DNA of 64,000 nt from Bacteroidota bacterium (GTDB lineage: Bacteria > Bacteroidota > Bacteroidia > AKYH767-A > 2013-40CM-41-45), in NCBI GenBank assembly GCA_003389385.1, contig QQVM01000014.1, forward strand, positions 62,001 through 126,000, written 5' to 3'. This document shows, in pieces, positions 1-64,000 of the stretch. Each line of letters opens with the position of its first letter. The stretch's first letter is position 1. Made by a program: the position numbers and the translations under genes. A model generated the notes under the pieces. That model did no database searches. It worked only from the letters and a program-made list of their open reading frames with translations, and was not told the origin of the DNA.

Positions 1-567
1 ATAAAGATTGCCAGAGGAGAAAAACTTTCATTCACACAAGAAGAGTTGAAGATTACTGGTCATTCATTGGAAATCCGTGTGTATGCCGAAGATCCACTAA
101 ACAATTTCTTGCCTGATATTGGTAAGTTGCAAACATATCAGGTACCTCATGGTCCTGGCGTAAGAGTGGATGATGCTTACGCTGAAGGAATGGAAATCCC
201 TATCTACTACGATCCTATGATCGCAAAACTGATTACTTATGGTGCAAACAGGAGCGAAGCTATATCCAGAATGATCAGGGCTATTGAGGATTATACCATA
301 TCCGGTGTTGCTACTACTCTTGAGTTTTGCAAGATGGTCATGCTTCATCCTGCTTTTGTCAGCGGAAAATTTGATACTCATTTTGTTAAAAATTTCTTTG
401 ATCCTGAAACTTTGAAGCAGGAAGATGATGAGGAAATGAAGCTGGCATCTGTGCTCGCATTGATTTCACTGATGAGGAATCGAAATGGTGCCACTGATCC
501 TGTTGTTTCAAATTCTGATCAGCTGATTTCTAACTGGAGATTAAAACGCAGATCCATTAATGATTAG
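1..567 (+). CDS. accC: Biotin carboxylase subunit of acetyl/propionyl-CoA carboxylase, C-terminal part
   Basis: The reading frame is open from base 1, so the gene starts outside the window and only the last 188 residues are seen. This enzyme carboxylates biotin with ATP and bicarbonate and feeds an acyl-CoA carboxyltransferase. The visible part holds the end of the ATP-grasp domain, with the E-x-R motif in HSLEIRVYAEDP, and then the biotin carboxylase C-terminal domain (GPGVRVD, YYDPMIAKLI). The protein ends without a biotinyl (MKM) domain, so the biotin carrier must be a separate subunit. The substrate (acetyl- or propionyl-CoA) cannot be told from this fragment. The stop codon touches the alternative start of the next gene, which suggests co-transcription. 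Confidence 0.88.
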   Translation: MKIARGEKLSFTQEELKITGHSLEIRVYAEDPLNNFLPDIGKLQTYQVPHGPGVRVDDAYAEGMEIPIYYDPMIAKLITYGANRSEAISRMIRAIEDYTISGVATTLEFCKMVMLHPAFVSGKFDTHFVKNFFDPETLKQEDDEEMKLASVLALISLMRNRNGATDPVVSNSDQLISNWRLKRRSIND

Positions 568-599
568 TGAAAAGGCATGGCTATTGTAGTTGCTTAAAT

Positions 600-1217
600 A
601 TGAGAAAGTACACTTCTTCTTCAGTCTTCGCCTTAGTGTTCTTCCTGCAGATAATGGCATGCTCTTTTGCACAGGCACCAAAAAAGCTACCTGATAATGG
701 AGGAGTGAGATTGCCTTATATAATTGAAGGTGAAGACACAATTCCGGTAGTTAATTTAAAACAGGTTAGCATTGAGGAGATTAACCCAGACTATCTTAAG
801 GAGTTGCAGGCTTATTACAGACTTCGGCACAACGTAATTAAAGTCTATCCATATGCCAGGCTTGCTTCTGTAAAACTTCAGGAGATGCAAAGAAACATGG
901 CAAGCATGAAAACAGAACGTGAAAAAAGAAAGTACCGGAAGTCAACAGAAGAGCAAATCAGGAAAGATTTCGAAGAACAGATTAAAAAACTTAGCATAAG
1001 TCAGGGTAAGGTCCTAATCAAGCTGATTGACCGGGAAACAGGCTTCACTTCTTATGATTTGATTAAGGATTTGAAAGGTTCCTTAAATGCGTTTTTTTCA
1101 CAAGGCATCGCAAAGCTTTTCGGGCACGATTTAAAAAATGAATACGATCCTGAAGGTGAAGACAAAACCATTGAAAACATTGTCAGGCAAATTGAGACTG
1201 GTCAAATCAGATTTTAA
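600..1217 (+). CDS. Exported DUF4294-family protein
   Basis: A 205-residue protein of the DUF4294 family, which is common in Bacteroidota and has no known function. I chose the ATG at 600 because it places a signal peptide (MRKYTSSSVFALVFFLQ) directly at the N-terminus; a GTG at 567 would add 11 polar and cysteine-containing residues. The signal ends near IMACSFAQA, so it could be cleaved by signal peptidase I or, less likely, be a weak lipobox. The middle (about residues 70-135) is highly charged and helical (KTEREKRKYRKSTEEQ), compatible with a coiled coil. It follows the biotin carboxylase gene with almost no gap, and its end overlaps the convergent T9SS gene by 4 bases. Confidence 0.75.
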   Translation: MRKYTSSSVFALVFFLQIMACSFAQAPKKLPDNGGVRLPYIIEGEDTIPVVNLKQVSIEEINPDYLKELQAYYRLRHNVIKVYPYARLASVKLQEMQRNMASMKTEREKRKYRKSTEEQIRKDFEEQIKKLSISQGKVLIKLIDRETGFTSYDLIKDLKGSLNAFFSQGIAKLFGHDLKNEYDPEGEDKTIENIVRQIETGQIRF

Positions 1218-2722
1218 TTTGACTTGATAAAACGAAAAGAACTTCTTTTCCCTTCTGAAGTGATAATTTCTCCAATATAAACCCCGCGTGACAGCCCACT
1301 TGTACTGATATTGTGAAACATTTCATCATTACGGATTTCTCTTAAAGTTTCCTGTCCATGGATATTATATAGTTTTAAGATAAATCCTTTTCCTGATTCA
1401 TTGGATATTCCGATCTCAGACAATGATTGATCATATCGTACTGAAAAATATTTATTTGAATTTTCAATTTCTTCAATGCTGATAGGGGAAAGGGTTTCGG
1501 CAAAAACCATGGGTACATAAATGTAATCGTGTTTGATTCCCTCACTCGATAATAGTACCAGAACCGCATCCTGATTTCCCCGACCGTAGCTATACGTGTA
1601 TCCGCACATCGCAATTCTTCCGTTTAAGCTCTCAATCATTCCTAAACCTTCTTCGTCATTGGCACCTCCGAAACTGTGCGATTCAATATAATTACCGGAA
1701 CTGTCAAGCAAAAAGGTGAATATACTACCTGAACCAAATCCGCTTGGATCCTTCCGTCCGATAAATGCCAGATTTCCATTGTTTAATTCAAGGCATCTGT
1801 TGAGGTAATCTGATTCAGGACTCAGGGTAGTTGGAATAACAGAAGAAGAGCCGTTGCTGTCTACCATCATTATCCAGAGCTCATCATTTCCAGGATTGGC
1901 CGGATTTATAGCTTTTCCGCAGGTTAGCAAGCGCCCTGAGCTCAATGAAATCACATGATTTAGTTCATCATTTCCAAGGAGTGAGAACCGGAAGTCCGAA
2001 ATTTGGTTACCGTTAAAATCTGTCTTGATGATTAGGCCTTCTGAAAATCCTGTAGCATGCTTTGCATATCCACATGCATAAATGTTTGAGGCCATGATCG
2101 CAACAGATTTAAAAATTTCATCAGATGATGTTCCAAATTTTTTTTCCCAAAGCAATTGTCCATTTGAATCAATATTTAAAAGCCATGCATCACTTCCACC
2201 TGAAGATGCAGAATATGTGTTGCCGGCAAGCAGTAGGCTTCCGTTTTGCAGTAATAAGATTTCATTGATAAAATCCCAGTCTGAACCGCCAAATGTTTTT
2301 TCCCAAATCACATTCCCTGTTGTGTCTGTTTTAACAATGTATCCGTCATATCCTCCGGCACCTGTTGAATTGGTGTATCCTGCAGAGATGATGTTTCCAT
2401 CGGAAAGAAGGCAAACTGAGTTGAATTGATCTATTTGATGGCCACCCAAAACACGTGACCAGATGTGCCGTCCATTCTTGTCCACTCTTACAAGGTAGGC
2501 GCTGATTCCACCCGGTCCATAACCATTGGTGGAACCGGCAAGGAGGTAGCTGCTATCCATTGCCTGTGTAACCGAGTTGAATTTTTCAAACGAACTGCCT
2601 CCAAATGTAAAAAACCAGGCTGTATCTGGAAATTGACTATCGAATCCGGTAGCATTCACGCTTTTCTGAAAAGTAATAAGCAGAAGTGAGCTTGCTATGA
2701 GTATTATCCGGAAGAAAATCAT
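1214..2722 (-). CDS. T9SS-sorted surface protein with beta-propeller-like repeats
   Basis: A 502-residue exported protein. It has an N-terminal signal peptide, then about six repeats of roughly 50 residues built on W-x-x-x-FGGS ... DGN-x-x-x-AGYT ... D-x-x-G-x-x-x-W, a pattern seen in propeller-like secreted proteins of Bacteroidota. The last 80 residues resemble a type A T9SS sorting domain (LYNIHGQETLR, then SGLSRGVYIGEI and a basic end), so export through the outer membrane by the gliding/Por secretion system is expected. It is the last gene of a leftward operon, 8 bases after the 3-hydroxybutyryl-CoA dehydrogenase gene. Its ligand or role is unknown. A longer protein at 38172-40853 uses the same repeat type. 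Confidence 0.78.
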   Translation of the reverse strand: MIFFRIILIASSLLLITFQKSVNATGFDSQFPDTAWFFTFGGSSFEKFNSVTQAMDSSYLLAGSTNGYGPGGISAYLVRVDKNGRHIWSRVLGGHQIDQFNSVCLLSDGNIISAGYTNSTGAGGYDGYIVKTDTTGNVIWEKTFGGSDWDFINEILLLQNGSLLLAGNTYSASSGGSDAWLLNIDSNGQLLWEKKFGTSSDEIFKSVAIMASNIYACGYAKHATGFSEGLIIKTDFNGNQISDFRFSLLGNDELNHVISLSSGRLLTCGKAINPANPGNDELWIMMVDSNGSSSVIPTTLSPESDYLNRCLELNNGNLAFIGRKDPSGFGSGSIFTFLLDSSGNYIESHSFGGANDEEGLGMIESLNGRIAMCGYTYSYGRGNQDAVLVLLSSEGIKHDYIYVPMVFAETLSPISIEEIENSNKYFSVRYDQSLSEIGISNESGKGFILKLYNIHGQETLREIRNDEMFHNISTSGLSRGVYIGEIITSEGKRSSFRFIKSN

Positions 2723-2730
2723 GCTAATTT

Positions 2731-3639
2731 TTATTTGGATCTTGAATGAGTTTTCTGAAATCTTCCTGCAGGAATCAGTTCTTTGGTCCCCCCTGAATAA
2801 TCATAGAATCCTTCTCTACTCTTAATACCCAAATGACCTGCAGTTACCATGTTTACGAGTAAAGGGCAGGGGGCATACTTCGGATTGCCAAAGCCCTCGT
2901 GAAGTACCTTGAGAATGGAAAGGCAGACATCAAGTCCGATAAAATCTGCCAACTGCAATGGTCCCATTGGATGTGCCATGCCGAGTTTCATCACTGTGTC
3001 TATTTCTTCCACACCTGCGACATTCTCGTAAAGAGAATAAATCGCTTCATTGATCATTGGCATTAAAATTCTGTTCGCTATAAACCCAGGATAATCATTC
3101 ACCTCCACGGGAATCTTACCGAGCTTTTCGGATAACTCGAATACTTCGGCCGTCACTTCATCTGAAGTGTCGTATCCGCGAATCACTTCTACAAGTTTCA
3201 TCACAGGTACAGGATTCATGAAATGCATTCCAATAACCCTTGATGGTTGTTTTGTATGCGATGCAATTTTCGTGATTGAAATGGAAGAGGTGTTTGTAGC
3301 CAGAATTGCACCTTCATCCGAAAACTCCGAAATATCCCTGAATATTTTGCACTTGAGTTCTACATTTTCTGTGGCTGCCTCAACAACAAGCCCTGATCCG
3401 CTCAATCCTGATTTCAGATTGCTGACAGGATTAATATTGGCAAGTGCAGACTTTTTATCCTCTTCGCTGATTCGTCCTTTTTCAATCATGCGGTCCAGAT
3501 TTTTTGAAATGGTACGAATAGCATTCTGTAATGCGGTTTCAGAAATGTCAATCAGATTCACTTTGAATCCGCACTGTGCAAATACATGTGCGATTCCGTT
3601 GCCCATTGTTCCAGCGCCAATAACCGATACTTGTTTCAT
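2731..3639 (-). CDS. hbd: 3-hydroxybutyryl-CoA dehydrogenase
   Basis: A 302-residue single-function 3-hydroxyacyl-CoA dehydrogenase, the usual length of the family. The N-terminal Rossmann fold starts with VIGAGTMGNGIAHVFA (NAD(H)-binding GxGxxG) and the acidic D at the end of strand 2 (LIDIS) favours NAD. The catalytic region shows the family patterns ATNTSSISIT and GMHFMNPVPVMKLVE, with the catalytic His in MHFMNP. The C-terminal dimerisation domain follows (PMGPLQLADFIGLDV). It interconverts acetoacetyl-CoA and 3-hydroxybutyryl-CoA in short-chain acyl-CoA metabolism. It lies 30 bases after the glycosylphosphotransferase gene in the same operon, a metabolic gene among envelope genes, which may simply reflect read-through organisation. 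Confidence 0.92.
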   Translation of the reverse strand: MKQVSVIGAGTMGNGIAHVFAQCGFKVNLIDISETALQNAIRTISKNLDRMIEKGRISEEDKKSALANINPVSNLKSGLSGSGLVVEAATENVELKCKIFRDISEFSDEGAILATNTSSISITKIASHTKQPSRVIGMHFMNPVPVMKLVEVIRGYDTSDEVTAEVFELSEKLGKIPVEVNDYPGFIANRILMPMINEAIYSLYENVAGVEEIDTVMKLGMAHPMGPLQLADFIGLDVCLSILKVLHEGFGNPKYAPCPLLVNMVTAGHLGIKSREGFYDYSGGTKELIPAGRFQKTHSRSK

Positions 3640-3669
3640 ATTAATTCTCTTATTTAAAAATTGAACAAA

Positions 3670-5082
3670 TTATTTTCCTTTTCTTTTCAGGATGATCAAA
3701 ACTGTATATATCATTATTTTAAAGTCAACAGCAAGAGACATGTTCTCAATGTAAATTAGATCATACTTAAGACGCTCCACCATCTGGTCAACATTTTCAG
3801 CATACCCGAACTTTACCTGACCCCAGCTTGTGATACCCGGGCGTACTTTATGAAGATGTCTGTAATGAGGAGCTACCTTCATAATTTTATCAATGAAAAA
3901 TTGCCTTTCGGGCCTGGGACCTACAATTGACATATCTCCCTTTAGAACATTGTAAAACTGAGGAATTTCATCCAGCCGGATTTTTCTCATCCATCTTCCA
4001 AAGGATGTGACTCGTGTATCCCCTGTGCTTGATAACTGTGGGCCGTTGTTTTCTGCACCAGAAACCATTGATCTGAATTTGTATATCCTGAAAGGTTTTC
4101 CATGAAGCCCGATTCGTTCATGACTGTAAAAGAGTGGACCTTTGGAAGACATTTTCACGCCAATTGCAGTAAACAGATACAAAGGCGAAAACACAGTCAT
4201 TACAAAAATTGAAATGACGATGTCCAAGATTCGTTTCACAGACTGTTGCCATGCCGGCATCAGGTCAGGTGAAATCTCGATCAGCGGTGCGCCAAATATC
4301 GCATTCATCTTTACTGATCCTGAAAGTATATCATACATGTCAGGAATGATTTTGATAATCACAGGCAAGTCTTCAAGCTCATTGATAATTTTACCAATGC
4401 TTTCATGTTCGGAAGATTCGAGCGCTATAATCACTTCTTCTACATGCTTTTCTTCAATAAGTCCTCTTAACTGATGAATGCCTCCGAGATTAGGCAGATA
4501 ATCATCAAGCAAATGATCATTGTTTCCTTCTACATGTACGAATCCTATAAATCTGATCCCTTCAGATGCAAATTCATTTTCCATCTGGTTAAGCAGATTC
4601 ACGGCATTTTGATTACTGCCTACCAAGATGGTATTAAACCCGATTTCTTTCCTGTGAATTTTTCTGATAGTGTTAGTCGATAAAATGAATCGAAACACAG
4701 CAGTTATCACGAAGTGCAAAACCCAAAGAGTAAAAATCGTATTGTAATAAGTCCTGTAATTTTCTACACTGTCATCGAGCAGCAGGATGAAAAATATCAG
4801 GAGTACACCGATTGCAGAAATGTAAAGGGTTTGTCCGAATTCTTTCAAACGGCTTTTACGGTAAACATCCTTGTATGATCCGATCAATCCGTATAGTGAA
4901 AGCCAGAATATCGGAATCAGTAAGACACCGAGATAAAATTTCCGGTCGTTTATAAACAGATCAACAGAAAAATCGGAAGATTCTACTATGAGCTTTCTGT
5001 AAACAAAAAAGAGCACCCACACCAGGACAGCTGCAAACCAGTCAGCGAGAATATGTTTGAGGGTTTGTCTGCTCTTATTCAT
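3670..5082 (-). CDS. Polyprenyl glycosylphosphotransferase (WcaJ/exopolysaccharide type)
   Basis: A 470-residue membrane enzyme that transfers a sugar-1-phosphate from a nucleotide sugar to undecaprenyl phosphate, the first step of surface polysaccharide assembly. The N-terminal half has four predicted transmembrane helices (about residues 12-125), followed by a Rossmann-like CoA-binding fold (NTILVGSNQNAVNLLNQ). The C-terminal catalytic domain begins with another hydrophobic helix near residue 285 and contains the family signatures YKFRSM, RLDEIPQFYNVLKGDMSIVG with RPERQFF, and RPGITSWGQV. The priming sugar cannot be deduced. The start overlaps the stop of the upstream lipoprotein gene by one base, so the two are translationally linked. 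It is a likely partner of the upstream oxidoreductase in sugar-nucleotide use. Confidence 0.88.
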   Translation of the reverse strand: MNKSRQTLKHILADWFAAVLVWVLFFVYRKLIVESSDFSVDLFINDRKFYLGVLLIPIFWLSLYGLIGSYKDVYRKSRLKEFGQTLYISAIGVLLIFFILLLDDSVENYRTYYNTIFTLWVLHFVITAVFRFILSTNTIRKIHRKEIGFNTILVGSNQNAVNLLNQMENEFASEGIRFIGFVHVEGNNDHLLDDYLPNLGGIHQLRGLIEEKHVEEVIIALESSEHESIGKIINELEDLPVIIKIIPDMYDILSGSVKMNAIFGAPLIEISPDLMPAWQQSVKRILDIVISIFVMTVFSPLYLFTAIGVKMSSKGPLFYSHERIGLHGKPFRIYKFRSMVSGAENNGPQLSSTGDTRVTSFGRWMRKIRLDEIPQFYNVLKGDMSIVGPRPERQFFIDKIMKVAPHYRHLHKVRPGITSWGQVKFGYAENVDQMVERLKYDLIYIENMSLAVDFKIMIYTVLIILKRKGK

Positions 5083-5981
5083 CAGTAAAGTACTTTCAGG
5101 TTATCAAGATAAATTGTGCCGGCCGTTGAGCTGGAGTTAAAGTCGCTGCGAAGGTACACCTTGTATGCTATTCCGTCTGACACAATACCTTGTAGTTCAC
5201 TAATATTAATGTAGATTTTTTTCCATTCCGAAGTTGGACGAATATTTACCAAAGGATACTGAAAGACAGTCGAGGAAGTGGTGATAAACATCCCCACGGT
5301 AAATTCTGTTTGGCACTTGTAATTAAGTTCAATGAATACTTCTGTGTTCCATGGCAGCGGGAATGCTGATGCACTTGCCACTTCAAACAATGACTGGTTG
5401 GCATCAATCGTGACAAATCCGCTATTGCCTTCAAATCTGTTCGGGTCATTTTGTGAAGTGATTTGTAAACTTGCAGTAGCATTGCCGGTATTAACCAGTG
5501 ATAAACTGCCGTCATCAAAATCTTCAATTTGGCTGAAGACTGTTCCTGGCAGATAGCTGATTACAGGATTCATTTGGTGGATCTTGCCTGGATTCATACC
5601 GAAAGTTGTATCATAAGTACTTGCTTTCGGATAGGCCTGCCGGTTTGCCGCAATACCGTTTGCCATAATTCCGCCACGCAAACTTATTTTCGTGCTTCCA
5701 TCTGCGATTACAGGTAATGTGACTGGTAGTTCATATGTGCCCAGGTAATTGTTGTTAACAGACACCCATACATCTGTATACCTGCTGTTGGAACTTCCCT
5801 GAGTGGAGTATTGAGAATTCATCGCAATTGAATCAATTCGGATATAGCCCGGCACAGGTTCGGAGGGATTAATGATTTCACAGGCGCTCAGCATACAGGT
5901 TGTCATGAGCATCAGAAAAAACCACCTCAATCCTTTTCGATTTATCTGTTTCAATTCAACTAGTAATAGAGGGATTCTCAT
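5082..5981 (-). CDS. Putative lipoprotein of unknown function
   Basis: A 299-residue protein that I do not recognise. The N-terminus has a basic stretch (KQINRKGLRW), a hydrophobic segment and a lipobox ending LSAC, so it should be a lipoprotein anchored at about Cys34; the start may be internal (the M of MLMTTCMLSAC). The mature part is beta-rich and ends with a jelly-roll-like segment (WKKIYINISELQG ... GTIYLDNLKVLY) of the sort found in carbohydrate-binding modules. It sits between an oxidoreductase gene (4-base overlap) and a glycosylphosphotransferase gene (1-base overlap), so a role in surface polysaccharide handling is a reasonable inference, no more. Confidence 0.7.
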   Translation of the reverse strand: MRIPLLLVELKQINRKGLRWFFLMLMTTCMLSACEIINPSEPVPGYIRIDSIAMNSQYSTQGSSNSRYTDVWVSVNNNYLGTYELPVTLPVIADGSTKISLRGGIMANGIAANRQAYPKASTYDTTFGMNPGKIHQMNPVISYLPGTVFSQIEDFDDGSLSLVNTGNATASLQITSQNDPNRFEGNSGFVTIDANQSLFEVASASAFPLPWNTEVFIELNYKCQTEFTVGMFITTSSTVFQYPLVNIRPTSEWKKIYINISELQGIVSDGIAYKVYLRSDFNSSSTAGTIYLDNLKVLY

Positions 5982-6964
5982 GCAAGCACTTTCAATGATT
6001 GTTGAATTTTTTCCATTACCTGATGCGCAACTTCAAGTGCATTAAAACCTTCTTCAAGACTGACAGGAGTTGTTTTGTCTTTACGTATTGCTTCGATGAA
6101 CATTTCAAGCTCTCGCTGAATTGCATTACTTTCTTTTACTTCCGGCTGATCAAAGTAAATAAGCTTGGATCCTTTACCCTGGCCAAGATTTATTGTGATA
6201 TCCAGAGGTCCGGCCTCACCAGTCAGAGTTTTCAATCTGACAACTTCTGTCTGTTTTTTCAGGAAGTCAACTGAAATGTAGGCGTCCCGTTGAAAAAACC
6301 TGCTCTTGCGCATCTTCTTCAGGGAAATCCTGCTGGCAGTGAGGTTTGCAATGCATCCACTTTCAAATTCAATTCTTGCATTAGCTATATCCGCGGTGTC
6401 GCTGATGACTGCAACTCCGCTGGCATTGATTTTTTTAACTCGCGATCTCACTACGCTTAAAACAACATCAATGTCATGAATCATGAGATCATGAATCACA
6501 GAGACGTCTGTTCCTCTCGGATTGAATTCTGCAAGCCTGTGCGTTTCTATAAACATTGGATTGCTCAGATAGGGCAGGGCAGCGGTGAAAGCCGGATTAA
6601 ACCTCTCCACATGTCCTACCTGACCCTTGATGCCTGCTTCATGTGCAAGAGAGAGAAGCTTTTTTCCTTCATCAACGGTTTGTGTAACAGGTTTTTCAAT
6701 AAAAACATGTTTGAAGCTTCTAATGGCTAATGATGCATAATGAAAATGCGACACTGTTGGAGTTACAATATCAATGGCATCAACTTTTTCAATTAAGGCC
6801 TCGGCAGTATCAAAATGAGTTAGACCAAATTCCTTGCTGACAGCTTCAGCATTCTCAGGATTATGGTCGTGAAATCCTATTAACTCAACTCCTTCAAGTC
6901 CTTTCAATAAGCGCAAATGAATTTTGCCTAGATGCCCTGCTCCAATAAGCCCGATTCTGACCAT
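5978..6964 (-). CDS. Gfo/Idh/MocA-family oxidoreductase
   Basis: A 328-residue NAD(P)-dependent sugar or sugar-nucleotide oxidoreductase. The N-terminal Rossmann domain begins IGLIGAGHLGKIHLR (GxGxxG), and the family signature EKP appears in HVFIEKPVTQTVDEG. The C-terminal alpha/beta domain contains GHVERFNP, in the place where substrate-binding residues usually lie, and VIHDLMIHDIDVV with the paired histidines. It is the first gene of the leftward operon, which continues with the lipoprotein and the polyprenyl glycosylphosphotransferase. That context favours a role in making a precursor for cell-surface polysaccharide. The exact substrate is not visible. Confidence 0.87.
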   Translation of the reverse strand: MVRIGLIGAGHLGKIHLRLLKGLEGVELIGFHDHNPENAEAVSKEFGLTHFDTAEALIEKVDAIDIVTPTVSHFHYASLAIRSFKHVFIEKPVTQTVDEGKKLLSLAHEAGIKGQVGHVERFNPAFTAALPYLSNPMFIETHRLAEFNPRGTDVSVIHDLMIHDIDVVLSVVRSRVKKINASGVAVISDTADIANARIEFESGCIANLTASRISLKKMRKSRFFQRDAYISVDFLKKQTEVVRLKTLTGEAGPLDITINLGQGKGSKLIYFDQPEVKESNAIQRELEMFIEAIRKDKTTPVSLEEGFNALEVAHQVMEKIQQSLKVLA

Positions 6965-7116
6965 TTATTTGAATATCAATCCCTCAATAGCTCGCGAAAA
7001 TAAGAAATTCCTCCTCTTAGTTGAAAGCCGATTGAGCCTGAATTCACTCAAATTTGTTGATATATTGTAAGAATATATGCTTTCCGATAACTCAGATCGG
7101 ATTTCTTTGCCATTGT

Positions 7117-7788
7117 ATGAAAAAGCAGTTGATTTTGGAGGATACTTTCCGTCATCAGGGTATGCGGAAAAAGCTTGTTGAAGCAGTTCGTGAAAAAGGA
7201 ATTGAAGATGAGGCTGTTTTACAGGCTTTGATGAAAGTTCCCCGGCATTGGTTTTTAGATAAGGCCTTTCTGAATCAGGCTTATTCGGATCATGCGTTCA
7301 GAATCGGAGCAGGTCAGACAATTTCCCAGCCTTATACAGTTGCTTACCAGAGTTCATTTCTGGATGTAAGCAAGGGTGACAAGGTCTTGGAAATAGGAAC
7401 AGGCAGTGGTTATCAGACTTGTATTTTACTTGAGTTGGGGGCGAAAGTGTTTACAATAGAAAGGCAAAAAGAATTGTATGACAAGGCTAAGGATTTGCTT
7501 CCCCACATGGGTTATAATCCTAAAATGTTCTATGGAGACGGATATAAAGGTTTACCTGCATTCGCACCTTTTGACCGCATTCTTGTCACTTGCGGTGCAC
7601 CTTTTATTCCCGAAGAACTTTTAAAACAACTGAAAACAGGTGGTATCATGGTTATACCTGTAGGTGAAAGCGACGTTCAGGTGATGACACTGGTGTTGAA
7701 AAAAGCAGAAGACCGGTTTGAAAAACATGAATTGAAAAACTTCAGGTTCGTACCCATGCTCGAAGATAAAAACTGGGGCGCTAAATGA
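7117..7788 (+). CDS. pcm: Protein-L-isoaspartate O-methyltransferase
   Basis: A 223-residue SAM-dependent methyltransferase that starts repair of isoaspartyl residues in damaged proteins. The frame stays open back to about 7054, but the ATG at 7117 (MKKQLILEDTFRHQGMRKKL) matches where this family begins; the upstream 21 residues are not family-like. Visible motifs are the family-specific IGAGQTISQPYTVAYQ, SAM motif I (VLEIGTGSGYQT), the acidic end of strand 2 (VFTIERQ) and motif II (FDRILVTCGAP). The protein ends at the usual length. It stands alone, between the divergent oxidoreductase operon and a bidirectional terminator shared with the convergent SusD gene. Confidence 0.93.
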   Translation: MKKQLILEDTFRHQGMRKKLVEAVREKGIEDEAVLQALMKVPRHWFLDKAFLNQAYSDHAFRIGAGQTISQPYTVAYQSSFLDVSKGDKVLEIGTGSGYQTCILLELGAKVFTIERQKELYDKAKDLLPHMGYNPKMFYGDGYKGLPAFAPFDRILVTCGAPFIPEELLKQLKTGGIMVIPVGESDVQVMTLVLKKAEDRFEKHELKNFRFVPMLEDKNWGAK

Positions 7789-7855
7789 TTTTGCAAGTAG
7801 TTTTTTTGGTGTATCTTATTGTGTTTTAAATTTAATAAACACAACTCATTAAATG

Positions 7856-7884
7856 AAAAGGGCTGCCTGAAAGCAGCCCTTTTT
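7856..7884. terminator. Bidirectional Rho-independent terminator
   Basis: The stem GGGCTGC (7860-7866) pairs with GCAGCCC (7873-7879) around a 6-base loop, flanked by four A on the left and five T on the right. It lies between the convergent pcm and SusD-like genes and can serve both. Confidence 0.9.
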
Positions 7885-7902
7885 CATTTATGTAATTTGA
7901 GA

Positions 7903-9294
7903 TTATTCATCCCACCATACAGGTTTTAACAAATCGCTTACCACAACAGCATTTGTGTTGTTCACACGCTCATCTTCAGGAGTTACCAGTCTTCTTGGAA
8001 TACCAGGTACAACCCCATTAGGATTTGGAGTAAGAGCCGGGATATTTGTCCTTCTCCAATCTGCCCAAACTTCAGGTTGGGTAAACATGGCAATGTACTT
8101 ATGTGTCATGATTTTAGTGAGGTTGATTGTAGCAGCAGTTTCAGATGCTTCAGCAGCCAGATATGGAGCGGGGATAGTCGCTCCGGTTACTTGCTCTACC
8201 GAAGCGATAACTGCAGCATTATGAGCATCTGCAGCGGCCTGCATATTTCCAAGGCGATGGTTGGCTTCAGCTTCAATGAATTTAGCTTCTACAAAACTTA
8301 CCAGTGGAAGAGAAGAGGCAGCAGACCCGTAATAGGTACCAAGATTTGATGTATTGGTGTTGCTTGAATCAGCAGCTGTTCCTGAATATCCGCCACTACC
8401 GTCAGTAGTTGCAAAGAATGGCAGTCTAGGGTCGCTGATACTCTTCATCAACTCAATGAAATGCTTGCCCATTTTCATGTAATTACCACGTGAGATATTG
8501 AAAGCATACCATTGGTTCAACTCATTACCATTGGTTCCAAAATATGCTCTGGCATCATCACTTGCATCTGTGAGTCCGGCATTGGTCAGATAAGTCAATG
8601 CATCTGTTGCAGAACCGCTGGCATTCCTTTTACTCAGGCGGTTAGCATATCGGGCTTTCAAAACCCATGCAGTCTTGATCCATTTTGTCACATCTCCACC
8701 GTGGATGAAGTCATCCGAACCGGGTACGTTTACATTGGATTTGCCAGGATCGAGATCAGAAATGGCATCATCAAGCAATGCCTGGATGTCCTGAATAACG
8801 ATTTGCTGTGCATCAAAACGCGGATTGAAGAAATCCTCTCCGCCTTCGCCACCCAATGCTTCGCGGTTTGGAATATCTCCCCAGAAGTCTGTGGCTAAAC
8901 CAAGTTCCATTGCCATCAGTACTTTTGCAATACCGGCGTAATGCGGACTGGAAGATTGAGTCATTTCTACAAGCTTTTTCATGCTTATTAATCCTGTAGC
9001 ATAAATGCTGTTCCACTCATTATTATTATCGCCTTCCAATAAGATATAGTCAGCATATTCTGCGAATTGCTGGTCGGTTCCCGCACTCTGTTGGATCAGA
9101 ACCGAAGATAAACGTGCCAACTGACCTGTATAACCTACCATAACATCAACCTGGCAATGAGACAGGAGCAAGGGTGGAGTGACAGTTAATGGATCATTAG
9201 GAGATACATCAAATCCTTCTATGTATTTTTTACATCCGGAATTGAATGCAATCGCCGGAAGAAGGAGCAGTAAGAATATTTTGATTTTTTTCAT
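7903..9294 (-). CDS. SusD/RagB-like nutrient-binding outer-membrane lipoprotein
   Basis: A 463-residue SusD-like lipoprotein of the SusD-like_2 type. The signal peptide ends with a lipobox, FNSGC, giving a lipid-modified Cys21. The body is alpha-helical and TPR-like, and the final third has the conserved patterns SFVEAKFIEAEANHRLG and QPEVWADWRRTNIP, which are typical of this family. SusD-like proteins act as the surface lid of a SusC-type TonB transporter and capture the substrate. It lies 31 bases after the susC-like gene and is co-transcribed with it. No glycoside hydrolase, sulfatase or peptidase gene is nearby, so the substrate class (glycan, peptide or other) cannot be inferred. Confidence 0.92.
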   Translation of the reverse strand: MKKIKIFLLLLLPAIAFNSGCKKYIEGFDVSPNDPLTVTPPLLLSHCQVDVMVGYTGQLARLSSVLIQQSAGTDQQFAEYADYILLEGDNNNEWNSIYATGLISMKKLVEMTQSSSPHYAGIAKVLMAMELGLATDFWGDIPNREALGGEGGEDFFNPRFDAQQIVIQDIQALLDDAISDLDPGKSNVNVPGSDDFIHGGDVTKWIKTAWVLKARYANRLSKRNASGSATDALTYLTNAGLTDASDDARAYFGTNGNELNQWYAFNISRGNYMKMGKHFIELMKSISDPRLPFFATTDGSGGYSGTAADSSNTNTSNLGTYYGSAASSLPLVSFVEAKFIEAEANHRLGNMQAAADAHNAAVIASVEQVTGATIPAPYLAAEASETAATINLTKIMTHKYIAMFTQPEVWADWRRTNIPALTPNPNGVVPGIPRRLVTPEDERVNNTNAVVVSDLLKPVWWDE

Positions 9295-9325
9295 TTTTCT
9301 GATTTTTAAATTTCACTCATTTAAC

Positions 9326-12300
9326 TTAGAACGCCGCTTTTATACCAAAGTGATATGACTTTGTACCAGGATTGTTGAAATAATCGAATCCATTGATGTT
9401 TGATCCGGCACCTGTCAAACTTGTCTCAGGATCAACACCTGGATAGTCTGTATCCAACCAGAGGTTTCTGCCTGTTGCGCTGATTTCAAGATTGCGAATG
9501 AATGACAGTTTGTTTTTCAGTTTGATGTTGTAAGAAAGTGTAACCTCTCTTAATCTAACCCAGGAACCATCATAAACCGCTTGTTCAGTGGCAGCACCGT
9601 TATCACCGACGTAACGGTTGAAATAGTTGAATGCAGATACTTCTGTAGTATTAGGAGAGAATGTTCCATCTGTATTCTGAACGACGCCTGGGATCACATA
9701 ATTCTGTTCTCTGTTGGCAGACTCTTCAGTTTTTCCAAGCCTGTGCAATCGGGCCAGTGTTCCATTCCAGATATCTCCTCCTTCACGGATATCAATCAGT
9801 GCAGTGAGATTAATTCCTTTATAGGAGAATGTATTTCTGATACCAGCCTGCCAGTCTGGATAAGGATCACCTATTTTTCCACGGAGTGGATCTAACTGTG
9901 GTAATCCATTCGATCCTATAATCAACTGACCATCCGGTGCGCGTAACCATTTAGATCCATATAATACACCGTATGGTTCACCTACAATTGCAAAAGCACT
10001 GATGCTGGAAAATGCAACTTCAAGATCAATTTCATCAACACCTTCAGCAAGTTTAGTTACTTCATTCGTGTTCTTGGTGAAATTGATCATGATATTCCAG
10101 TTGAAATCTTTCAACTTAACAGGATCTCCTGAAAGTACAAGCTCAATTCCTTTGTTTTCCATTTCTCCGGCATTGGCACGATAGAAATGGAAACCGGAGC
10201 TTGCTGCGATCGGACGGTCAACGAGAATTTCAGAGCTTTTCTGAATATAATATGTTGCATCAAGGTTTACTCTTCCATTCAGGAAGCGCAAGTCAAGACC
10301 AACTTCATTACCTGTTAACACTTCTGTTTGAAGGTCAGGGTTACCCAAGATGTTTGTGCTGCTGTAACCGAATCCATTCTGTCCAAGGAATGGGAAACTG
10401 ATTCCATCGGTAAATCCATCGGTAAAGAATGCACTTACATAATAAGTTCTGGAAGAATATATCAATGGATTGATACCTACTTTGGAGCTTGAAACACGAA
10501 GTTTTCCGAATGAAAGTATTTTGTTATCACCTATAAGATCAGAGAATACAAATGAAGCACTGACTGAGGGATAGAAGAAGTTGGTCTTATTCGGACCGAA
10601 TGTTGATGACCATTCATTTCTTCCCGTAATGCCTAAGAATACCATGCTTTTGTAATCAATGTTTGCGTCAAAAAATAATGCTGCTGATCTCCATGTAGCA
10701 TTGGTTTGACTTGCATAAAGGTTTGCGGCATTGGAAAGACTGTAGAAATTTGGAACTCCAAGATCACGGCCGCGTGCAAATAAATCTTGACTTACTCTTT
10801 CATTGAAGTTGTTGCCAAGAGTGATTGAACCATTGAATTCAGAACCGAATTTATGTTTTAATGTGATCAGGAAGTCTCCGTTCAATTCACGGAACTTCTT
10901 GTCATTTTCCCAAATTTCACCGGTTGGTTGTGGTGGGTCCCAGGAGCCAATTGCGAACACTTGCTTTCTATGATCTGTATAATAATCTGTACCTATTCGA
11001 TACGTGGCTGTTAAAAACTTAAGTGGAGTGTAAGTCACTGCAATATTACCCATGAATCGATTTACATCATCTGTAAAAGGATTTTCATAGGCAGACCAAT
11101 AAGGATTATCATATACAAAGAAGTATTGTCTTTGTGCACCGTTGGAATATTTATAACCATCTGGACCGCTGCCCTTCAAATCAAAGCTTGCGGGGGCTCT
11201 TGTAAGAGAAAGCATCACTCCTGAAAGGTTGCTTCCGTTTTGTGCCTTTATGCCGGTAGAACGGATATAACTTGCACTTGCAGCCATTGAAACTTGCTCA
11301 TGAAGTTTTGCGTCAGTTGTGAGTCGAAGCGAATTTCTTTTGAATTCTGTATTTGGAATTACTCCTGTTTGGATTGTATTACCGTATGATAAGCGCATGC
11401 TCGCCTTTTCTGATCCGCCGGAAACTGCAATGTCGTTATTGTAAGCATGGCCTGTTTGGAAATACTGATCATAATGATCATATGCCTTCACTCCCTGAGA
11501 AGAGAGAGACGAGATTGTAGGACCCCATACTGAAGAAGTTCCAAAACTTACATCATCATCTGTACCGTGAATCTGATCCGGACCAGGATCTGCTGTTACA
11601 TAATTAGGAGTAGAAGATGGAACTCCATTCACAATCAAACTTCCACCACCCGTTCCTTGTGCATATATACTCTGAAGTTTTGGAAGTTGACTCACCTTAG
11701 AAAATTCCATATTGGATGAAAGAGTTACAGTGATTGGTTTTCCGGCAGTCAGTTTGTTTCCTCGCTTTGTTGTGATGATGATCGCACCTGCACCTGCACG
11801 AACACCGTAAAGTGCAGCGGCAGAAGGGCCTTTCAGAATGTTGACGCTCTCAATGTCAGCCGGATTGATGTCAATTCCGCGATTGGAATTGTTGACGCCA
11901 CTGAGTCTTGCATTGAAAGGATAATCTCCCGCTACAGTATTGTCTGTACTGTTATCAACAGGCACACCATCCACTACTAGGAGTGGCTGGTTATCTCCTG
12001 TGAAGGTAGAATTCCCCCGGATTAGAACCTTGCTGGACGCTCCTGGAGTACCTCCAGAACCAACAACTTGAACACCTGAAAACTTACCGCTCATGGATTC
12101 GATAACGTTGACTTCACCAGAAGTCTTCAATACATCGCCTCCGACTTGTTGCGTTGCATATCCAAGTGATTTGGTCTCTTTTGATATACCCAATGCCGTT
12201 ACAACGACCTCATCAAGTTTCATGACATCCGGATCCATTACTACATCCACTACATTAGATGCACCGATGGCCACGTCTTTGTTCTTCATGCCAATCGCTG

Positions 12301-12523
12301 AAAAGCGCAATACTGTTGCATTTGCAGGTACATCCAGTTTGAAATTTCCGTCAATGTCGGTGGATGTTCCGATTGTTGTGCCTGGAACCACTACACTGAC
12401 GCCGGGAATGGTCTCATTGTCCTGAGATGAGGTCACTTTTCCGGTAATGGTCCGGTTTTGGGCTGAAATCTGCAGGCTTATCAAGGCCAACAGAATAGCC
12501 ATAAGAGTAAATTGTTTTCTCAT
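9326..12523 (-). CDS. SusC/RagA-family TonB-linked outer-membrane transporter
   Basis: A 1065-residue SusC-like transporter. I chose the ATG at 12523 because it begins a clear signal peptide (MRKQFTLMAILLALISLQIS-AQ); the frame continues 19 codons upstream without family similarity. After the signal come a carboxypeptidase-regulatory-like beta-sandwich (ITGKVTSSQDNETIPGVSV), the TonB-box region (LDEVVVTALGI), the plug (SGVQVVGSGGTPG, RGNSTF, LLVVDGVP, LYGVRAGAGAIIITTKRG) and a 22-strand barrel ending in F. It imports a nutrient across the outer membrane using TonB energy, together with the SusD-like partner downstream. No regulator (anti-sigma/ECF pair or hybrid kinase) is adjacent, so control is not visible. 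Confidence 0.94.
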   Translation of the reverse strand: MRKQFTLMAILLALISLQISAQNRTITGKVTSSQDNETIPGVSVVVPGTTIGTSTDIDGNFKLDVPANATVLRFSAIGMKNKDVAIGASNVVDVVMDPDVMKLDEVVVTALGISKETKSLGYATQQVGGDVLKTSGEVNVIESMSGKFSGVQVVGSGGTPGASSKVLIRGNSTFTGDNQPLLVVDGVPVDNSTDNTVAGDYPFNARLSGVNNSNRGIDINPADIESVNILKGPSAAALYGVRAGAGAIIITTKRGNKLTAGKPITVTLSSNMEFSKVSQLPKLQSIYAQGTGGGSLIVNGVPSSTPNYVTADPGPDQIHGTDDDVSFGTSSVWGPTISSLSSQGVKAYDHYDQYFQTGHAYNNDIAVSGGSEKASMRLSYGNTIQTGVIPNTEFKRNSLRLTTDAKLHEQVSMAASASYIRSTGIKAQNGSNLSGVMLSLTRAPASFDLKGSGPDGYKYSNGAQRQYFFVYDNPYWSAYENPFTDDVNRFMGNIAVTYTPLKFLTATYRIGTDYYTDHRKQVFAIGSWDPPQPTGEIWENDKKFRELNGDFLITLKHKFGSEFNGSITLGNNFNERVSQDLFARGRDLGVPNFYSLSNAANLYASQTNATWRSAALFFDANIDYKSMVFLGITGRNEWSSTFGPNKTNFFYPSVSASFVFSDLIGDNKILSFGKLRVSSSKVGINPLIYSSRTYYVSAFFTDGFTDGISFPFLGQNGFGYSSTNILGNPDLQTEVLTGNEVGLDLRFLNGRVNLDATYYIQKSSEILVDRPIAASSGFHFYRANAGEMENKGIELVLSGDPVKLKDFNWNIMINFTKNTNEVTKLAEGVDEIDLEVAFSSISAFAIVGEPYGVLYGSKWLRAPDGQLIIGSNGLPQLDPLRGKIGDPYPDWQAGIRNTFSYKGINLTALIDIREGGDIWNGTLARLHRLGKTEESANREQNYVIPGVVQNTDGTFSPNTTEVSAFNYFNRYVGDNGAATEQAVYDGSWVRLREVTLSYNIKLKNKLSFIRNLEISATGRNLWLDTDYPGVDPETSLTGAGSNINGFDYFNNPGTKSYHFGIKAAF

Positions 12524-12990
12524 AAATTTTGTGTTTTGGTTAATAGAGCTGAAGCCTAAAATTTTATACAAGCTACACAATTTCCAGATTACTTAACCAA
12601 ATTTTAGTTAAGAAATTTTAGATAATTAACATAATCTAATGAAAATTAATTTGTTTGCTTGTGAACAGGCAGTTGATAAGTTGAAAAATTGCATTTAAAC
12701 TCATTAAAATATCCTTTATTCTGATGAATTTAGCCTGAAATAAATATCAAAAACAAAACAGATTCTCATGGTGCTATAAATATTGGATACAAGAGTTGTG
12801 TTAGGAATATATATTTAAAATCTGATCAGGTTTTAAGAGAGAGAAAATAGCCTATTAGCATTTTATATAGCTGAAATCAAGGCAGAATGAACATTTCGCG
12901 GTGAATAAGTTCTGCAAATACTTGACTGGTATTTTCGATTCGGCTTAAATTTGCCCTCAGTTAACCCAATTAACCCTAAAAACACAAAAA
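12524..12990. other. 467-bp divergent intergenic region
   Basis: This AT-rich gap separates the leftward SusC/SusD operon from the rightward beta-barrel gene and should hold both promoters. I can support the rightward promoter (12922-12953). I see no clear TANNTTTG box for the leftward operon, no riboswitch fold and no small gene. Confidence 0.6.
12922..12953 (+). promoter_or_regulatory. Bacteroidota-type promoter of the beta-barrel gene
   Basis: TTG at 12922-12924 (-33 element) is followed after 21 bases by TAAATTTG at 12946-12953, a full match to the TANNTTTG -7 element. The start codon lies 37 bases further on, leaving a leader of about 30 bases. Confidence 0.6.
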
Positions 12991-13839
12991 ATGAAAAAAC
13001 TGATTCTCACTGTTGCATTAGCTTCTGCTGCTGCTTTTGTTAATGCGCAAGACATGATGTCGAAAAGAGGAACTCCGATTCTTCCGGAAGCCGGAGACTG
13101 GTCCATTGGTTTCGATGGTACACCAATCCTCAGGTATTTTGGTAATCTGATGACAGATGGTAACAACAACAACACCAATGCTGCATACCAGCAGCAGAAT
13201 ACCATTGTTGGTAAGATGATGAAGGATGAGAATACTGCAATGCGCGGAAAAATCCGTCTTGGATTTGGTTCCAGCACAGTAGAAAATCTGGTTGATCAGG
13301 ATGGAAGCACTTCAACACCTCCTGCTACAGTAGTCGACAGCTGGAAAGCTTCTGGAACTGACATCACTCTGGGTGCAGGTCTTCAGAAATACCGTGGAAA
13401 AGGCCGCCTGAAAGGTTTCTATGGCGCTGAAGCAGAAATCATGCTCGGTAGCGGCAAGCATACTTATGAGTATGGTAACGCGTTTTCTTCTTCAAACACA
13501 ACTCCAACTTCCACTGACTGGTGGTCAACTCCGATAGGCGGAATGTGGCCTTCCGGTCCGGTAGGTGGTCGTATCACTGAAGAGAAGGACGGTTCTACTT
13601 TCGGTTTTGGTGTTCGAGGTTTCATCGGTGCTGAATATTTCTTCGCTCCTAAGATGTCTATCGGTGCTGAATACGGATGGGGTATCGGTATCACTTCAAT
13701 GGGTGAAGGCGAAATCACTTCTGAAGGTTGGACAGGAACTGCAGTTCAGACTAACACCAGCAAAACTGGTAAGTCTTCCAGCTTCGGTGCTGATGTTGAT
13801 AATGCAGGTGGTGCAATTTACCTCTCTTTGTATTTCTAA
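12991..13839 (+). CDS. Outer-membrane beta-barrel protein, unknown function
   Basis: A 282-residue exported protein with a clean signal peptide (MKKLILTVALASAAAFVNAQ). The mature part has alternating polar/hydrophobic strands rich in G, Y, F and W (KGFYGAEAEIMLG, FGFGVRGFIGAEYFF, SIGAEYGWGIGI) and ends with LYLSLYF-like aromatic residues (AIYLSLYF), the terminal-F pattern of outer-membrane barrels. About ten strands are plausible. A matching promoter lies upstream and a strong terminator directly downstream, so it is a single-gene unit, and its regular codon choice suggests high expression. Other OmpA-like features such as a peptidoglycan-binding domain are absent. The function is unknown; a structural porin-like role is a guess. 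Confidence 0.8.
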   Translation: MKKLILTVALASAAAFVNAQDMMSKRGTPILPEAGDWSIGFDGTPILRYFGNLMTDGNNNNTNAAYQQQNTIVGKMMKDENTAMRGKIRLGFGSSTVENLVDQDGSTSTPPATVVDSWKASGTDITLGAGLQKYRGKGRLKGFYGAEAEIMLGSGKHTYEYGNAFSSSNTTPTSTDWWSTPIGGMWPSGPVGGRITEEKDGSTFGFGVRGFIGAEYFFAPKMSIGAEYGWGIGITSMGEGEITSEGWTGTAVQTNTSKTGKSSSFGADVDNAGGAIYLSLYF

Positions 13840-13854
13840 TTTATTTTTTATCAT

Positions 13855-13889
13855 AAAAAAAACCTCCCTTATTCAGGGAGGTTTTTTTT
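13855..13889. terminator. Strong bidirectional terminator
   Basis: A perfect 9-bp stem, AACCTCCCT (13861-13869) with AGGGAGGTT (13875-13883) and loop TATTC, is preceded by a run of A and followed by a run of T. It serves the rightward barrel gene and the leftward smpB. Confidence 0.93.
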
Positions 13890-13899
13890 GTCTTTAGAT

Positions 13900-14349
13900 T
13901 TATCTGACAACCCGGCTTATTTCTCTTTCCTGATCTTTCTTTTTTATATCTTCTCTTTTATCATGCATTTTCTTGCCCTTCGCCAGAGATATGTCCAGCT
14001 TAGCAAATCCTCGCTCGTTAAAATAAAGTTGTACCGGAATGATTGTAATGCCCTTTTCCTTGAGCTTGGATTTAATCTTAGCCAGTTCCGTCTTTTTAAG
14101 TAATAGCTTTCTGAGGCGCTTGGGTTCATGATTATTATAAGAACCCTGCTTGAATTCGCTGATATGCATTTCCTTTATCCATAATTCTCCGTTCTCCAAT
14201 ATGCAATATGCGTCGTTAATGTTTGCCTTACCCTCACGTATTGATTTCACTTCAGTGCCGGTCAGCACTATCCCAGCTGTGAATGACTGCATCAAAGCGT
14301 ACTCATATGATGCTTTTCTGTTCTTGATTACTGTGGCTTGCTTACTCAT
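13900..14349 (-). CDS. smpB: SsrA-binding protein SmpB
   Basis: A 149-residue protein of normal family length. It binds tmRNA and brings it to stalled ribosomes for trans-translation. Conserved signatures are visible: NRKASYEYALMQSFTAGIVL, GTEVKSIREGKANINDAYC, and the basic C-terminal tail (KGKKMHDKREDIKKKDQERE) that folds in the decoding centre. The gene for tmRNA itself is not found in this window. The gene shares a terminator with the convergent barrel gene and follows the Nramp gene on the same strand with 23 bases between. Confidence 0.96.
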   Translation of the reverse strand: MSKQATVIKNRKASYEYALMQSFTAGIVLTGTEVKSIREGKANINDAYCILENGELWIKEMHISEFKQGSYNNHEPKRLRKLLLKKTELAKIKSKLKEKGITIIPVQLYFNERGFAKLDISLAKGKKMHDKREDIKKKDQEREISRVVR

Positions 14350-14372
14350 GCTTTAATTGAAAATAATCAAAA

Positions 14373-16265
14373 TCAGGATTCGCTTCTTACTATCAGCACC
14401 GGGATTTTTACCTTGTGACGCACCGAATCAACTGTCGTTCCGAAAATAAAATCTTTCCAGGCCTTGTGCCCGTGAGCTCCCAGAACAAGCAGATCGGCAT
14501 CAAATTCATTTACAATAAGGGGTATTGCCTTCTTTGGATTTCCGAAACCGAGTTTGGCTCTTACATTAAAACCTTTTTCAGAAAGTGAGATTGAGTAGTT
14601 TTCCAGATTTTTCATATCAGATCTTTCTTCTAAATCACTAATTTCATTTTGCATCATGTGTGCCCCGGCTGATTCCAGTATATGTATGATAAGGTATTCA
14701 GCATCTTTTCCTCCCTGCGCAATAGCATGCGATATAACTTCTGCATCCATTTTGCCGAAGTCAATTGCAAGTGCTATTTTCTTATATGGTTTAGGCATGC
14801 TTGTCTCAACTGCAGAAATGTCCATATGAGGAATTTGACGCTGAGTACTTGGTTTTCTGTAAAAGAATGGTCTGAAGGTAATGTACAAAAGTAGTAAGAA
14901 TGCAAGAATGGCAACAGGAACAGCAGTCAGCCAGATGATAATTGGATTTTGACTTGTAGTCAGCCACTCTCCGATTTGTTCGATCACAAGTTTCGCATTT
15001 AAAATGACAATAATCGAAGCAGCAATCCATGCCAACACACGAACATAGTTTTTAATCACAAACTCCTTCATGGTCGTCTTGTCACTCACGAAATGAATGA
15101 GAGGGATTACGGCAAAGCCAAGCTGAAGGCTCAATATGACTTGTGACAAAATGAGCAGCCTGCCTGTGTACTCTTCTCCAAAATATATAATTGTAAACAA
15201 TGCAGGCATGATTGCAATAATCCTTGTCAGCAATCTCCTGATCCAGGGAGCTATCCTCAGATTCAAATAACCTTCCATCACAATTTGTCCGGCCAGCGTT
15301 CCGGTTATTGTGGAGCTCTGGCCGGCAGCAATTAATGCGATGGCAAAAAGGGTAGGGGCAAGACTCGTTCCCAGCAAGGGTTCAAGAAATTTATGCGCAT
15401 CCTGAATTTCTGATACTTCATACATCCCGTGCTTGTAAAATGTGGAAGCAGCAAGAATAAGGATCGCGGCGTTCACAAAAAATGCAAGATTAAGTGCAAT
15501 TGTGGAATCAATGATATTATAGCGAATTGACTTTTTCAGCTCAGGTAGACTTCTTCCGATTTTCCTTGTTTGTACAAGCGAGGAGTGCAGGTACAGATTG
15601 TGCGGCATCACAGTAGCTCCGATAATTCCAATTGCAATGTAAAGTGCTGCATCACTGGGAATGTAAGGCACAAATCCCGTGGCGATTTCACTCAATTCTG
15701 GTTTGGCAAAAATCATCTGAGCTAAAAATGCAAGGCCTATAACAGAAATCAATCCTAAAATGAAAGCTTCCATTTTTCTGATTCCATAATTGATCAGAAA
15801 GAGTAACAGAAATGTATCGAATACAGTGATGCAAACACCCCAAATCAGTGGAATGCCAAACAATAACTGCAAGCCAATCGCCATTCCTAAAACTTCTGCA
15901 AGGTCGCAGGCTGCGATTGCCACTTCTGCCAGGATGTACAATGCAAGATTAACCGGACGAGAATATGTTTCGCGACTCGCCTGTGCAAGATCGCGGCCCC
16001 TCACTATTCCCAAACGTGCACTTAAGCTTTGCAATAGCAGAGCCATCAAGTTTGACATCAACAGGACCCAAATCAGTGCATAACCGAACTGACTTCCGCC
16101 GGCAATGTCTGTGGCCCAGTTTCCCGGATCCATATATCCGACACTGACCAAATATGCAGGCCCAAGAAATGCAAGGAATTTCCTTATTCCTCCCTTCCTT
16201 TGAGTGGTGTCAACGGATTCGTGAACTTCCGACAACGATGCAGTTGGTTTTTTAAATTCTATCAA
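14373..16265 (-). CDS. mntH: Nramp-family Mn2+/Fe2+ transporter fused to a universal stress (Usp) domain
   Basis: A 630-residue protein, about 200 longer than ordinary MntH. Residues 1-460 are an Nramp transporter with about eleven membrane helices; the metal-site motifs DPGNWATDIAGG (helix 1) and MPHNLYLHSSLVQTR (helix 6) are intact. Residues about 490-630 form a UspA domain (KKIALAIDFG ... LLVLGAHGH ... VKIPVLIV) that keeps the ATP-binding pattern G-x2-G-x9-G-T. The transporter brings divalent metal into the cell by proton symport; the Usp domain should lie in the cytoplasm and may sense ATP, which is inference. It is 46 bases downstream of a DtxR-family gene on the same strand, so it is very likely in the same metal-controlled operon. 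Confidence 0.93.
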   Translation of the reverse strand: MIEFKKPTASLSEVHESVDTTQRKGGIRKFLAFLGPAYLVSVGYMDPGNWATDIAGGSQFGYALIWVLLMSNLMALLLQSLSARLGIVRGRDLAQASRETYSRPVNLALYILAEVAIAACDLAEVLGMAIGLQLLFGIPLIWGVCITVFDTFLLLFLINYGIRKMEAFILGLISVIGLAFLAQMIFAKPELSEIATGFVPYIPSDAALYIAIGIIGATVMPHNLYLHSSLVQTRKIGRSLPELKKSIRYNIIDSTIALNLAFFVNAAILILAASTFYKHGMYEVSEIQDAHKFLEPLLGTSLAPTLFAIALIAAGQSSTITGTLAGQIVMEGYLNLRIAPWIRRLLTRIIAIMPALFTIIYFGEEYTGRLLILSQVILSLQLGFAVIPLIHFVSDKTTMKEFVIKNYVRVLAWIAASIIVILNAKLVIEQIGEWLTTSQNPIIIWLTAVPVAILAFLLLLYITFRPFFYRKPSTQRQIPHMDISAVETSMPKPYKKIALAIDFGKMDAEVISHAIAQGGKDAEYLIIHILESAGAHMMQNEISDLEERSDMKNLENYSISLSEKGFNVRAKLGFGNPKKAIPLIVNEFDADLLVLGAHGHKAWKDFIFGTTVDSVRHKVKIPVLIVRSES

Positions 16266-16311
16266 GTGTAGTGAAACTTGTTTTTACAGTTCTCTTATAC
16301 TTTTTTGTTTC

Positions 16312-16992
16312 TCAATCTCTTGCTTTTGTTACAAGTAGCTTTTTAGCAATTTCATTGCTGACAGCTAACTCATTTTTTGTTCCTTGCTTCAGTATAAGAA
16401 ATGAATTATCATACTCTTGTTTTTCCTTCACAGTGAACTGGCATCCCAATATCATTCCTGTACGAGTGAGATATCTTAGAAATTCTGCGGAATGGTCCGC
16501 CACACCTGTTATCAGGTACTTACCGTTGAGATTGCATGATGACATAGGAATCGCAGATGTGTTAGTGAAATTCCCGTTTGAATCCGGAATAGGATCTCCG
16601 TGCGGATCAAATTTTGGAAACTTGAGGTATGCGTCCAGTTTGTCAAACAGTTTCTCAGACCGGATGTGCTCTAGCTGCTCGGCAATTTCATGAACTTCAT
16701 CCCAGCTCAAACCAAGCTTTTCAACGAGAAAGTGTTCCCAGAGTCTGTGCTTCCTAATTACCATTACAGCCGTTTTTCTGCCACTGGGTGTAAGTGAGAC
16801 TCCCTGATATTTTTTATAAGAAATGAGTTTTTTATCCGAAAGTTTTCCAAGCATGTCTGTGACAGATGCGGGAGCAATGCCCATCATTTCTGAAATGGAT
16901 GATGTGCTGATTTTTCCTTCCGCTTTTTCATCAAGCTTGTAAATCACCTTGAGATAATTCTCCTCCGTCTGTGAGACTGATTTATTCTGCAT
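16312..16992 (-). CDS. DtxR/MntR-family metal-dependent repressor (copy 1)
   Basis: A 226-residue regulator with the three parts of the family: a winged helix (TEENYLKVIYKL ... ISEMMGIAPASVTDMLGKL), a metal-binding dimerisation domain (RKHRLWEHFLVEKLGL, EVHEIAEQLEHI, KFPKFDPHGDPIPD) and a C-terminal FeoA/SH3-like domain (TGMILGCQFTVKEK). Bound Mn2+ or Fe2+ lets such proteins repress uptake genes. It heads an operon with mntH, which favours manganese sensing. Its promoter contains a palindrome identical to that in front of copy 2, so self-repression is likely. It is clearly a paralogue of the protein at 18137-18808, with similar order of motifs and length. Confidence 0.9.
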   Translation of the reverse strand: MQNKSVSQTEENYLKVIYKLDEKAEGKISTSSISEMMGIAPASVTDMLGKLSDKKLISYKKYQGVSLTPSGRKTAVMVIRKHRLWEHFLVEKLGLSWDEVHEIAEQLEHIRSEKLFDKLDAYLKFPKFDPHGDPIPDSNGNFTNTSAIPMSSCNLNGKYLITGVADHSAEFLRYLTRTGMILGCQFTVKEKQEYDNSFLILKQGTKNELAVSNEIAKKLLVTKARD

Positions 16993-17003
16993 GAGGTAAT
17001 TAA

Positions 17004-17040
17004 TTTAGACAAATCTAAAAATATGTTTAGAATCTTCAAA
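17004..17040 (-). promoter_or_regulatory. dtxR1-mntH promoter with embedded DtxR-type operator
   Basis: Read leftward, TTTG (17040-17037) is followed after exactly 19 bases by TAGATTTG (17017-17010), a complete Bacteroidota promoter. The -7 element lies inside the palindrome TTTAGA-CAAA-TCTAAA at 17004-17019. A half site, TTTAGA, is present again at 17026-17031. A bound repressor would cover the -7 element. Confidence 0.75.
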
Positions 17041-17089
17041 ATAAACTGGATGTCTCAAGGTGTGGCTGATTTTTTATCTTTGAGCCAAG

Positions 17090-18151
17090 ATGGAAATTTA
17101 CAGACGGCTCATCAGGCCAATTCTTTTTTGGTTCAATCCTGAAACTGCTCATCATTTTGTGTTTTCAACTCTGAAGACTGCGTTTAAAATTCCTTTCATC
17201 AGAAAAATTTTGGCGTCAGTATATAAGAATGACGATCCTCGCCTGCATAAAAAAGTTTTTGGCCTTGATTTCCCAAACCCTGTGGGCCTTGCAGCGGGTT
17301 TTGATAAGGACGGAAAATACATTCAGGAACTTTCCGCTTTCGGATTCGGATTTATTGAAGTGGGTACTGTGACTCCACTTCCTCAGTCGGGCAACCCGAA
17401 GCCCAGAATGTTCCGACTTTTAAAGGATCATGCCCTGATAAATAGAATGGGTTTCAATAATGATGGAGTTCAGAATCTGAGTCGCAGATTGAAGCGAAAG
17501 AGGCCAGAGCGTTTAATCATTGGCGGGAATATTGGGAAAAATAAAGATACACCTAATGAAAATGCCGCCATGGATTATGAAAAATCTTTCAAAGAACTTT
17601 ACCATGTTGTAGACTATTTCGCGGTCAATGTCAGCTCACCAAATACACCCGGTCTGAGGTTTCTTCAGCAAAAAGAACCACTAAGGAAGATATTGCAAAA
17701 TCTGGTTGATCTGGGAAAGAAACTGTCTGCGCAAAGAGCCGGTGAAGAAGGCTACAGCAAGCCGATTTTGCTCAAAATCGCGCCCGATTTATCTGACGAT
17801 GAATTGAACGATATAGTGGAAGTGGTGATTTCTTGTGCTTTGTCTGGAGTAATCGCTACTAACACTACAGTGAACCGTGAGGGCTTGAAGACTGATAGTG
17901 AAGAATTAACTCAAATTGGAGCAGGAGGATTAAGCGGTTCCCCGCTTCGAGAAAGATCAACCGAAATTATCAAGAAGTTGAAGGAGAAATCAGGTGGTAA
18001 ATTTTCCATTATTGGTGCAGGAGGAATTCATTCTGCTGAAGATGCAATTGAAAAGTTGAATGCAGGTGCCGACCTGATTCAGGTATACACAGGTTTTATA
18101 TATGAAGGACCATCTCTGGTCGGAAAAATAAAAAAGTCACTTCTGTCTTGA
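17090..18151 (+). CDS. pyrD: Quinone-dependent dihydroorotate dehydrogenase (class 2)
   Basis: A 353-residue class 2 enzyme that oxidises dihydroorotate to orotate in pyrimidine synthesis and passes electrons to the membrane quinone pool. The N-terminal helical segment (YRRLIRPILFWFNPETAHHFVF) is the membrane-associated extension that marks class 2. The FMN barrel shows NPVGLAAGFDKDGK, GTVTPLPQSGNPKPR, the catalytic serine in NVSSPNTPGLR, and the phosphate-binding GAGGIHSAEDA. It stands alone between two DtxR genes; its last 15 bases overlap the end of convergent copy 2. A TATCTTTG element at 17075-17082 could be its -7 box, but I see no matching -33 element. Confidence 0.96.
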   Translation: MEIYRRLIRPILFWFNPETAHHFVFSTLKTAFKIPFIRKILASVYKNDDPRLHKKVFGLDFPNPVGLAAGFDKDGKYIQELSAFGFGFIEVGTVTPLPQSGNPKPRMFRLLKDHALINRMGFNNDGVQNLSRRLKRKRPERLIIGGNIGKNKDTPNENAAMDYEKSFKELYHVVDYFAVNVSSPNTPGLRFLQQKEPLRKILQNLVDLGKKLSAQRAGEEGYSKPILLKIAPDLSDDELNDIVEVVISCALSGVIATNTTVNREGLKTDSEELTQIGAGGLSGSPLRERSTEIIKKLKEKSGGKFSIIGAGGIHSAEDAIEKLNAGADLIQVYTGFIYEGPSLVGKIKKSLLS

Positions 18152-18808
18152 ATTCTGTTTTTTAACCAGCAAATTTCTGCTTGCTGCAGCACTTAAGGTA
18201 ATTTCTGTACCGCTATTAAGTATCAGTTTCATGCTCTGGTCGAAATCCTCCCGCTCCAGGATTTTAATCTGTGTGCCAAGGTTTAAATTGACTTTATTCA
18301 GGTATTTAAGAAATTCGTCTGAAGTATGTGTCACTGCCATTAGAACTACATTTTCTCCTGAAATACAATCATTTAAGTGCGTATAATTGTACCATTCGAT
18401 TATCCCGTTTTTATCAGGTATAGGGGAGCCGTGTGGATCAAATTTTGGAAAACCTAAAATCTCATCCATTTTATCAAAAAAAGCTTTGGACTGAATGTGC
18501 TCTACCTGCTCTGCAATTTCATGTACGTTTTCCCAGCCAAAGCCCATTTTCTCCACCAAATACATCTCTGTCAGCCTGTGCTTTCTTAAAATAAGAGCTG
18601 CTTCCTTCTTTCCTTTTTCAGTCAGTTCCAGGGGTTGGTAGCTTTTGTATTTTACAAGTTTTTTCTCGGCGAGCTTTTTCATCATGCTGTTAACACTTGG
18701 CATCTTGTTATTCAGATGCCTGCTCAGGCTCAATACTGTGACCTTGCCATTTTCCTGTGAAAGAAGAAATAGGGCTTTCAGGTAATTTTCTTCCGTGTGG
18801 GAATGCAT
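18137..18808 (-). CDS. DtxR/MntR-family metal-dependent repressor (copy 2)
   Basis: A 223-residue paralogue of the regulator at 16312-16992, with the same three domains: winged helix (TEENYLKALFLL ... HLNNKMPSVNSMMKKL), metal-binding domain (RKHRLTEMYLVEKMGFGWENVHEIAEQVEHI, FPKFDPHGSPIPD) and C-terminal SH3-like domain (NLNLGTQIKILERED). The residues around the recognition helix differ from copy 1 (NKMPSVNSM against GIAPASVTDM). It is divergent from a TonB receptor and shares a 90-base promoter region with it, so it probably represses that receptor and itself when metal is plentiful. Iron or manganese cannot be distinguished from sequence alone. Confidence 0.9.
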   Translation of the reverse strand: MHSHTEENYLKALFLLSQENGKVTVLSLSRHLNNKMPSVNSMMKKLAEKKLVKYKSYQPLELTEKGKKEAALILRKHRLTEMYLVEKMGFGWENVHEIAEQVEHIQSKAFFDKMDEILGFPKFDPHGSPIPDKNGIIEWYNYTHLNDCISGENVVLMAVTHTSDEFLKYLNKVNLNLGTQIKILEREDFDQSMKLILNSGTEITLSAAASRNLLVKKQNSRQK

Positions 18809-18844
18809 AATTCCGGATTTAATTATTAGAAATATGTTAATTTA

Positions 18845-18884
18845 TTTGTTAGACAAATCTAATATATTAATTTTGCCTATCAAA
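18845..18884. promoter_or_regulatory. Overlapping divergent promoters with shared DtxR-type operator
   Basis: Rightward: TTTG (18845-18848), 19 bases, TAATTTTG (18868-18875), for the TonB receptor. Leftward: TTTG (18884-18881), 19 bases, TAGATTTG (18861-18854), for dtxR copy 2. The palindrome TTAGA-CAAA-TCTAA (18849-18862) fills the rightward spacer and covers the leftward -7 element. The same 14 bases occur at 17005-17018. Confidence 0.78.
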
Positions 18885-18897
18885 ATATTTGTGAAAG

Positions 18898-21159
18898 ATG
18901 CTCAGAGGATTGATTTCAGGATTATTTTGGATACTGTTGTTTTCAGTTCATGCACAGCCTGGCAAAATAGAAGGAAGGGTGAAAAATGGAAATATGCCTG
19001 TTTCTTTTGTGTCAGTAGGGATAAAAAAGAGTGGCATTGGCGCTGTTACTGATAAGTATGGTTATTTTCTTCTTAATGATATTCAACCCGGCACTCACGC
19101 AATCAGCTTTTCATTAGTTGGATATTCATCGATAGACACTGTTGTGGTGCTTTCAATGGGGGAGACACTGAATTTGGAAATAAACATGAATCAGCAAGTG
19201 AAATCATTGGATGAAGTTGTCATCACTGGGACCATGCGCGAAGTAAACAGGGCTGAAAGTCCTGTGCCGGTGGATATTATTTCACCGAAATTCTTCCAGA
19301 AAAATCCCACACCAAGTCTATTCGAGTCAGTTGGAATGATCAACGGTGTCCAGCCTCAGATTAACTGCAATGTTTGCAATACAGGCGACATTCACATCAA
19401 TGGAATGGAAGGACCGTATACAATGATTCTGATAGATGGAATGCCGATTGTGAGCTCGCTTTCCAGCGTATATGGACTAAGTGGAATACCAAATTCAATG
19501 GTCGAGCGAATTGAAGTGGTGAAAGGGCCTGCTTCCTCTCTGTATGGCTCAGAAGCCATGGGTGGAATCATCAATGTTATAACCAAAAGCGCACTCAAAA
19601 GTCCTGTTTTTAGCTTCGATTTATTTACTACATCCTGGCTGGAGCATAGTGCCGACCTCTCGGCAAAAATCAGCAAAGGCAAAAATCATGGTTTGCTTGG
19701 AGTAAATTATTTCAATTACAATAATCCGATTGATAATAATGATGACGGATTTACGGATGTCACATTGCAGGACAGGATTTCTGTTTTTAATAAATGGGAT
19801 TTCGGAAGACCATCCGGAAAAGTAGCCAGTCTTGCCGGGAGATTCGTGTATGAGGACAGGTGGGGTGGTCAAATGAATTGGAAACGTGAATTCCGCGGAA
19901 CAGACTCTGTTTATGGTGAGAGTATTTACACTGCCAGGTATGAATTAGTAGGAACATACCAGCTTCCTCTGAAGGAAAAAGTGTTTTCACAATGGTCTTA
20001 TACATGGCACCGTCAAAATTCTTTTTATGGAACTACCTCATTCAACGCGTTGCAGCCTGTGGCTTTCGGACAAGTTTATTTGGACAAGTCTCTTGGCAAG
20101 GACAAGAAACATAATTTCCTGGGTGGCTTGAGCATGAGATATACTTATTATGATGATAATTCCATTACAACTTTGTCTGAAGATGGTTTGACAAACACTC
20201 CAGTTCACACCCCGATTCCAGGCGTATTTGTTCAGGATGAATGGACTCTTAGTCATAAGCATAGATTGCTGACAGGCTACCGATTTGACTACGATAAAAA
20301 TCACGGTACTGTACATTCTCCAAGGATCGCTTATAAACTGACACTGAATAAAAATAACATTCTGCGCTTGAGCAGCGGAACAGGATTCAGGGTTGTGAAT
20401 TTGTTTACAGAAGATCATGCTGCATTGACAGGCTCAAGGGAAGTGCAGATTATCGAAGATCTGGATCCTGAACGTTCCCTCAACGCAAACTTGAATTTTG
20501 TAAAAACCATTCCTGGACAGAATCTTTTTGCTGGTTTTGACGCGAGCCTCTTTTATTCTTACTACTCGAATAAAATAATTGCTGACCTCGACTCAGACTA
20601 TGATAAAATCATTTACAGAAATCTGAACGGACATGCTGTCTCAAGAGGAGTTTCTTTCAACGCAGATTTTTCCCTCCTGATTCCGATTAAAATCCTACTA
20701 GGGGTTACTTACATGGATGTGTTCAATATTGAGCTTGATGAACATTTTCAGGAAATAAAGGAAAGGCAATTGTTTGCTCCTGAGTGGTCAGGAAATTTTG
20801 TCATCACTTATTCTGCTCCAACAGGATTGGTATTTGATATTACAGGAAAAGTGAATGGCCCGATGCGGTTGCCTGTATTCGAAAATGATTTTAGACCGAA
20901 TTTTTCTCCATGGTTTTGCGTAGCAAATTTCCAACTGACGAAAAAAACGAAAAGAAACCTGGAAATTTATGCAGGGGTAAAGAACATCTTTGATTTTGTA
21001 CCGCAGAATCCTCTTATGCGTCCTCATGATCCTTTTGATAAGATGATCAATGATCCCGCAGATAATCCGGATAATTATACTTTTGAAACTACATATAATT
21101 ATTCTGCATTGCAGGGAATCAGGGCATTTGGAGGAATAAGATACCGCATAGGCGGATGA
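18898..21159 (+). CDS. TonB-dependent outer-membrane receptor, probably for a metal complex
   Basis: A 753-residue receptor with a signal peptide, a carboxypeptidase-regulatory-like domain (GRVKNGNMPVSFVSVGI ... GTHAISFSLVGY), a TonB-box region (LDEVVITGTM), a plug (SLFESVGMINGVQPQ, HINGMEGPYTMILIDGMP, VVKGPASSLYGSEAMGGIINVIT) and a 22-strand barrel ending YRIGG. The plug carries an unusual pair of cysteines (NCNVCNTGDIH). It is divergent from a DtxR repressor, and its promoter carries that family's palindrome, so induction by metal starvation and import of an iron or manganese chelate are likely. It ends one base before the convergent phoU gene. Confidence 0.88.
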   Translation: MLRGLISGLFWILLFSVHAQPGKIEGRVKNGNMPVSFVSVGIKKSGIGAVTDKYGYFLLNDIQPGTHAISFSLVGYSSIDTVVVLSMGETLNLEINMNQQVKSLDEVVITGTMREVNRAESPVPVDIISPKFFQKNPTPSLFESVGMINGVQPQINCNVCNTGDIHINGMEGPYTMILIDGMPIVSSLSSVYGLSGIPNSMVERIEVVKGPASSLYGSEAMGGIINVITKSALKSPVFSFDLFTTSWLEHSADLSAKISKGKNHGLLGVNYFNYNNPIDNNDDGFTDVTLQDRISVFNKWDFGRPSGKVASLAGRFVYEDRWGGQMNWKREFRGTDSVYGESIYTARYELVGTYQLPLKEKVFSQWSYTWHRQNSFYGTTSFNALQPVAFGQVYLDKSLGKDKKHNFLGGLSMRYTYYDDNSITTLSEDGLTNTPVHTPIPGVFVQDEWTLSHKHRLLTGYRFDYDKNHGTVHSPRIAYKLTLNKNNILRLSSGTGFRVVNLFTEDHAALTGSREVQIIEDLDPERSLNANLNFVKTIPGQNLFAGFDASLFYSYYSNKIIADLDSDYDKIIYRNLNGHAVSRGVSFNADFSLLIPIKILLGVTYMDVFNIELDEHFQEIKERQLFAPEWSGNFVITYSAPTGLVFDITGKVNGPMRLPVFENDFRPNFSPWFCVANFQLTKKTKRNLEIYAGVKNIFDFVPQNPLMRPHDPFDKMINDPADNPDNYTFETTYNYSALQGIRAFGGIRYRIGG

Positions 21160-21834
21160 TTATTCTGCCTTTGCCTTAGGAGAAAGGTGTTTAAGCACTT
21201 TTGCTTCAAGATAAAAGATGATTTCTTCTGCAATGTTTTTCGCCTGATCACCTGTTCTCTCCAGTTTTCTTATTGCAGAAATTATATGCAAAGCCTGGCT
21301 GATTTTACCTGGATATTTGGTGATATATTCTTCCACAACTGAATTGGCTATTCCGTTGATTTCATCAAGTAAATTGTCCTTGTTAAACACGCCTCTTGCA
21401 AGTTTGGTGTCTTCGGCATCAAAGGCAGATTGTGTATCCTGCAGCATTTCTACAGCAGTACCGTACATTTCAACAAACCTTGTAATTTCAAGAAGTTCGT
21501 TGTCGTATGGCGCTTCAGTATCTACTACATACTTTGCTATTCCGTCTGCAATGTCTCCGATTCTTTCAAGATTTGAATTGATTTTCAAAACCGCAAGCAC
21601 AAACCTCAGGTCTATTGCTACCGGATTGAACAGAGCAAAAATGTTTTCGCAGTCTTTATCAATTTTGAGTTCAAGTGCATTCACACGCCTCTCGTTGAAA
21701 TTTACTTCCCTTGCAAGTGCTTTGTCAAACTTGAAAAGTGCTTTTCTGGCTTTGTCCAGCTGTGAAGTTACCAGTAAAAACATTTCAACTGTTTCGTCTT
21801 TCAGACGCTTTAGTTCTATATCGAGATGAGTCAT
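21160..21834 (-). CDS. phoU: Phosphate signalling protein PhoU
   Basis: A 224-residue all-helical PhoU protein, the usual length. It has two repeats, each with the metal-binding E/D-x-x-x-D pattern (for example NALELKIDKDCENIFAL and LERIGDIADGIAKYV; RTGDQAKNIAEEIIFYLE). PhoU links the Pst transporter to the phosphate sensor kinase and limits phosphate uptake. It is the last gene of the leftward phosphate locus, 46 bases after pstB. No PhoR-type histidine kinase gene is present in the window, so the signalling partner must be elsewhere. Confidence 0.94.
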   Translation of the reverse strand: MTHLDIELKRLKDETVEMFLLVTSQLDKARKALFKFDKALAREVNFNERRVNALELKIDKDCENIFALFNPVAIDLRFVLAVLKINSNLERIGDIADGIAKYVVDTEAPYDNELLEITRFVEMYGTAVEMLQDTQSAFDAEDTKLARGVFNKDNLLDEINGIANSVVEEYITKYPGKISQALHIISAIRKLERTGDQAKNIAEEIIFYLEAKVLKHLSPKAKAE

Positions 21835-21880
21835 GTGCTAATTTATTTATTTGAAGATATTAAATGTTTGGAATGAAATA

Positions 21881-22639
21881 TCATCCAAACCTTCCGGTTA
21901 CGTAATTCTGTGTTTGTACTTTATCTGGGTTTGTGAAAATCTTTGGAGTACTGTCAAATTCTATCAGTTCACCTAAATAAAAGAATGCTGTCTTATCACT
22001 TACACGACCAGCTTGTTGCATGTTGTGTGTAACAATAATGATTGTATATTTTTCTTTCAACTGATATATCAACTCCTCAATCTTGGCTGTTGAAATAGGG
22101 TCAAGGGCAGATGCAGGCTCATCCATTAAAATAACTGTAGGTTCAATTGCCAATGCCCTGGCAATACATAGTCTCTGCTGCTGTCCGCCCGAAAGTTCAA
22201 ACGCAGATTTCTTAAGCTTATCCTTGACTTCTTCCCATAGCGCTGCTTGCTTGAGTGAAGTTTCGACTCTTTCTTCAATAAATCCTTTGTGTTTAATTCC
22301 ATTTACACGTAGTCCGTATGCTATGTTTTCAAATATACTTTTTGGGAATGGATTCGGCTTTTGAAATACCATTCCTACTTTCTTTCTTAACTCATCAACA
22401 CGCATTCCCAATCCTTTTTTATAGATGTTCTTCCCGTCAAGCAGGATTTCCCCTTCAATCCTGACATTTGGTATGAGGTCATTCATTCTGTTGAAGAGCC
22501 TGAGATATGTTGATTTTCCGCAACCTGAAGGGCCAATTAAAGCTGTGACAGTGTTGATTTCAAAGTTCATGCTGATATTTTTCAGCGCTTGAAAATCTCC
22601 GTAATACAGATTTATATCTTTTGATTCTAACTTATACAT
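21881..22639 (-). CDS. pstB: Phosphate ABC transporter ATP-binding protein PstB
   Basis: A 252-residue ATPase that powers high-affinity phosphate import. Walker A ([14 protein letters not shown]), the Q-loop ([14 protein letters not shown], a PstB hallmark), the ABC signature ([15 protein letters not shown]), Walker B ([13 protein letters not shown]) and the switch histidine (IVTHNMQQA) are all intact. It follows pstA by 6 bases and precedes phoU, the standard order. Confidence 0.97.
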
Positions 22640-22645
22640 TTTTTA

Positions 22646-23503
22646 TCAGTTCATTTTAACTTTTTTACTGTAATATCTGCGCAGCATATTGGCTAATAAA
22701 TTCAGAATTAAAACTATAAGAACAAGAACAAGTGCCGTTCCATATGCCATGTCTCTTGATTCTTCGATTTTAGTGCCACTAGTTGAGATAACATAAAGGT
22801 GATAGGGCAGTGCCATCACTTGGTCAAAAATACTTTCCGGAAGCTTCGGTAAGAAGTATGCAGCTACTGTAAACAGAATCGGTGCTGTTTCACCGCTAAC
22901 CCTGCCAATTGAAAGAATCAGTCCGGTTATAATATTAGGCAGTGCAATTGGCAGAACAACTTTCCTCACTGTTTGCAATTTGGTTGCACCAAGAGCCAGA
23001 CTACCGTGCCTGAATGAATCATTGACGGCAAGCATTGCTTCTTCTGTTACCCTGATTACAACCGGCAAGCTCAATAAGCCCAATGTGAGTGAGCCGGCTA
23101 TTATGGAGTCGCCGAAATCCATGGCATTTACAAACAATGCCATCCCGAAAAGACCGAATACTATCGAAGGAATTCCGGCCAGATTATTAGTCATTAGTTT
23201 GATAAATCTCTTATACCAGGAATCTTTGGTGTATTCATGCATGTATATGCCTGCAAGTACTCCTATTGGAAATGCAAAGATCATGGATCCTGCAATTAAG
23301 CAAAGAGTTCCGATGATCGCCGGATAAATTCCGCCTTTGGTCATGCCGTCCTTTGGCATTTCAGTCAGAAATTCCCAGTTTAGCATATGCCATCCTCTAA
23401 TGAATATAAATTCAAGAATCCAAAACAAGATTGCCAACACAAAAAAACTTAGTATCCTGAATACCCAAAAAGCTAGCTTTTCCTTGTTACTCTTCGATAG
23501 CAT
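22646..23503 (-). CDS. pstA: Phosphate ABC transporter permease PstA
   Basis: A 285-residue inner-membrane permease with six predicted helices. The cytoplasmic coupling motif that docks PstB is visible in SLALGATKLQTVRKVVLPIALPNIITGLILSIGR (EAA loop, A-L-G-A pattern). The N-terminal periplasmic stretch is short and normal for the family, unlike its partner PstC. It is packed between pstC and pstB with 6-base gaps. Confidence 0.96.
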   Translation of the reverse strand: MLSKSNKEKLAFWVFRILSFFVLAILFWILEFIFIRGWHMLNWEFLTEMPKDGMTKGGIYPAIIGTLCLIAGSMIFAFPIGVLAGIYMHEYTKDSWYKRFIKLMTNNLAGIPSIVFGLFGMALFVNAMDFGDSIIAGSLTLGLLSLPVVIRVTEEAMLAVNDSFRHGSLALGATKLQTVRKVVLPIALPNIITGLILSIGRVSGETAPILFTVAAYFLPKLPESIFDQVMALPYHLYVISTSGTKIEESRDMAYGTALVLVLIVLILNLLANMLRRYYSKKVKMN

Positions 23504-23509
23504 GTGTTC

Positions 23510-24715
23510 TTACTTTTTTAATTTTTTTCTAGAGGCTATAAATTGAATATAAATATTTATCAGAAGAGTCATGATGAACAGAATGCAACCAAGGGCAAAT
23601 AATGCTTTGTAATGAATACCTCCCTGGGGTGCTTCGCCTAATTCAGCTGCAATTGTAGCAGGTATTGTTCTGACCGGTTGTAATAGGGATGTAGGAATTA
23701 CTGCAGCATTTCCTGTTACCATCAAAACAGCCATAGTTTCACCGATTGCCCTTCCGATGCCCAAGATGGCAGCTGCTGTGATTCCAGACATAGAATAAGG
23801 CAGGATCACACGTGAGATTGTTTGCCAATGATTTGCACCTAGAGCGAGCGATGCTTCCTTCATACTTCTCGGTGTATTCCGTATGGCATCTTCAGAAACT
23901 GTAATGATAGTAGGAAGTGCCATTATTGATAGCACAATTGCCCCTGCTAATGCGGTTTCTCCTACAGGAAGGTTGAACCAGTCATGAATCATAGGAACAA
24001 TGGTGATCAATCCAAAGAATCCGTACACAACTGATGGTATTCCCGCCAGCAGTTCAATTACCGGCTTGAGGATTTTCTGAAGTTTGGGATTGGCTATCTC
24101 AGCTAGATAGATTGCCGTTGCAATTCCAATAGGTAATGCAAAAATGATTGCAAACAAAGATACTACCAGGGTGCCCATTATTAATGGAAGTACACCAAGT
24201 TGAACAGCTGGTTCAGAAGTAGGATACCATTCCTTTCCAGTAAGAAATTCGCTCAATTTAATATTATCAACATGAACCAATTTTCCCTTGAATTGGCCTG
24301 ATAGATATGCCTCCGGAAATACCGCAAGAATATTCGGAATGCTGTCTATTAAAAAGCTGATCTTTTCAGGAAGAAATTCAAAATCAGATCCGAGTTCTTC
24401 TTCAGAAAAATAATCTCCAAGATTGTTTATAGTAAAAGTAAGTATTTCAGCATCATTGCCTCCAAGATCTTTCCAGCTTGTAATTTCCTGATCAAAAATA
24501 TTTTTTATTTGCTCCGCATCCAGTTGCGAAACAGGATTACCGGTGTTAACGGCAATCACATTGTGATGTTCTATAGGAGATGATTTGAATAAAGTAAATC
24601 CTTCCCTGAATAGAAAGACTACAATCAATAAAACGGCAAAACTTGTGACAGTACCACTGATCATCAGCAATCCCTCCACGAGTTTTTCCGAAAAACGGTT
24701 TAGTACTTTTCTCAA
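23510..24715 (-). CDS. pstC: Phosphate ABC transporter permease PstC with a PstS-like insert
   Basis: A 401-residue permease, about 100 longer than typical PstC. Membrane helix 1 (about residues 18-37, FREGF) is followed by an insert of about 110 residues before the normal family sequence resumes at KLSEFLTGKEWYP. The insert (about 50-98) reads like a piece of PstS: VNTGNPVSQLDAEQIKNIF, then SWKDLGGND, matching VNNSNKVSQLTREQIEGIY and NWKEVGGED in the PstS next door. The phosphate-binding S-S-G-T element is missing from the insert (TINNLGDYF instead). The permease core and its EAA loop (ASLALGANHWQTISRVILPY) are intact. The start is TTG; no upstream ATG is in frame, and the basic N-terminus fits. 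The insert should face the periplasm. Confidence 0.93.
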   Translation of the reverse strand: MRKVLNRFSEKLVEGLLMISGTVTSFAVLLIVVFLFREGFTLFKSSPIEHHNVIAVNTGNPVSQLDAEQIKNIFDQEITSWKDLGGNDAEILTFTINNLGDYFSEEELGSDFEFLPEKISFLIDSIPNILAVFPEAYLSGQFKGKLVHVDNIKLSEFLTGKEWYPTSEPAVQLGVLPLIMGTLVVSLFAIIFALPIGIATAIYLAEIANPKLQKILKPVIELLAGIPSVVYGFFGLITIVPMIHDWFNLPVGETALAGAIVLSIMALPTIITVSEDAIRNTPRSMKEASLALGANHWQTISRVILPYSMSGITAAAILGIGRAIGETMAVLMVTGNAAVIPTSLLQPVRTIPATIAAELGEAPQGGIHYKALFALGCILFIMTLLINIYIQFIASRKKLKK

Positions 24716-24729
24716 AATTTAATACTATA

Positions 24730-24751
24730 ATTTAATTAACATTAATGTAAC
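24730..24751 (-). promoter_or_regulatory. Weak Pho-box-like element before pstC
   Basis: Read leftward: GTTACA, five bases, GTTAAT, then TAAAT, giving the same 11-bp spacing as the stronger elements at 27075, 29972 and 31809. It matches their consensus less well, the region is very AT-rich, and it lies only 14 bases before the TTG start, so it may be chance. Confidence 0.3.
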
Positions 24752-24814
24752 ATACTTGCAGCGGACAAACAAATTGGCTGCAAATTATAAATTTATAGCC
24801 AATTTTACCTAAGG

Positions 24815-25633
24815 TTATTTGACTGGAATATAACCTACTTTCGAAACGAAGTCCTGACCTTCTGCAGATAAAATAAAATTTACAAATGGCATAACTTGCT
24901 TTTCCTTGGCTGTAGGATAGTAATAAAACAATGGCCTTACAACAGGGTAGCTTTTGTTCTTTGCATTTTCTAAGCTTGGACTAACGAAGGTTTTTCCTTT
25001 ATCATAAGAAACTGATAGCGCTTTTACTTCTTTGTTAAGATATGCCAATCCAACATAACCAATCGCTCCTTTAGTCTGGCTGATCGATTGAATAATAGCT
25101 CCTGTGGCAGGCATACTCAATACATTCGATGCATAATTTTTTCTGGCCATCACCTGATCCTTGAAAAACTCATAGGTTCCTGAACTGGACTCTCTGGAGT
25201 AAATAACGATTACCATATCTTCACCGCCTACTTCCTTCCAGTTTTTAATCTTGCCGGTATAGATGCCTTCAATTTGTTCACGAGTAAGTTGAGAAACTTT
25301 ATTGGAATTATTAACAATAACTGCAAGAGCGTCATTGGCAACTATCACTTCTTTGTATGCTCTGCCAGCATCCTGCATCTTCAGTCTCTCATCCATTTTA
25401 ATTTTCCTGGAAGACATTGCGATATCTGTAGTATTATCCATGAGGGCTGCAATTCCAACACCGCTTCCTCCTCCTACAACAGTGACGGAAGAACCGGCAT
25501 TTTTCTTCATATAACTTTCTGCAACTTTTTGTGTAAGTGGCAATACGGTATCACTTCCTTTGACTGATATCTTTTGTGCGTAAAGTACAACAGATATACT
25601 AGCTGCAATTAATGTCAAGATTACTTTTTTCAT
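24815..25633 (-). CDS. pstS: Periplasmic phosphate-binding protein PstS (copy 1)
   Basis: A 272-residue protein with a cleavable signal peptide (MKKVILTLIAASISVVLYAQ) and no lipobox cysteine, so it should be soluble in the periplasm. The phosphate-binding elements are present: KGSDTVLPL, GGGSGVGIAALM, DIAMSSRKI and SRESSSGTYEFF. It delivers phosphate to PstCA. It follows the porin gene by 31 bases and precedes pstC by 99 bases. The lipoprotein copy at 31915-32778 is close in sequence across its whole length (for example MPATGAI with VQSISQT or IQSISQT, then GAIGYVGLAY or GAIGYIGLAY). Confidence 0.96.
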   Translation of the reverse strand: MKKVILTLIAASISVVLYAQKISVKGSDTVLPLTQKVAESYMKKNAGSSVTVVGGGSGVGIAALMDNTTDIAMSSRKIKMDERLKMQDAGRAYKEVIVANDALAVIVNNSNKVSQLTREQIEGIYTGKIKNWKEVGGEDMVIVIYSRESSSGTYEFFKDQVMARKNYASNVLSMPATGAIIQSISQTKGAIGYVGLAYLNKEVKALSVSYDKGKTFVSPSLENAKNKSYPVVRPLFYYYPTAKEKQVMPFVNFILSAEGQDFVSKVGYIPVK

Positions 25634-25664
25634 GATTTATCTTTTTCTGATTTTAATTTATAGA

Positions 25665-27005
25665 CTATATTTTTACCTGAAGTCTGAGCGTAATCACATT
25701 ATCATCCAGATCTTTCATATAAGTTGGACGTGTGCTTGCATCAGGTATGTTCCTTGATGTTTCATTTTTTACCATGTCATAATACAAGGTAATTCTGACA
25801 TTTGAGTCCCAGCGGTAAATCATGCCGAATCCCCATGTGTCGTATCTGATATCTGCAATGCCGGTGCTCTTTGTTCCATTGGCGGCCGAAATTCCTATTT
25901 CATCCTTAGATACTTCAGTATTTGGATCATACCAGTCGTATTTAACTACAAGCTGCAAAGGCGATGCGCCTAGATTCTGAAGGAAGTAAAAATATGCTCC
26001 GTTAAATTTTCTTTTGTATATGTTAGAAGTTACTGCAGCCCTAGGACTTGAAGTTGAAGATGAAGTTCCTGCCTGTTCTCCTTGAATATATTCAGCTCTC
26101 ACCGTTGTAATGCCAGGCTTCCAGTCAATGCTGAACTGTCCATCAACTCCTGTATACTTCCTTTCAGCATAATGGCCTTTGAAGGAATTTTGCTCAATCA
26201 TAAAAGTCTTGTTTCCGTTTGCATCCTTTGAAATAGCATACAATGTATCGTTATCGGCTCTGAAGCCTCCATTATACACGGATGCTCCAACACCGTATTT
26301 AATTTTTTCTGAAGCAGATGATTTGTTAGCTGAAATTCTTCCTATGAAGTCTTTTTTCTTGTCAAAGTCGGTCGCGTCTGCATTGAAAGATGGTGCGCCG
26401 GTACCATTGAATAATCCTCCTTCAGCTCTAAGCCAGTTCCAGTTGCTTGTCTTTGAACCCTGGATTGCAAGGCTGGCCCCTAAATCACGCTCACCCGGGA
26501 ACAGAATTTGCGACATTCGTCCTCTTTCTGGGGATTCACGTTGGCTTGAACTGTATCCAATCTCATTGCCGAATGGTCTGTCAAACATACCTGCCTTGAG
26601 TTGAATCCAACCACTCCATTTATCCGTCAAGAGCATATATGCATCTTTAATTCCAACTCCTCGTTCTGTTACATCAACTTGCAATACGTATTGGGATGTG
26701 GAAATTCCCTTATCATTTGCAGGTGAATTGTAAGTAAGTTTCAATCTTCCCCTTCTTACTGCAATTCTCTTATCCACTCCTGGCCTAAAGTCTCCACTTG
26801 CAAATGAAGCTTGTCCTGCTGAATCTGCAACTTGGAATTGTGTTTGGATGTAACCTGAAAACTTAAACCTGTTAAGAGCATCTATCTTGGAATTAATGCC
26901 TGCAACATTGCTTGCCAGTGTGTCAAACGGATTCAGTTCAGGTTCCTGTGCTTTCAGGTTTATTGTAAATAGTACAAAAATAAGTATGAAGGATTTCAGT
27001 TGCAT
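25665..27005 (-). CDS. Outer-membrane porin of the OprP/OprO (phosphate-selective porin) type
   Basis: A 446-residue beta-barrel. The ATG at 27005 begins a good signal peptide (MQLKSFILIFVLFTINLKAQ); the frame stays open 22 codons further up without signal features. After a short helical stretch (ASNVAGINSKIDALNRF) that may form a trimerising coiled coil, the barrel has the family patterns FSGYIQTQFQ, RRGRLKLTY, GWIQLKAGMFDRPFGNEIGYSS and VRAEYIQGEQ, ending in a strand (VITLRLQVKI). Porins of this type pass phosphate or polyphosphate across the outer membrane. Its place directly before pstS, with a Pho-box-like element upstream, supports that role here. Confidence 0.87.
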   Translation of the reverse strand: MQLKSFILIFVLFTINLKAQEPELNPFDTLASNVAGINSKIDALNRFKFSGYIQTQFQVADSAGQASFASGDFRPGVDKRIAVRRGRLKLTYNSPANDKGISTSQYVLQVDVTERGVGIKDAYMLLTDKWSGWIQLKAGMFDRPFGNEIGYSSSQRESPERGRMSQILFPGERDLGASLAIQGSKTSNWNWLRAEGGLFNGTGAPSFNADATDFDKKKDFIGRISANKSSASEKIKYGVGASVYNGGFRADNDTLYAISKDANGNKTFMIEQNSFKGHYAERKYTGVDGQFSIDWKPGITTVRAEYIQGEQAGTSSSTSSPRAAVTSNIYKRKFNGAYFYFLQNLGASPLQLVVKYDWYDPNTEVSKDEIGISAANGTKSTGIADIRYDTWGFGMIYRWDSNVRITLYYDMVKNETSRNIPDASTRPTYMKDLDDNVITLRLQVKI

Positions 27006-27074
27006 ATTTGCTGGATTTGTAGCAAAGAAAGTTCCCCTATGTTTCTTTACTATTCCCTCAATGTTAAGCAAATA

Positions 27075-27097
27075 TTAAATGTAAACTTAGTCTTAAC
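27075..27097 (-). promoter_or_regulatory. Pho-box-like element before the porin gene
   Basis: Read leftward: GTTAAG, five bases (ACTAA), GTTTAC, then ATTTAA. The hexamers are 11 bp apart, as in PhoB-bound direct repeats. It starts 70 bases before the porin ATG. Confidence 0.5.
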
Positions 27098-27115
27098 TAA
27101 TTGTAAAATTGAAGG

Positions 27116-29938
27116 CTAGAAACGATAAGATACAGATAATGAATAGTTAACCCCATTCTTATGCTCTGAAATGCCATTATCCACATCGGCTGCGTAGCGT
27201 CCGTTTTGATTTTGATCCTGGTAAAATAGTCCAGGTTCGTTCAATAAATCATTTATTGCTAATTTAATAAATCCACTCTCAAAGATCCTTTTCCCGATTT
27301 GAAGGTCAATGAGATTTCGAGGAGCTTCATCAATGCTCAGGTAACCGGAATTTCCAACCTGGAAAATTCTTTTCCCAATCCTGTTATATAGAATGTTAAT
27401 TTCAAAACCACTCTTAGGACTGGAGTAGGAGATGCCTGAATTAATCAGGTATGGTGACTGGCCTTGCATTGGTCTTTTATCTTCATCTCTCAGATCATTG
27501 CTCTTGTCAACTTCTGACTTTATTAAAGCTACATTCCCGAAAACACTCATGTTTTCCCATTTTGCCCATGAGAGAAGGTTATCCATGAATTCTAATTTTT
27601 TTCTCCATTCAAATTCAATTCCATAGAGAAAAGAGCTTTCCGCATTCTGGTAACTCACTCTTCTTGACCCTGCTCCAGAACTTTCAATATATGGTTCAAT
27701 TGGATTCACAAATTCCTTATAGAATAATGATGCAGTAAATATCTGTGAATGGCTCGGGAAAATTTCATACCGCAGATCATAATTATATATTTCGGTTCGT
27801 TTCAGATCGGGGTTTCCTTCAACAGTTGTGGCAGTGCTGAAATCATAATACGAAAACGGAGCTAACTCCCTGAACTCAGGACGTGCAGTGGTTTTGGATA
27901 CAGCAAAACGAATATTTGATTTTTGAGTTAAGGAATATACAGCGTTTAACGATGGAAGGATATCTGCATATTCTGTATTAACATCAATTGTGTCGTTGCT
28001 GTATCCAAATGAGTTGAGTCTTTGATTAAAATTTTCAATTCTTACACCCCAAATTAATTTGACTTTTTCTGAAACTGAATTTTCAAACTTGACAAATGCC
28101 GAACTTAAATCTGAACTTGCGTCATACTGATCTGAAGGATTCGTGATTTCATCCAGGCGAAATCCATTCTTACCAATATTGGAAGGATTAAATATTGAAT
28201 CTATCGGTTGCAACAATAAGTTCCAATTGAATTTACCTGGATTAGTTACTATGTATCCAAGTACCCTCGCGTTAAATGATCTTTCTTTGTATTGTTTCTG
28301 TCCTCCGATTTTGATCCTTTGTGATTTTTCTCCCAGCTGGAATGGAATTTCAAAGTTAATATCAGCATTATAGGTTTGTTCGCTCAAATCAGAGTAAAAT
28401 CTGCCTGCATAATTCGGAGATGCGTTTCCAAATGGAACATAAGCATAAAGTGTAGTATCCTCAGTGTTGATGTCAGCATTTCTGTAATAATACATCCTTC
28501 GTAGATTAGGCACAGACTGAAAAGTATTTGTCAGTCCGGCATTCCATTTGAGAGATACTTTCTTTTCGGAAACAATATGTTTTCCTGAAATAATTGAATT
28601 TAAAAATCCTGTCGATGTATATTTCAGGGAACTTGCCTGAATGTATTGCAGGTTTTCAATATCAGTTCCGTTCCGTGTTATAACCTGATCATCTGAATTA
28701 ACGCTGAAAAGATTCTTTATGCTGATGCTGTGATCTTTTTCTGGTTCATATGAAAGATTCAAAAGCCCTCCCCAGAAAATATTTTCTTTGTATTGGCTGT
28801 CTTCAAAATTGTATTTCTTTGAACCGTCAAAATCATAGTCCGCTCTTCTGATCTCAGTCTTTTTATTACTTATGGAATAACTGAGAGCTCCAATTATCCC
28901 AGCATCACCCCTATTGATATTAAATTTCTTTCCACTGGAAATTTGATAGGATTGACTCAGGGGGGAAGACTCTTTTTCATGGGTTCCCCAATCATTACTG
29001 TAAATTTTGGAATATTCGATTTTCTGAGTTTGATTGGACTTTTTAAAGTCTATTGTTTCTGGAAAATCCGACGGTACCGCTCTAGTACCGTCATCCAGCC
29101 CAAGCCAGTCTGTTCCGCCTCCTTCATATGTAGTGTATTTCTTAAATGTACTGAATGAATTGAATCCTGTGCCTGCCTGAAAGCTGAAAAAATTCATATC
29201 AGGAATGTCTTTTGTTGCAATCTGTAGTATGCCTCCTGCAAAATCTCCGGGTAAATCCGGACTTGCCGTTTTAACAATGACGATATTATCAAGTAAGGAA
29301 GAGGGGATAAGATCAAATGAAAAAGCTTTTCTGTCAGGCTCAGTACTAGCAAGCGGAAATTCATTCAACGTTGCAACATTATAGCGTTCATTCAGACCTC
29401 TGATTACAACAAACCTTCCTTCCTGCAAACTTGCCCCGCTTATTCTTCTTACAACTTCTCCGGTATTCTTGTCTGATGATTTCTTTATTGATTCAGAAGA
29501 AATTCCATCCTGAACGGTAGCACTCAATTTCTGCATTAATATCACTGAACCAATATTTTCGCGCTTCATAGAGGCTTCTATAACAACCTCCTTCAACACC
29601 TGTTGGTTTTCTTCAAGCATAAAGTTCAATACTAATTCCTTGTCTGTTGCAATTGAAATATGAGGAATGACCATTTTCTGATAACCGATGTAACTAACAA
29701 CTACAGAATGTTTGCCTTCTGGAATATTTTCAATTCTGTAATTGCCATCCAAATCGGATACAGTGCCTAAGCCCAGACCTTCAATCAGAATAGGAACTCC
29801 AATCAATGTTTCATTGGAATTTTTATCTGTTACTTTTCCGTAAAGTACGCCAAACCCTTGAGTATTAAGACCTGCAAATGATGCTGAGAATTGACTGAAA
29901 AAATATGTAATGAACATGAGTAATTGTGCGAGCTTCAT
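27116..29938 (-). CDS. Large TonB-dependent receptor of the phosphate locus
   Basis: A 940-residue receptor with a signal peptide, a carboxypeptidase-regulatory-like domain (YGKVTDKNSNETLIGVPI ... GKHSVVVSYIGY), a TonB-box region (LKEVVIEASM), a plug (KNTGEVVRRISGASLQEGRF, VIRGLNERYNVATLNEFPL, DLPGDFAGGILQIATKD) and a long barrel ending VSYRF. It is not of the SusC type and no SusD partner is present. Instead the gene just upstream on the same strand encodes a T9SS-secreted protein. A Pho-box-like element lies 34 bases before its start. The cargo is unknown; the neighbours suggest phosphate or an organophosphorus compound. Confidence 0.88.
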   Translation of the reverse strand: MKLAQLLMFITYFFSQFSASFAGLNTQGFGVLYGKVTDKNSNETLIGVPILIEGLGLGTVSDLDGNYRIENIPEGKHSVVVSYIGYQKMVIPHISIATDKELVLNFMLEENQQVLKEVVIEASMKRENIGSVILMQKLSATVQDGISSESIKKSSDKNTGEVVRRISGASLQEGRFVVIRGLNERYNVATLNEFPLASTEPDRKAFSFDLIPSSLLDNIVIVKTASPDLPGDFAGGILQIATKDIPDMNFFSFQAGTGFNSFSTFKKYTTYEGGGTDWLGLDDGTRAVPSDFPETIDFKKSNQTQKIEYSKIYSNDWGTHEKESSPLSQSYQISSGKKFNINRGDAGIIGALSYSISNKKTEIRRADYDFDGSKKYNFEDSQYKENIFWGGLLNLSYEPEKDHSISIKNLFSVNSDDQVITRNGTDIENLQYIQASSLKYTSTGFLNSIISGKHIVSEKKVSLKWNAGLTNTFQSVPNLRRMYYYRNADINTEDTTLYAYVPFGNASPNYAGRFYSDLSEQTYNADINFEIPFQLGEKSQRIKIGGQKQYKERSFNARVLGYIVTNPGKFNWNLLLQPIDSIFNPSNIGKNGFRLDEITNPSDQYDASSDLSSAFVKFENSVSEKVKLIWGVRIENFNQRLNSFGYSNDTIDVNTEYADILPSLNAVYSLTQKSNIRFAVSKTTARPEFRELAPFSYYDFSTATTVEGNPDLKRTEIYNYDLRYEIFPSHSQIFTASLFYKEFVNPIEPYIESSGAGSRRVSYQNAESSFLYGIEFEWRKKLEFMDNLLSWAKWENMSVFGNVALIKSEVDKSNDLRDEDKRPMQGQSPYLINSGISYSSPKSGFEINILYNRIGKRIFQVGNSGYLSIDEAPRNLIDLQIGKRIFESGFIKLAINDLLNEPGLFYQDQNQNGRYAADVDNGISEHKNGVNYSLSVSYRF

Positions 29939-29971
29939 GAATTTGATTTTGCAATAAAAATATCTTGTTTA

Positions 29972-29994
29972 TTTAAAGTTTACCTTATGTCAAC
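29972..29994 (-). promoter_or_regulatory. Pho-box-like element before the TonB receptor gene
   Basis: Read leftward: GTTGAC, five bases (ATAAG), GTAAAC, then TTTAAA. A further GTTAAC abuts it at 29995-30000. The layout is the same as at 31809-31831 and 27075-27097. Confidence 0.55.
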
Positions 29995-30081
29995 GTTAAC
30001 AAAGCATTAAAAAACCAGGAATAGTTTCAAAGAAGTTAAAACATCTGAATATAGGTGTTGCATCAATATGTGAAATAAAAT

Positions 30082-30109
30082 GGAAGCCACCCTTTACGAA
30101 TGGCTTCCG
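30082..30109 (-). terminator. Hairpin, probable terminator of the T9SS gene
   Basis: GGAAGCCA (30082-30089) pairs with TGGCTTCC (30101-30108) around an 11-base loop. Read leftward the stem is followed by ATTTTATTTC, a T-rich but not perfect tail. It lies 31 bases after the stop of the leftward gene. Confidence 0.6.
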
Positions 30110-30139
30110 AATATTCAATCTAAATGAAAAAATGAGGAC

Positions 30140-31741
30140 TTAATGTATAATTAGTCGGTTTACGAATTTTCCTGAATCATTGCTTACTGAAATAGTATAA
30201 ATACCTGGACTCACTCCATCGAGATTTATATTTATAATCTGTTCTCCTTTACTTAAAGTTTCATTGTTAAAAGTTCTCACTAAATTACCTGAAAGGTCCA
30301 TAATCTTCACACTAAAAGTACCGGTCCTTTCTTCGTTAAAGGAAATTGTAGTTTGGCTTCTGGCAGGATTTGGATAAACATGAATATTAGAATTGTTCTT
30401 AATACTATTTACTGAGGTGATGATGTAATCAGTGTTCTGGCAATCAAAGTTTGTCCAACCCTGTGTCCAGTCGTTACTTCCGATTGCTCCGGAGAATGTC
30501 ACCACATCAAAGAATGGATTATTTAGGAGAGTAGATGTGAAGGCTGCACTATTCAATACTGGACTTCCGGTAAGTGGCGTAAAATCCGGAGTATTGTAAT
30601 TGAATGGATTTGTTAGCATCAGGTCAGTTGTAGATGGAAGAATGGAATTGCCATAAGAAGGTTGGTTGAACCAAGCGCTGATATCCCAGGTTGAACCACT
30701 TGAAACCGACAGTGGAGTTGTACAACCGGCAATAATGTTATTCTGAAACTGAAGTTGGTTGTTTGTGGCTGCTGATTCTGTATTAGCTCCGTCAATGAGC
30801 AAACCAGTTGGAAATCCGGAAAACACAGAGTTGAATATTGAAGTCTTCGCGCTTCTTCTTAAATGTGCAGCTCTTTTATAGTTACTATTAATCACGGTTC
30901 CTGCATTCTTCATAGGACCTATAAGAGTAACGTTACTGTAGACAGGATATGTAATAGGGTTATTCAAAGATCCTGTTGCATCATTGTCTGATTCAAAACC
31001 GTTGGAACCTGATATATCAGCAACGTTAGAATCCCTTATTGAAATCAGAAATTGATTTTTACCATTATATCCAAAATCTGTATCAAAATCATCATCTAAC
31101 CCTCGGTAAGCTATGATGTGCTTAAGATTCACAGTCCCTCCAAAACATTCAAATGAATCATCTCCTGAGTAACTTACCATTACATAGTCAACTATGGTTC
31201 CACTGCCCACACCGCCAAGAGTGAGTCCGTTAATTTCATTGTTTGGCATAAATGCAATACCGGGGAATTCGATTCTTACATAGCGTAGTATTCCCGAATT
31301 ATCACCGGGATTTGTTCCGCCATAGAGTCCTTTACTGGCATCTACGCCACCCTCTATGACTTTTTCACCAGCGGGATCGTTGATAGGAGCAAATCCGCAT
31401 ATTATAAGTCCACCCCAGTCACCGTAACTTCTCAGCCCTGCCGGTTCATTGGATGTAAATACAATTGGACGGGTTACTGATCCGTCAGCCCAGATTTTTG
31501 ACCCTCTGGTGATTATCAGACTTCCTTTGGTTGCTTTATCACCCTTGATAATCGTGCCTTCCTGAATTGTTAATTCAGCATTATTCGTTACATAAACAAA
31601 TCCGATCAAAAGATATATATTATTGTTTGTCCAGGTGGTATTACTTGAAATGTCTCCTGATACAGTGATTACATTTTGAGCGTTTGACTTAATAATAAAA
31701 AGGCAGCTTGCTGCCAGGATTAGTAGTAGGAATTTTTTCAT
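30140..31741 (-). CDS. T9SS-secreted protein of the phosphate locus, beta-helix-like
   Basis: A 533-residue exported protein. It has a signal peptide (MKKFLLLILAASCLFIIKSNAQ), then a body with repeated short strands (AELTIQEGTIIKGD, SLIITRGSKIWADG, YVRIEFPG, YVMVSYSGDDSFECFGG) typical of parallel beta-helix folds. An acidic loop, RGLDDDFDTDFGYNG, could bind calcium. The last 85 residues are a type A T9SS domain (VYPNPARSQTTISF ... GVSPGIYTISV), so it should be surface-exposed or released. It lies between the lipoprotein PstS and the large TonB receptor, with a Pho-box-like element upstream. I infer that it works with the receptor, perhaps in capture of a phosphorus source. No catalytic phosphatase motif is visible. 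Confidence 0.82.
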   Translation of the reverse strand: MKKFLLLILAASCLFIIKSNAQNVITVSGDISSNTTWTNNNIYLLIGFVYVTNNAELTIQEGTIIKGDKATKGSLIITRGSKIWADGSVTRPIVFTSNEPAGLRSYGDWGGLIICGFAPINDPAGEKVIEGGVDASKGLYGGTNPGDNSGILRYVRIEFPGIAFMPNNEINGLTLGGVGSGTIVDYVMVSYSGDDSFECFGGTVNLKHIIAYRGLDDDFDTDFGYNGKNQFLISIRDSNVADISGSNGFESDNDATGSLNNPITYPVYSNVTLIGPMKNAGTVINSNYKRAAHLRRSAKTSIFNSVFSGFPTGLLIDGANTESAATNNQLQFQNNIIAGCTTPLSVSSGSTWDISAWFNQPSYGNSILPSTTDLMLTNPFNYNTPDFTPLTGSPVLNSAAFTSTLLNNPFFDVVTFSGAIGSNDWTQGWTNFDCQNTDYIITSVNSIKNNSNIHVYPNPARSQTTISFNEERTGTFSVKIMDLSGNLVRTFNNETLSKGEQIININLDGVSPGIYTISVSNDSGKFVNRLIIH

Positions 31742-31808
31742 GATTTTATTGAATTTGTTTGTGCAAGATTACTTGACACTGATTAATCCAATATGAACTT
31801 CAACCTAA

Positions 31809-31831
31809 TTTAAAGTTATCCAATTGTAAAC
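31809..31831 (-). promoter_or_regulatory. Pho-box-like element before the T9SS gene
   Basis: Read leftward: GTTTAC, five bases (AATTG), GATAAC, then TTTAAA. It begins 68 bases before the T9SS start codon. A direct repeat AATATGAAC (31790-31798 and 31834-31842, 44 bp apart) flanks it. Confidence 0.55.
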
Positions 31832-31854
31832 TTAATATGAACATAGTAGAAAGG

Positions 31855-31883
31855 AAATAAAAAACCACCACGGGAATTCCATG
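31855..31883 (-). terminator. Terminator after pstS copy 2
   Basis: ACCACCA pairs with TGGTGGT around a GC-containing loop with a further partial match; read leftward it is followed by a run of six T. It separates the pstS2 transcript from the T9SS gene, which therefore needs its own promoter. Confidence 0.82.
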
Positions 31884-31914
31884 GTGGTTTTCAGTAATTG
31901 GAATGTTATAGGAA

Positions 31915-32778
31915 TTATGATGTTTGTAACGGTACATATCCGACTTCTCTCACAAGCGATTGACCTTCATCAGATTTCATGTAATCAAAAAATGGTGCAT
32001 ACTTTTCAAGTAATTTAGTTTCAAAATAAAAATACAATGGTCTAGAAATCGGGTAAGATTTGTCTCTTGCTGAATCAATAGAAGGCATAACAAATGTCTT
32101 GCCCTGATCATATGATATCTTCAATGGCTTGACATCTTTGGTGTCATAAGCCAATCCTATGTAACCAATTGCTCCTTCGGTTTGACTTATAGATTGCACA
32201 ATTGCTCCGGTTGCCGGCATTAAGAGCGCTTTATTTCCAAAATTCTTTTTATTGAGCACATGATCCCTGAAGAATTCATAGGTACCTGAACTGGTTTCGC
32301 GGGAGTAATAAATAATTTTCAGGTCTTTTCCTCCTACATCTTTCCAGTTACTTATCTTTCCGGTGAAAATTTCCTCTAGTTGTTCTCTTGTAAGCTCTGA
32401 TACTGGATTACTATTATGAACAACTACTGAAAGTGCATCATTGGCAATAATCAATTCCGTTACTTCCTTATTCATTTTGGATAATTTAATTTTTTCATCT
32501 GCTTTTATAGGTCGGGAAGACATAGCTATATCTGTAGTTCCATCCATTAATGCTGCAATACCAACACCTGAGCCTCCTCCAATAATCGTCACATTAGCAC
32601 CTGGGTTGTTTTTCATGTAAACTTCTGCAAACTTCTGCGCAAGGGGAAGAACCGTGTCTGACCCCTTAATGAGTACAGAAAGTTTTGATTGATTGTCGGA
32701 GTTTTTATTTTTGTCTTTACTTCCTCCACAGGATATTATAAACAAACTGATAAATAAAGTGAAGATTGATTTTGTCAT
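31915..32778 (-). CDS. pstS: Phosphate-binding lipoprotein PstS (copy 2)
   Basis: A 287-residue PstS with a lipoprotein signal (MTKSIFTLFISLFIISCGGS; Cys17) and a short Lys/Asn/Ser-rich linker. It keeps the phosphate-binding elements KGSDTVLPL, GGGSGVGIAALM, DIAMSSRPI and SRETSSGTYEFF. Copy 1 is soluble, so the two copies probably work at different places: a membrane-anchored one and a free periplasmic one serving the same PstCAB. It follows the winged-helix regulator by 54 bases and ends at a strong terminator. Confidence 0.95.
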   Translation of the reverse strand: MTKSIFTLFISLFIISCGGSKDKNKNSDNQSKLSVLIKGSDTVLPLAQKFAEVYMKNNPGANVTIIGGGSGVGIAALMDGTTDIAMSSRPIKADEKIKLSKMNKEVTELIIANDALSVVVHNSNPVSELTREQLEEIFTGKISNWKDVGGKDLKIIYYSRETSSGTYEFFRDHVLNKKNFGNKALLMPATGAIVQSISQTEGAIGYIGLAYDTKDVKPLKISYDQGKTFVMPSIDSARDKSYPISRPLYFYFETKLLEKYAPFFDYMKSDEGQSLVREVGYVPLQTS

Positions 32779-32832
32779 TAGTATATTTTTTTTTACAAAT
32801 ATAATGAAGTATTTATTTAAATAGTCTTGACT

Positions 32833-33525
32833 TTAGTTTTCAAATACATTTAGCATGTATCCTATACCTTTTTTTGTAACGATGAGATTGTGGCCCATTT
32901 TTTTTCTAATTCTCCTGATATGAACATCTAGGGTTCTATTTTCAAATTCGCTTGTTTTATTCCAGACTTTATTAAACAATTCTTCTCTTCGGAAAACTTT
33001 TCCTTTTCTGCTTGCAAGCAGTTGAATTAGTTCAAATTCTTTCCTTGAGAGCGGAATATTTTTATTATCAATTGAAGCTGTGTAGTTGTCTCTATCCAGA
33101 TATAAGATACTCTCATTCTTTTCGTTGGATTTAATGGCAATTCTTTCTGAATTGATTCGTGGACTAATTTCATCCATTATGCTATTCAGGAGTTCAACTG
33201 GCCTTAAAGGTTTGTAAAAGATGTTATCTATATAAATTGCTTCCGAAGGACTTTCAATTTTTTCTTGACTAATATTTCTAATGATAATAATCCGTGTTTT
33301 TCTGGTATATGGATTTGACTTAATCTGCTTGCAAATATCGAAACTACCATTCCTGTCTGAATTTTGAAAAAGAAAAATAAGATTGGCATTGAGGCGCAGT
33401 ATATTTAAAGGATTGATTTCATTGTCGGCCAAATAATTTACAAATACCAATTCTGATCTAAGCAGAGGGAGTATTATTTTAAAGTCATCTCTGAGTGTGG
33501 AAGATACAAGGATGTTTTTTACCAT
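32833..33525 (-). CDS. Winged-helix response regulator with a degenerate receiver domain (PhoB-like)
   Basis: A 230-residue OmpR/PhoB-type regulator. The C-terminal DNA-binding domain is normal (LSRKEFELIQLLASRKGKVFRREELF, NRTLDVHIRRIRKKMG, KKGIGYML). The N-terminal receiver has lost its chemistry: the acidic pair after strand 1 is S8-S9, the phospho-acceptor aspartate is F53 (LIFLFQNSD), and the switch Thr/Ser is R83; only the strand-5 lysine K105 (FYKPLRP) remains. It should not be phosphorylated in the usual way. It lies 9 bases after a canonical stand-alone receiver gene and just before pstS, so it is the best candidate for the PhoB role, perhaps activated through that neighbour. Confidence 0.88.
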   Translation of the reverse strand: MVKNILVSSTLRDDFKIILPLLRSELVFVNYLADNEINPLNILRLNANLIFLFQNSDRNGSFDICKQIKSNPYTRKTRIIIIRNISQEKIESPSEAIYIDNIFYKPLRPVELLNSIMDEISPRINSERIAIKSNEKNESILYLDRDNYTASIDNKNIPLSRKEFELIQLLASRKGKVFRREELFNKVWNKTSEFENRTLDVHIRRIRKKMGHNLIVTKKGIGYMLNVFEN

Positions 33526-33534
33526 GTAAAATAA

Positions 33535-33912
33535 TTAATGAAGAGCCTCATTCACCATACTGATCAAGGTGGAAGGTCGGATGGGTTTTGTTACAAAATG
33601 ATTTCCACCTACATTCATGGCAGTTATGCTTGTGAATTCATCTGAATCAGCTGTAAGAAACATGATAGGAATATCTTTAAGGATAGGATCATTCTTCAGA
33701 TGAATACATGTCTCAATTCCTGAAATATCCGGCATCCTTACATCTAGGATTATTAAGCTTGGCTTGTGTATTCTAGCCATTTTAATGCATTGGATACCAC
33801 TAAAAGCTTTCAGAACTTTATAATCATTGTTCTTCAGATTGTAACTGACAATTTCAACGATGTCTGGTTCATCATCAACTACCAATATCGTATGCCTGAT
33901 TTTGTATTCCAT
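33535..33912 (-). CDS. Stand-alone receiver-domain protein (CheY-like)
   Basis: A 125-residue single receiver domain with no output domain. All active-site residues are present: D13-D14 (LVVDDEPD), phospho-acceptor D57 (LIILDVRMPD), T87 (MFLTADSD) and K109 (FVTKPIRP). A histidine kinase elsewhere should phosphorylate it. It is the first gene of the leftward phosphate locus and is followed after 9 bases by a DNA-binding regulator whose own receiver is dead. The two together contain exactly the parts of one normal PhoB. It could alternatively be a phosphate sink for the kinase. Confidence 0.9.
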   Translation of the reverse strand: MEYKIRHTILVVDDEPDIVEIVSYNLKNNDYKVLKAFSGIQCIKMARIHKPSLIILDVRMPDISGIETCIHLKNDPILKDIPIMFLTADSDEFTSITAMNVGGNHFVTKPIRPSTLISMVNEALH

Positions 33913-34457
33913 GTTCGATTTATTACAATTTTAACAGGTTTGTATAAGCTGAATAATAACTCATTATGAATTTATTGTTAAATGTTTCACTGGTATAGTA
34001 TTACTTTTTAATAATAATTGATGAGGTAATCTTTTTTCTTAAAACTAAATGAATTTTCATCTTTAACGCTCTGCATACGTTCAATTAGAGATTCAATAAA
34101 ATGAAACTTGCAATTTGGTTCTTTGACGAAAACCAAGTCTGTGTTCTTGTTTTGTACGGCTTCTCCTGAAACGATCAGCAGCTATGAATTTTTTAAAATG
34201 GAACAAATAAAGGAACACTGGAACTCTGATCTGCAGACATTTTTTTCTAAGTTATTTCACATCGGTTTTTGCTTTCTAGATTTATCTAATATTTCAGTTC
34301 TTTCAGTTTTTAGGCGCATAGATTGCTGACCATGATTGTATGGTTATCTTAAATACAAACTATCATAGTTTTTACTGGTAAAAACAATATTCGATGTTGA
34401 GAAATTATAATCTCAGTATTAAACATTTATTAAAATCAATGTATTTTCGAGATTCAA
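33913..34457. other. 545-bp divergent intergenic region
   Basis: AT-rich gap between the leftward phosphate locus and rightward mltG. It must contain the promoter of the receiver gene. I see no convincing Pho-box-like element, riboswitch or RNA gene. A 73-codon open frame at 34108-34329 has no signal, domain or ribosome site that I can recognise and is not called. Confidence 0.5.
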
Positions 34458-35516
34458 ATGACACGAAAAAAGAGAAATAGGCTGATAATCAGGACTATGT
34501 GGGCTGTAGTCTTAGCTCTACTGTTGATTGTCGCCATTATGGGCAGAACAATCTATAAGCGGCTATATCATATTAATGTAAGCAAGCAGATTGAAAGCAC
34601 GCCATATCTTCTGATTCCGACAGGATCAGACTTCGATGATGTTGTCACTCTTCTGAAGCAAAAAAATGCCCTGATTGATGAAAATTCATTCCGTTGGACA
34701 GCCGAGCAAATGAAGTATACGGAAAGAATAAAGCCGGGTCGTTATAAAATTGAAGCTGGAATGAACAATAAAGAATTGATTGCTCTTTTGCGCTCTGGCA
34801 GGCAAAGTCCGGTTAATTTGGTATTCAATAATATCCGAACAAAAGAACAACTCGCTTTCAGAGTAGCCGAACAAATTGAAGCAGGTCCTGATGCTGTGCT
34901 CAACCTTTTAAATGACCCTGACTACACAGCTAAGCTGGGCTTCACAGTTGACAATGTTTTGTCTTTGTTTATTCCGAATACTTATGAAATGTATTGGAAT
35001 ACTTCAGCTGATAAATTCATTGTAAGGATGCATCAGGAATATCAAAAATTCTGGACACAGGAAAAAATGAAAAAAGCTGAATTGACAGGTTTGACACCAA
35101 TTGAGGTTTCTATCTTAGCTTCTATAGTTCAACAGGAGTCAAATAAAAAGGATGAAGCTCCGCTTATCGCAGGAGTTTATATGAATCGTCTGAAGAAGGA
35201 CTGGAAATTGGAAGCTGATCCAACTCTTGTTTATGCAGCCGGCGATTTTAGCATTAAGCGTGTGTTGAACATTCATAAAAAAATCGATAGTCCTTACAAT
35301 ACCTATAAGTATAAAGGATTGCCACCTGGTCCGATTTGCCTTCCTGAAATTGTATATCTGAATTCTGTTTTGGATTACTCGCAACATTCTTATATGTACT
35401 TCTGTGCAAAAGATGATTTTTCCGGTTACCATAATTTCGCGACAAATTACATTCAGCACTTGCTTAACGCGAGAAAGTTTCAGAGAGCTTTGAACAAAAG
35501 GGGAATCAAATCGTGA
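34458..35516 (+). CDS. mltG: Endolytic murein transglycosylase MltG
   Basis: A 352-residue inner-membrane enzyme that cuts nascent peptidoglycan strands and ends their elongation. One N-terminal helix (MWAVVLALLLIVAIMG) anchors it; a LysM-like region follows (PGRYKIEAGMNNKELIALLRSG), then the YceG catalytic domain with LASIVQQESNKKDEAPLIAGV, NRLKKDWKLEADPTLVYA, SPYNTYKYKGLPPGPI and YFCAKDDFSGYHNFATNY. The glutamate in QQES is the likely catalytic acid. Its stop overlaps the next gene's GTG by 4 bases. Confidence 0.95.
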   Translation: MTRKKRNRLIIRTMWAVVLALLLIVAIMGRTIYKRLYHINVSKQIESTPYLLIPTGSDFDDVVTLLKQKNALIDENSFRWTAEQMKYTERIKPGRYKIEAGMNNKELIALLRSGRQSPVNLVFNNIRTKEQLAFRVAEQIEAGPDAVLNLLNDPDYTAKLGFTVDNVLSLFIPNTYEMYWNTSADKFIVRMHQEYQKFWTQEKMKKAELTGLTPIEVSILASIVQQESNKKDEAPLIAGVYMNRLKKDWKLEADPTLVYAAGDFSIKRVLNIHKKIDSPYNTYKYKGLPPGPICLPEIVYLNSVLDYSQHSYMYFCAKDDFSGYHNFATNYIQHLLNARKFQRALNKRGIKS

Positions 35517-35518
35517 GA

Positions 35519-36616
35519 ATGAGAAAGTACATACAAATAGCATCACTTTTAATTATTCTTTGCATTCCTACAGAAGAAGCTTATTCCGGAACACCGGTTT
35601 TATTGTTTCTAAGCAGGCAGGACCAGCCTGATTCCCTTGGATATAATATAGTGGAGGAACTTGCAAATCTGGTTCATCGTGAAATCATGGATGACAGAGT
35701 GGTACTTTGGGACTCTCCTCAGAAAGAAACCAGAATTCATCCGGAAACACTAAAAAAAATTGAGGCTTCAAGCGGAGATTTATTTATCAATGCCAGACAG
35801 CTTTTCATATACGAGTTTTGGAATCTTAAGCGAAAGAACAGTGATCTGAATACACTAGGATTTTATTTCTCCAACAGATCCCGCAATGGTAATGAAATCG
35901 CATATGGTTATGTGGATTATAATGAACTTGCAGATTTACTGGCAAATTCTCCGGTACCGTCGAATGCCAATGGTTCTTGCAGTATCAGCTTTCAGGAAGT
36001 TTTTGCAAATAAATCGTATTTCTATAATGTAATTCAGATCGGAGAAAAAAAAGTTACTAATGTAAAAGAAGCTATTTCACTGAAGGAAGAAGTAAATGAA
36101 CTAATAAAGACAAAAGTTTCCGGACTTCAACATGATTGCAAGAGGATTGAGTATGTTATCGAATACCCAGAAGTTTCAACAGGAGAATCCACCATGAAGG
36201 CTGGATTGTTTTTAAACAACCTGCAAATGTTTCTGAACGAAAATCGTGAGGAGTTTTATAACTTCGGTGGTGATCGAATTTACAGTTTTCATCAGCCAGT
36301 TTACATCGTCGTAAATTCAGCGACTGTCACCGAAGAATGGAGAAATACTGAAGCAGGAATAATTCAGGAGTTTATTAGCATGAGAATTTATGTACAGAAT
36401 TCTCCAATGAATGAAATTGATTCCAATGATCTGAGCAGGTTGAATTTTATCACTGACTTTAAAGCGTTGCCTGATTTTCTATCCGAAAAAGAGTTTTATT
36501 TTCGCATTTCTAAAATAAATGACCAGAATATTGACCAAGATGATTCTGCAGTCTATCTTAAAGCGTTGCAAAAGTGGAAGTGGAATGAATTAACGGAATA
36601 TGTAAAGTATGAATAA
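35519..36616 (+). CDS. Exported protein of unknown function
   Basis: A 365-residue protein that I do not recognise. I chose ATG 35519; a GTG at 35513 would overlap mltG by 4 bases and add two residues, and both are plausible. An N-terminal hydrophobic signal (KYIQIASLLIILCIPTEEAYS) predicts export. The rest is a mixed alpha/beta chain with no membrane helix and two cysteines (GSCSI, HDCKR) that could form a disulfide. It follows mltG with no gap and precedes the phosphohexomutase gene by 20 bases, so an envelope role is possible but not shown. Confidence 0.7.
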   Translation: MRKYIQIASLLIILCIPTEEAYSGTPVLLFLSRQDQPDSLGYNIVEELANLVHREIMDDRVVLWDSPQKETRIHPETLKKIEASSGDLFINARQLFIYEFWNLKRKNSDLNTLGFYFSNRSRNGNEIAYGYVDYNELADLLANSPVPSNANGSCSISFQEVFANKSYFYNVIQIGEKKVTNVKEAISLKEEVNELIKTKVSGLQHDCKRIEYVIEYPEVSTGESTMKAGLFLNNLQMFLNENREEFYNFGGDRIYSFHQPVYIVVNSATVTEEWRNTEAGIIQEFISMRIYVQNSPMNEIDSNDLSRLNFITDFKALPDFLSEKEFYFRISKINDQNIDQDDSAVYLKALQKWKWNELTEYVKYE

Positions 36617-36636
36617 TATTCAATAAAGGAAAAATT

Positions 36637-38049
36637 ATGACAAAAATAAAATTTGGTACGGACGGCTGGAGAGCAATTATTGCCAGGGAATTTACTACTC
36701 AAAATGTAGCAAGAGTTGCAGAAGCTACCGCGTATTGGCTTTTAAAGAAAAATAAAAATCCGCTTGTTGTTGTAGGCCACGATTGCCGTTTTGCAGGAAA
36801 ACTGTTTTCATCTACTGTTGCAAGGATTTTATGTTCTAAAGGTATCAGAGTTGTTTTATCGGAATCATTTGTCAGCACACCAATGATTTCTCTTGCCACA
36901 GTAAATAAAAAAGCTGATCTGGGAATAATCATCACTGCATCACACAATCCGCCAGATTATAATGGTTTCAAATTGAAAGGGTCCTTTGGAGGACCACTTT
37001 CTCCTGCACATGTTCAGGAGATTGAAGAAATGATTCCTGATCAGACAGATTTGCTTTCCACAGCTTCTGAAATTGATGATTACCTTAAGTCCGGACTGAT
37101 TCAATTTGCAGATCTTGAAACTGAATACATAATGCACGTTGAAAGCAATTTTGATCTCAGTGCAATTCGTAATTCCAGTCTAAAACTTGCTTATGATGCC
37201 ATGTACGGAGCAGGTCAGAATGTGATGAAGCGATTGTTTCCGGATATCACTTTTCTTCACTGCGAATATAACCCGGGTTTCATGGGACAGGCACCTGAGC
37301 CTATAGACAAAAATCTTTCTGAATTCAGGGAGTTGATAAAAAAAAGAGGAGACATAGATTGCGGAGTGGTTACAGACGGTGATGCAGACAGAATTGGGAT
37401 GTATGATGGAAAAGGGAATTTCATTGACTCACATCATATCATTTTATTGCTTATCCATTATCTGGTGAAGTATAAAGGACTAAAGGGAAAAGTTTGCACT
37501 GCATTCAGCACGACGCCTAAGGTGGAGAAACTATGTAAGCATTATGGTCTGCCAATTGAAACGGTTAAGATCGGGTTCAAATACATCTGTGAAATCATGC
37601 TGAAAGAAAATGTCCTTCTGGGAGGAGAAGAGAGCGGAGGCATTGCAATTACAGGACATATCCCTGAAAGAGATGGAATTTGGATGGGGCTTGTAATATG
37701 GGAGTTCATGGCCAAGAGTGGCAAAGGGATTCCAGAACTTATCGAAGAGATTTATCAGATTGTAGGCGCATTTTCATTTGAAAGGGGAGATCTCCACTTG
37801 CAGGAAGAAGTGAAGAACAAGATTGTCAGAAACACTGCGGATAATGCTTACCAGGCATTTGGAAAATACAAAGTGAAACGAATCGAAGATCTCGACGGGT
37901 ACAAGTATTTTTTCGACGACGATAATAATGAATGGTTGCTTATCAGAGCCAGCGGTACAGAACCGGTACTGCGCACTTATGCGGAATCTTACACACGAGA
38001 TGGTGCATTCGATATTCTCAATGCCGCAAAAGAGACTTTGTTAAAGTAA
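36637..38049 (+). CDS. Phosphoglucomutase/phosphomannomutase family enzyme
   Basis: A 470-residue alpha-D-phosphohexomutase that moves phosphate between C1 and C6 of a hexose. All four active-site loops are intact: phosphoserine loop TASHNPP (S102), metal loop DGDADRIG, sugar loop GGEESGG and phosphate loop RASGTEP. The family also includes glucosamine mutases; the GGEESGG sugar loop fits glucose/mannose phosphates. It likely supplies sugar phosphates for envelope polysaccharide, in line with mltG and the exported protein upstream. Confidence 0.92.
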   Translation: MTKIKFGTDGWRAIIAREFTTQNVARVAEATAYWLLKKNKNPLVVVGHDCRFAGKLFSSTVARILCSKGIRVVLSESFVSTPMISLATVNKKADLGIIITASHNPPDYNGFKLKGSFGGPLSPAHVQEIEEMIPDQTDLLSTASEIDDYLKSGLIQFADLETEYIMHVESNFDLSAIRNSSLKLAYDAMYGAGQNVMKRLFPDITFLHCEYNPGFMGQAPEPIDKNLSEFRELIKKRGDIDCGVVTDGDADRIGMYDGKGNFIDSHHIILLLIHYLVKYKGLKGKVCTAFSTTPKVEKLCKHYGLPIETVKIGFKYICEIMLKENVLLGGEESGGIAITGHIPERDGIWMGLVIWEFMAKSGKGIPELIEEIYQIVGAFSFERGDLHLQEEVKNKIVRNTADNAYQAFGKYKVKRIEDLDGYKYFFDDDNNEWLLIRASGTEPVLRTYAESYTRDGAFDILNAAKETLLK

Positions 38050-38071
38050 TAAGCCTGAAATTCCCTTCATA

Positions 38072-38152
38072 TTACTTTTTGTCTCTGCTGAGCATCATGT
38101 AGAGATACACTGCGCCTGCATACAGGCAGATAAATGCGATTGCGTACATCAT
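38072..38152 (-). CDS. Candidate 26-residue membrane peptide
   Basis: A short open frame encodes MMYAIAFICLYAGAVYLYMM followed by LSRDKK: one hydrophobic helix of about 18 residues with a basic end, typical of tiny bacterial membrane proteins. It lies in the 122-base gap between the phosphohexomutase and the convergent T9SS gene. It could be cut by chance from noncoding sequence. I see no ribosome site that decides the matter. Confidence 0.35.
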   Translation of the reverse strand: MMYAIAFICLYAGAVYLYMMLSRDKK

Positions 38153-38171
38153 GATTATTGGGTTTATTTGA

Positions 38172-40853
38172 TTATTGGTGTTTAATGAATTTATTTCTGC
38201 TTACCAGACCGTCATGGCCAGTAAATTCCAGGATATATGTTCCGTTACTCAATCTGGAAATATCTATGCTGATTACTTCTTCGTGATTTTCACTTGCTGA
38301 ATAGTTTCTCAACACTTCGCCCATCAAATTCAAAAGCCTCAGAGTACCTGACGCTTTGTGTGTCCTTAAAACTTTTAATTCGTTTGTAGCAGGATTCGGA
38401 TGCAGATAGAGTATTGGGGGGTTGTTTTTAAGTTCAAATTGATTAGTGATGAAAAAGGGAACTGAATCAGATATTGCTTTGCAATTGTTTTCATCTGTTA
38501 TCTCAACTTGATAATAGCCCTCTACAGTTGCCACATGCATCTGATGTATCGCTCCCGGAACAACGTTTCCGTTATAATGCCATAAGTATGTAGAATAATT
38601 TCCGATGCAACTTAGATTGTTGGATGTAATATTGACTTGTGGCTTTAATACCTGATTTACTGTCAGGTAATTCAGTCTCATAATTGTGTGGTTACCATTG
38701 TTGTTAGTAACGTTGAGAATGATGTTGTATCTTCCTGGAGTATTATAAACCACTTGTGGATTTTGCTGATTTGAATAGGAAGGGTTTCCACCAGGGAAAG
38801 TCCATTGCCATGAAATTGCGTTTTCAGAATCGTCGATAAACTGGATGGACTCACCAGTACATATTGCTTGGGTATTGCTGCTGAAATTTGCGATAGGAGC
38901 TGAACAGCTGATGAATTGTACTGTGATGCTGTCGCTGTTTGTGCAGTATCTGTTACTCACTGTAACATGATATGTGCCTGAAGTATTGACCAAAATACTG
39001 TTAGCAGTTGCCAGATTACTCCACATATATTGATCCATGCCTGAAGGAGCATTCAAAGTCAATGTACCCGGACTGCATATACTAGTATCCGGACCCAGAT
39101 AGACTGCAGGTAGCGGATAGGCGAGGAGAGTGAGCGTGTCGCTGCGGACGATGCAGGCTCCTGATTCTACGTCAACCCAGTAATTCCCTGCATGATATAC
39201 AAGGATAGATGTAGAATTAGCCAGTGTATTCCAGGTGCAATTACCCTGCAGACTTGAAGACAGTGTAACGGAACTTCCGCTGCATATTACAGGTTCATTT
39301 GAAATGATAGATGCGAGAGGTTTTTTCTGAACCGTATATGAACCGGAGAATGTATCCGAATTATAACAAGTAAATGCGGTCAGTTCTATGCCGTATAAAC
39401 CAGGATTCAGAATTGGCAAAACTGGATTCTCTGAATCAGAAATATTTCTTCTGTTCAATTTCCAGGAGTAAGCTGTCGCATCCGTGCTGAGATTATTCAA
39501 TATTGCAGCTTGTCCTTCACAAACCACATTTTTCAGGAAATTAAATTCAGCATTTGGTGTTTTGCATCTGAGACGAAAAATCCAGAAATCGGATGTACCG
39601 TGGTTTCCGGACACATTCAAATCATTGCTGTAAGAATATGAAGCCACAGTAAAACCTTCATCCGCGTTTTGAATCACATTACATGGCCTTTCATTGTGTC
39701 GTCCGCCGTAATTTTTTGTCCATTCAATGTTCAGATTTCGGTCAATCTTAACCAGCCAAATGTCTTCCAGACCGTAGTTTACCTTGATGTCTCCGTCATT
39801 GGATGTCGTTCCTCCTGTTAAAAGAAATCCGCCGTCAACAGTCTGGATTACCGAATAAACAGTTTCAGCACCGCTTCCTCCATAATTTTTTTGCATGAGC
39901 AGGTTGCCAATTTCATCTATGATAATAATCCAGTAATCATTGTATCCATTGTTCGAAATTAGATCTCCATCCGATGATTTGCTGTAACCAGCAATTGAAT
40001 ACTGCCCTGAACTTGTACGGCAAATTGAAAATGCAGCATCCTGGTCATTTCCTCCGTAACATTTTTCCCAAAGGAGATTTCCCTGAGAGGATAATTTCAC
40101 AACCCAGAAATCATGTCCGAAGTGTTTTCTTGTAATATGACCGTTGGAAGAATTTGTCGTCCCGCTGGCTATAATTTCACCTGCTGAATTTTCTGTCAAT
40201 GAGTGACAAACGTCAAGACCGCTTCCGCCGATTGATCTGCTCCAAATAATACTGCCTGTGCTGTCAGTCTTTAAGATCCAGAAGTCCTGATCTCCCATGT
40301 TGTTGCTTACATCTCCGTCATTGGAATACGTGCCCCCGCCTAAAATGAATCCTCCATCTTGGGATTGAAACATTGAATAAATTAAGTCCACCTGACTTCC
40401 GCCATAAAGTTTTTGCCAGAGAATGTTTCCATGATTGTCTGTTCGAATCAGAAATGCATCAAAATTTCCTTTGTTGCCGGAAAAGTTGCCATTATTGGAA
40501 GCCGTATATCCGCTTAAAATGAAACCTCCGTCTGGCAATTGGGAAAATGCAGTTCCAATATCCATGTTGCTGCCTCCATAAGATCTTTCCCATACAATTT
40601 TACCAAGGGTATCCTGTTTTACCAGCCAGATGTCAATTGATCCTCTGTTTATTGTTACATCACCATTGTTCGATCCAGTGCTTCCAAGTAAATAATTGTA
40701 GCCGTCATTTCCCTTAAGAATTCTTACCGGCATATCCTGACCGCTACCGCCCAAACACCTTTGCCAATCGAAAACCGGGGGGGAAGCTGCATAAACAGGC
40801 GAATTTGACATGAAAAGCATGCAGATTGCAAAGATTTGAAGCTTGTGTCTCAT
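38172..40853 (-). CDS. Large T9SS-sorted protein with propeller-like repeats and PKD domain
   Basis: An 893-residue exported protein. After the signal peptide come about eight 50-residue repeats (W-x-x-x-YGGS ... D-G-G-F-x-L-x-G-x-T-x-S-N-D-G-D ... D-x-W-x-x-K), residues about 30-430. Then follow Ig-like or gliding-motility-type repeats (CSGSSVTLSSS, GPDTSICSPGTLTLNA), a PKD domain (APIANFSSNTQAICTGESI ... WQWTFPGGNPS ... NVTNNNG), and a type A T9SS sorting domain (LHPNPATNELKVL ... ISRLSNGTYILEF). It should be a surface or released protein for adhesion or binding. It shares its repeat type with 1214-2722. Function unknown. Confidence 0.85.
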   Translation of the reverse strand: MRHKLQIFAICMLFMSNSPVYAASPPVFDWQRCLGGSGQDMPVRILKGNDGYNYLLGSTGSNNGDVTINRGSIDIWLVKQDTLGKIVWERSYGGSNMDIGTAFSQLPDGGFILSGYTASNNGNFSGNKGNFDAFLIRTDNHGNILWQKLYGGSQVDLIYSMFQSQDGGFILGGGTYSNDGDVSNNMGDQDFWILKTDSTGSIIWSRSIGGSGLDVCHSLTENSAGEIIASGTTNSSNGHITRKHFGHDFWVVKLSSQGNLLWEKCYGGNDQDAAFSICRTSSGQYSIAGYSKSSDGDLISNNGYNDYWIIIIDEIGNLLMQKNYGGSGAETVYSVIQTVDGGFLLTGGTTSNDGDIKVNYGLEDIWLVKIDRNLNIEWTKNYGGRHNERPCNVIQNADEGFTVASYSYSNDLNVSGNHGTSDFWIFRLRCKTPNAEFNFLKNVVCEGQAAILNNLSTDATAYSWKLNRRNISDSENPVLPILNPGLYGIELTAFTCYNSDTFSGSYTVQKKPLASIISNEPVICSGSSVTLSSSLQGNCTWNTLANSTSILVYHAGNYWVDVESGACIVRSDTLTLLAYPLPAVYLGPDTSICSPGTLTLNAPSGMDQYMWSNLATANSILVNTSGTYHVTVSNRYCTNSDSITVQFISCSAPIANFSSNTQAICTGESIQFIDDSENAISWQWTFPGGNPSYSNQQNPQVVYNTPGRYNIILNVTNNNGNHTIMRLNYLTVNQVLKPQVNITSNNLSCIGNYSTYLWHYNGNVVPGAIHQMHVATVEGYYQVEITDENNCKAISDSVPFFITNQFELKNNPPILYLHPNPATNELKVLRTHKASGTLRLLNLMGEVLRNYSASENHEEVISIDISRLSNGTYILEFTGHDGLVSRNKFIKHQ

Positions 40854-41235
40854 AGGCCCTGACTGATCAGAAGAACAGGTTAAAAATGCAGCTTCTGGAG
40901 GCCTTTTTTCAAGAATTTTATGTAAAAGCTTGGAATCTATAGGTTAATAGAATTGCTTACTCAAAGGAAAATCAAACTTCCGTACTGATTTGGATTTACA
41001 AGACCTGTGAATTTCTGAGAATTTCCAGAAATTATTACAAATGCAATTATCCCCGATTTCAGGATAATCTTTTGGCTTATGATTCGGTTAAAGGATACAG
41101 CTTAGTTACCAGAAAAGATTTTTGTCTTTTCAGCAATCCCGTAAGATTGAGTAATCCGATCAACCCCGTAAGGTTGAAAAGTAAAACCCAGCCCCGTAAG
41201 GCTGGGTTTTTTTATATCATATCTGGGTTATACGT
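40854..41235. other. 382-bp intergenic region with tandem hairpins
   Basis: This gap lies between two leftward genes. Its left part should contain the promoter of the T9SS gene; I see no clear element. Its right part holds three CCGTAA-loop hairpins (41134-41210). No coding frame is visible. Confidence 0.6.
41134..41210. repeat. Three tandem hairpins with a shared CCGTAA loop, the last a terminator
   Basis: Hairpins start at 41134, 41161 and 41189 (27- and 28-base period). The stems are CAATC/GATTG, CAACC/GGTTG and CAGCC/GGCTG, each around the identical loop CCGTAA. The differences between copies are compensated on both arms. The third is extended to CCCAGCC/GGCTGGG with flanking A and T runs and can act as a terminator in either direction, for the leftward DUF6580 gene in particular. 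Confidence 0.75.
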
Positions 41236-41745
41236 CTAATTGATTGCGACTTTGCTGCTTTTCGTTACAAGATTGAAAATTCCGAAAAGTGAGAAAGAAT
41301 AAATAAGATCTGCAGCAAGTTGGTTCTTGTAAAAAGGAATTGCCATTGTATAGCTTAACAAAGTGCCTTCTAACGTGAGCGGGTAAAGGCTTAGGTCAGC
41401 ATACCAGAATGGGAGATTTGTGAACAGAAAAAACACGGTCGAAGAAACAACTGCAAAAATACCTAAGCGAAGGAATCCAGGATTGGATTTCATTCTTGAT
41501 CCAAGCCAAACAGTGAATGCAAAACAAGCGTAAACTGCCAGGATGGAAAAATGAAGTCCGAGATAAAGGTCGGTCAGGAACAAAGCTGACATTGGCACCA
41601 GGAATTTCCACTTATAATGACTGAATGTGGCCCCTGCAAACAATGCCATGGCTCCCATGGCTGTGAAATTGGAAGGGTGGGGCAGAACTCTTGTTAAAGC
41701 AGCAAAAATCACTAATAGGCAGGCAAGTCCGAATGCGTTTTTCAT
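41236..41745 (-). CDS. DUF6580-like integral membrane protein, candidate cobalamin-related transporter
   Basis: A 169-residue membrane protein with about five or six helices and little outside them. The N-terminal motif PHPSNFTAMGAMALFAGATF is typical of DUF6580 proteins (family assignment from memory) and resembles S components of ECF vitamin transporters in size and helix number. It lies 39 bases after a BtuB-like receptor gene on the same strand, and a cobalamin riboswitch heads the unit, so it is most likely made when cobalamin is scarce. I infer a role in moving a corrinoid or cobalt across the inner membrane; nothing in the sequence proves it. Confidence 0.72.
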   Translation of the reverse strand: MKNAFGLACLLVIFAALTRVLPHPSNFTAMGAMALFAGATFSHYKWKFLVPMSALFLTDLYLGLHFSILAVYACFAFTVWLGSRMKSNPGFLRLGIFAVVSSTVFFLFTNLPFWYADLSLYPLTLEGTLLSYTMAIPFYKNQLAADLIYSFSLFGIFNLVTKSSKVAIN

Positions 41746-41784
41746 TTCAATTGTGTTTTGTTCCCAAATTTACACAAATATAAA

Positions 41785-43995
41785 TTATAAGACGAAAATT
41801 AGACTCAGGTATGCCGATCTTCCTTTGCTTCTGAAGCCTCTGATTTCCATGAATTTTTCATTGAATATATTTTCAATTCTTGTGTTAGCCTGAATCCTGT
41901 CATTGAATTTAAATCCTAATCCAACATCGCTCAAAGTATAATCTGCCAACTCTGTGGTCGCAAGCGCTCCCTGTGGCTTGATTTGAGTGTCATAAAATAC
42001 ATCAAGTCTTGGTTCTGTATGTCGGACTCTGTACCAGGCATTGATTTTTTTTACATTATACCTTAGAGTAATTTGAGCTGATGAAGGTCTGCGGGACAAA
42101 CCGCGGATAATTTCTTTCTGATCTTTCAGGAAAATTCCGCTGTTAAAAAGCTGGATGTGCTCTATGTAATTTTTACTGATATCATCATCAGGATCAAAAT
42201 TGAAGTTTCCCTGAATAATTGTGACTCCTGCAAGTAAACTGAACCCCTTGCTAAGTTGAACCTCGGATCTGAGATCAAGTCCGTAACTTTCCTGCTCGCC
42301 TGCATTTACATATGTGTCTCCCCTGAAATCATCTCTGCTGAAATCTGTAGCCAGTGAATCCAGTGCTACTACTCCGTTCCACAGATATGCATATTCAATC
42401 TGATCTTGTGTAGTTGTGTGAAAGACCGAAAGTTCCAGTGAATATCTATTTTCAAATTTGTGCTTCACGCCGAATTCAAATGACTTGGATTTCTCTGGCC
42501 TCAATTGTGCATTTCCGCGAGTACTCAAAGATGGACTTGATCCGTCCCAGGGAATATACTTTTCCGGAGAATAAAACTGGTAAAGTGAAGGAGGATTGAA
42601 TCCTGTGCTGAACGAAAAGAAAAAATTGGTTTTATCTGTAATAAGGAAACTTGGATTAATGTTTAAGCTGACGTTTTCGTTAAACAGATTATGCTTTGTA
42701 TATCTAATTCCGGCAAGTAGATTGAGCCTTTCAAGGTTTTCAGATACAATTTTGCCATTTACATCAGCGTGTAAATAACCTGAAATGATATCACTTCTAG
42801 CATCATTAAGTAAGCCTGTATATTCATAGATGAAAGGAGGAAACGGATCCTGGTAAAATGCTGAGTACACGTAATTTCTTTGACTCATTTTTTCCTCCAA
42901 AAAACTTATTCCTCCGATCAGATTCAATCCTGATATTTCCACAGAGCCGGTAAAATCTGCATTTGCCGAGCGGCCTTCAAACAAGTCTTCTGTATACTGG
43001 TGGTCAAATTCACCATCCGATTTTATAATTGATGAGTCATTGATCGCATGCCTTTCACTTTCAGTAATTCCTCCGCTTATCGTGATGCCCGCTTTGTCTG
43101 ACATTTTATAGTCAACTGTACCTGAAAGTATGTTCCTTTTAAAATTCAGCGTATAATTATCATCGTCATTGTATGCGCTTCTGTCTATGGAAGCATCCAT
43201 TTCAGTAATAACAGATCTTAGATTGACATAAAGTTTTTTGCTTTGAAATTGCAGACCTGCTTTAGCTGATAACTTTTTCCATGGATCATCATCTTTCGGA
43301 AGAAATTTAAGTGAATGATTCCCGGTGTCAATGGTAGCATCCATGTTTCCGGCTGTGGTGTATTCAATCCCGGCATCGGCGCTTATATTATTGTAGATTT
43401 TAAATTTAGTTGAAATATATGGCTGAATCATATGTCCCTTGCTGTCCATAACTGAGGCATTACTACCTGCACTAAGCTGCAATTTTTTATCTGTTGTTTG
43501 CATGCTTGTGATGTTTATCACTCCACCTATTGAGGAAGGCCCATGCAGTGCTCCTGCTGAGCCTTTTATAATCTCAATTTTATCGATCAAATTAATCGGA
43601 ATCTCAGAAAAATCCAGTGCATTATTCACAGAGCTGACTTCTGAAATCCTGACTCCGTCTAAATAAACTGCTGTTTGATTGGCATTACTGCCTCTCAGAA
43701 AAACACTTTGATTGCTTCCTATGATTTGCTCAACACCTGTAACGGCCAATCCGGTTAAATCTGAAATTAATTCTCCCAGACTTGTATATCCCTTGCTTTT
43801 AATTTCTTCTCCGCTAATGACAGTTATGCTGCGCCCGGTTTCGAAAACATCCTTCTCCAATTTGGTTCCCAGAATGCTAACTTCCCTTAGACTAACAATG
43901 GAATCAGCTGTTTCAGCTTGTGCACTTAGTCCTGGCAGTAAGGCCATGAATAGACCGATGATTAATGATGATTTTTTGTAATTCTCCCTGATCAT
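41785..43995 (-). CDS. btuB: BtuB-like TonB-dependent cobalamin receptor
   Basis: A 736-residue receptor. It has a signal peptide (LIIGLFMALLPGLSAQA), a TonB-box region (REVSILGTKLEKDVFETGRS), a plug (EEIKSKGYTSLGELISDLTG, RGSNANQTAVYLDGVRI, IEIIKGSAGALHGPSSIGGVINI) and a barrel ending YLSLIFVL. It lacks the carboxypeptidase-like domain found on the large TonB receptors of this window, as is usual for BtuB types. A cobalamin riboswitch lies just upstream, which makes cobalamin or a related corrinoid the likely cargo. It is followed by the DUF6580 membrane gene. Confidence 0.9.
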   Translation of the reverse strand: MIRENYKKSSLIIGLFMALLPGLSAQAETADSIVSLREVSILGTKLEKDVFETGRSITVISGEEIKSKGYTSLGELISDLTGLAVTGVEQIIGSNQSVFLRGSNANQTAVYLDGVRISEVSSVNNALDFSEIPINLIDKIEIIKGSAGALHGPSSIGGVINITSMQTTDKKLQLSAGSNASVMDSKGHMIQPYISTKFKIYNNISADAGIEYTTAGNMDATIDTGNHSLKFLPKDDDPWKKLSAKAGLQFQSKKLYVNLRSVITEMDASIDRSAYNDDDNYTLNFKRNILSGTVDYKMSDKAGITISGGITESERHAINDSSIIKSDGEFDHQYTEDLFEGRSANADFTGSVEISGLNLIGGISFLEEKMSQRNYVYSAFYQDPFPPFIYEYTGLLNDARSDIISGYLHADVNGKIVSENLERLNLLAGIRYTKHNLFNENVSLNINPSFLITDKTNFFFSFSTGFNPPSLYQFYSPEKYIPWDGSSPSLSTRGNAQLRPEKSKSFEFGVKHKFENRYSLELSVFHTTTQDQIEYAYLWNGVVALDSLATDFSRDDFRGDTYVNAGEQESYGLDLRSEVQLSKGFSLLAGVTIIQGNFNFDPDDDISKNYIEHIQLFNSGIFLKDQKEIIRGLSRRPSSAQITLRYNVKKINAWYRVRHTEPRLDVFYDTQIKPQGALATTELADYTLSDVGLGFKFNDRIQANTRIENIFNEKFMEIRGFRSKGRSAYLSLIFVL

Positions 43996-44094
43996 TTTTT
44001 TGATTATTTAATTTCAAGGAGTAAAAGGCGGAAATGAAAACAGGGCTTGTTTCAGAAAATTTTGCCTGAAGTTCATTTAAGCTTTTTACCCGAA

Positions 44095-44272
44095 AGCGTC
44101 ATGAGTACATCAGGCAGGTCTTCTGACTTTTCCTGGAATTTGCGCCTTCCCGTATCAGTAATACAGTGGCTTAAATTGCAATTCCTTCAGGAAATCACAG
44201 CAGCGGGAACTGTTCATGATTTTCACATGATTCCCTTTTAATTCCGCAAAAGCGGAAACCGAATGAGGCACA
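44095..44272 (-). promoter_or_regulatory. Cobalamin (adenosylcobalamin-type) riboswitch
   Basis: Read leftward, the region shows the ordered conserved blocks of the cobalamin riboswitch: GGGAA with GTGAAAATC and AACAG, then CCCGCTGCTGTGA (44217-44195 region), and at the 3' side the B12 box GTCAGAAGACCTGCC (44127-44113). It ends about 100 bases before the BtuB-like start codon. Bound cobalamin should reduce expression of the receptor and of the membrane gene after it. The rest of the gap (43996-44094) is A/T-rich leader. Confidence 0.92.
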
Positions 44273-44304
44273 AATGTAAAAGAAATAATTCGACAACTGC
44301 AAAT

Positions 44305-45462
44305 CTAACTTTTATAGGGATGCCTGTTTCTCCAATCTGATCCGGCATCTTTATTGAAGTATTTCTTTAACAGTTTTAAAATGAACTTAGAAAGCTTATT
44401 ATTAACCCGAATGTAATCGTTGAAATATATCGCTTTGCATCCAATGACAGCTTTGGCTTCACGTGCTGTCCTACCTAGTTCCAGATGTTTTTTACCTGCC
44501 GAAATCGCTTTTTCAATTGAGTCAAAGAGTATATTAAAATAGAGGTAGTACTCTTTATTGAACTGGTAATCCATTCCGATGTAGTGTACCTCCAGTTTTT
44601 TTTCATAGGTAATATAAGAAGCAAATGCAATCAATTTATTCTGATAGTAGTATGCGATCATCTCAAATGCATCTCCAAGTTTATCAAAAATTTCATGATA
44701 ATATTCCTTGCCGACAATACCCATCCTAACTACCTGATGTTCGGCTACATTCATGAATAAGCGGATGAACTCTTCTGAATTAGCTTTAAAATCCTCTGGT
44801 GATATTTTTTTCCTTGCCAGCACTTCTCCTGCTCTTCTGATCTTTCTGGCTCTTTGCGAATATTTATGCTTGAGAGATTTCTCATAATCTCTGAACTCTT
44901 TCCATATTGGCAATATGTCCATCTGCATTGTCAGATCAGAATCAAAAAAATCAAACTCGCGTTGAATCATCAAGGCTGGCGTAAATTCATTATTCAGGTC
45001 TTTCATAACGAATATGTCATGCTTCTGCTTTATGACCCAAGAGTCTACAATATTCAATAATTCATGCTGACTTAGCTTCTGAGAATCATATTTCAATGGT
45101 GAAAAATCAACAGAAAACAAATTGCCTGCAAGGAGTACTTTGAAATTGCGAAGCTTGAGCAATAAACTGATTGCAGAATAAAACGGATTGAATTTTTTAA
45201 ATTTAAAATTCCTTTGGCTGAAAGAGAGCAATTGAAAATAGATAACTCCTGCGACTGCTCCTTTTTCAGAATCTGTTCTTATAAGAAAGTAACGGAATTT
45301 TAAGTCTTGAGGAGTTGCATTCTCAATGATCTGCAACCACCTGCTATGAAGGTTGCTTCTTTCACCCGTAAAAAAGTCCCATTCATTTCTAAGTGATTCA
45401 CTTAATAAGGAGTCGTGAACTTCAATAGTATAGTTTTGATACTGAAATTGCTCTGGGAACAT
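44305..45462 (-). CDS. GNAT/FemAB-like acyltransferase
   Basis: A 385-residue protein with two GNAT-like halves, as in FemAB and related peptidoglycan-modifying or lipid-modifying enzymes. Recognisable parts are FRYFLIRTDSEKGAVAGVIYF in the first half and KLIAFASYITYEKKLEVHYIGMDYQFNKEYYLYFNILFDSIEKAI in the second, followed by LELGRTAREAKAVIGC. The middle (SLKHKYSQRARKIRRAGEVL) is basic and helical. No signal peptide or membrane helix is seen, so it is cytoplasmic. The acyl donor and acceptor are unknown. It has its own terminator-bounded unit. Confidence 0.75.
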   Translation of the reverse strand: MFPEQFQYQNYTIEVHDSLLSESLRNEWDFFTGERSNLHSRWLQIIENATPQDLKFRYFLIRTDSEKGAVAGVIYFQLLSFSQRNFKFKKFNPFYSAISLLLKLRNFKVLLAGNLFSVDFSPLKYDSQKLSQHELLNIVDSWVIKQKHDIFVMKDLNNEFTPALMIQREFDFFDSDLTMQMDILPIWKEFRDYEKSLKHKYSQRARKIRRAGEVLARKKISPEDFKANSEEFIRLFMNVAEHQVVRMGIVGKEYYHEIFDKLGDAFEMIAYYYQNKLIAFASYITYEKKLEVHYIGMDYQFNKEYYLYFNILFDSIEKAISAGKKHLELGRTAREAKAVIGCKAIYFNDYIRVNNKLSKFILKLLKKYFNKDAGSDWRNRHPYKS

Positions 45463-45536
45463 TTATTGATTTGTGGCAGTTCGTATAAAAAGCCCGCAAG
45501 ATAAAAGCAATAATAAGACTAGACAATTTACATCAT

Positions 45537-45575
45537 TAAAGAAAAGGCCTTCAATTTGAAGGCCTTTTCTTTTTA
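45537..45575. terminator. Long perfect bidirectional terminator
   Basis: A stem of about 16 bp (AAAGAAAAGGCCTTCAA with its complement, 45538-45572) with almost no loop, bounded by A and T runs. It lies between two leftward genes. It stands directly after the restored end (45579) of the interrupted upstream gene, which supports that end as the original one. Confidence 0.9.
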
Positions 45576-45578
45576 ATG

Positions 45579-45731
45579 CTATGGTTTCAAAATTGTTCTC
45601 GTCGTAGCAATTTTATTCTCAATGAATGAATAATCGCTTGAGCTTATCAACCAATTTCCATCAAGATCCTCTGGCAAGTATCCAACCTGGAATAATGGAA
45701 CTTTTGACTGAACCAGATTAAAGTCATTGAT
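45579..45731 (-). pseudogene. Dockerin-like tail cut off by an in-frame stop
   Basis: The TAA at 45734-45732 ends the upstream gene, but the same frame continues for 50 more codons to TAG at 45581-45579. The continued sequence (INDFNLVQSKVPLF, then GYLPEDLDGNWLISSSDYSFIENK) completes the dockerin-like pattern begun by GDVNLNGVI before the stop, at the place where an Asp is expected. It looks like a nonsense change in a once longer gene, or a sequencing error. Confidence 0.65.
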
Positions 45732-48700
45732 TTAAATGACACCGTTTAAATTTACATCACCGGAGTGCATGGCCCACAGCGCACTGTCAATCAGAACCTG
45801 ATTGCTACCAAAGGCCTTTTGCAATGAATCAGCGAAATTATACAATGTGTCTGGATCATTGAACTGGAAAGGAGTGGCGCTCCAGAGATCCAGGCTGAAT
45901 CGGTGTTTGACAACAATGTAATATGATTGGGCAAGCGCAGGTTGTGAAAAATAACCTATGGCAATGCCATTGGTGGATAATACTGTTTTAGATGTATGTA
46001 AAATGCTAAATGGCGAAGTAGGACTTGCCAGGCATACTGTGACAGTATCTGCAATTGTATCGAGACCGGAAGGACTAATGGAAGAAACCATTTTCCGATT
46101 CCCTTTATAAAGGCTTTCAAGAAACACCTTTACCTGAAGACCATGCTGAAATGGCTCAGTCGCGAAGGCTAAGTTGATACAGCCTTGTGCGGCACCGGTT
46201 GCATTCACTGGAGCAACTCTCCAGTAATATGTTGCACCTGCAAGTAATGGGCCGCTGAACATTGAAGTGCCCTGAACATTGCTGCCAATCAATGTAATGG
46301 CTGGATTGATTGTATCCAGATAAACATTATAACCATGAGCATTGGGTACTGAATTCCAGGACAAAGTGATTCCGCTGATGGAAACATTGGATGTTGCTTG
46401 TGGCGGACTGAAAGTATTTGGACAGATGGGAGCAGGTGAAGTGACACAGATTGTAAAATTGCCGGTACCGGCTCCAATTGCTGCATGGTAAACCCTGATA
46501 TAGTATGTTTGGTTCAAAACCAGATTATCAAGAGTAATGGACTCAGATCCGCCTGTGCTGCTGTTATTCACACACTGAATGGATGTGAGATTACCGCAAG
46601 TTCCTGAAAATGCTTGTAACACAGCATTAAATCCTGAGCCGCTTTGAACTGTAACTACTTCTTTAACGTTCACAGCCACAAATTTGTACCATACATCGTC
46701 ATCAGGTGTTGTTCCTGTGGCAGCGCAAATTGGAATTCCCGAAGAGGCGGTAGCATGTCCGGTATTGCTTCCGGTAACCGGGCTGCAAGTAAGTGAAACC
46801 GGTAATGAAATTGCATTTGCGCAATCATCATTTGCAGGTGGCAGAGGAGTGGCATTGATGCAAATTGAAAACCTGCCGCTGCCTCCCCAGCTAGTTCCTG
46901 AGTGATATACGCGTACAAAATAATTTAATCCCTGAGTCAGGGTAGTGGCATTAATAGTTTCGGTTAAACCTGTTCCTGTTGCGTTAGCACAAGCAATAGA
47001 AGCCATACCATTGGTGAATAGCTCTACAACCGGATCATAACCTCCGGAACCTAATACTTTAATCGTTGTTGAAGAGTTGGTTGCAACAAAAGAAAACCAT
47101 ACATCATCATCTGCAATTCCACTGCAACCGGCTATGCCGGAATTTGTTGCATTGGAAGATGAGTAATAGGTGCCGCATAAAGCTGTACATGGTGAGCTGT
47201 TTACAGTAAGTGCTGTCGCTCCGGAAACATTATCGTTTGCAATACTAATTGGAGGAGCGACATAAGGTGTGTAGCTTCCAGGAGTGAATAATATCGATGA
47301 AAAACAATCAGGTACTGCATTAAGATTGTTGGTAGGAGTTCCGCCGAAATTTCTTGTATTGTGAGTCATCTGAGTGAAAAGTTCACCGGCCTGTAAAGTA
47401 CTGCTGATACTAATCGCATTCAATCCACTTGAATAAGTGTAAGAATAGTTTGTAGTTCCGTTGAATCCTTCCATTTGTCCATACACAAATTCAATGTTAT
47501 TGCTTCCCTCATAAAGCTTGACCTGAAATGTCAGATTTGGTCCGGAATTATTCCAGGTCTCCATTCCAGTCCATTGAACAGTTAAAACACGGCTGCCTGC
47601 ACTACCACTTGTGAGGTAATGAATTGAACTTGTCAGACCTGCTAATGTTCCCGGATCGCCTTGCGTAACCAAATCCTCATAAAATGGTGCGACAATTGCC
47701 GGTGAAGCAATGGATCCAGTAGATGAAATATTGGCGTTATTATAATTGTAGGGAGTGTTTGAACCAGAACCTGTGGCAGTGGTGGATGTGTTGAATGTAA
47801 TAAATCCGTTTGTAGAAACAAGGAAAGAAGAATATGATCCAGCCTGATATGTAAAGTTAAAACCTATAGGAACTATTTCAGAAAGATTATCATCCGTATT
47901 ATTGGTCGTGTTTTTCCAGGCTGTAATCGAGTTTCCTGTTGAGGTGATGGAGTTGAAAGTTATGCCAGTATTTCTGACCACATCGAAGCTTAACAATGGT
48001 GCAGTGGTAAATGAAATAACAGGACAACCCGTAGCTGGACCAAATGAATTCCTTGGTACAATCTGATAATAATATGTTGTATTCCAGTTTAAGGTTGGAG
48101 TAGTGTAATTTGTAGATGCCTGATTCGAAGATACTATTGGTGGAGTAGGGGTATTGCCGAAATAAACATCATAACCTGATGGCACACCTGTACTTGCTGC
48201 CCAACTAAGAGTGGGATTTAAATTAACACCTGTCGCGAGGTTTGCCGGTAAATAATTAGTTGCACATGCAGGAATACCTGTTGCAACTGGTGGACTGAAA
48301 CGGTACGATCGTCCAGCTGTAATTGCACCAATGTTACCATTATTTTCGACACTGGAACTTGCTGTGTTGTTTGTAGTATTAACACTCCAAAAACTAGATG
48401 CAGACGCAGCAAGTCCTATTGAATAACCAGCATTAAGTGAATTTGAGACAAATCCGCTGCCATAGACGAATTGAATGATGTTACTGGTCTCAGAAAGCCA
48501 TGCCTGACAAGTTGCATTTGCCGAACCGTTCACATTTTTTGGTACTGTTAGTCTCCATTCTACGACAAGTTTTCGGTTCGGACTTGTACCAAGTACCTGA
48601 AATTGCACATAGCCAGTGGTTCCTGTGGCAAGATCATCCCAGTAGGGGGATATTTTCGGAAAGTCTGTTGCATTTGTGAGCAGATTATTACCACTAGAAT

Positions 48701-48995
48701 TTACTACAGTTGGTCCAAGTTTCATCAGCCCGTTCGAGTTCACGGAAAATTGACTGTAGGTGGCCCCATTGAAAGTAAATAAGAAGGGAATGTTTTGCAC
48801 AGTACTGGTTGCATCATCATTCGCTGAAAATATTAGAGTATTTGGCGAGTTGAGTGTTTCAAGACTAACTCCAGTTAAACTGCTGAAGGTATAACTGCTA
48901 AGCTGCGCCCAAACTGAATTAGCGTTAAGGTATGATAACAGAAATGCCGAGAAGCATAGTACCGCGCTCCTTGAACTAATTGAGAAATGTTTCAT
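45732..48995 (-). CDS. Large exported multidomain protein, probably C-terminally truncated
   Basis: A 1087-residue exported protein. After the signal peptide (ending SVWAQ) it has a domain of the form YTFSSLTG ... NDDATSTVQNIPFLFTFNGATYSQFSVNSNGLM, present twice (the second copy near residue 345), two fibronectin-III-like modules (LPANLATGVNLNPTLSW; SGITLSWNSVPNAHGYNVYLD), and two PPC-like domains (DDDVWFSFVA ... DPVVELF; DDDVWYKFVA ... NAVLQAFSG). It ends abruptly at GDVNLNGVI, inside a calcium-loop motif; see the tail at 45579-45731. It should be a surface or secreted adhesin-like protein. No catalytic domain is recognised. Confidence 0.82.
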   Translation of the reverse strand: MKHFSISSRSAVLCFSAFLLSYLNANSVWAQLSSYTFSSLTGVSLETLNSPNTLIFSANDDATSTVQNIPFLFTFNGATYSQFSVNSNGLMKLGPTVVNSSGNNLLTNATDFPKISPYWDDLATGTTGYVQFQVLGTSPNRKLVVEWRLTVPKNVNGSANATCQAWLSETSNIIQFVYGSGFVSNSLNAGYSIGLAASASSFWSVNTTNNTASSSVENNGNIGAITAGRSYRFSPPVATGIPACATNYLPANLATGVNLNPTLSWAASTGVPSGYDVYFGNTPTPPIVSSNQASTNYTTPTLNWNTTYYYQIVPRNSFGPATGCPVISFTTAPLLSFDVVRNTGITFNSITSTGNSITAWKNTTNNTDDNLSEIVPIGFNFTYQAGSYSSFLVSTNGFITFNTSTTATGSGSNTPYNYNNANISSTGSIASPAIVAPFYEDLVTQGDPGTLAGLTSSIHYLTSGSAGSRVLTVQWTGMETWNNSGPNLTFQVKLYEGSNNIEFVYGQMEGFNGTTNYSYTYSSGLNAISISSTLQAGELFTQMTHNTRNFGGTPTNNLNAVPDCFSSILFTPGSYTPYVAPPISIANDNVSGATALTVNSSPCTALCGTYYSSSNATNSGIAGCSGIADDDVWFSFVATNSSTTIKVLGSGGYDPVVELFTNGMASIACANATGTGLTETINATTLTQGLNYFVRVYHSGTSWGGSGRFSICINATPLPPANDDCANAISLPVSLTCSPVTGSNTGHATASSGIPICAATGTTPDDDVWYKFVAVNVKEVVTVQSGSGFNAVLQAFSGTCGNLTSIQCVNNSSTGGSESITLDNLVLNQTYYIRVYHAAIGAGTGNFTICVTSPAPICPNTFSPPQATSNVSISGITLSWNSVPNAHGYNVYLDTINPAITLIGSNVQGTSMFSGPLLAGATYYWRVAPVNATGAAQGCINLAFATEPFQHGLQVKVFLESLYKGNRKMVSSISPSGLDTIADTVTVCLASPTSPFSILHTSKTVLSTNGIAIGYFSQPALAQSYYIVVKHRFSLDLWSATPFQFNDPDTLYNFADSLQKAFGSNQVLIDSALWAMHSGDVNLNGVI

Positions 48996-49382
48996 TGCAT
49001 TCAGAATGTGTGTTTCAATGAATTGTTAATTGTGATTTTACTTTGTTGATTTCCTGTCGCAGTACAAAAACTTCCGGTTCAAATAAAAAGTAGCAGATAT
49101 GTGAATTGTAAATATATCAAATAAGTGATAAGTCACAACATTTCCGCTGTTTTTACTCTTTAATTAATATTGATGTGGATCAAATATAAGCGTTAATAAT
49201 TCAGAAATCAAGGAGTTTTACACCAATTACTCATAGTAATCATTTATTCCGCACATGGCTTACTTTATTTTACAGAAGATTTTTAAAAATCAGGCTAATA
49301 GCATGAAAAGTTTAGTTTTTTCCATTAAAAAAGACAATTTTTGACCTTCTCAAAGCATTAATAAGCGTAATTCTTTATAAAA
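48996..49382. other. 387-bp divergent intergenic region
   Basis: AT-rich gap between the leftward multidomain gene and rightward bshC. It must contain promoters for both, but I see no clear TTTG-N19-TANNTTTG pair, no hairpin of note and no small gene. Confidence 0.5.
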
Positions 49383-51002
49383 TTGATATATTCTGATAAA
49401 TACACTCTCGAACCAGGTCAAGTGGCCGGTTTTAGCAAAATTGTGACTGACTATCTTTCCCAGGATCCGTTCCTGGAAGACTTTATTCAGTTTTTTCCTA
49501 AGTTGGAAACTATTGCTCAGATGATACAAGTGAAAAAAGTATCGGATAAAACCAGGGAGATTTTAGTTTCAATAATAAAACAACAGTATCAGCAATTCTT
49601 AAGTTCTGATCATCCGTTTTATCATAAGATACAATCACTCTATGATGTAAATACCTTTTCAGTTTGCGCCGGACATCAGCTTAATATATTTGGCGGACCA
49701 TTATACTGTTTATATAAAATAGCATCATGCATCAACGCAGCAAGACAAATTTCAAAGTGCACTGGTAAAAATGTGTTACCGGTTTTCTGGCTTGCCAGCG
49801 AGGACCATGATATGGAAGAAATAAAGTTTACTGAAGTTTTTGGAAAAAGATATGAATGGGAAACTGACTGGAAAGGTGCCTCGGGTAAGGCAGAATGTAA
49901 AGGCCTTGAAGAACTCATAGCACAAATTTTATCAGATGTAAGACCATCAGAACATTCTTCTAAAGTCTTTTCATTGCTAAAAAAATGTTATCAGAATGGA
50001 AAGAGTCTCTCACTTGCAACACGTGAATTCCTACATGAGCTTTTTGGAAGCTATGGCCTTATTCTGTTAGATGCTGATGATCACTCGCTTAAAAAAATGT
50101 TCCTACCCGTCATGCTTGACGATATTCAAATGCATTCTGCAAAGGAAACTGTCAATCAGTCTATTGAGAAATTACGTTCAAGGTATCATATTCAAATGAA
50201 CCCCAGGACTGTCAATCTTTTTTATATGACTACTGGTTCAAGAGAAAGAATTATCCAGGATAATGAATCTTTCCGCACAACTGACTCTGATAGAGCATGG
50301 ACATTGGAATCTTTATCCAGTGAACTAAAAATGCATCCTGAGCGTTTTAGCCCGAACGTCACACTTCGTCCATTGTATCAGGAATCTGTGTTGCCCAATA
50401 TTGCGACTGTCGGGGGACCGGCAGAACTCGCATACTGGCTTGAGTTAAAACATATGTTTGAGAAATGGTCTGTGAGCTTTCCGATGTTCTTACTCCGTAA
50501 CAGTTTTCTCCTGGTGGATAAGATTGCTTGTTCAAAGCTTGAAAAGTATCACATTTATCCGGAACATATTTTTGATACTTCAGACGCATGGATCAGATCA
50601 TATGTAAATGAAAAGTTTCCGTCTCAAATTGATCTGGATAATTATAAGAACGGTTTAAAACATACCATAGATAAGCTTTCTAATGATGTAAGTAAAATTG
50701 ATAAAAGCCTTGTGCCAAGTGTGCAATCGGTTCAGGTTTCCTTAGAAAAATCGATTGCGAACCTTGAGACTAAAATTTTTCGCGCACTTAAGAAAAAGCA
50801 GGAAAATGATGTGGAACAATTGAAAAGCCTGAGGGAAAAACTTTTTCCATCTGATGTTTTACAGGAACGAAAAGAGTATTTACTTCAATATCTGATCATG
50901 TATGGTCTTGGTTTTGTTGCAGAAATCGTTGATCATGCTGACCCGTTTCCGGGCAAGTTTACTGTACTTGCCGAATCGAAACTTTTACGTGCGAAATCAT
51001 AA
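49383..51002 (+). CDS. bshC: Bacillithiol biosynthesis cysteine-adding enzyme BshC
   Basis: A 539-residue protein of the usual length that adds cysteine to glucosaminyl-malate, the last step of bacillithiol synthesis. Signatures include VCAGHQLNIFGGPLYCLYKIASC, LPVFWLASEDHDMEEI and the C-terminal coiled coil (LEKSIANLETKIFRALKKKQENDVEQLKSLREKL). The start is TTG at 49383: an in-frame stop is at 49368-49370 and no ATG occurs before residue 47, while the residues after TTG align with the usual family N-terminus. The other bacillithiol genes (bshA, bshB) are not in this window. Confidence 0.94.
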   Translation: MIYSDKYTLEPGQVAGFSKIVTDYLSQDPFLEDFIQFFPKLETIAQMIQVKKVSDKTREILVSIIKQQYQQFLSSDHPFYHKIQSLYDVNTFSVCAGHQLNIFGGPLYCLYKIASCINAARQISKCTGKNVLPVFWLASEDHDMEEIKFTEVFGKRYEWETDWKGASGKAECKGLEELIAQILSDVRPSEHSSKVFSLLKKCYQNGKSLSLATREFLHELFGSYGLILLDADDHSLKKMFLPVMLDDIQMHSAKETVNQSIEKLRSRYHIQMNPRTVNLFYMTTGSRERIIQDNESFRTTDSDRAWTLESLSSELKMHPERFSPNVTLRPLYQESVLPNIATVGGPAELAYWLELKHMFEKWSVSFPMFLLRNSFLLVDKIACSKLEKYHIYPEHIFDTSDAWIRSYVNEKFPSQIDLDNYKNGLKHTIDKLSNDVSKIDKSLVPSVQSVQVSLEKSIANLETKIFRALKKKQENDVEQLKSLREKLFPSDVLQERKEYLLQYLIMYGLGFVAEIVDHADPFPGKFTVLAESKLLRAKS

Positions 51003-51036
51003 GAGTTAAACGTTCAAAAGAATATAACGGTGTTAT

Positions 51037-51378
51037 CTAATATAGCATCCGTAGAAAATTCAAGAACATGATGAACATACCGAACCATATTGCAAACCTG
51101 ATATGGGATGCAGTTTTATACCATCGTGTTCGTCTGCGAATCTTTTCAGTGACTGAACAAAACATCGAAATCCCGGTGAGTAAAAATACAAGTACTGATA
51201 CGTGTAATCCGATGAGTTTTCTGGGAATGATAGAATGAAACATGATGAACCGTTCTGTTCCTGTTTCATTCATTATATGGCATAGGAAGAAAAACACCCA
51301 GTAAAAAGTCACTGGAATAAGAACGATAAGTCCAACATGTGCAAGATCAGGCATTTTTTTGCCCACAATAGTGTTCAT
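51037..51378 (-). CDS. Small integral membrane protein, unknown
   Basis: A 113-residue protein with three predicted membrane helices (HVGLIVLIPVTFYWVFFFLC, LIGLHVSVLVFLLTGISMF, IRFAIWFGMFIMFLNFL). I do not recognise the family; the helix pattern and charged loops (KIRRRTRW) look like a DUF420- or cytochrome-linked membrane subunit, but this is a weak resemblance. It is convergent with bshC and divergent from guaA. Confidence 0.6.
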   Translation of the reverse strand: MNTIVGKKMPDLAHVGLIVLIPVTFYWVFFFLCHIMNETGTERFIMFHSIIPRKLIGLHVSVLVFLLTGISMFCSVTEKIRRRTRWYKTASHIRFAIWFGMFIMFLNFLRMLY

Positions 51379-51681
51379 CTTGCTTAATTAATGTATTGTT
51401 ATAATTGAACTCGCAGGACAATTAAGTGCTAACTTAATTTAATTCAAACCTAATGAGAAAAATTTTAATTCCAAAAATTATTTATCAGATTTTTCATATA
51501 TACTTTAATTTAGTTTTTCTCATCTCAACAACCATAGTTAGTAAAATCACATTATAAAAATCAGACTGTGTATTTTCAAGAAATCTGACCATTTGGTCAA
51601 TTATAAACAATTGAAGTTTCTCAGGTTGATTGTTTATTTACAATTTCAGCATCTTCCAGTTCAATATTTTTAATTTTGCGC
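51379..51681. other. 303-bp divergent intergenic region
   Basis: AT-rich gap before guaA. TAATTTTG at 51671-51678 matches the -7 element but lies only 3 bases before the ATG and lacks a -33 partner, so it is probably chance. I find no purine riboswitch pattern here, although guaA genes sometimes have one. Confidence 0.5.
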
Positions 51682-53211
51682 ATGCACCAGCGAATACTCA
51701 TTATCGATTTCGGTTCCCAGTATACTCAGTTGATTGCCAGGAGAATAAGGGAGTTAAATGTTTACTGTGAAATTCATCCATTTTTCCACATACCACCCTA
51801 TTCCTGGGAAATTATGGGGGTGATTCTTTCAGGTAGTCCTTCGTCTGTAAATGACAGAGAACATCCGGAAATTGACTTATCCCAATACAGGGGTAAAATT
51901 CCGGTATTGGGAATTTGTTATGGCGCTCAGTTGATGGCACATAAGTTAGGCTCTAAAATTGCACCCAGTAAAAGTCGTGAGTATGGACGGGCTAATCTCA
52001 GATTTGTTGATAATTCTGATTCGCTGCTCAAAGGGGTATCGTCAGGATCTACAGTATGGATGTCACATGGAGACAGTATAAGCCCCCAGTCAGATTATCT
52101 TGACATCATTGCAAGTACCAAGGATGTAGAAGTTGCAGGGTACAAGATTAAACAAGAAAAAACTTATGGCATCCAGTTTCATCCCGAAGTGACACATTCA
52201 GAACATGGTAAGGACCTGTTAAAAAATTTTGTAGTGGACATCTGCAATTGTAGTCAGGACTGGACTCCAGCTTCTTTTGTAGAGGAAACAATCGAATCCT
52301 TAAGAAAGATTACAGGAAATGATCAGGTTGTGCTTGGCTTGTCCGGTGGTGTTGATTCTTCAGTTGCTGCAATGCTTTTGCATCGGGCAATTGGAAAAAA
52401 TCTGCACTGCATTTTTGTTGACAATGGACTGTTACGAAAAAATGAATTCCAGGCAGTGCTGGATTCGTACATGCATATGGGTCTCAATGTAACCGGAGTG
52501 GATGCGAAAAAAAGATTCTACTCAGAACTGAAAAATATTTCAGATCCTGAATTGAAGCGCAAAGCGATTGGAAAAGTATTTATTGACGTTTTTGACGAAG
52601 AAGCACATAGGATAAAAAATGTAAGATGGCTCGCTCAGGGTACTATTTATCCCGATGTGATTGAATCTGTTAGTGTAAAAGGTCCTTCAGCAACTATTAA
52701 ATCACACCACAATGTTGGAGGTCTCCCGGAGAGGATGAATCTAAATATAGTAGAACCATTGAGAACCTTGTTTAAGGATGAAGTTCGCAGAGTAGGAAAG
52801 GAGCTTGGTCTCGATAGCCTGATTTTAGACAGACATCCCTTTCCAGGTCCGGGATTAGCTATCAGGATACTTGGTGATATTACAGAAGAAAAAGTTGCCA
52901 AATTGCAGGAAGCCGATGATATATTTATTAGCCACCTTCGAAGTTCTGGACTGTATTCAAAAGTTTGGCAGGCCGGAGCCATTCTGCTTCCGGTGCACAC
53001 GGTAGGAGTGATGGGAGATGAAAGAACATATGAAAACGTTGTTTGCCTAAGAGCTGTTACATCTGTGGACGGAATGACAGCCGACTGGGCTCATCTGCCA
53101 TCTGATTTTTTATCAGTAGTTTCGAATGAAATAATCAATAAGGTAAAAGGAATTAACAGAGTGGTTTTTGATATCAGTTCAAAGCCGCCTGCAACAATAG
53201 AATGGGAATAA
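51682..53211 (+). CDS. guaA: GMP synthase (glutamine-hydrolysing)
   Basis: A 509-residue enzyme that aminates XMP to GMP. The ATG at 51682 is chosen; a TTG two codons upstream is possible. The N-terminal class I glutamine amidotransferase has the catalytic Cys in [10 protein letters not shown], and the His/Glu pair in [12 protein letters not shown]. The ATP pyrophosphatase domain has the P-loop [13 protein letters not shown]. The C-terminal dimerisation domain ([16 protein letters not shown], ending KPPATIEWE) is complete. The downstream LysM gene follows with no room for a separate terminator. Confidence 0.97.
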
Positions 53212-53279
53212 TAAGTTTCAGATTATATTGCAATAAGGAATCAACTTATCCGTTGATGAGAACCAATATTGAATCACAG

Positions 53280-54737
53280 ATGGAAAGTAAAGTCAACAGA
53301 GTCCTAAGAACCTACATAGGCTTCCTTTCAATCTGCATTTTAATATTGATGAATTATTCTCATGCTTTTTCTCAGACCTATACTATTTCAAAATCTGATA
53401 CAAGTGAAGTAAGATTTGTAAATGCCCGAAAGTTTTATTTTTATAAGGTTGAGAAAGGAGAAACAATGTATTCACTTTCTAAAAAATTCAACATCCCTCA
53501 GGAAGAAATTATTCAATTCAATCCTGACCTGAAAGAGTCCGGCCTGAAAGCAAAAATGAAACTGTGGATACCCGCATATTCCTGGCTGAACAGAGATACT
53601 CAGGAAAAAGTGCAATCTTCAACATCTGCTGGAGCTTATACTAAATCAAAGAAAAAAGTTGTTGTCTTCACCACCGTGAATCTTCATAAGGCTTACTTGG
53701 GAAACAGTGATGATTCAAGTTTTATCCCTGAACCGCTCAATCCGGTTGTGAAAGAAAATCTTGAATTTATTGAGGGAATACTTTATTCAGCAAAGAATCA
53801 TATCGGCCGAAATCCTGATATCGAAGTATTGATTGTTGATCTCGAAGACGACTCTTCTAAAGTTTCTAAATTATTCCGAAGGCAGGAAATTTCTGAAGCA
53901 GATGCAATTATAACCAATGAAAACGGTTTGAATCTGCGTTTGATAAATCAGTTTTCAATAAAGAATCAAATACCTGTTTTTTGCACAGCTATTAACAGCT
54001 CGGAAATATTACACGCAAATCCACTTGCTTTTTCATTCATACCATCATCGCTGAGTCAATGCCGAATAATGGGTCAAAAAGCTGCAGAGATGTTCCAAAA
54101 TGCACAGTGCATTCTAATCAAAACTGCTCTTTCAAAGGAAAATGAACGAACAGACGCATTTCGATCAGGTTGGGCAAGTGAATCAAAAAATACTGTATTC
54201 AAAACCATTCGATCCGACAAAGACGGATTTCGTGCCATTCGCGACAGCCTTAGTAAAAATAAAGTGAATGTTGTATTTCTTCCAACCTCAAACGAAGATC
54301 AGATTAGTAGTATGTTTAATGTGATCAGAGACTGGAAGAAGGATTACATAATTAATATAGTGGGTCTGCCTACCTGGTCGCATTCACAAAATCTTGATGG
54401 ATTTTTAATGGATGAACTCAATGTTCATTTGTTTACTGCCGGATATATTGATTACAAAGACTCAAGAGTAAGTGAGTTCAGGAAAAATTTCCGTGACAAT
54501 TATCATACAGAACCTGGTGAAAGCGCATTTATGGGCGCAGATGTCTACGCTCTGATGCTTCATACTCTTAAACTTAATTCGGTACGAAAGGATCAGGATA
54601 AGAAAAAAATATTCAGTGGTATGTATTCAAATTACCTTTTTGAAAATGATGCAGGTAAAGATTGCGGAGAGAATCAGGTCATCCACGTACTGAAGTTTGA
54701 AAATGCCCTGCCTGTTCGCTTACAGCTCAAAGATTGA
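53280..54737 (+). CDS. LysM domain plus periplasmic-binding-fold protein
   Basis: A 485-residue exported protein. I chose ATG 53280, which places a basic n-region and hydrophobic signal (YIGFLSICILILMNYSHAFSQ) at the start; ATG 53256 or the frame start at 53202 (overlapping guaA) are alternatives. Residues about 50-100 form a LysM domain (FYFYKVEKGETMYSLSKKFN ... FNPDLKESGLKAKMKLWIP), which binds peptidoglycan. The rest (about 125-480) resembles the type 1 periplasmic binding fold of LivJ-like proteins (two alpha/beta lobes, AIITNENGLNLRLINQ, GQKAAEMF, VVFLPTSNEDQ, GADVYALMLHTLKL). It might sense or bind a small ligand at the cell wall. It overlaps hemF by 4 bases. Confidence 0.8.
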   Translation: MESKVNRVLRTYIGFLSICILILMNYSHAFSQTYTISKSDTSEVRFVNARKFYFYKVEKGETMYSLSKKFNIPQEEIIQFNPDLKESGLKAKMKLWIPAYSWLNRDTQEKVQSSTSAGAYTKSKKKVVVFTTVNLHKAYLGNSDDSSFIPEPLNPVVKENLEFIEGILYSAKNHIGRNPDIEVLIVDLEDDSSKVSKLFRRQEISEADAIITNENGLNLRLINQFSIKNQIPVFCTAINSSEILHANPLAFSFIPSSLSQCRIMGQKAAEMFQNAQCILIKTALSKENERTDAFRSGWASESKNTVFKTIRSDKDGFRAIRDSLSKNKVNVVFLPTSNEDQISSMFNVIRDWKKDYIINIVGLPTWSHSQNLDGFLMDELNVHLFTAGYIDYKDSRVSEFRKNFRDNYHTEPGESAFMGADVYALMLHTLKLNSVRKDQDKKKIFSGMYSNYLFENDAGKDCGENQVIHVLKFENALPVRLQLKD

Positions 54738-55663
54738 TGATTCTGTCTGAAATGAACCGTGATGTTGTAGTAGTAAAATTCATGGAATTGCAGGATTCTA
54801 TTTGCGCTGCAATGGAACTTTTAAATGATCCTGTCAAATTCAGAGAAGATTTATGGACCAGGGAGGCAGGTGGAGGAGGCCGGACACGTATACTGGAAAA
54901 TGGAAATCTTATTGAAAGGGGAGGAGTGAACTTTGCTAAGGTATTCGGCAAATTGCCGGCATCACTGGCCTTAGGCGGAAATGACACAGATAATGAATCA
55001 GAACATGACTTTTTTGCAACTGGATTGTCAATTGTTCTTCATCCTGTAAATCCATTTGTTCCGATCATTCATATGAATATTCGTTACTTTGAAAGTGATT
55101 CAGGAAGAAAATGGTTCGGAGGAGGAATTGATCTTACTCCGCATTATATAGATACAGAAGAAGCTACAATTTTCCACCAATCATTAAAAGAGATCTGTCA
55201 TAAATATAATTCTTCATATTATCCCAAGTTTAAGAAATGGGCTGATGACTATTTTTTCATTCCTCATAGGAACGAAACACGTGGTATAGGTGGAATATTT
55301 TTTGATCAACTTGAATTTAATAACGACCAGGAATTTCAATCCGCATTCGACTTTGTTTGTGATTTGGGAAAGTCTTTTGCACCAATTTATACAAGGATTG
55401 TATCAAGGAAAAAAGATTTGAAGTTTAACGAAAAGAACAGACTCTGGCAGAAACTTCGCAGAGGAAGATATGTTGAATTTAATCTCGTTTATGACCGTGG
55501 TACACGTTTTGGACTTGAATCGGGAGGACGCGCAGAATCGATCTTGATGAGTTTACCGCCCGAAGCTTCATGGGTTTATAATTATAGTCCTGAACCAACT
55601 TCGGTTGATGAGATTTTCACTCTCAGCTTTCTTAGAAAAGGCATTGACTGGATTAACAACTAA
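54734..55663 (+). CDS. hemF: Oxygen-dependent coproporphyrinogen III oxidase
   Basis: A 309-residue HemF, the usual length. It decarboxylates two propionate groups of coproporphyrinogen III with O2 in haem synthesis. Family signatures are GGGGRTRILENGNLIERGGVNFAKVFG, GGGIDLTPHYI, HRNETRGIGGIFFD, and RGRYVEFNLVYDRGTRFGLESGGRAESILMSLPP. It requires oxygen, so the organism is at least partly aerobic. It is translationally linked to the LysM protein (4-base overlap); this pairing has no obvious reason in biochemistry. Confidence 0.97.
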   Translation: MMILSEMNRDVVVVKFMELQDSICAAMELLNDPVKFREDLWTREAGGGGRTRILENGNLIERGGVNFAKVFGKLPASLALGGNDTDNESEHDFFATGLSIVLHPVNPFVPIIHMNIRYFESDSGRKWFGGGIDLTPHYIDTEEATIFHQSLKEICHKYNSSYYPKFKKWADDYFFIPHRNETRGIGGIFFDQLEFNNDQEFQSAFDFVCDLGKSFAPIYTRIVSRKKDLKFNEKNRLWQKLRRGRYVEFNLVYDRGTRFGLESGGRAESILMSLPPEASWVYNYSPEPTSVDEIFTLSFLRKGIDWINN

Positions 55664-55735
55664 TATGTGGATTAATAGTCTGGGAAATTTTCAGGCTAAA
55701 ATTAATTTATCATCTTTGCAAAAAGAATTCTCAAA

Positions 55736-55876
55736 ATGGCTCATCAAGAAAATCACGCAGAAGAAAGTAAAGGTTTTTGGTATACATATTTTGGAGAAGG
55801 AGGATCGGCTGTATTTGCATTCATCTGGATCCTTGCAGCGATTGCCTGGATCTATTATATTGTCACACGTGGCTGA
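55736..55876 (+). CDS. 46-residue single-helix membrane protein
   Basis: A short frame with ATG at 55736 and TGA at 55874-55876. It has a polar, His/Glu-rich start (MAHQENHAEESKGFWYTYFG), then one strong helix (SAVFAFIWILAAIAWIYYIV) and TRG at the end. The composition is that of a real small membrane protein and not of shadow sequence. It lies 72 bases after hemF with a CATCTTTG element (55711-55718) close to the -7 consensus. I suspect a small accessory subunit of a membrane complex; the identity is not recognised. Confidence 0.6.
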   Translation: MAHQENHAEESKGFWYTYFGEGGSAVFAFIWILAAIAWIYYIVTRG

Positions 55877-55893
55877 TTGTTGATCAGCCTGGA

Positions 55894-56565
55894 TCACGGC
55901 TTTTGTGTAAGGCTGATTATTTTTTCAATATATTTTTCATCTTCAGCGTAATAGGCACCGAGAAAACTTAAGTATTTGTCGGTGACTTTGAAGCATTCGT
56001 CTTGCCAGTATTTATAGTCCAGGATTGAATCTTCCCAGTTTCGGTATACTGCGTAATGATTCTGAGTACTATACTTTTTAAGTTCTTCCTGAGTGCCATA
56101 GATGATCTCTTTTTTATCTGGCAGGAAAATACCTACAGCAGAAGTTTTTCTCTTAAATGGGAAACGCATTCCCAATAAATTATTTGTCTTTTTAAACAAA
56201 TATGACTGCAAATGGGCAGATTCAATGAGAACTTGTGCATAAGCCTGATCAGGACATAGAATGTTTTGCTCGATGATTTCCAGTCTTACGTTTTCTCTGG
56301 TCGCTGGCTTGGAATAATTTCCAGACGCAGAAATAATTCCGCTTAATGACCTTTTATCTGAAATACTGCATTCGCTCACAGAATTATCCTGAAAGCAAAA
56401 TAGTATCATAAACACTAAGATCATTCCGAGTGAAAGTTGCAGAAAACTGACCGAAGTCTTAAGTGGGGTAGCCAGGAGATAGTTAGGGCATCGCTCATTT
56501 GTGCAAACACAAATATTCTGCTCTTGAATGAATTTTCTGGAATGGCAACAGCTGGTTTTCATCAT
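55894..56565 (-). CDS. Membrane-anchored glucosaminidase-domain protein with N-terminal cysteine cluster
   Basis: A 223-residue protein. Residues 1-27 hold five cysteines and a histidine (C6, C7, H8, C19, C21, C26), a potential metal-binding cluster. One membrane helix follows (about 42-60, SLGMILVFMILFCF). The outer part is a glucosaminidase (GH73-like) domain: QNILCPDQAYAQVLIESAH, KKTNNLLGMRFPFKRKTSAVG, YAVYRNWEDSILDYKYWQ, YLSFLGAYYAEDEKYIEKI. The Glu in LIESAH is the likely general acid. It should cut peptidoglycan or a related polymer at the cell surface. It has its own transcription unit, convergent with the 46-residue protein. Confidence 0.8.
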   Translation of the reverse strand: MMKTSCCHSRKFIQEQNICVCTNERCPNYLLATPLKTSVSFLQLSLGMILVFMILFCFQDNSVSECSISDKRSLSGIISASGNYSKPATRENVRLEIIEQNILCPDQAYAQVLIESAHLQSYLFKKTNNLLGMRFPFKRKTSAVGIFLPDKKEIIYGTQEELKKYSTQNHYAVYRNWEDSILDYKYWQDECFKVTDKYLSFLGAYYAEDEKYIEKIISLTQKP

Positions 56566-56951
56566 GATAGAATTTTTTGTGCGTCAGTTTTATCATGGCT
56601 GTCAGCCTGAAATCAAAAGTAAGGTTCAAGCCTAATCCAGTAAACCTATATTGGCGAATGCTTTAACCTGTTTGGGTGAATGTGTGGAATTCTGTGGTGA
56701 AGTGATTTATAGAAGTCAATTCGAATTTTTATCGATTTTAAAGACCCATTATAAATTAGAGCTTTTTTGTGAGAAAATTAAGGTTATAATGTCTTATAAT
56801 TAATATTATGTTAAGTAATAACAGCTGAGTTCCTGTCCTGACCGAGTTGATAATAATTAAAAACCCGGCCAATTGATATTGCCGGGTTTTCACTAGCATT
56901 ATATTATGAATTGAGGAAAGCATAAAGTTCTTGTGCTAATTCAATTTATAG
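56566..56951. other. 386-bp intergenic region
   Basis: Gap between two leftward genes. It contains the terminator of the TPR gene (56857-56890) and must hold the promoter of the glucosaminidase gene. No RNA gene or small coding frame is evident. Confidence 0.5.
56857..56890 (-). terminator. Terminator after the TPR gene
   Basis: AAAACCCGGC (56860-56869) pairs with GCCGGGTTTT (56881-56890) around an 11-base loop; read leftward a T run follows. It lies 62 bases after the stop of the TPR gene. Confidence 0.88.
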
Positions 56952-58160
56952 CTACTTCTTCTCTTCCAGTAAAGCCTTGATTTGATTGTGTTTCTCCATG
57001 TCATTGATTCTTGCATAAAGTTGCTTGAGTGAAATCAATGTTCCCTGGTATATCCTGCCATCCTCCTCAGTCAATTTTGGATTGTTATTCATTGCCTTAA
57101 TTAAATGTGGTTCCGCATCTTTAAATTTTTGATCAAATTTGGCCTTTTCCTTATCGTATTGCTGCATGTTGGTGATTTTATTGGCAGCATTAGCCATTTC
57201 CGCAGCCTGATTAAAATATAGTGCTCCCAGGTTGTAGTTAATTTCATAATGATCCGGATTGATGGTCAGGCCGCGTTTATAGGATTCTTCTGCTTTTCTT
57301 AGATATTCTGCGGCATTTGTGGGTTTTGGCAGATCCTTTCCTTCGGAATTTCTCGGATTAGCCAAATTGTCGTATGTACTACCCAACGCAAGATATAAAC
57401 TTGGATTTTCAGGGTCTTTGGCAATAGCATCGTCAAGAGCTTTTGTGGCTTCAACATCTTTGCCAGTGCTCAACAGGATATTGATTTCAGTTAACATAAG
57501 ATTCAAGCTTCCGGGAAATGCTTTTTTTCCTGACGAAATCACCTCCAGCGCTTTGTCGTTTTTTGCTTGTCCTCGGTAGATATTAGCAAGTGCGGAATAA
57601 ATTTTCTCGTCTTCATACTTCATATCGATGAGCTTCGAATAATAATCGATGGCCTTTTGGGACTCACCGGATCTTTCTGCGGAATATGCAGAATTGAGAA
57701 TCGCAGATGTGTCTCCAGGCGTCATCTTCTGGACTTGCTCGAATGTATTCAGGGCCTCATTGAAGTTTTGGTTTTTAAATTGATCAACTCCCAGGGAAAA
57801 AATCTTGTTGACAAGGAACGGCATCCTGAAGCCTTGAATTTCTTTAGCCCACTCATTCTTAGGATCCAGATCCATTGCTTTCTCAAAGCTCTGAAATGCT
57901 ATAAGCAGACAATTATCGCACAATGATCCGTACTTCTCATGCTGGTATAACGAAGAGTAAATTACTCCTTTATAATACCATGTTTTCGCCATATCTCTTG
58001 ATTGCTCATGTTGAGAGGCTTCATCAATAGCTTCCTTTGCTTTATCGAATTGTTGATAGGGTTCTTTCCAGTAGTTGTATGCGGTCTGGACCTTAGCTTT
58101 TTGAGCAGAAACACTTCCAAAGATGGCTGACAATATGAGAGAAAAGACAATTTTCTTCAT
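56952..58160 (-). CDS. Exported tetratricopeptide-repeat protein
   Basis: A 402-residue protein with a signal peptide (MKKIVFSLILSAIFGSVSAQ). The rest is about eight TPR-type helix pairs (for example QSFEKAMDLDPKNEWA, ALNTFEQVQKMTPGD, AIDYYSKLIDMKYEDEKIYSALANIYRG, NPSLYLALGSTYDNLA, YKRGLTINPDHYEINYNLGALY). Such proteins are scaffolds in the periplasm for other proteins. It lies 48 bases after gyrA on the same strand and ends at a strong terminator, so it is probably the last gene of the gyrA transcript. No specific partner can be named. Confidence 0.85.
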   Translation of the reverse strand: MKKIVFSLILSAIFGSVSAQKAKVQTAYNYWKEPYQQFDKAKEAIDEASQHEQSRDMAKTWYYKGVIYSSLYQHEKYGSLCDNCLLIAFQSFEKAMDLDPKNEWAKEIQGFRMPFLVNKIFSLGVDQFKNQNFNEALNTFEQVQKMTPGDTSAILNSAYSAERSGESQKAIDYYSKLIDMKYEDEKIYSALANIYRGQAKNDKALEVISSGKKAFPGSLNLMLTEINILLSTGKDVEATKALDDAIAKDPENPSLYLALGSTYDNLANPRNSEGKDLPKPTNAAEYLRKAEESYKRGLTINPDHYEINYNLGALYFNQAAEMANAANKITNMQQYDKEKAKFDQKFKDAEPHLIKAMNNNPKLTEEDGRIYQGTLISLKQLYARINDMEKHNQIKALLEEKK

Positions 58161-58208
58161 AGTTTATTATGTTAAATGATTTAATTTAAATTGTTGTTAA
58201 TATGTGTT

Positions 58209-60743
58209 TTATTTTGTTTCTTCTGATTTGTCTGTTGAAGTCGAGTTTTCATCCCTTGCTTCAGGATCAGAGTCCTCCAACAAGTTTTTTCTTTCCTCTT
58301 CGTCAATTTCAACTTTTGCAACTGAAGCGATCTCATCTTCATCATCAAGTCTGATCAGTCTGACCCCCTGAGTGGCACGTCCCATGATTCTTAGCTCATC
58401 CACATTCATTCTGATGGTAATACCGGATTTATTGATAATCATCAAATCGTCCTGATCCTGCACAATCTTTAGAGCAATCAAATTGCCGGTCTTATCCGTT
58501 ATGTTGATAGTCTTAACTCCCTTAGCGCCCCGGTTAGTTTTTCTGTATTCATCCAGTTCAGATCGCTTCCCATACCCTTTTTCAGAGACAACAAGTACGG
58601 ATTCTTTATTTATATCTGACACACAAACCATACCAACGACAGCGTCGTTTTCTCCGTCAAGTGTTACGCCTTTTACTCCGATCGCATTTCTTCCAACCGG
58701 TCTTACATTCTCTTCATCGAATCGGACCAGCTTTCCTTTCTTTGTAGCAAGCATTATCTCATGTTTGCCGGATGTAAGTTTGGCTTCGAGTAAATTATCG
58801 TCCTCTTCAATGTTTATTGCATTAATACCATTTGCCCTTGGGCGACTGTATGCTTCCAATGAAGTTTTTTTGATAGTGCCATTCTTTGTGCACATCACAA
58901 TGAAATGATTGTTAATATAGTCTTCATCAGCAAGATTTTTCACATTGATGCAAGCCTTCACTTTGTCATCTGGTGGAATACTGATCAGATTTTGAACCGG
59001 TCGGCCTTTGGAAGTTTTGTTTCCCTCAGGAATTTCATAAACTTTAAGCCAGAAACATCTTCCTTTTTCGGTAAAGAATAGCATGTAATTGTGATTACTG
59101 GCTATGTAAATATGCTCAACAAAATCTTCTTCTCTTGTTGAACTGCCTTTCGCTCCACGGCCTCCACGGCCCTGAGTGCGGTATTCTGAAAGGTTGGTCC
59201 GCTTAATGTATCCCAGATATGAAATTGTGATAACCACCTCTTCATCAGGAATCATATCTTCCATAGAAATATCATCTCCTGTTTGCACGATTTCAGTTCT
59301 GCGTTCATCGGCATACTTATCCTTGATTTCCTGCATCTCATCGCGGATTATTTCCATTCTGAGATCTTCATTGGCAAGCACATCACGATAATATTCGATC
59401 AGCTTCATCAGTTCATTGTATTCGTCGCGGATTTTATCCCGTTCAAGTCCGGTTAACCTCTGGAGGCGCATTTCGAGAATGGCCTTAGATTGTATTTCAG
59501 AAAGTCCAAACTTTGACATAAGTCCGTCCTGTGCAATCTGAGGAGTCTGAGAGGCTCGAATCAGAGCGATAACTTCATCAAGGTGATCAAGTGCAATCAG
59601 TAAGCCTTCAAGTATGTGAGCCTTCTTCTCAGCCTCGCGAAGTTCATACTGTGTTCTTCTCACTACGACCTCATGCCTGTGATTCACATAATGCACGATC
59701 AGATCTTTCAGATTCAGTGTCATCGGGCGGCCATTAACCAGAGCCACATTGTTGACGCTGAACGAAGATTGAAGAGATGTGTATTTGAACAAATTGTTCA
59801 GCACCACATTGGCAATCGCATCTTTTCTCAGTTCATAAACAATCCTGATACCTTCACGATCACTTTCGTCACGGATATCAGTAATTCCTTCTATTTTTTT
59901 ATCATTGATCAAATCAGCAGTTCTTTTGATCATTTCTGCCTTGTTCACCTGATACGGAATTTCTGTAACTACTATTCTCTCTTTACCGTTCTCAGCAATT
60001 TCAATTTCAGTTCTTGCTCTGAGTATGATTCTGCCTCTTCCGGTTAGAAAAGCTTCCTTCACTCCTGAGTATCCATAGATAATTCCGGAAGTCGGGAAGT
60101 CTGGAGCTTTTACATGAGTCATCAACTCATCGATACTGATTTCTTTATTTGAAATGTATGCCAGAATTCCGTCTATGACTTCCCCCAAATTGTGGGGAGC
60201 CATATTTGTTGCCATACCCACGGCAATTCCTGAAGCTCCGTTAACAAGAAGATTGGGAATTCTTGAAGGTAAGACAGTTGGTTCTTCAAGGGAGTCATCG
60301 AAATTTAAAGCGAAGTCAACCGTTTCTTTGTCTATGTCAGCTAAAAGTTCTTCGGCAATTTTCCTGAGCCGGGCTTCTGTATATCGCATGGCCGCAGGGC
60401 TGTCGCCATCCATGCTTCCAAAGTTTCCTTGCCCGTCAACCAATGGATATCTCAAACTCCATGGCTGTGCCATCCGGACCATTGCGTCATAAACTGAGCT
60501 GTCTCCGTGCGGGTGATACTTACCAAGTACCTCCCCCACTATTCTGGCAGACTTTTTATAAGGCCTGTTGCTCAATACGCCCAAATCAAGCATCCCATAT
60601 AATACACGCCTGTGTACGGGCTTTAATCCGTCTCTTACATCGGGCAGGGCTCTTGAAACTATCACAGACATCGAATAATCGATGTAAGCGGTTTTCATTT
60701 CCTCTTCAATGTTAATCTGTATGATCTTTTCTCCCTCTGACAT
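58209..60743 (-). CDS. gyrA: DNA gyrase subunit A
   Basis: An 844-residue GyrA that cuts and reseals DNA to introduce negative supercoils. The winged-helix domain starts near [15 protein letters not shown]; the catalytic tyrosine is Y121 in [10 protein letters not shown]. The quinolone-resistance region reads [18 protein letters not shown], with S82 and D86 at the positions of E. coli S83 and D87, that is, the sensitive type. The C-terminal beta-pinwheel has the GyrA box pattern ([10 protein letters not shown]). The end is acidic and disordered ([20 protein letters not shown]). Divergent from clpC. Confidence 0.97.
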
Positions 60744-61106
60744 GAATTTATTTCAGTTATATTAAGATTTCGTACAATTGAATTCTAATGATAAATCTCT
60801 TGCTGTTATTTCATTTTACTCTGTTAAAAATGCCTGAAATTGTGTAAGAATTATCAGCTAATTGACACTTTTTGGCAGCTCACGAAGGTATAAAAATCCC
60901 CTTAAAATAGCGAGAAATAACAAACAGATTCATGTTGAAAAGAATAGCTGTCCCATTGGCAGCCTGCAAAGTATTGCACGTTTCTTGCAATCAGAACATT
61001 CAGATTGGTTACTTTTGTTCATAACTATGGACGGGGCCAGATAACCAATTTCTGACTCGATCGTTAGAGTTATAAATATAATGCTAATTCAATAACAGAA
61101 CTAAAT
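60744..61106. other. 363-bp divergent intergenic region between gyrA and clpC
   Basis: It holds a clpC promoter candidate and an inverted repeat (60973-61017). I see no clear gyrA promoter box. A 60-codon frame at 60862-61044 crosses the clpC promoter and has no protein-like features. Confidence 0.5.
60973..61017 (+). promoter_or_regulatory. clpC promoter candidate with inverted repeat at -33
   Basis: TACTTTTG at 61010-61017 matches the -7 element. A TTG lies 22 bases upstream (60985-60987), a little further than usual. The inverted repeat ATTGCA-N7-TGCAAT (60973-60991) overlaps that -33 region and could be an operator for a stress regulator. CtsR and CIRCE sites are not seen. Confidence 0.45.
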
Positions 61107-63677
61107 ATGGAAGCAAAATTTTCACCACGAGTTAAGGATGTCATCAGTTTCAGCCGGGAAGAAGCACTTCGTTTGGGACATGACTACATTGGCGCCGAAC
61201 ATCTTCTGCTAGGACTGATCAGAGAGGGTGAAGGAATGGCGATTAAAATATTGAAATCACTAGGCATCAACCTTCTGGAACTAAGGAAGTCGGTTGAGAG
61301 TTCAGTAAAAGGCAGCGGAGCTTCCATATCCAAGCTTAGTAACATACCCCTCACTAAGCAGGCAGAAAAGGCTCTAAAGGTTACTTATCTTGAAGCTAAA
61401 GTTTTCAAAAGCGATGTTATAGGAACTGAACATTTGCTTCTCTCTATTCTCAAAGACGAAGATAATATCGCCACTCAAATACTTAATCAGTATGGAATCA
61501 ATTACGAAATTGTACGTGAAGAACTTGAAGTACTGAAGTCAAACTTCCGATCCGAAGCCCCACATAATCCAGCTGAAGACGATCCGTATTCAAAGGAGGA
61601 TGATGGCGGTAGTTCCGGAGGTAAAAAGACATCGGATGCGAAATCTAAGACTCCTGTACTTGATAACTTCGGCCGTGACCTCACTAAAGCTGCAGAAGAA
61701 GGCAGATTAGATCCAATTGTAGGAAGGGAAAAAGAAATTGAGAGGGTTTCTCAAATTCTTTCTCGCAGGAAAAAGAATAACCCGATTCTAATTGGTGAGC
61801 CAGGAGTCGGAAAGTCTGCAATTGCTGAAGGCCTTGCACTCAGAATAGTTCAAAGAAAAGTTTCCAGAGTTCTTTTTAACAAGCGAATTGTCACTCTTGA
61901 TCTCGCTTCACTTGTTGCAGGTACTAAATACCGCGGACAATTTGAAGAGAGAATGAAAGCAGTGATGAATGAATTGGAAAAATCACCTGACGTTATTTTA
62001 TTCATTGATGAAATTCACACCATCATTGGCGCAGGTGGCGCTTCTGGTTCACTTGATGCAAGCAATATGTTCAAGCCTGCACTTGCCCGTGGTGAAATAC
62101 AATGCATAGGGGCGACAACTCTTGATGAATACAGACAATACATAGAAAAAGACGGAGCCCTCGACAGAAGGTTCCAAAGAGTTTTGATTGAGCCAGCAAG
62201 CATGGAGGAAACTCAAGAGATTCTGAACAACATCAAAGACAGGTATGAGGAGCATCACAATGTGAATTATACACCTGAAGCTATTAAGGCTTGCGTGAGC
62301 CTTACCTCCCGTTATATTACTGACCGTTTTCTTCCAGACAAAGCCATTGACGCATTGGATGAAGCAGGTTCCAGAGTTCACATTACGAACATACATGTTC
62401 CCAAAAATATTCTTGAACTTGAAAACAAGGTTCAGGATATCAAGAATGAAAAGAATCGTGTGGTGCGAAGCCAGAAATATGAAGAGGCAGCAAAACTCAG
62501 GGATACGGAAAAGCAGTTGCTTGAACAATTAGAAAATGCAAAACGCGTTTGGGAAGAGGAAACTAAAAATCACAGATACACCGTTTCAGAAGCTGATGTG
62601 GCTGAAGTTGTAGCTATGATGACCGGAATCCCGGTTACCCGTGTTGCCCAGTCTGAAAGCAGCCGTCTTGTTAAGATGGGAGACCTTTTGAGAGGCAAAG
62701 TAATTGGACAAGATGACGCTATCAACAAGGTGGTTAAAGCGATTCAGCGTAACAGGGCCGGTTTGAAGGATCCTAACAAGCCCATCGGAACATTTATCTT
62801 CCTTGGACCTACCGGTGTTGGTAAAACAGAGTTGGCAAAAGTGATAGCACGTTATCTGTTTGATTCGGATGATGCTCTCATTCGAATTGATATGAGCGAA
62901 TACATGGAAAAGTTTGCGATATCCAGACTTATCGGAGCTCCTCCGGGATATGTAGGTTATGAAGAAGGTGGACAACTGACTGAGAAGGTTAGAAGAAAGC
63001 CTTACTCCGTGGTTCTTCTGGATGAAATTGAAAAGGCGCATCCTGATGTGTTCAACCTTCTGTTACAGGTTCTTGATGAAGGCATGCTTACCGACAGTCT
63101 TGGGAGAAAAGTAGATTTCAAGAATACGATCATGATTATGACCTCCAACATAGGCTCACGCCAGCTGAAAGATTTTGGTCAGGGTGTAGGATTTGCTACA
63201 AGTGCAAAGAGCAGCCAGGCAGATGAACATTCCAGAGGCATCATAGAAAGCGCACTGAAGAAAGCTTTTGCACCAGAATTTCTGAACAGGATTGATGATG
63301 TCGTAATGTTCAACGCACTCGAAAAAGAGCACATACACAAAATCATTGATGTGGAACTGGTAAGTCTGTACAAGAGAATCAACGAACTTGGGTATAAGAT
63401 AAACCTTACTGAAGATGCAAAAGATTTCATCGCCGATCATGGATATGATGCTAATTATGGAGCACGTCCATTGAAGAGGGCAATTCAGAAATACCTGGAA
63501 GACCCTCTGGCAGAAGAAATCATCAAAGCTGAAATTGCAGAAGGTGATACAGTAGAAGTCACTCTTGATAAAGAGAATTCAGTCTTAAAGATTCATGTGA
63601 TCAAAGCCAACAACACCCCTCCTGCCAAGACCGGTTCGGGCAGAAAAAAGAAGTCTGATCCAGATTCAGGAGAATAA
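61107..63677 (+). CDS. clpC: ATP-dependent Clp protease ATP-binding subunit ClpC
   Basis: An 856-residue Hsp100 ATPase that unfolds proteins for ClpP. The two N-terminal Clp repeats (residues 1-145) are followed by a Gly/Ser/Asp-rich linker. AAA+ module 1 has Walker [16 protein letters not shown] and Walker [14 protein letters not shown]. The short M-domain carries a UVR motif ([21 protein letters not shown]), which distinguishes ClpC from ClpB. AAA+ module 2 has [12 protein letters not shown] and [20 protein letters not shown], and the D2 small domain ends in a basic tail. A strong terminator follows. No mcsA/mcsB/ctsR genes accompany it. Confidence 0.96.
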
Positions 63678-63705
63678 AAAAAAGCGGGCGAAGCCCGCTT
63701 TTTTT
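63676..63705. terminator. Bidirectional terminator between clpC and fabI
   Basis: AAAAAAGCGGGC (63678-63689) pairs with GCCCGCTTTTTT (63693-63704) around the 3-base loop GAA. It serves clpC and the convergent fabI. Confidence 0.93.
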
Positions 63706-63711
63706 ATGGAA

Positions 63712-64000
63712 TCAATTTCCGGAGAACTTTTCCATTACCTCCATGCTGATTCCTGTATTGGAATATCCTCCATCATGGAAAAGATTTTGCATTGTAACCA
63801 TTCTCGTGAGATCTGAGAATAGGCTTACGCAATAGTCTGCACAAGCTTCAGCGCTTGCATTTCCCATTGGTGAGATTTTATCTGCAAAGTTGTAAAAGTC
63901 CTCAAATCCTTTTATACCGCTGCCTGCAGTGGTTTTAGTGGGTGATTGTGATATTGTGTTCACGCGGACGTTCTTCTTCTTACCGTAGTGATATCCAAAA
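63712..64000 (-). CDS. fabI: Enoyl-[acyl-carrier-protein] reductase FabI, C-terminal part
   Basis: The frame is open to the end of the window, so only the last 95 or so residues are seen. FabI reduces the enoyl-ACP double bond with NADH in the last step of each fatty-acid elongation round. The visible part has FGYHYGKKKNVRVNTISQSPT, the substrate-loop region TKTTAGSGIKGF and ADYCVSLFSDLTRMVTMQNLFHDGG, all typical of Bacteroidota FabI. The catalytic Tyr-x6-Lys lies upstream, outside the window. Convergent with clpC. Confidence 0.93.
   Translation of the reverse strand, partial: FGYHYGKKKNVRVNTISQSPTKTTAGSGIKGFEDFYNFADKISPMGNASAEACADYCVSLFSDLTRMVTMQNLFHDGGYSNTGISMEVMEKFSGN

Follow-up and report, generated by a model that had tools for sequence, protein, structure and literature searches.

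Two adjacent genes in the window (the whole 64-kb stretch of DNA analysed here) encode a stand-alone PhoB-type receiver, REC1, and a PhoB-like regulator, RR2, in which an intact winged helix is joined to a receiver that lacks the residues for phosphotransfer. The pair heads a phosphate locus (Table 1) and is common to several related genomes. With a probability of roughly 0.55, we propose that REC1 and RR2 constitute an auxiliary Pho module in which REC1 would be a substrate of PhoR, RR2 would bind Pho boxes independently of phosphorylation and the output would be set by expression. As the genome also keeps a normal PhoBR, this module is an extra one.

Table 1. Features of the REC1-RR2 phosphate locus (window coordinates)
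Feature	Position	Strand	Description
Candidate PhoB-type box upstream of REC1	33943..33981	-	overlapping TTNANA repeats per 11 bp, ~30-70 bp from REC1; window ranks 3 and 4
REC1, stand-alone PhoB-type receiver	33535..33912	-	125 aa; D13, D14, D57, T87 and K109 all present
RR2, PhoB-like regulator with pseudo-receiver and intact winged helix	32833..33525	-	230 aa
PstS2, second phosphate-binding protein	31915..32778	-	directly after RR2; PBP_like_2 161.5 bits; orthologue in relative G001 65% identical
Candidate PhoB-type boxes upstream of the 533-aa T9SS-sorted protein	31814..31852	-	window ranks 5 and 7
Secreted 533-aa protein with T9SS C-terminal sorting domain	30140..31741	-	conserved in locus
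TonB-dependent receptor	27116..29938	-	conserved in locus
Candidate PhoB-type boxes upstream of porin	27051..27107	-	window ranks 1 and 2
Phosphate-porin-like (OprP-type) outer membrane protein	25665..27071	-	named by context; conserved next to pst in relatives
PstS1	24815..25633	-	conserved beside pstCAB
PstC	23510..24715	-	conserved in relatives
PstA	22646..23503	-	conserved in relatives
PstB	21881..22639	-	conserved in relatives
PhoU	21160..21834	-	conserved in relatives

The REC1-RR2 pair and its genomic setting

REC1 consists of a receiver only (93.9 bits against Response_reg, PF00072, in Pfam) and carries the complete DD-D-T-K set of single-domain receivers; the sequence-only reading of this DNA had described all five residues as intact, and both the alignment and the Pfam match agree. 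RR2 is located downstream on the same minus strand after a gap of 9 bases. The normal winged helix ascribed to it is borne out by the score against Trans_reg_C (PF00486; 82.5 bits, cut-off 26.2), which identifies an OmpR/PhoB-type domain, and by retention of RT-DVHI..R and of the T.KG.GY wing. No PF00072 match was found in a Pfam search of the RR2 protein. The RR2 receiver had also been called dead, and rightly so: the acidic pair is replaced by serine or threonine (S8-S9 or, when aligned differently, S9-T10), the acceptor position is F53 and the switch threonine position is R83, such that the acidic pair, acceptor aspartate and Thr/Ser of a phosphorylatable receiver are all missing. The conserved lysine is kept as K105, which the earlier description had omitted.

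In an AlphaFold2 model of RR2 (mean pLDDT 81, 8 sequences), residues 1-120 are receiver-like with a shortened helix alpha4 (H93-96), and the winged helix is normal. The PDB matches of this model are all OmpR/PhoB regulators, including atypical ones (GlnR and HP1043-type entries). As modelled, RR2 fits the definition of a pseudo-receiver protein, or atypical response regulator, in having a receiver fold without phosphotransfer residues (PMC12632262). A search with RR2 in a collection of genome contigs returned distant regulators from other phyla only. In-frame read-through from REC1 into RR2 would leave a linker of approximately 4 residues, and two receivers could probably not pack face to face across so short a connection.

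The genes from PstS2 to PhoU follow the pair on the same strand (21160-32778), and no kinase gene is present at this locus. The two PstS genes differ from each other and are positioned one at each end (31915-32778 and 24815-25633), with the first directly behind REC1-RR2. The porin gene has no Pfam match and, instead of the TTG at 27071, probably uses an ATG near 27005 as its start. Upstream of REC1, bp 34008-34210 (minus strand) contain the remnant of a small gene with an in-frame stop (tblastn E-value 2e-7 to G001), and this gene (112-133 aa) lies between mltG and REC1 or phoR in the relatives G001, G002, G003, G006 and G009. Elsewhere in the window (14373-18808), two DtxR/MntR-type regulators lie near an mntH-like transporter, and this region is syntenic beside pst in several relatives.

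Six OmpR-type winged-helix genes were identified in the window genome. A contig other than that of the window carries a full-length, intact PhoB (G000:C5:121792-122490, 234-aa frame) followed by a PhoR-type kinase. Close relatives of this PhoB occur in 50 of the 61 genomes examined, and its orthologues (most of them approximately 55-65% identical) adjoin pst in G003 of the same family as well as in G020, G025, G037, G052 and others. In G003, which does not have the REC1-RR2 pair, phoBR is located between the porin-pst genes and mltG, roughly the position that REC1-RR2 occupies in other family members. As a complete PhoB-PhoR is present, the earlier proposal that the usual PhoB is split over two genes is rejected for the window genome; a division of PhoB-like proteins into receiver-only and winged-helix-only genes does, however, exist in G015 and G056 of other families. 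A separate complete PhoB in control of the locus had been named as evidence against that proposal. The gene for such a protein exists, and we infer from the shared Pho boxes that its product acts on the window locus.

Conservation in the family and recurrence across the class

A DNA pattern search for the REC1-specific stretch GG-x-HF-[I/V]-TKPIRP was positive for 7 of the 11 family genomes and for 0 of the 31 other genomes of the order. In all seven, RR2 directly follows REC1 in the same direction, often overlapping it (in G002, the contig ends inside this copy). The pst-phoU operon comes next in the window genome and in G001, G006 and G009, so that the search for this pair beside pst genes in other genomes, suggested on the basis of the sequence alone, found it conserved, co-directional and Pho-linked; the short contig of G007 carries the pair without any neighbouring phosphate gene. 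These occurrences, together with those in other families described below, rule out a species oddity or an assembly error.

The five receiver residues are retained in 6/6 complete REC1 orthologues, and the truncated seventh keeps every one that is visible. In contrast, the acidic pair is retained in 0/6 aligned family RR2s, although the acceptor aspartate (D57) is retained in 5/6; degeneracy is strongest in the window RR2. Because the REC1 residues are kept, the RR2 acidic pair is always lost and the genes are adjacent each time, the pairing is not attributable to chance. Mean pairwise identities among five family genomes were 63% for REC1, 29.5% for the RR2 receiver and 55.5% for the RR2 winged helix, compared to 77% for the PhoB receiver and 73% for the PhoB winged helix. 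The window RR2 is the most divergent of the orthologues (19% identity for the receiver and 48% for the winged helix), with its recognition helix kept. These sequence comparisons show that REC1 is strongly constrained as a receiver, and that the RR2 receiver has decayed while the winged helix alone is well conserved. The orthologues with D57 may possibly retain some phosphorylation response in the relatives or use this aspartate structurally.

Our survey covered 296 genomes of the class and fetched gene neighbourhoods. REC1-type stand-alone receivers were seen in several further families, and 21 stand-alone receivers, REC1 included, form one monophyletic clade relative to PhoB receivers (100/99.9); as we read the gene maps, 18 of these are near pst, phoBR, TonB/T9SS genes, sixA or ppk. 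The G162 partner is a winged-helix protein with a dead receiver, and porin and pst genes come next, as in the window. The partner in its congener G056 is a winged helix without a receiver, and the two winged helices are sisters (100/98) in a tree that was aimed at a shared origin of RR2 and the receiver-less proteins and that has few columns and long outgroup branches. In G015, receiver-only and winged-helix-only genes are found inside the pst operon. REC1-type receivers beside pst or phoBR without an RR2-like partner nearby are present in G169 (where the receiver alone heads the pst operon), G013, G061 and G326. Conversely, winged-helix-only PhoB-like genes without an adjacent receiver are carried by G019, G022, G027, G024, G121 and G004 (twice), and the N-termini of the proteins from G121, G022 and G027 resemble a receiver stub. 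Judging from these sequences, receiver loss recurs across lineages, and in some the decayed receiver is gone altogether. The module is uncommon, as most surveyed genomes carry full-length PhoB only.

In G103, a PhoB paralogue with a damaged receiver (L209:7963-8643) is convergent with a stand-alone receiver approximately 40 bp away. More PhoB paralogues with partly damaged receivers are found in G008 (L138:11899-12582) and G109 (L217:5136-5846); in these three genomes the acidic pair of the paralogue is DT or AS and the acceptor is D, E or H. Degenerate stand-alone receivers also exist (L138:7430-7822 in G008 and L208:928-1353 in G238); these are 60% identical to each other and directly follow an intact stand-alone receiver. 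The two winged-helix-only genes of G004 (L133:3112-3420 and L143:7884-8231, encoding 102 and 115 aa) are near-identical, one being just after sixA-, ppk- and ppx-like genes and the other near a full PhoB.

Pho boxes and possible modes of action

TTNACA-like repeats with 11-bp spacing are found upstream of the phosphate genes. A weight matrix for these boxes was built from five other family genomes, with the seed consensus picked by eye and the window sequences included in that choice. Of its seven best positions in the 64-kb window, two each are upstream of the porin, REC1 and the 533-aa protein, and the remaining one is upstream of the decayed small gene that precedes REC1 and that still has a PhoB-type box at 34406-34433. 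Four relatives were scanned in leave-one-genome-out fashion, and the REC1 upstream site came out at ranks 1, 4, 3 and 2. Because the box upstream of REC1 ranks high both in the window and in the relatives, the pair is very probably Pho-controlled; the pst-phoU context and the Pho box together are those of a Pho regulon member.

Receivers in two-component systems dock to the kinase through helix alpha1. This helix of REC1 is 50% identical to that of the PhoB from the same genome (56-72% in three relatives), compared to 33% for the next best receiver examined in the window genome and 6-17% for RR2 in three relatives. Because its alpha1 helix is PhoB-like, REC1 is predicted to be a PhoR substrate.

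In the proposed auxiliary module, PhoR would phosphorylate both PhoB and REC1. RR2 would bind Pho-type repeats unphosphorylated, and its activity would therefore be set by the amount made. This protein would be produced once the REC1 Pho box is switched on and would serve as a feed-forward or feedback modulator of Pho genes, while REC1, as a second PhoR substrate, would tune or compete for phosphoryl flow; alternatively, REC1 might signal in trans, with RR2, PhoB or a further protein as the recipient. The two genes are packed tightly and often overlap, which would tie the doses of their products. Control of pseudo-receivers by expression is among the mechanisms discussed previously (PMC12632262). 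Counting against our preferred reading are the D57 kept in five of the six aligned RR2s, the choice of the seed consensus by eye, and the adjacency and frequent overlap of REC1 and RR2, which suggest closer joint work than a shared operon requires.

Such joint work might take the form of a two-subunit regulator, with phosphorylated REC1 binding the receiver face or the winged helix of RR2 to switch DNA binding on or off. The gene order in 7/7 family genomes, the pairs found in other families, where the receiver of the partner is dead (G162) or missing (G056, G015), and the receiver heterodimers CenR-EssR, BldM-WhiI and CmrR-CmrT all speak for this explanation, which we nevertheless consider unlikely. 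Because the G056 and G015 partners have no receiver, receiver-receiver contact is not the general mechanism, and the REC1-type receivers without a nearby partner (G169, G013, G061 and G326) also count against it. The dimer surface bears on this question as well. D101 and R115 (E. coli numbering), which we take to form the salt bridge of the PhoB alpha4-beta5-alpha5 dimer, show little or no variation among 22 PhoBs, but are mostly replaced by H/Q and M/I/L in the REC1s (H101 and M115 in the window). Most RR2s keep both residues, whereas the window RR2 has N101 and S115. The conserved interface residues are thus missing from both window partners, which is compatible with the use of another interface, and the shortened alpha4 helix of the RR2 model is a further point against this mechanism. 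RR2 orthologues with D101 and R115 appear to fit RR2 homodimers better than REC1-RR2 dimers. A REC1-RR2 heterodimer, as first suggested for this pair, is possible in the window genome.

If RR2 were functionally separate and merely co-transcribed, REC1 might serve PhoR as a phosphoryl sink or shuttle, or be a partner in a phosphorelay. The solitary members of the REC1 clade beside pst or phoBR in the same four genomes would suit such a role, as would the resemblance of the REC1 alpha1 helix to that of PhoB; however, the REC1-RR2 order is kept in every family genome with the pair, even in G007 where phosphate genes are not adjacent, and we regard this explanation as distinctly improbable. It is also conceivable, although highly improbable, that RR2 is on its way to becoming a pseudogene and that this strain currently makes no use of the pair. 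The exceptional divergence of the window RR2 and the decay of the small gene upstream fit this scenario, but the RR2 frame is open over 230 codons, the winged helix retains its similarity to the orthologues along with the recognition helix, REC1 is intact and the Pho box is kept.

Relation to known regulators

ChxR, GlnR and HP1043 are phosphorylation-independent OmpR/PhoB regulators that function as stand-alone homodimers. Like RR2, they combine a receiver that is not used for phosphorylation with an intact winged helix; RR2 differs from them in that a separate gene supplies an intact receiver as its partner and in that its own receiver is eroding.

Bacteroidota PhoB-PhoR systems have an active receiver and DNA-binding domain in one protein with the kinase adjacent, whereas the window locus has a separate receiver and a regulator whose receiver is dead and lacks a kinase gene, the complete PhoB-PhoR of this genome being encoded elsewhere. 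The phoBR operon of Flavobacterium johnsoniae, found with OprP, a TonB-dependent transporter and induced lipoproteins (PMC8115612), encodes a regulator of the same family and has neighbours similar to those in the window (porin, TonB-dependent receptor and secreted protein). The CmrR-CmrS-CmrT system of Clostridioides difficile likewise brings together in one operon the genes for a protein with an intact receiver and for an OmpR-family regulator with a pseudo-receiver, and CmrR and the pseudo-receiver CmrT interact in pull-downs (PMC12548384). However, CmrR has its own DNA-binding domain and the kinase CmrS is encoded in the operon, while REC1 is a receiver only and has no kinase beside it. 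Cooperation between atypical or non-cognate regulators is also seen in the BldM-WhiI receiver heterodimer (PMC4125116) and in CenR-EssR, which heterodimerize via their REC domains (PMC10746171). The REC1-RR2 interaction is putative, and BldM, WhiI, CenR and EssR, unlike REC1, all carry DNA-binding domains; partners such as these are not co-transcribed (PMC12548384).

There is thus precedent for regulators with a pseudo-receiver, for receivers that stand alone and for heterodimers of receivers. Our literature search found no published case in which a live stand-alone receiver is repeatedly paired, in a Pho context, with a PhoB-like protein whose receiver is dead or absent while an intact PhoB is kept alongside. 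A broader possibility, which we offer tentatively and regard as somewhat unlikely, is that several lineages of the class have divided one regulator into a phosphorylated receiver that signals in trans and a subunit that binds DNA and has a dead or stubby receiver or none; used beside a normal PhoB, the two would bring the phosphate genes under a second level of control. The way in which pseudo-receivers are regulated is not yet settled (PMC12632262). The genomes surveyed here provide a natural series that runs from full PhoB, through a dead receiver with a separate live receiver and a receiver stub, to the winged helix alone, with many of these beside phosphate genes. This series makes the fate of a regulator after the death of its receiver, and the takeover of that role by a separate receiver, directly testable in one system.
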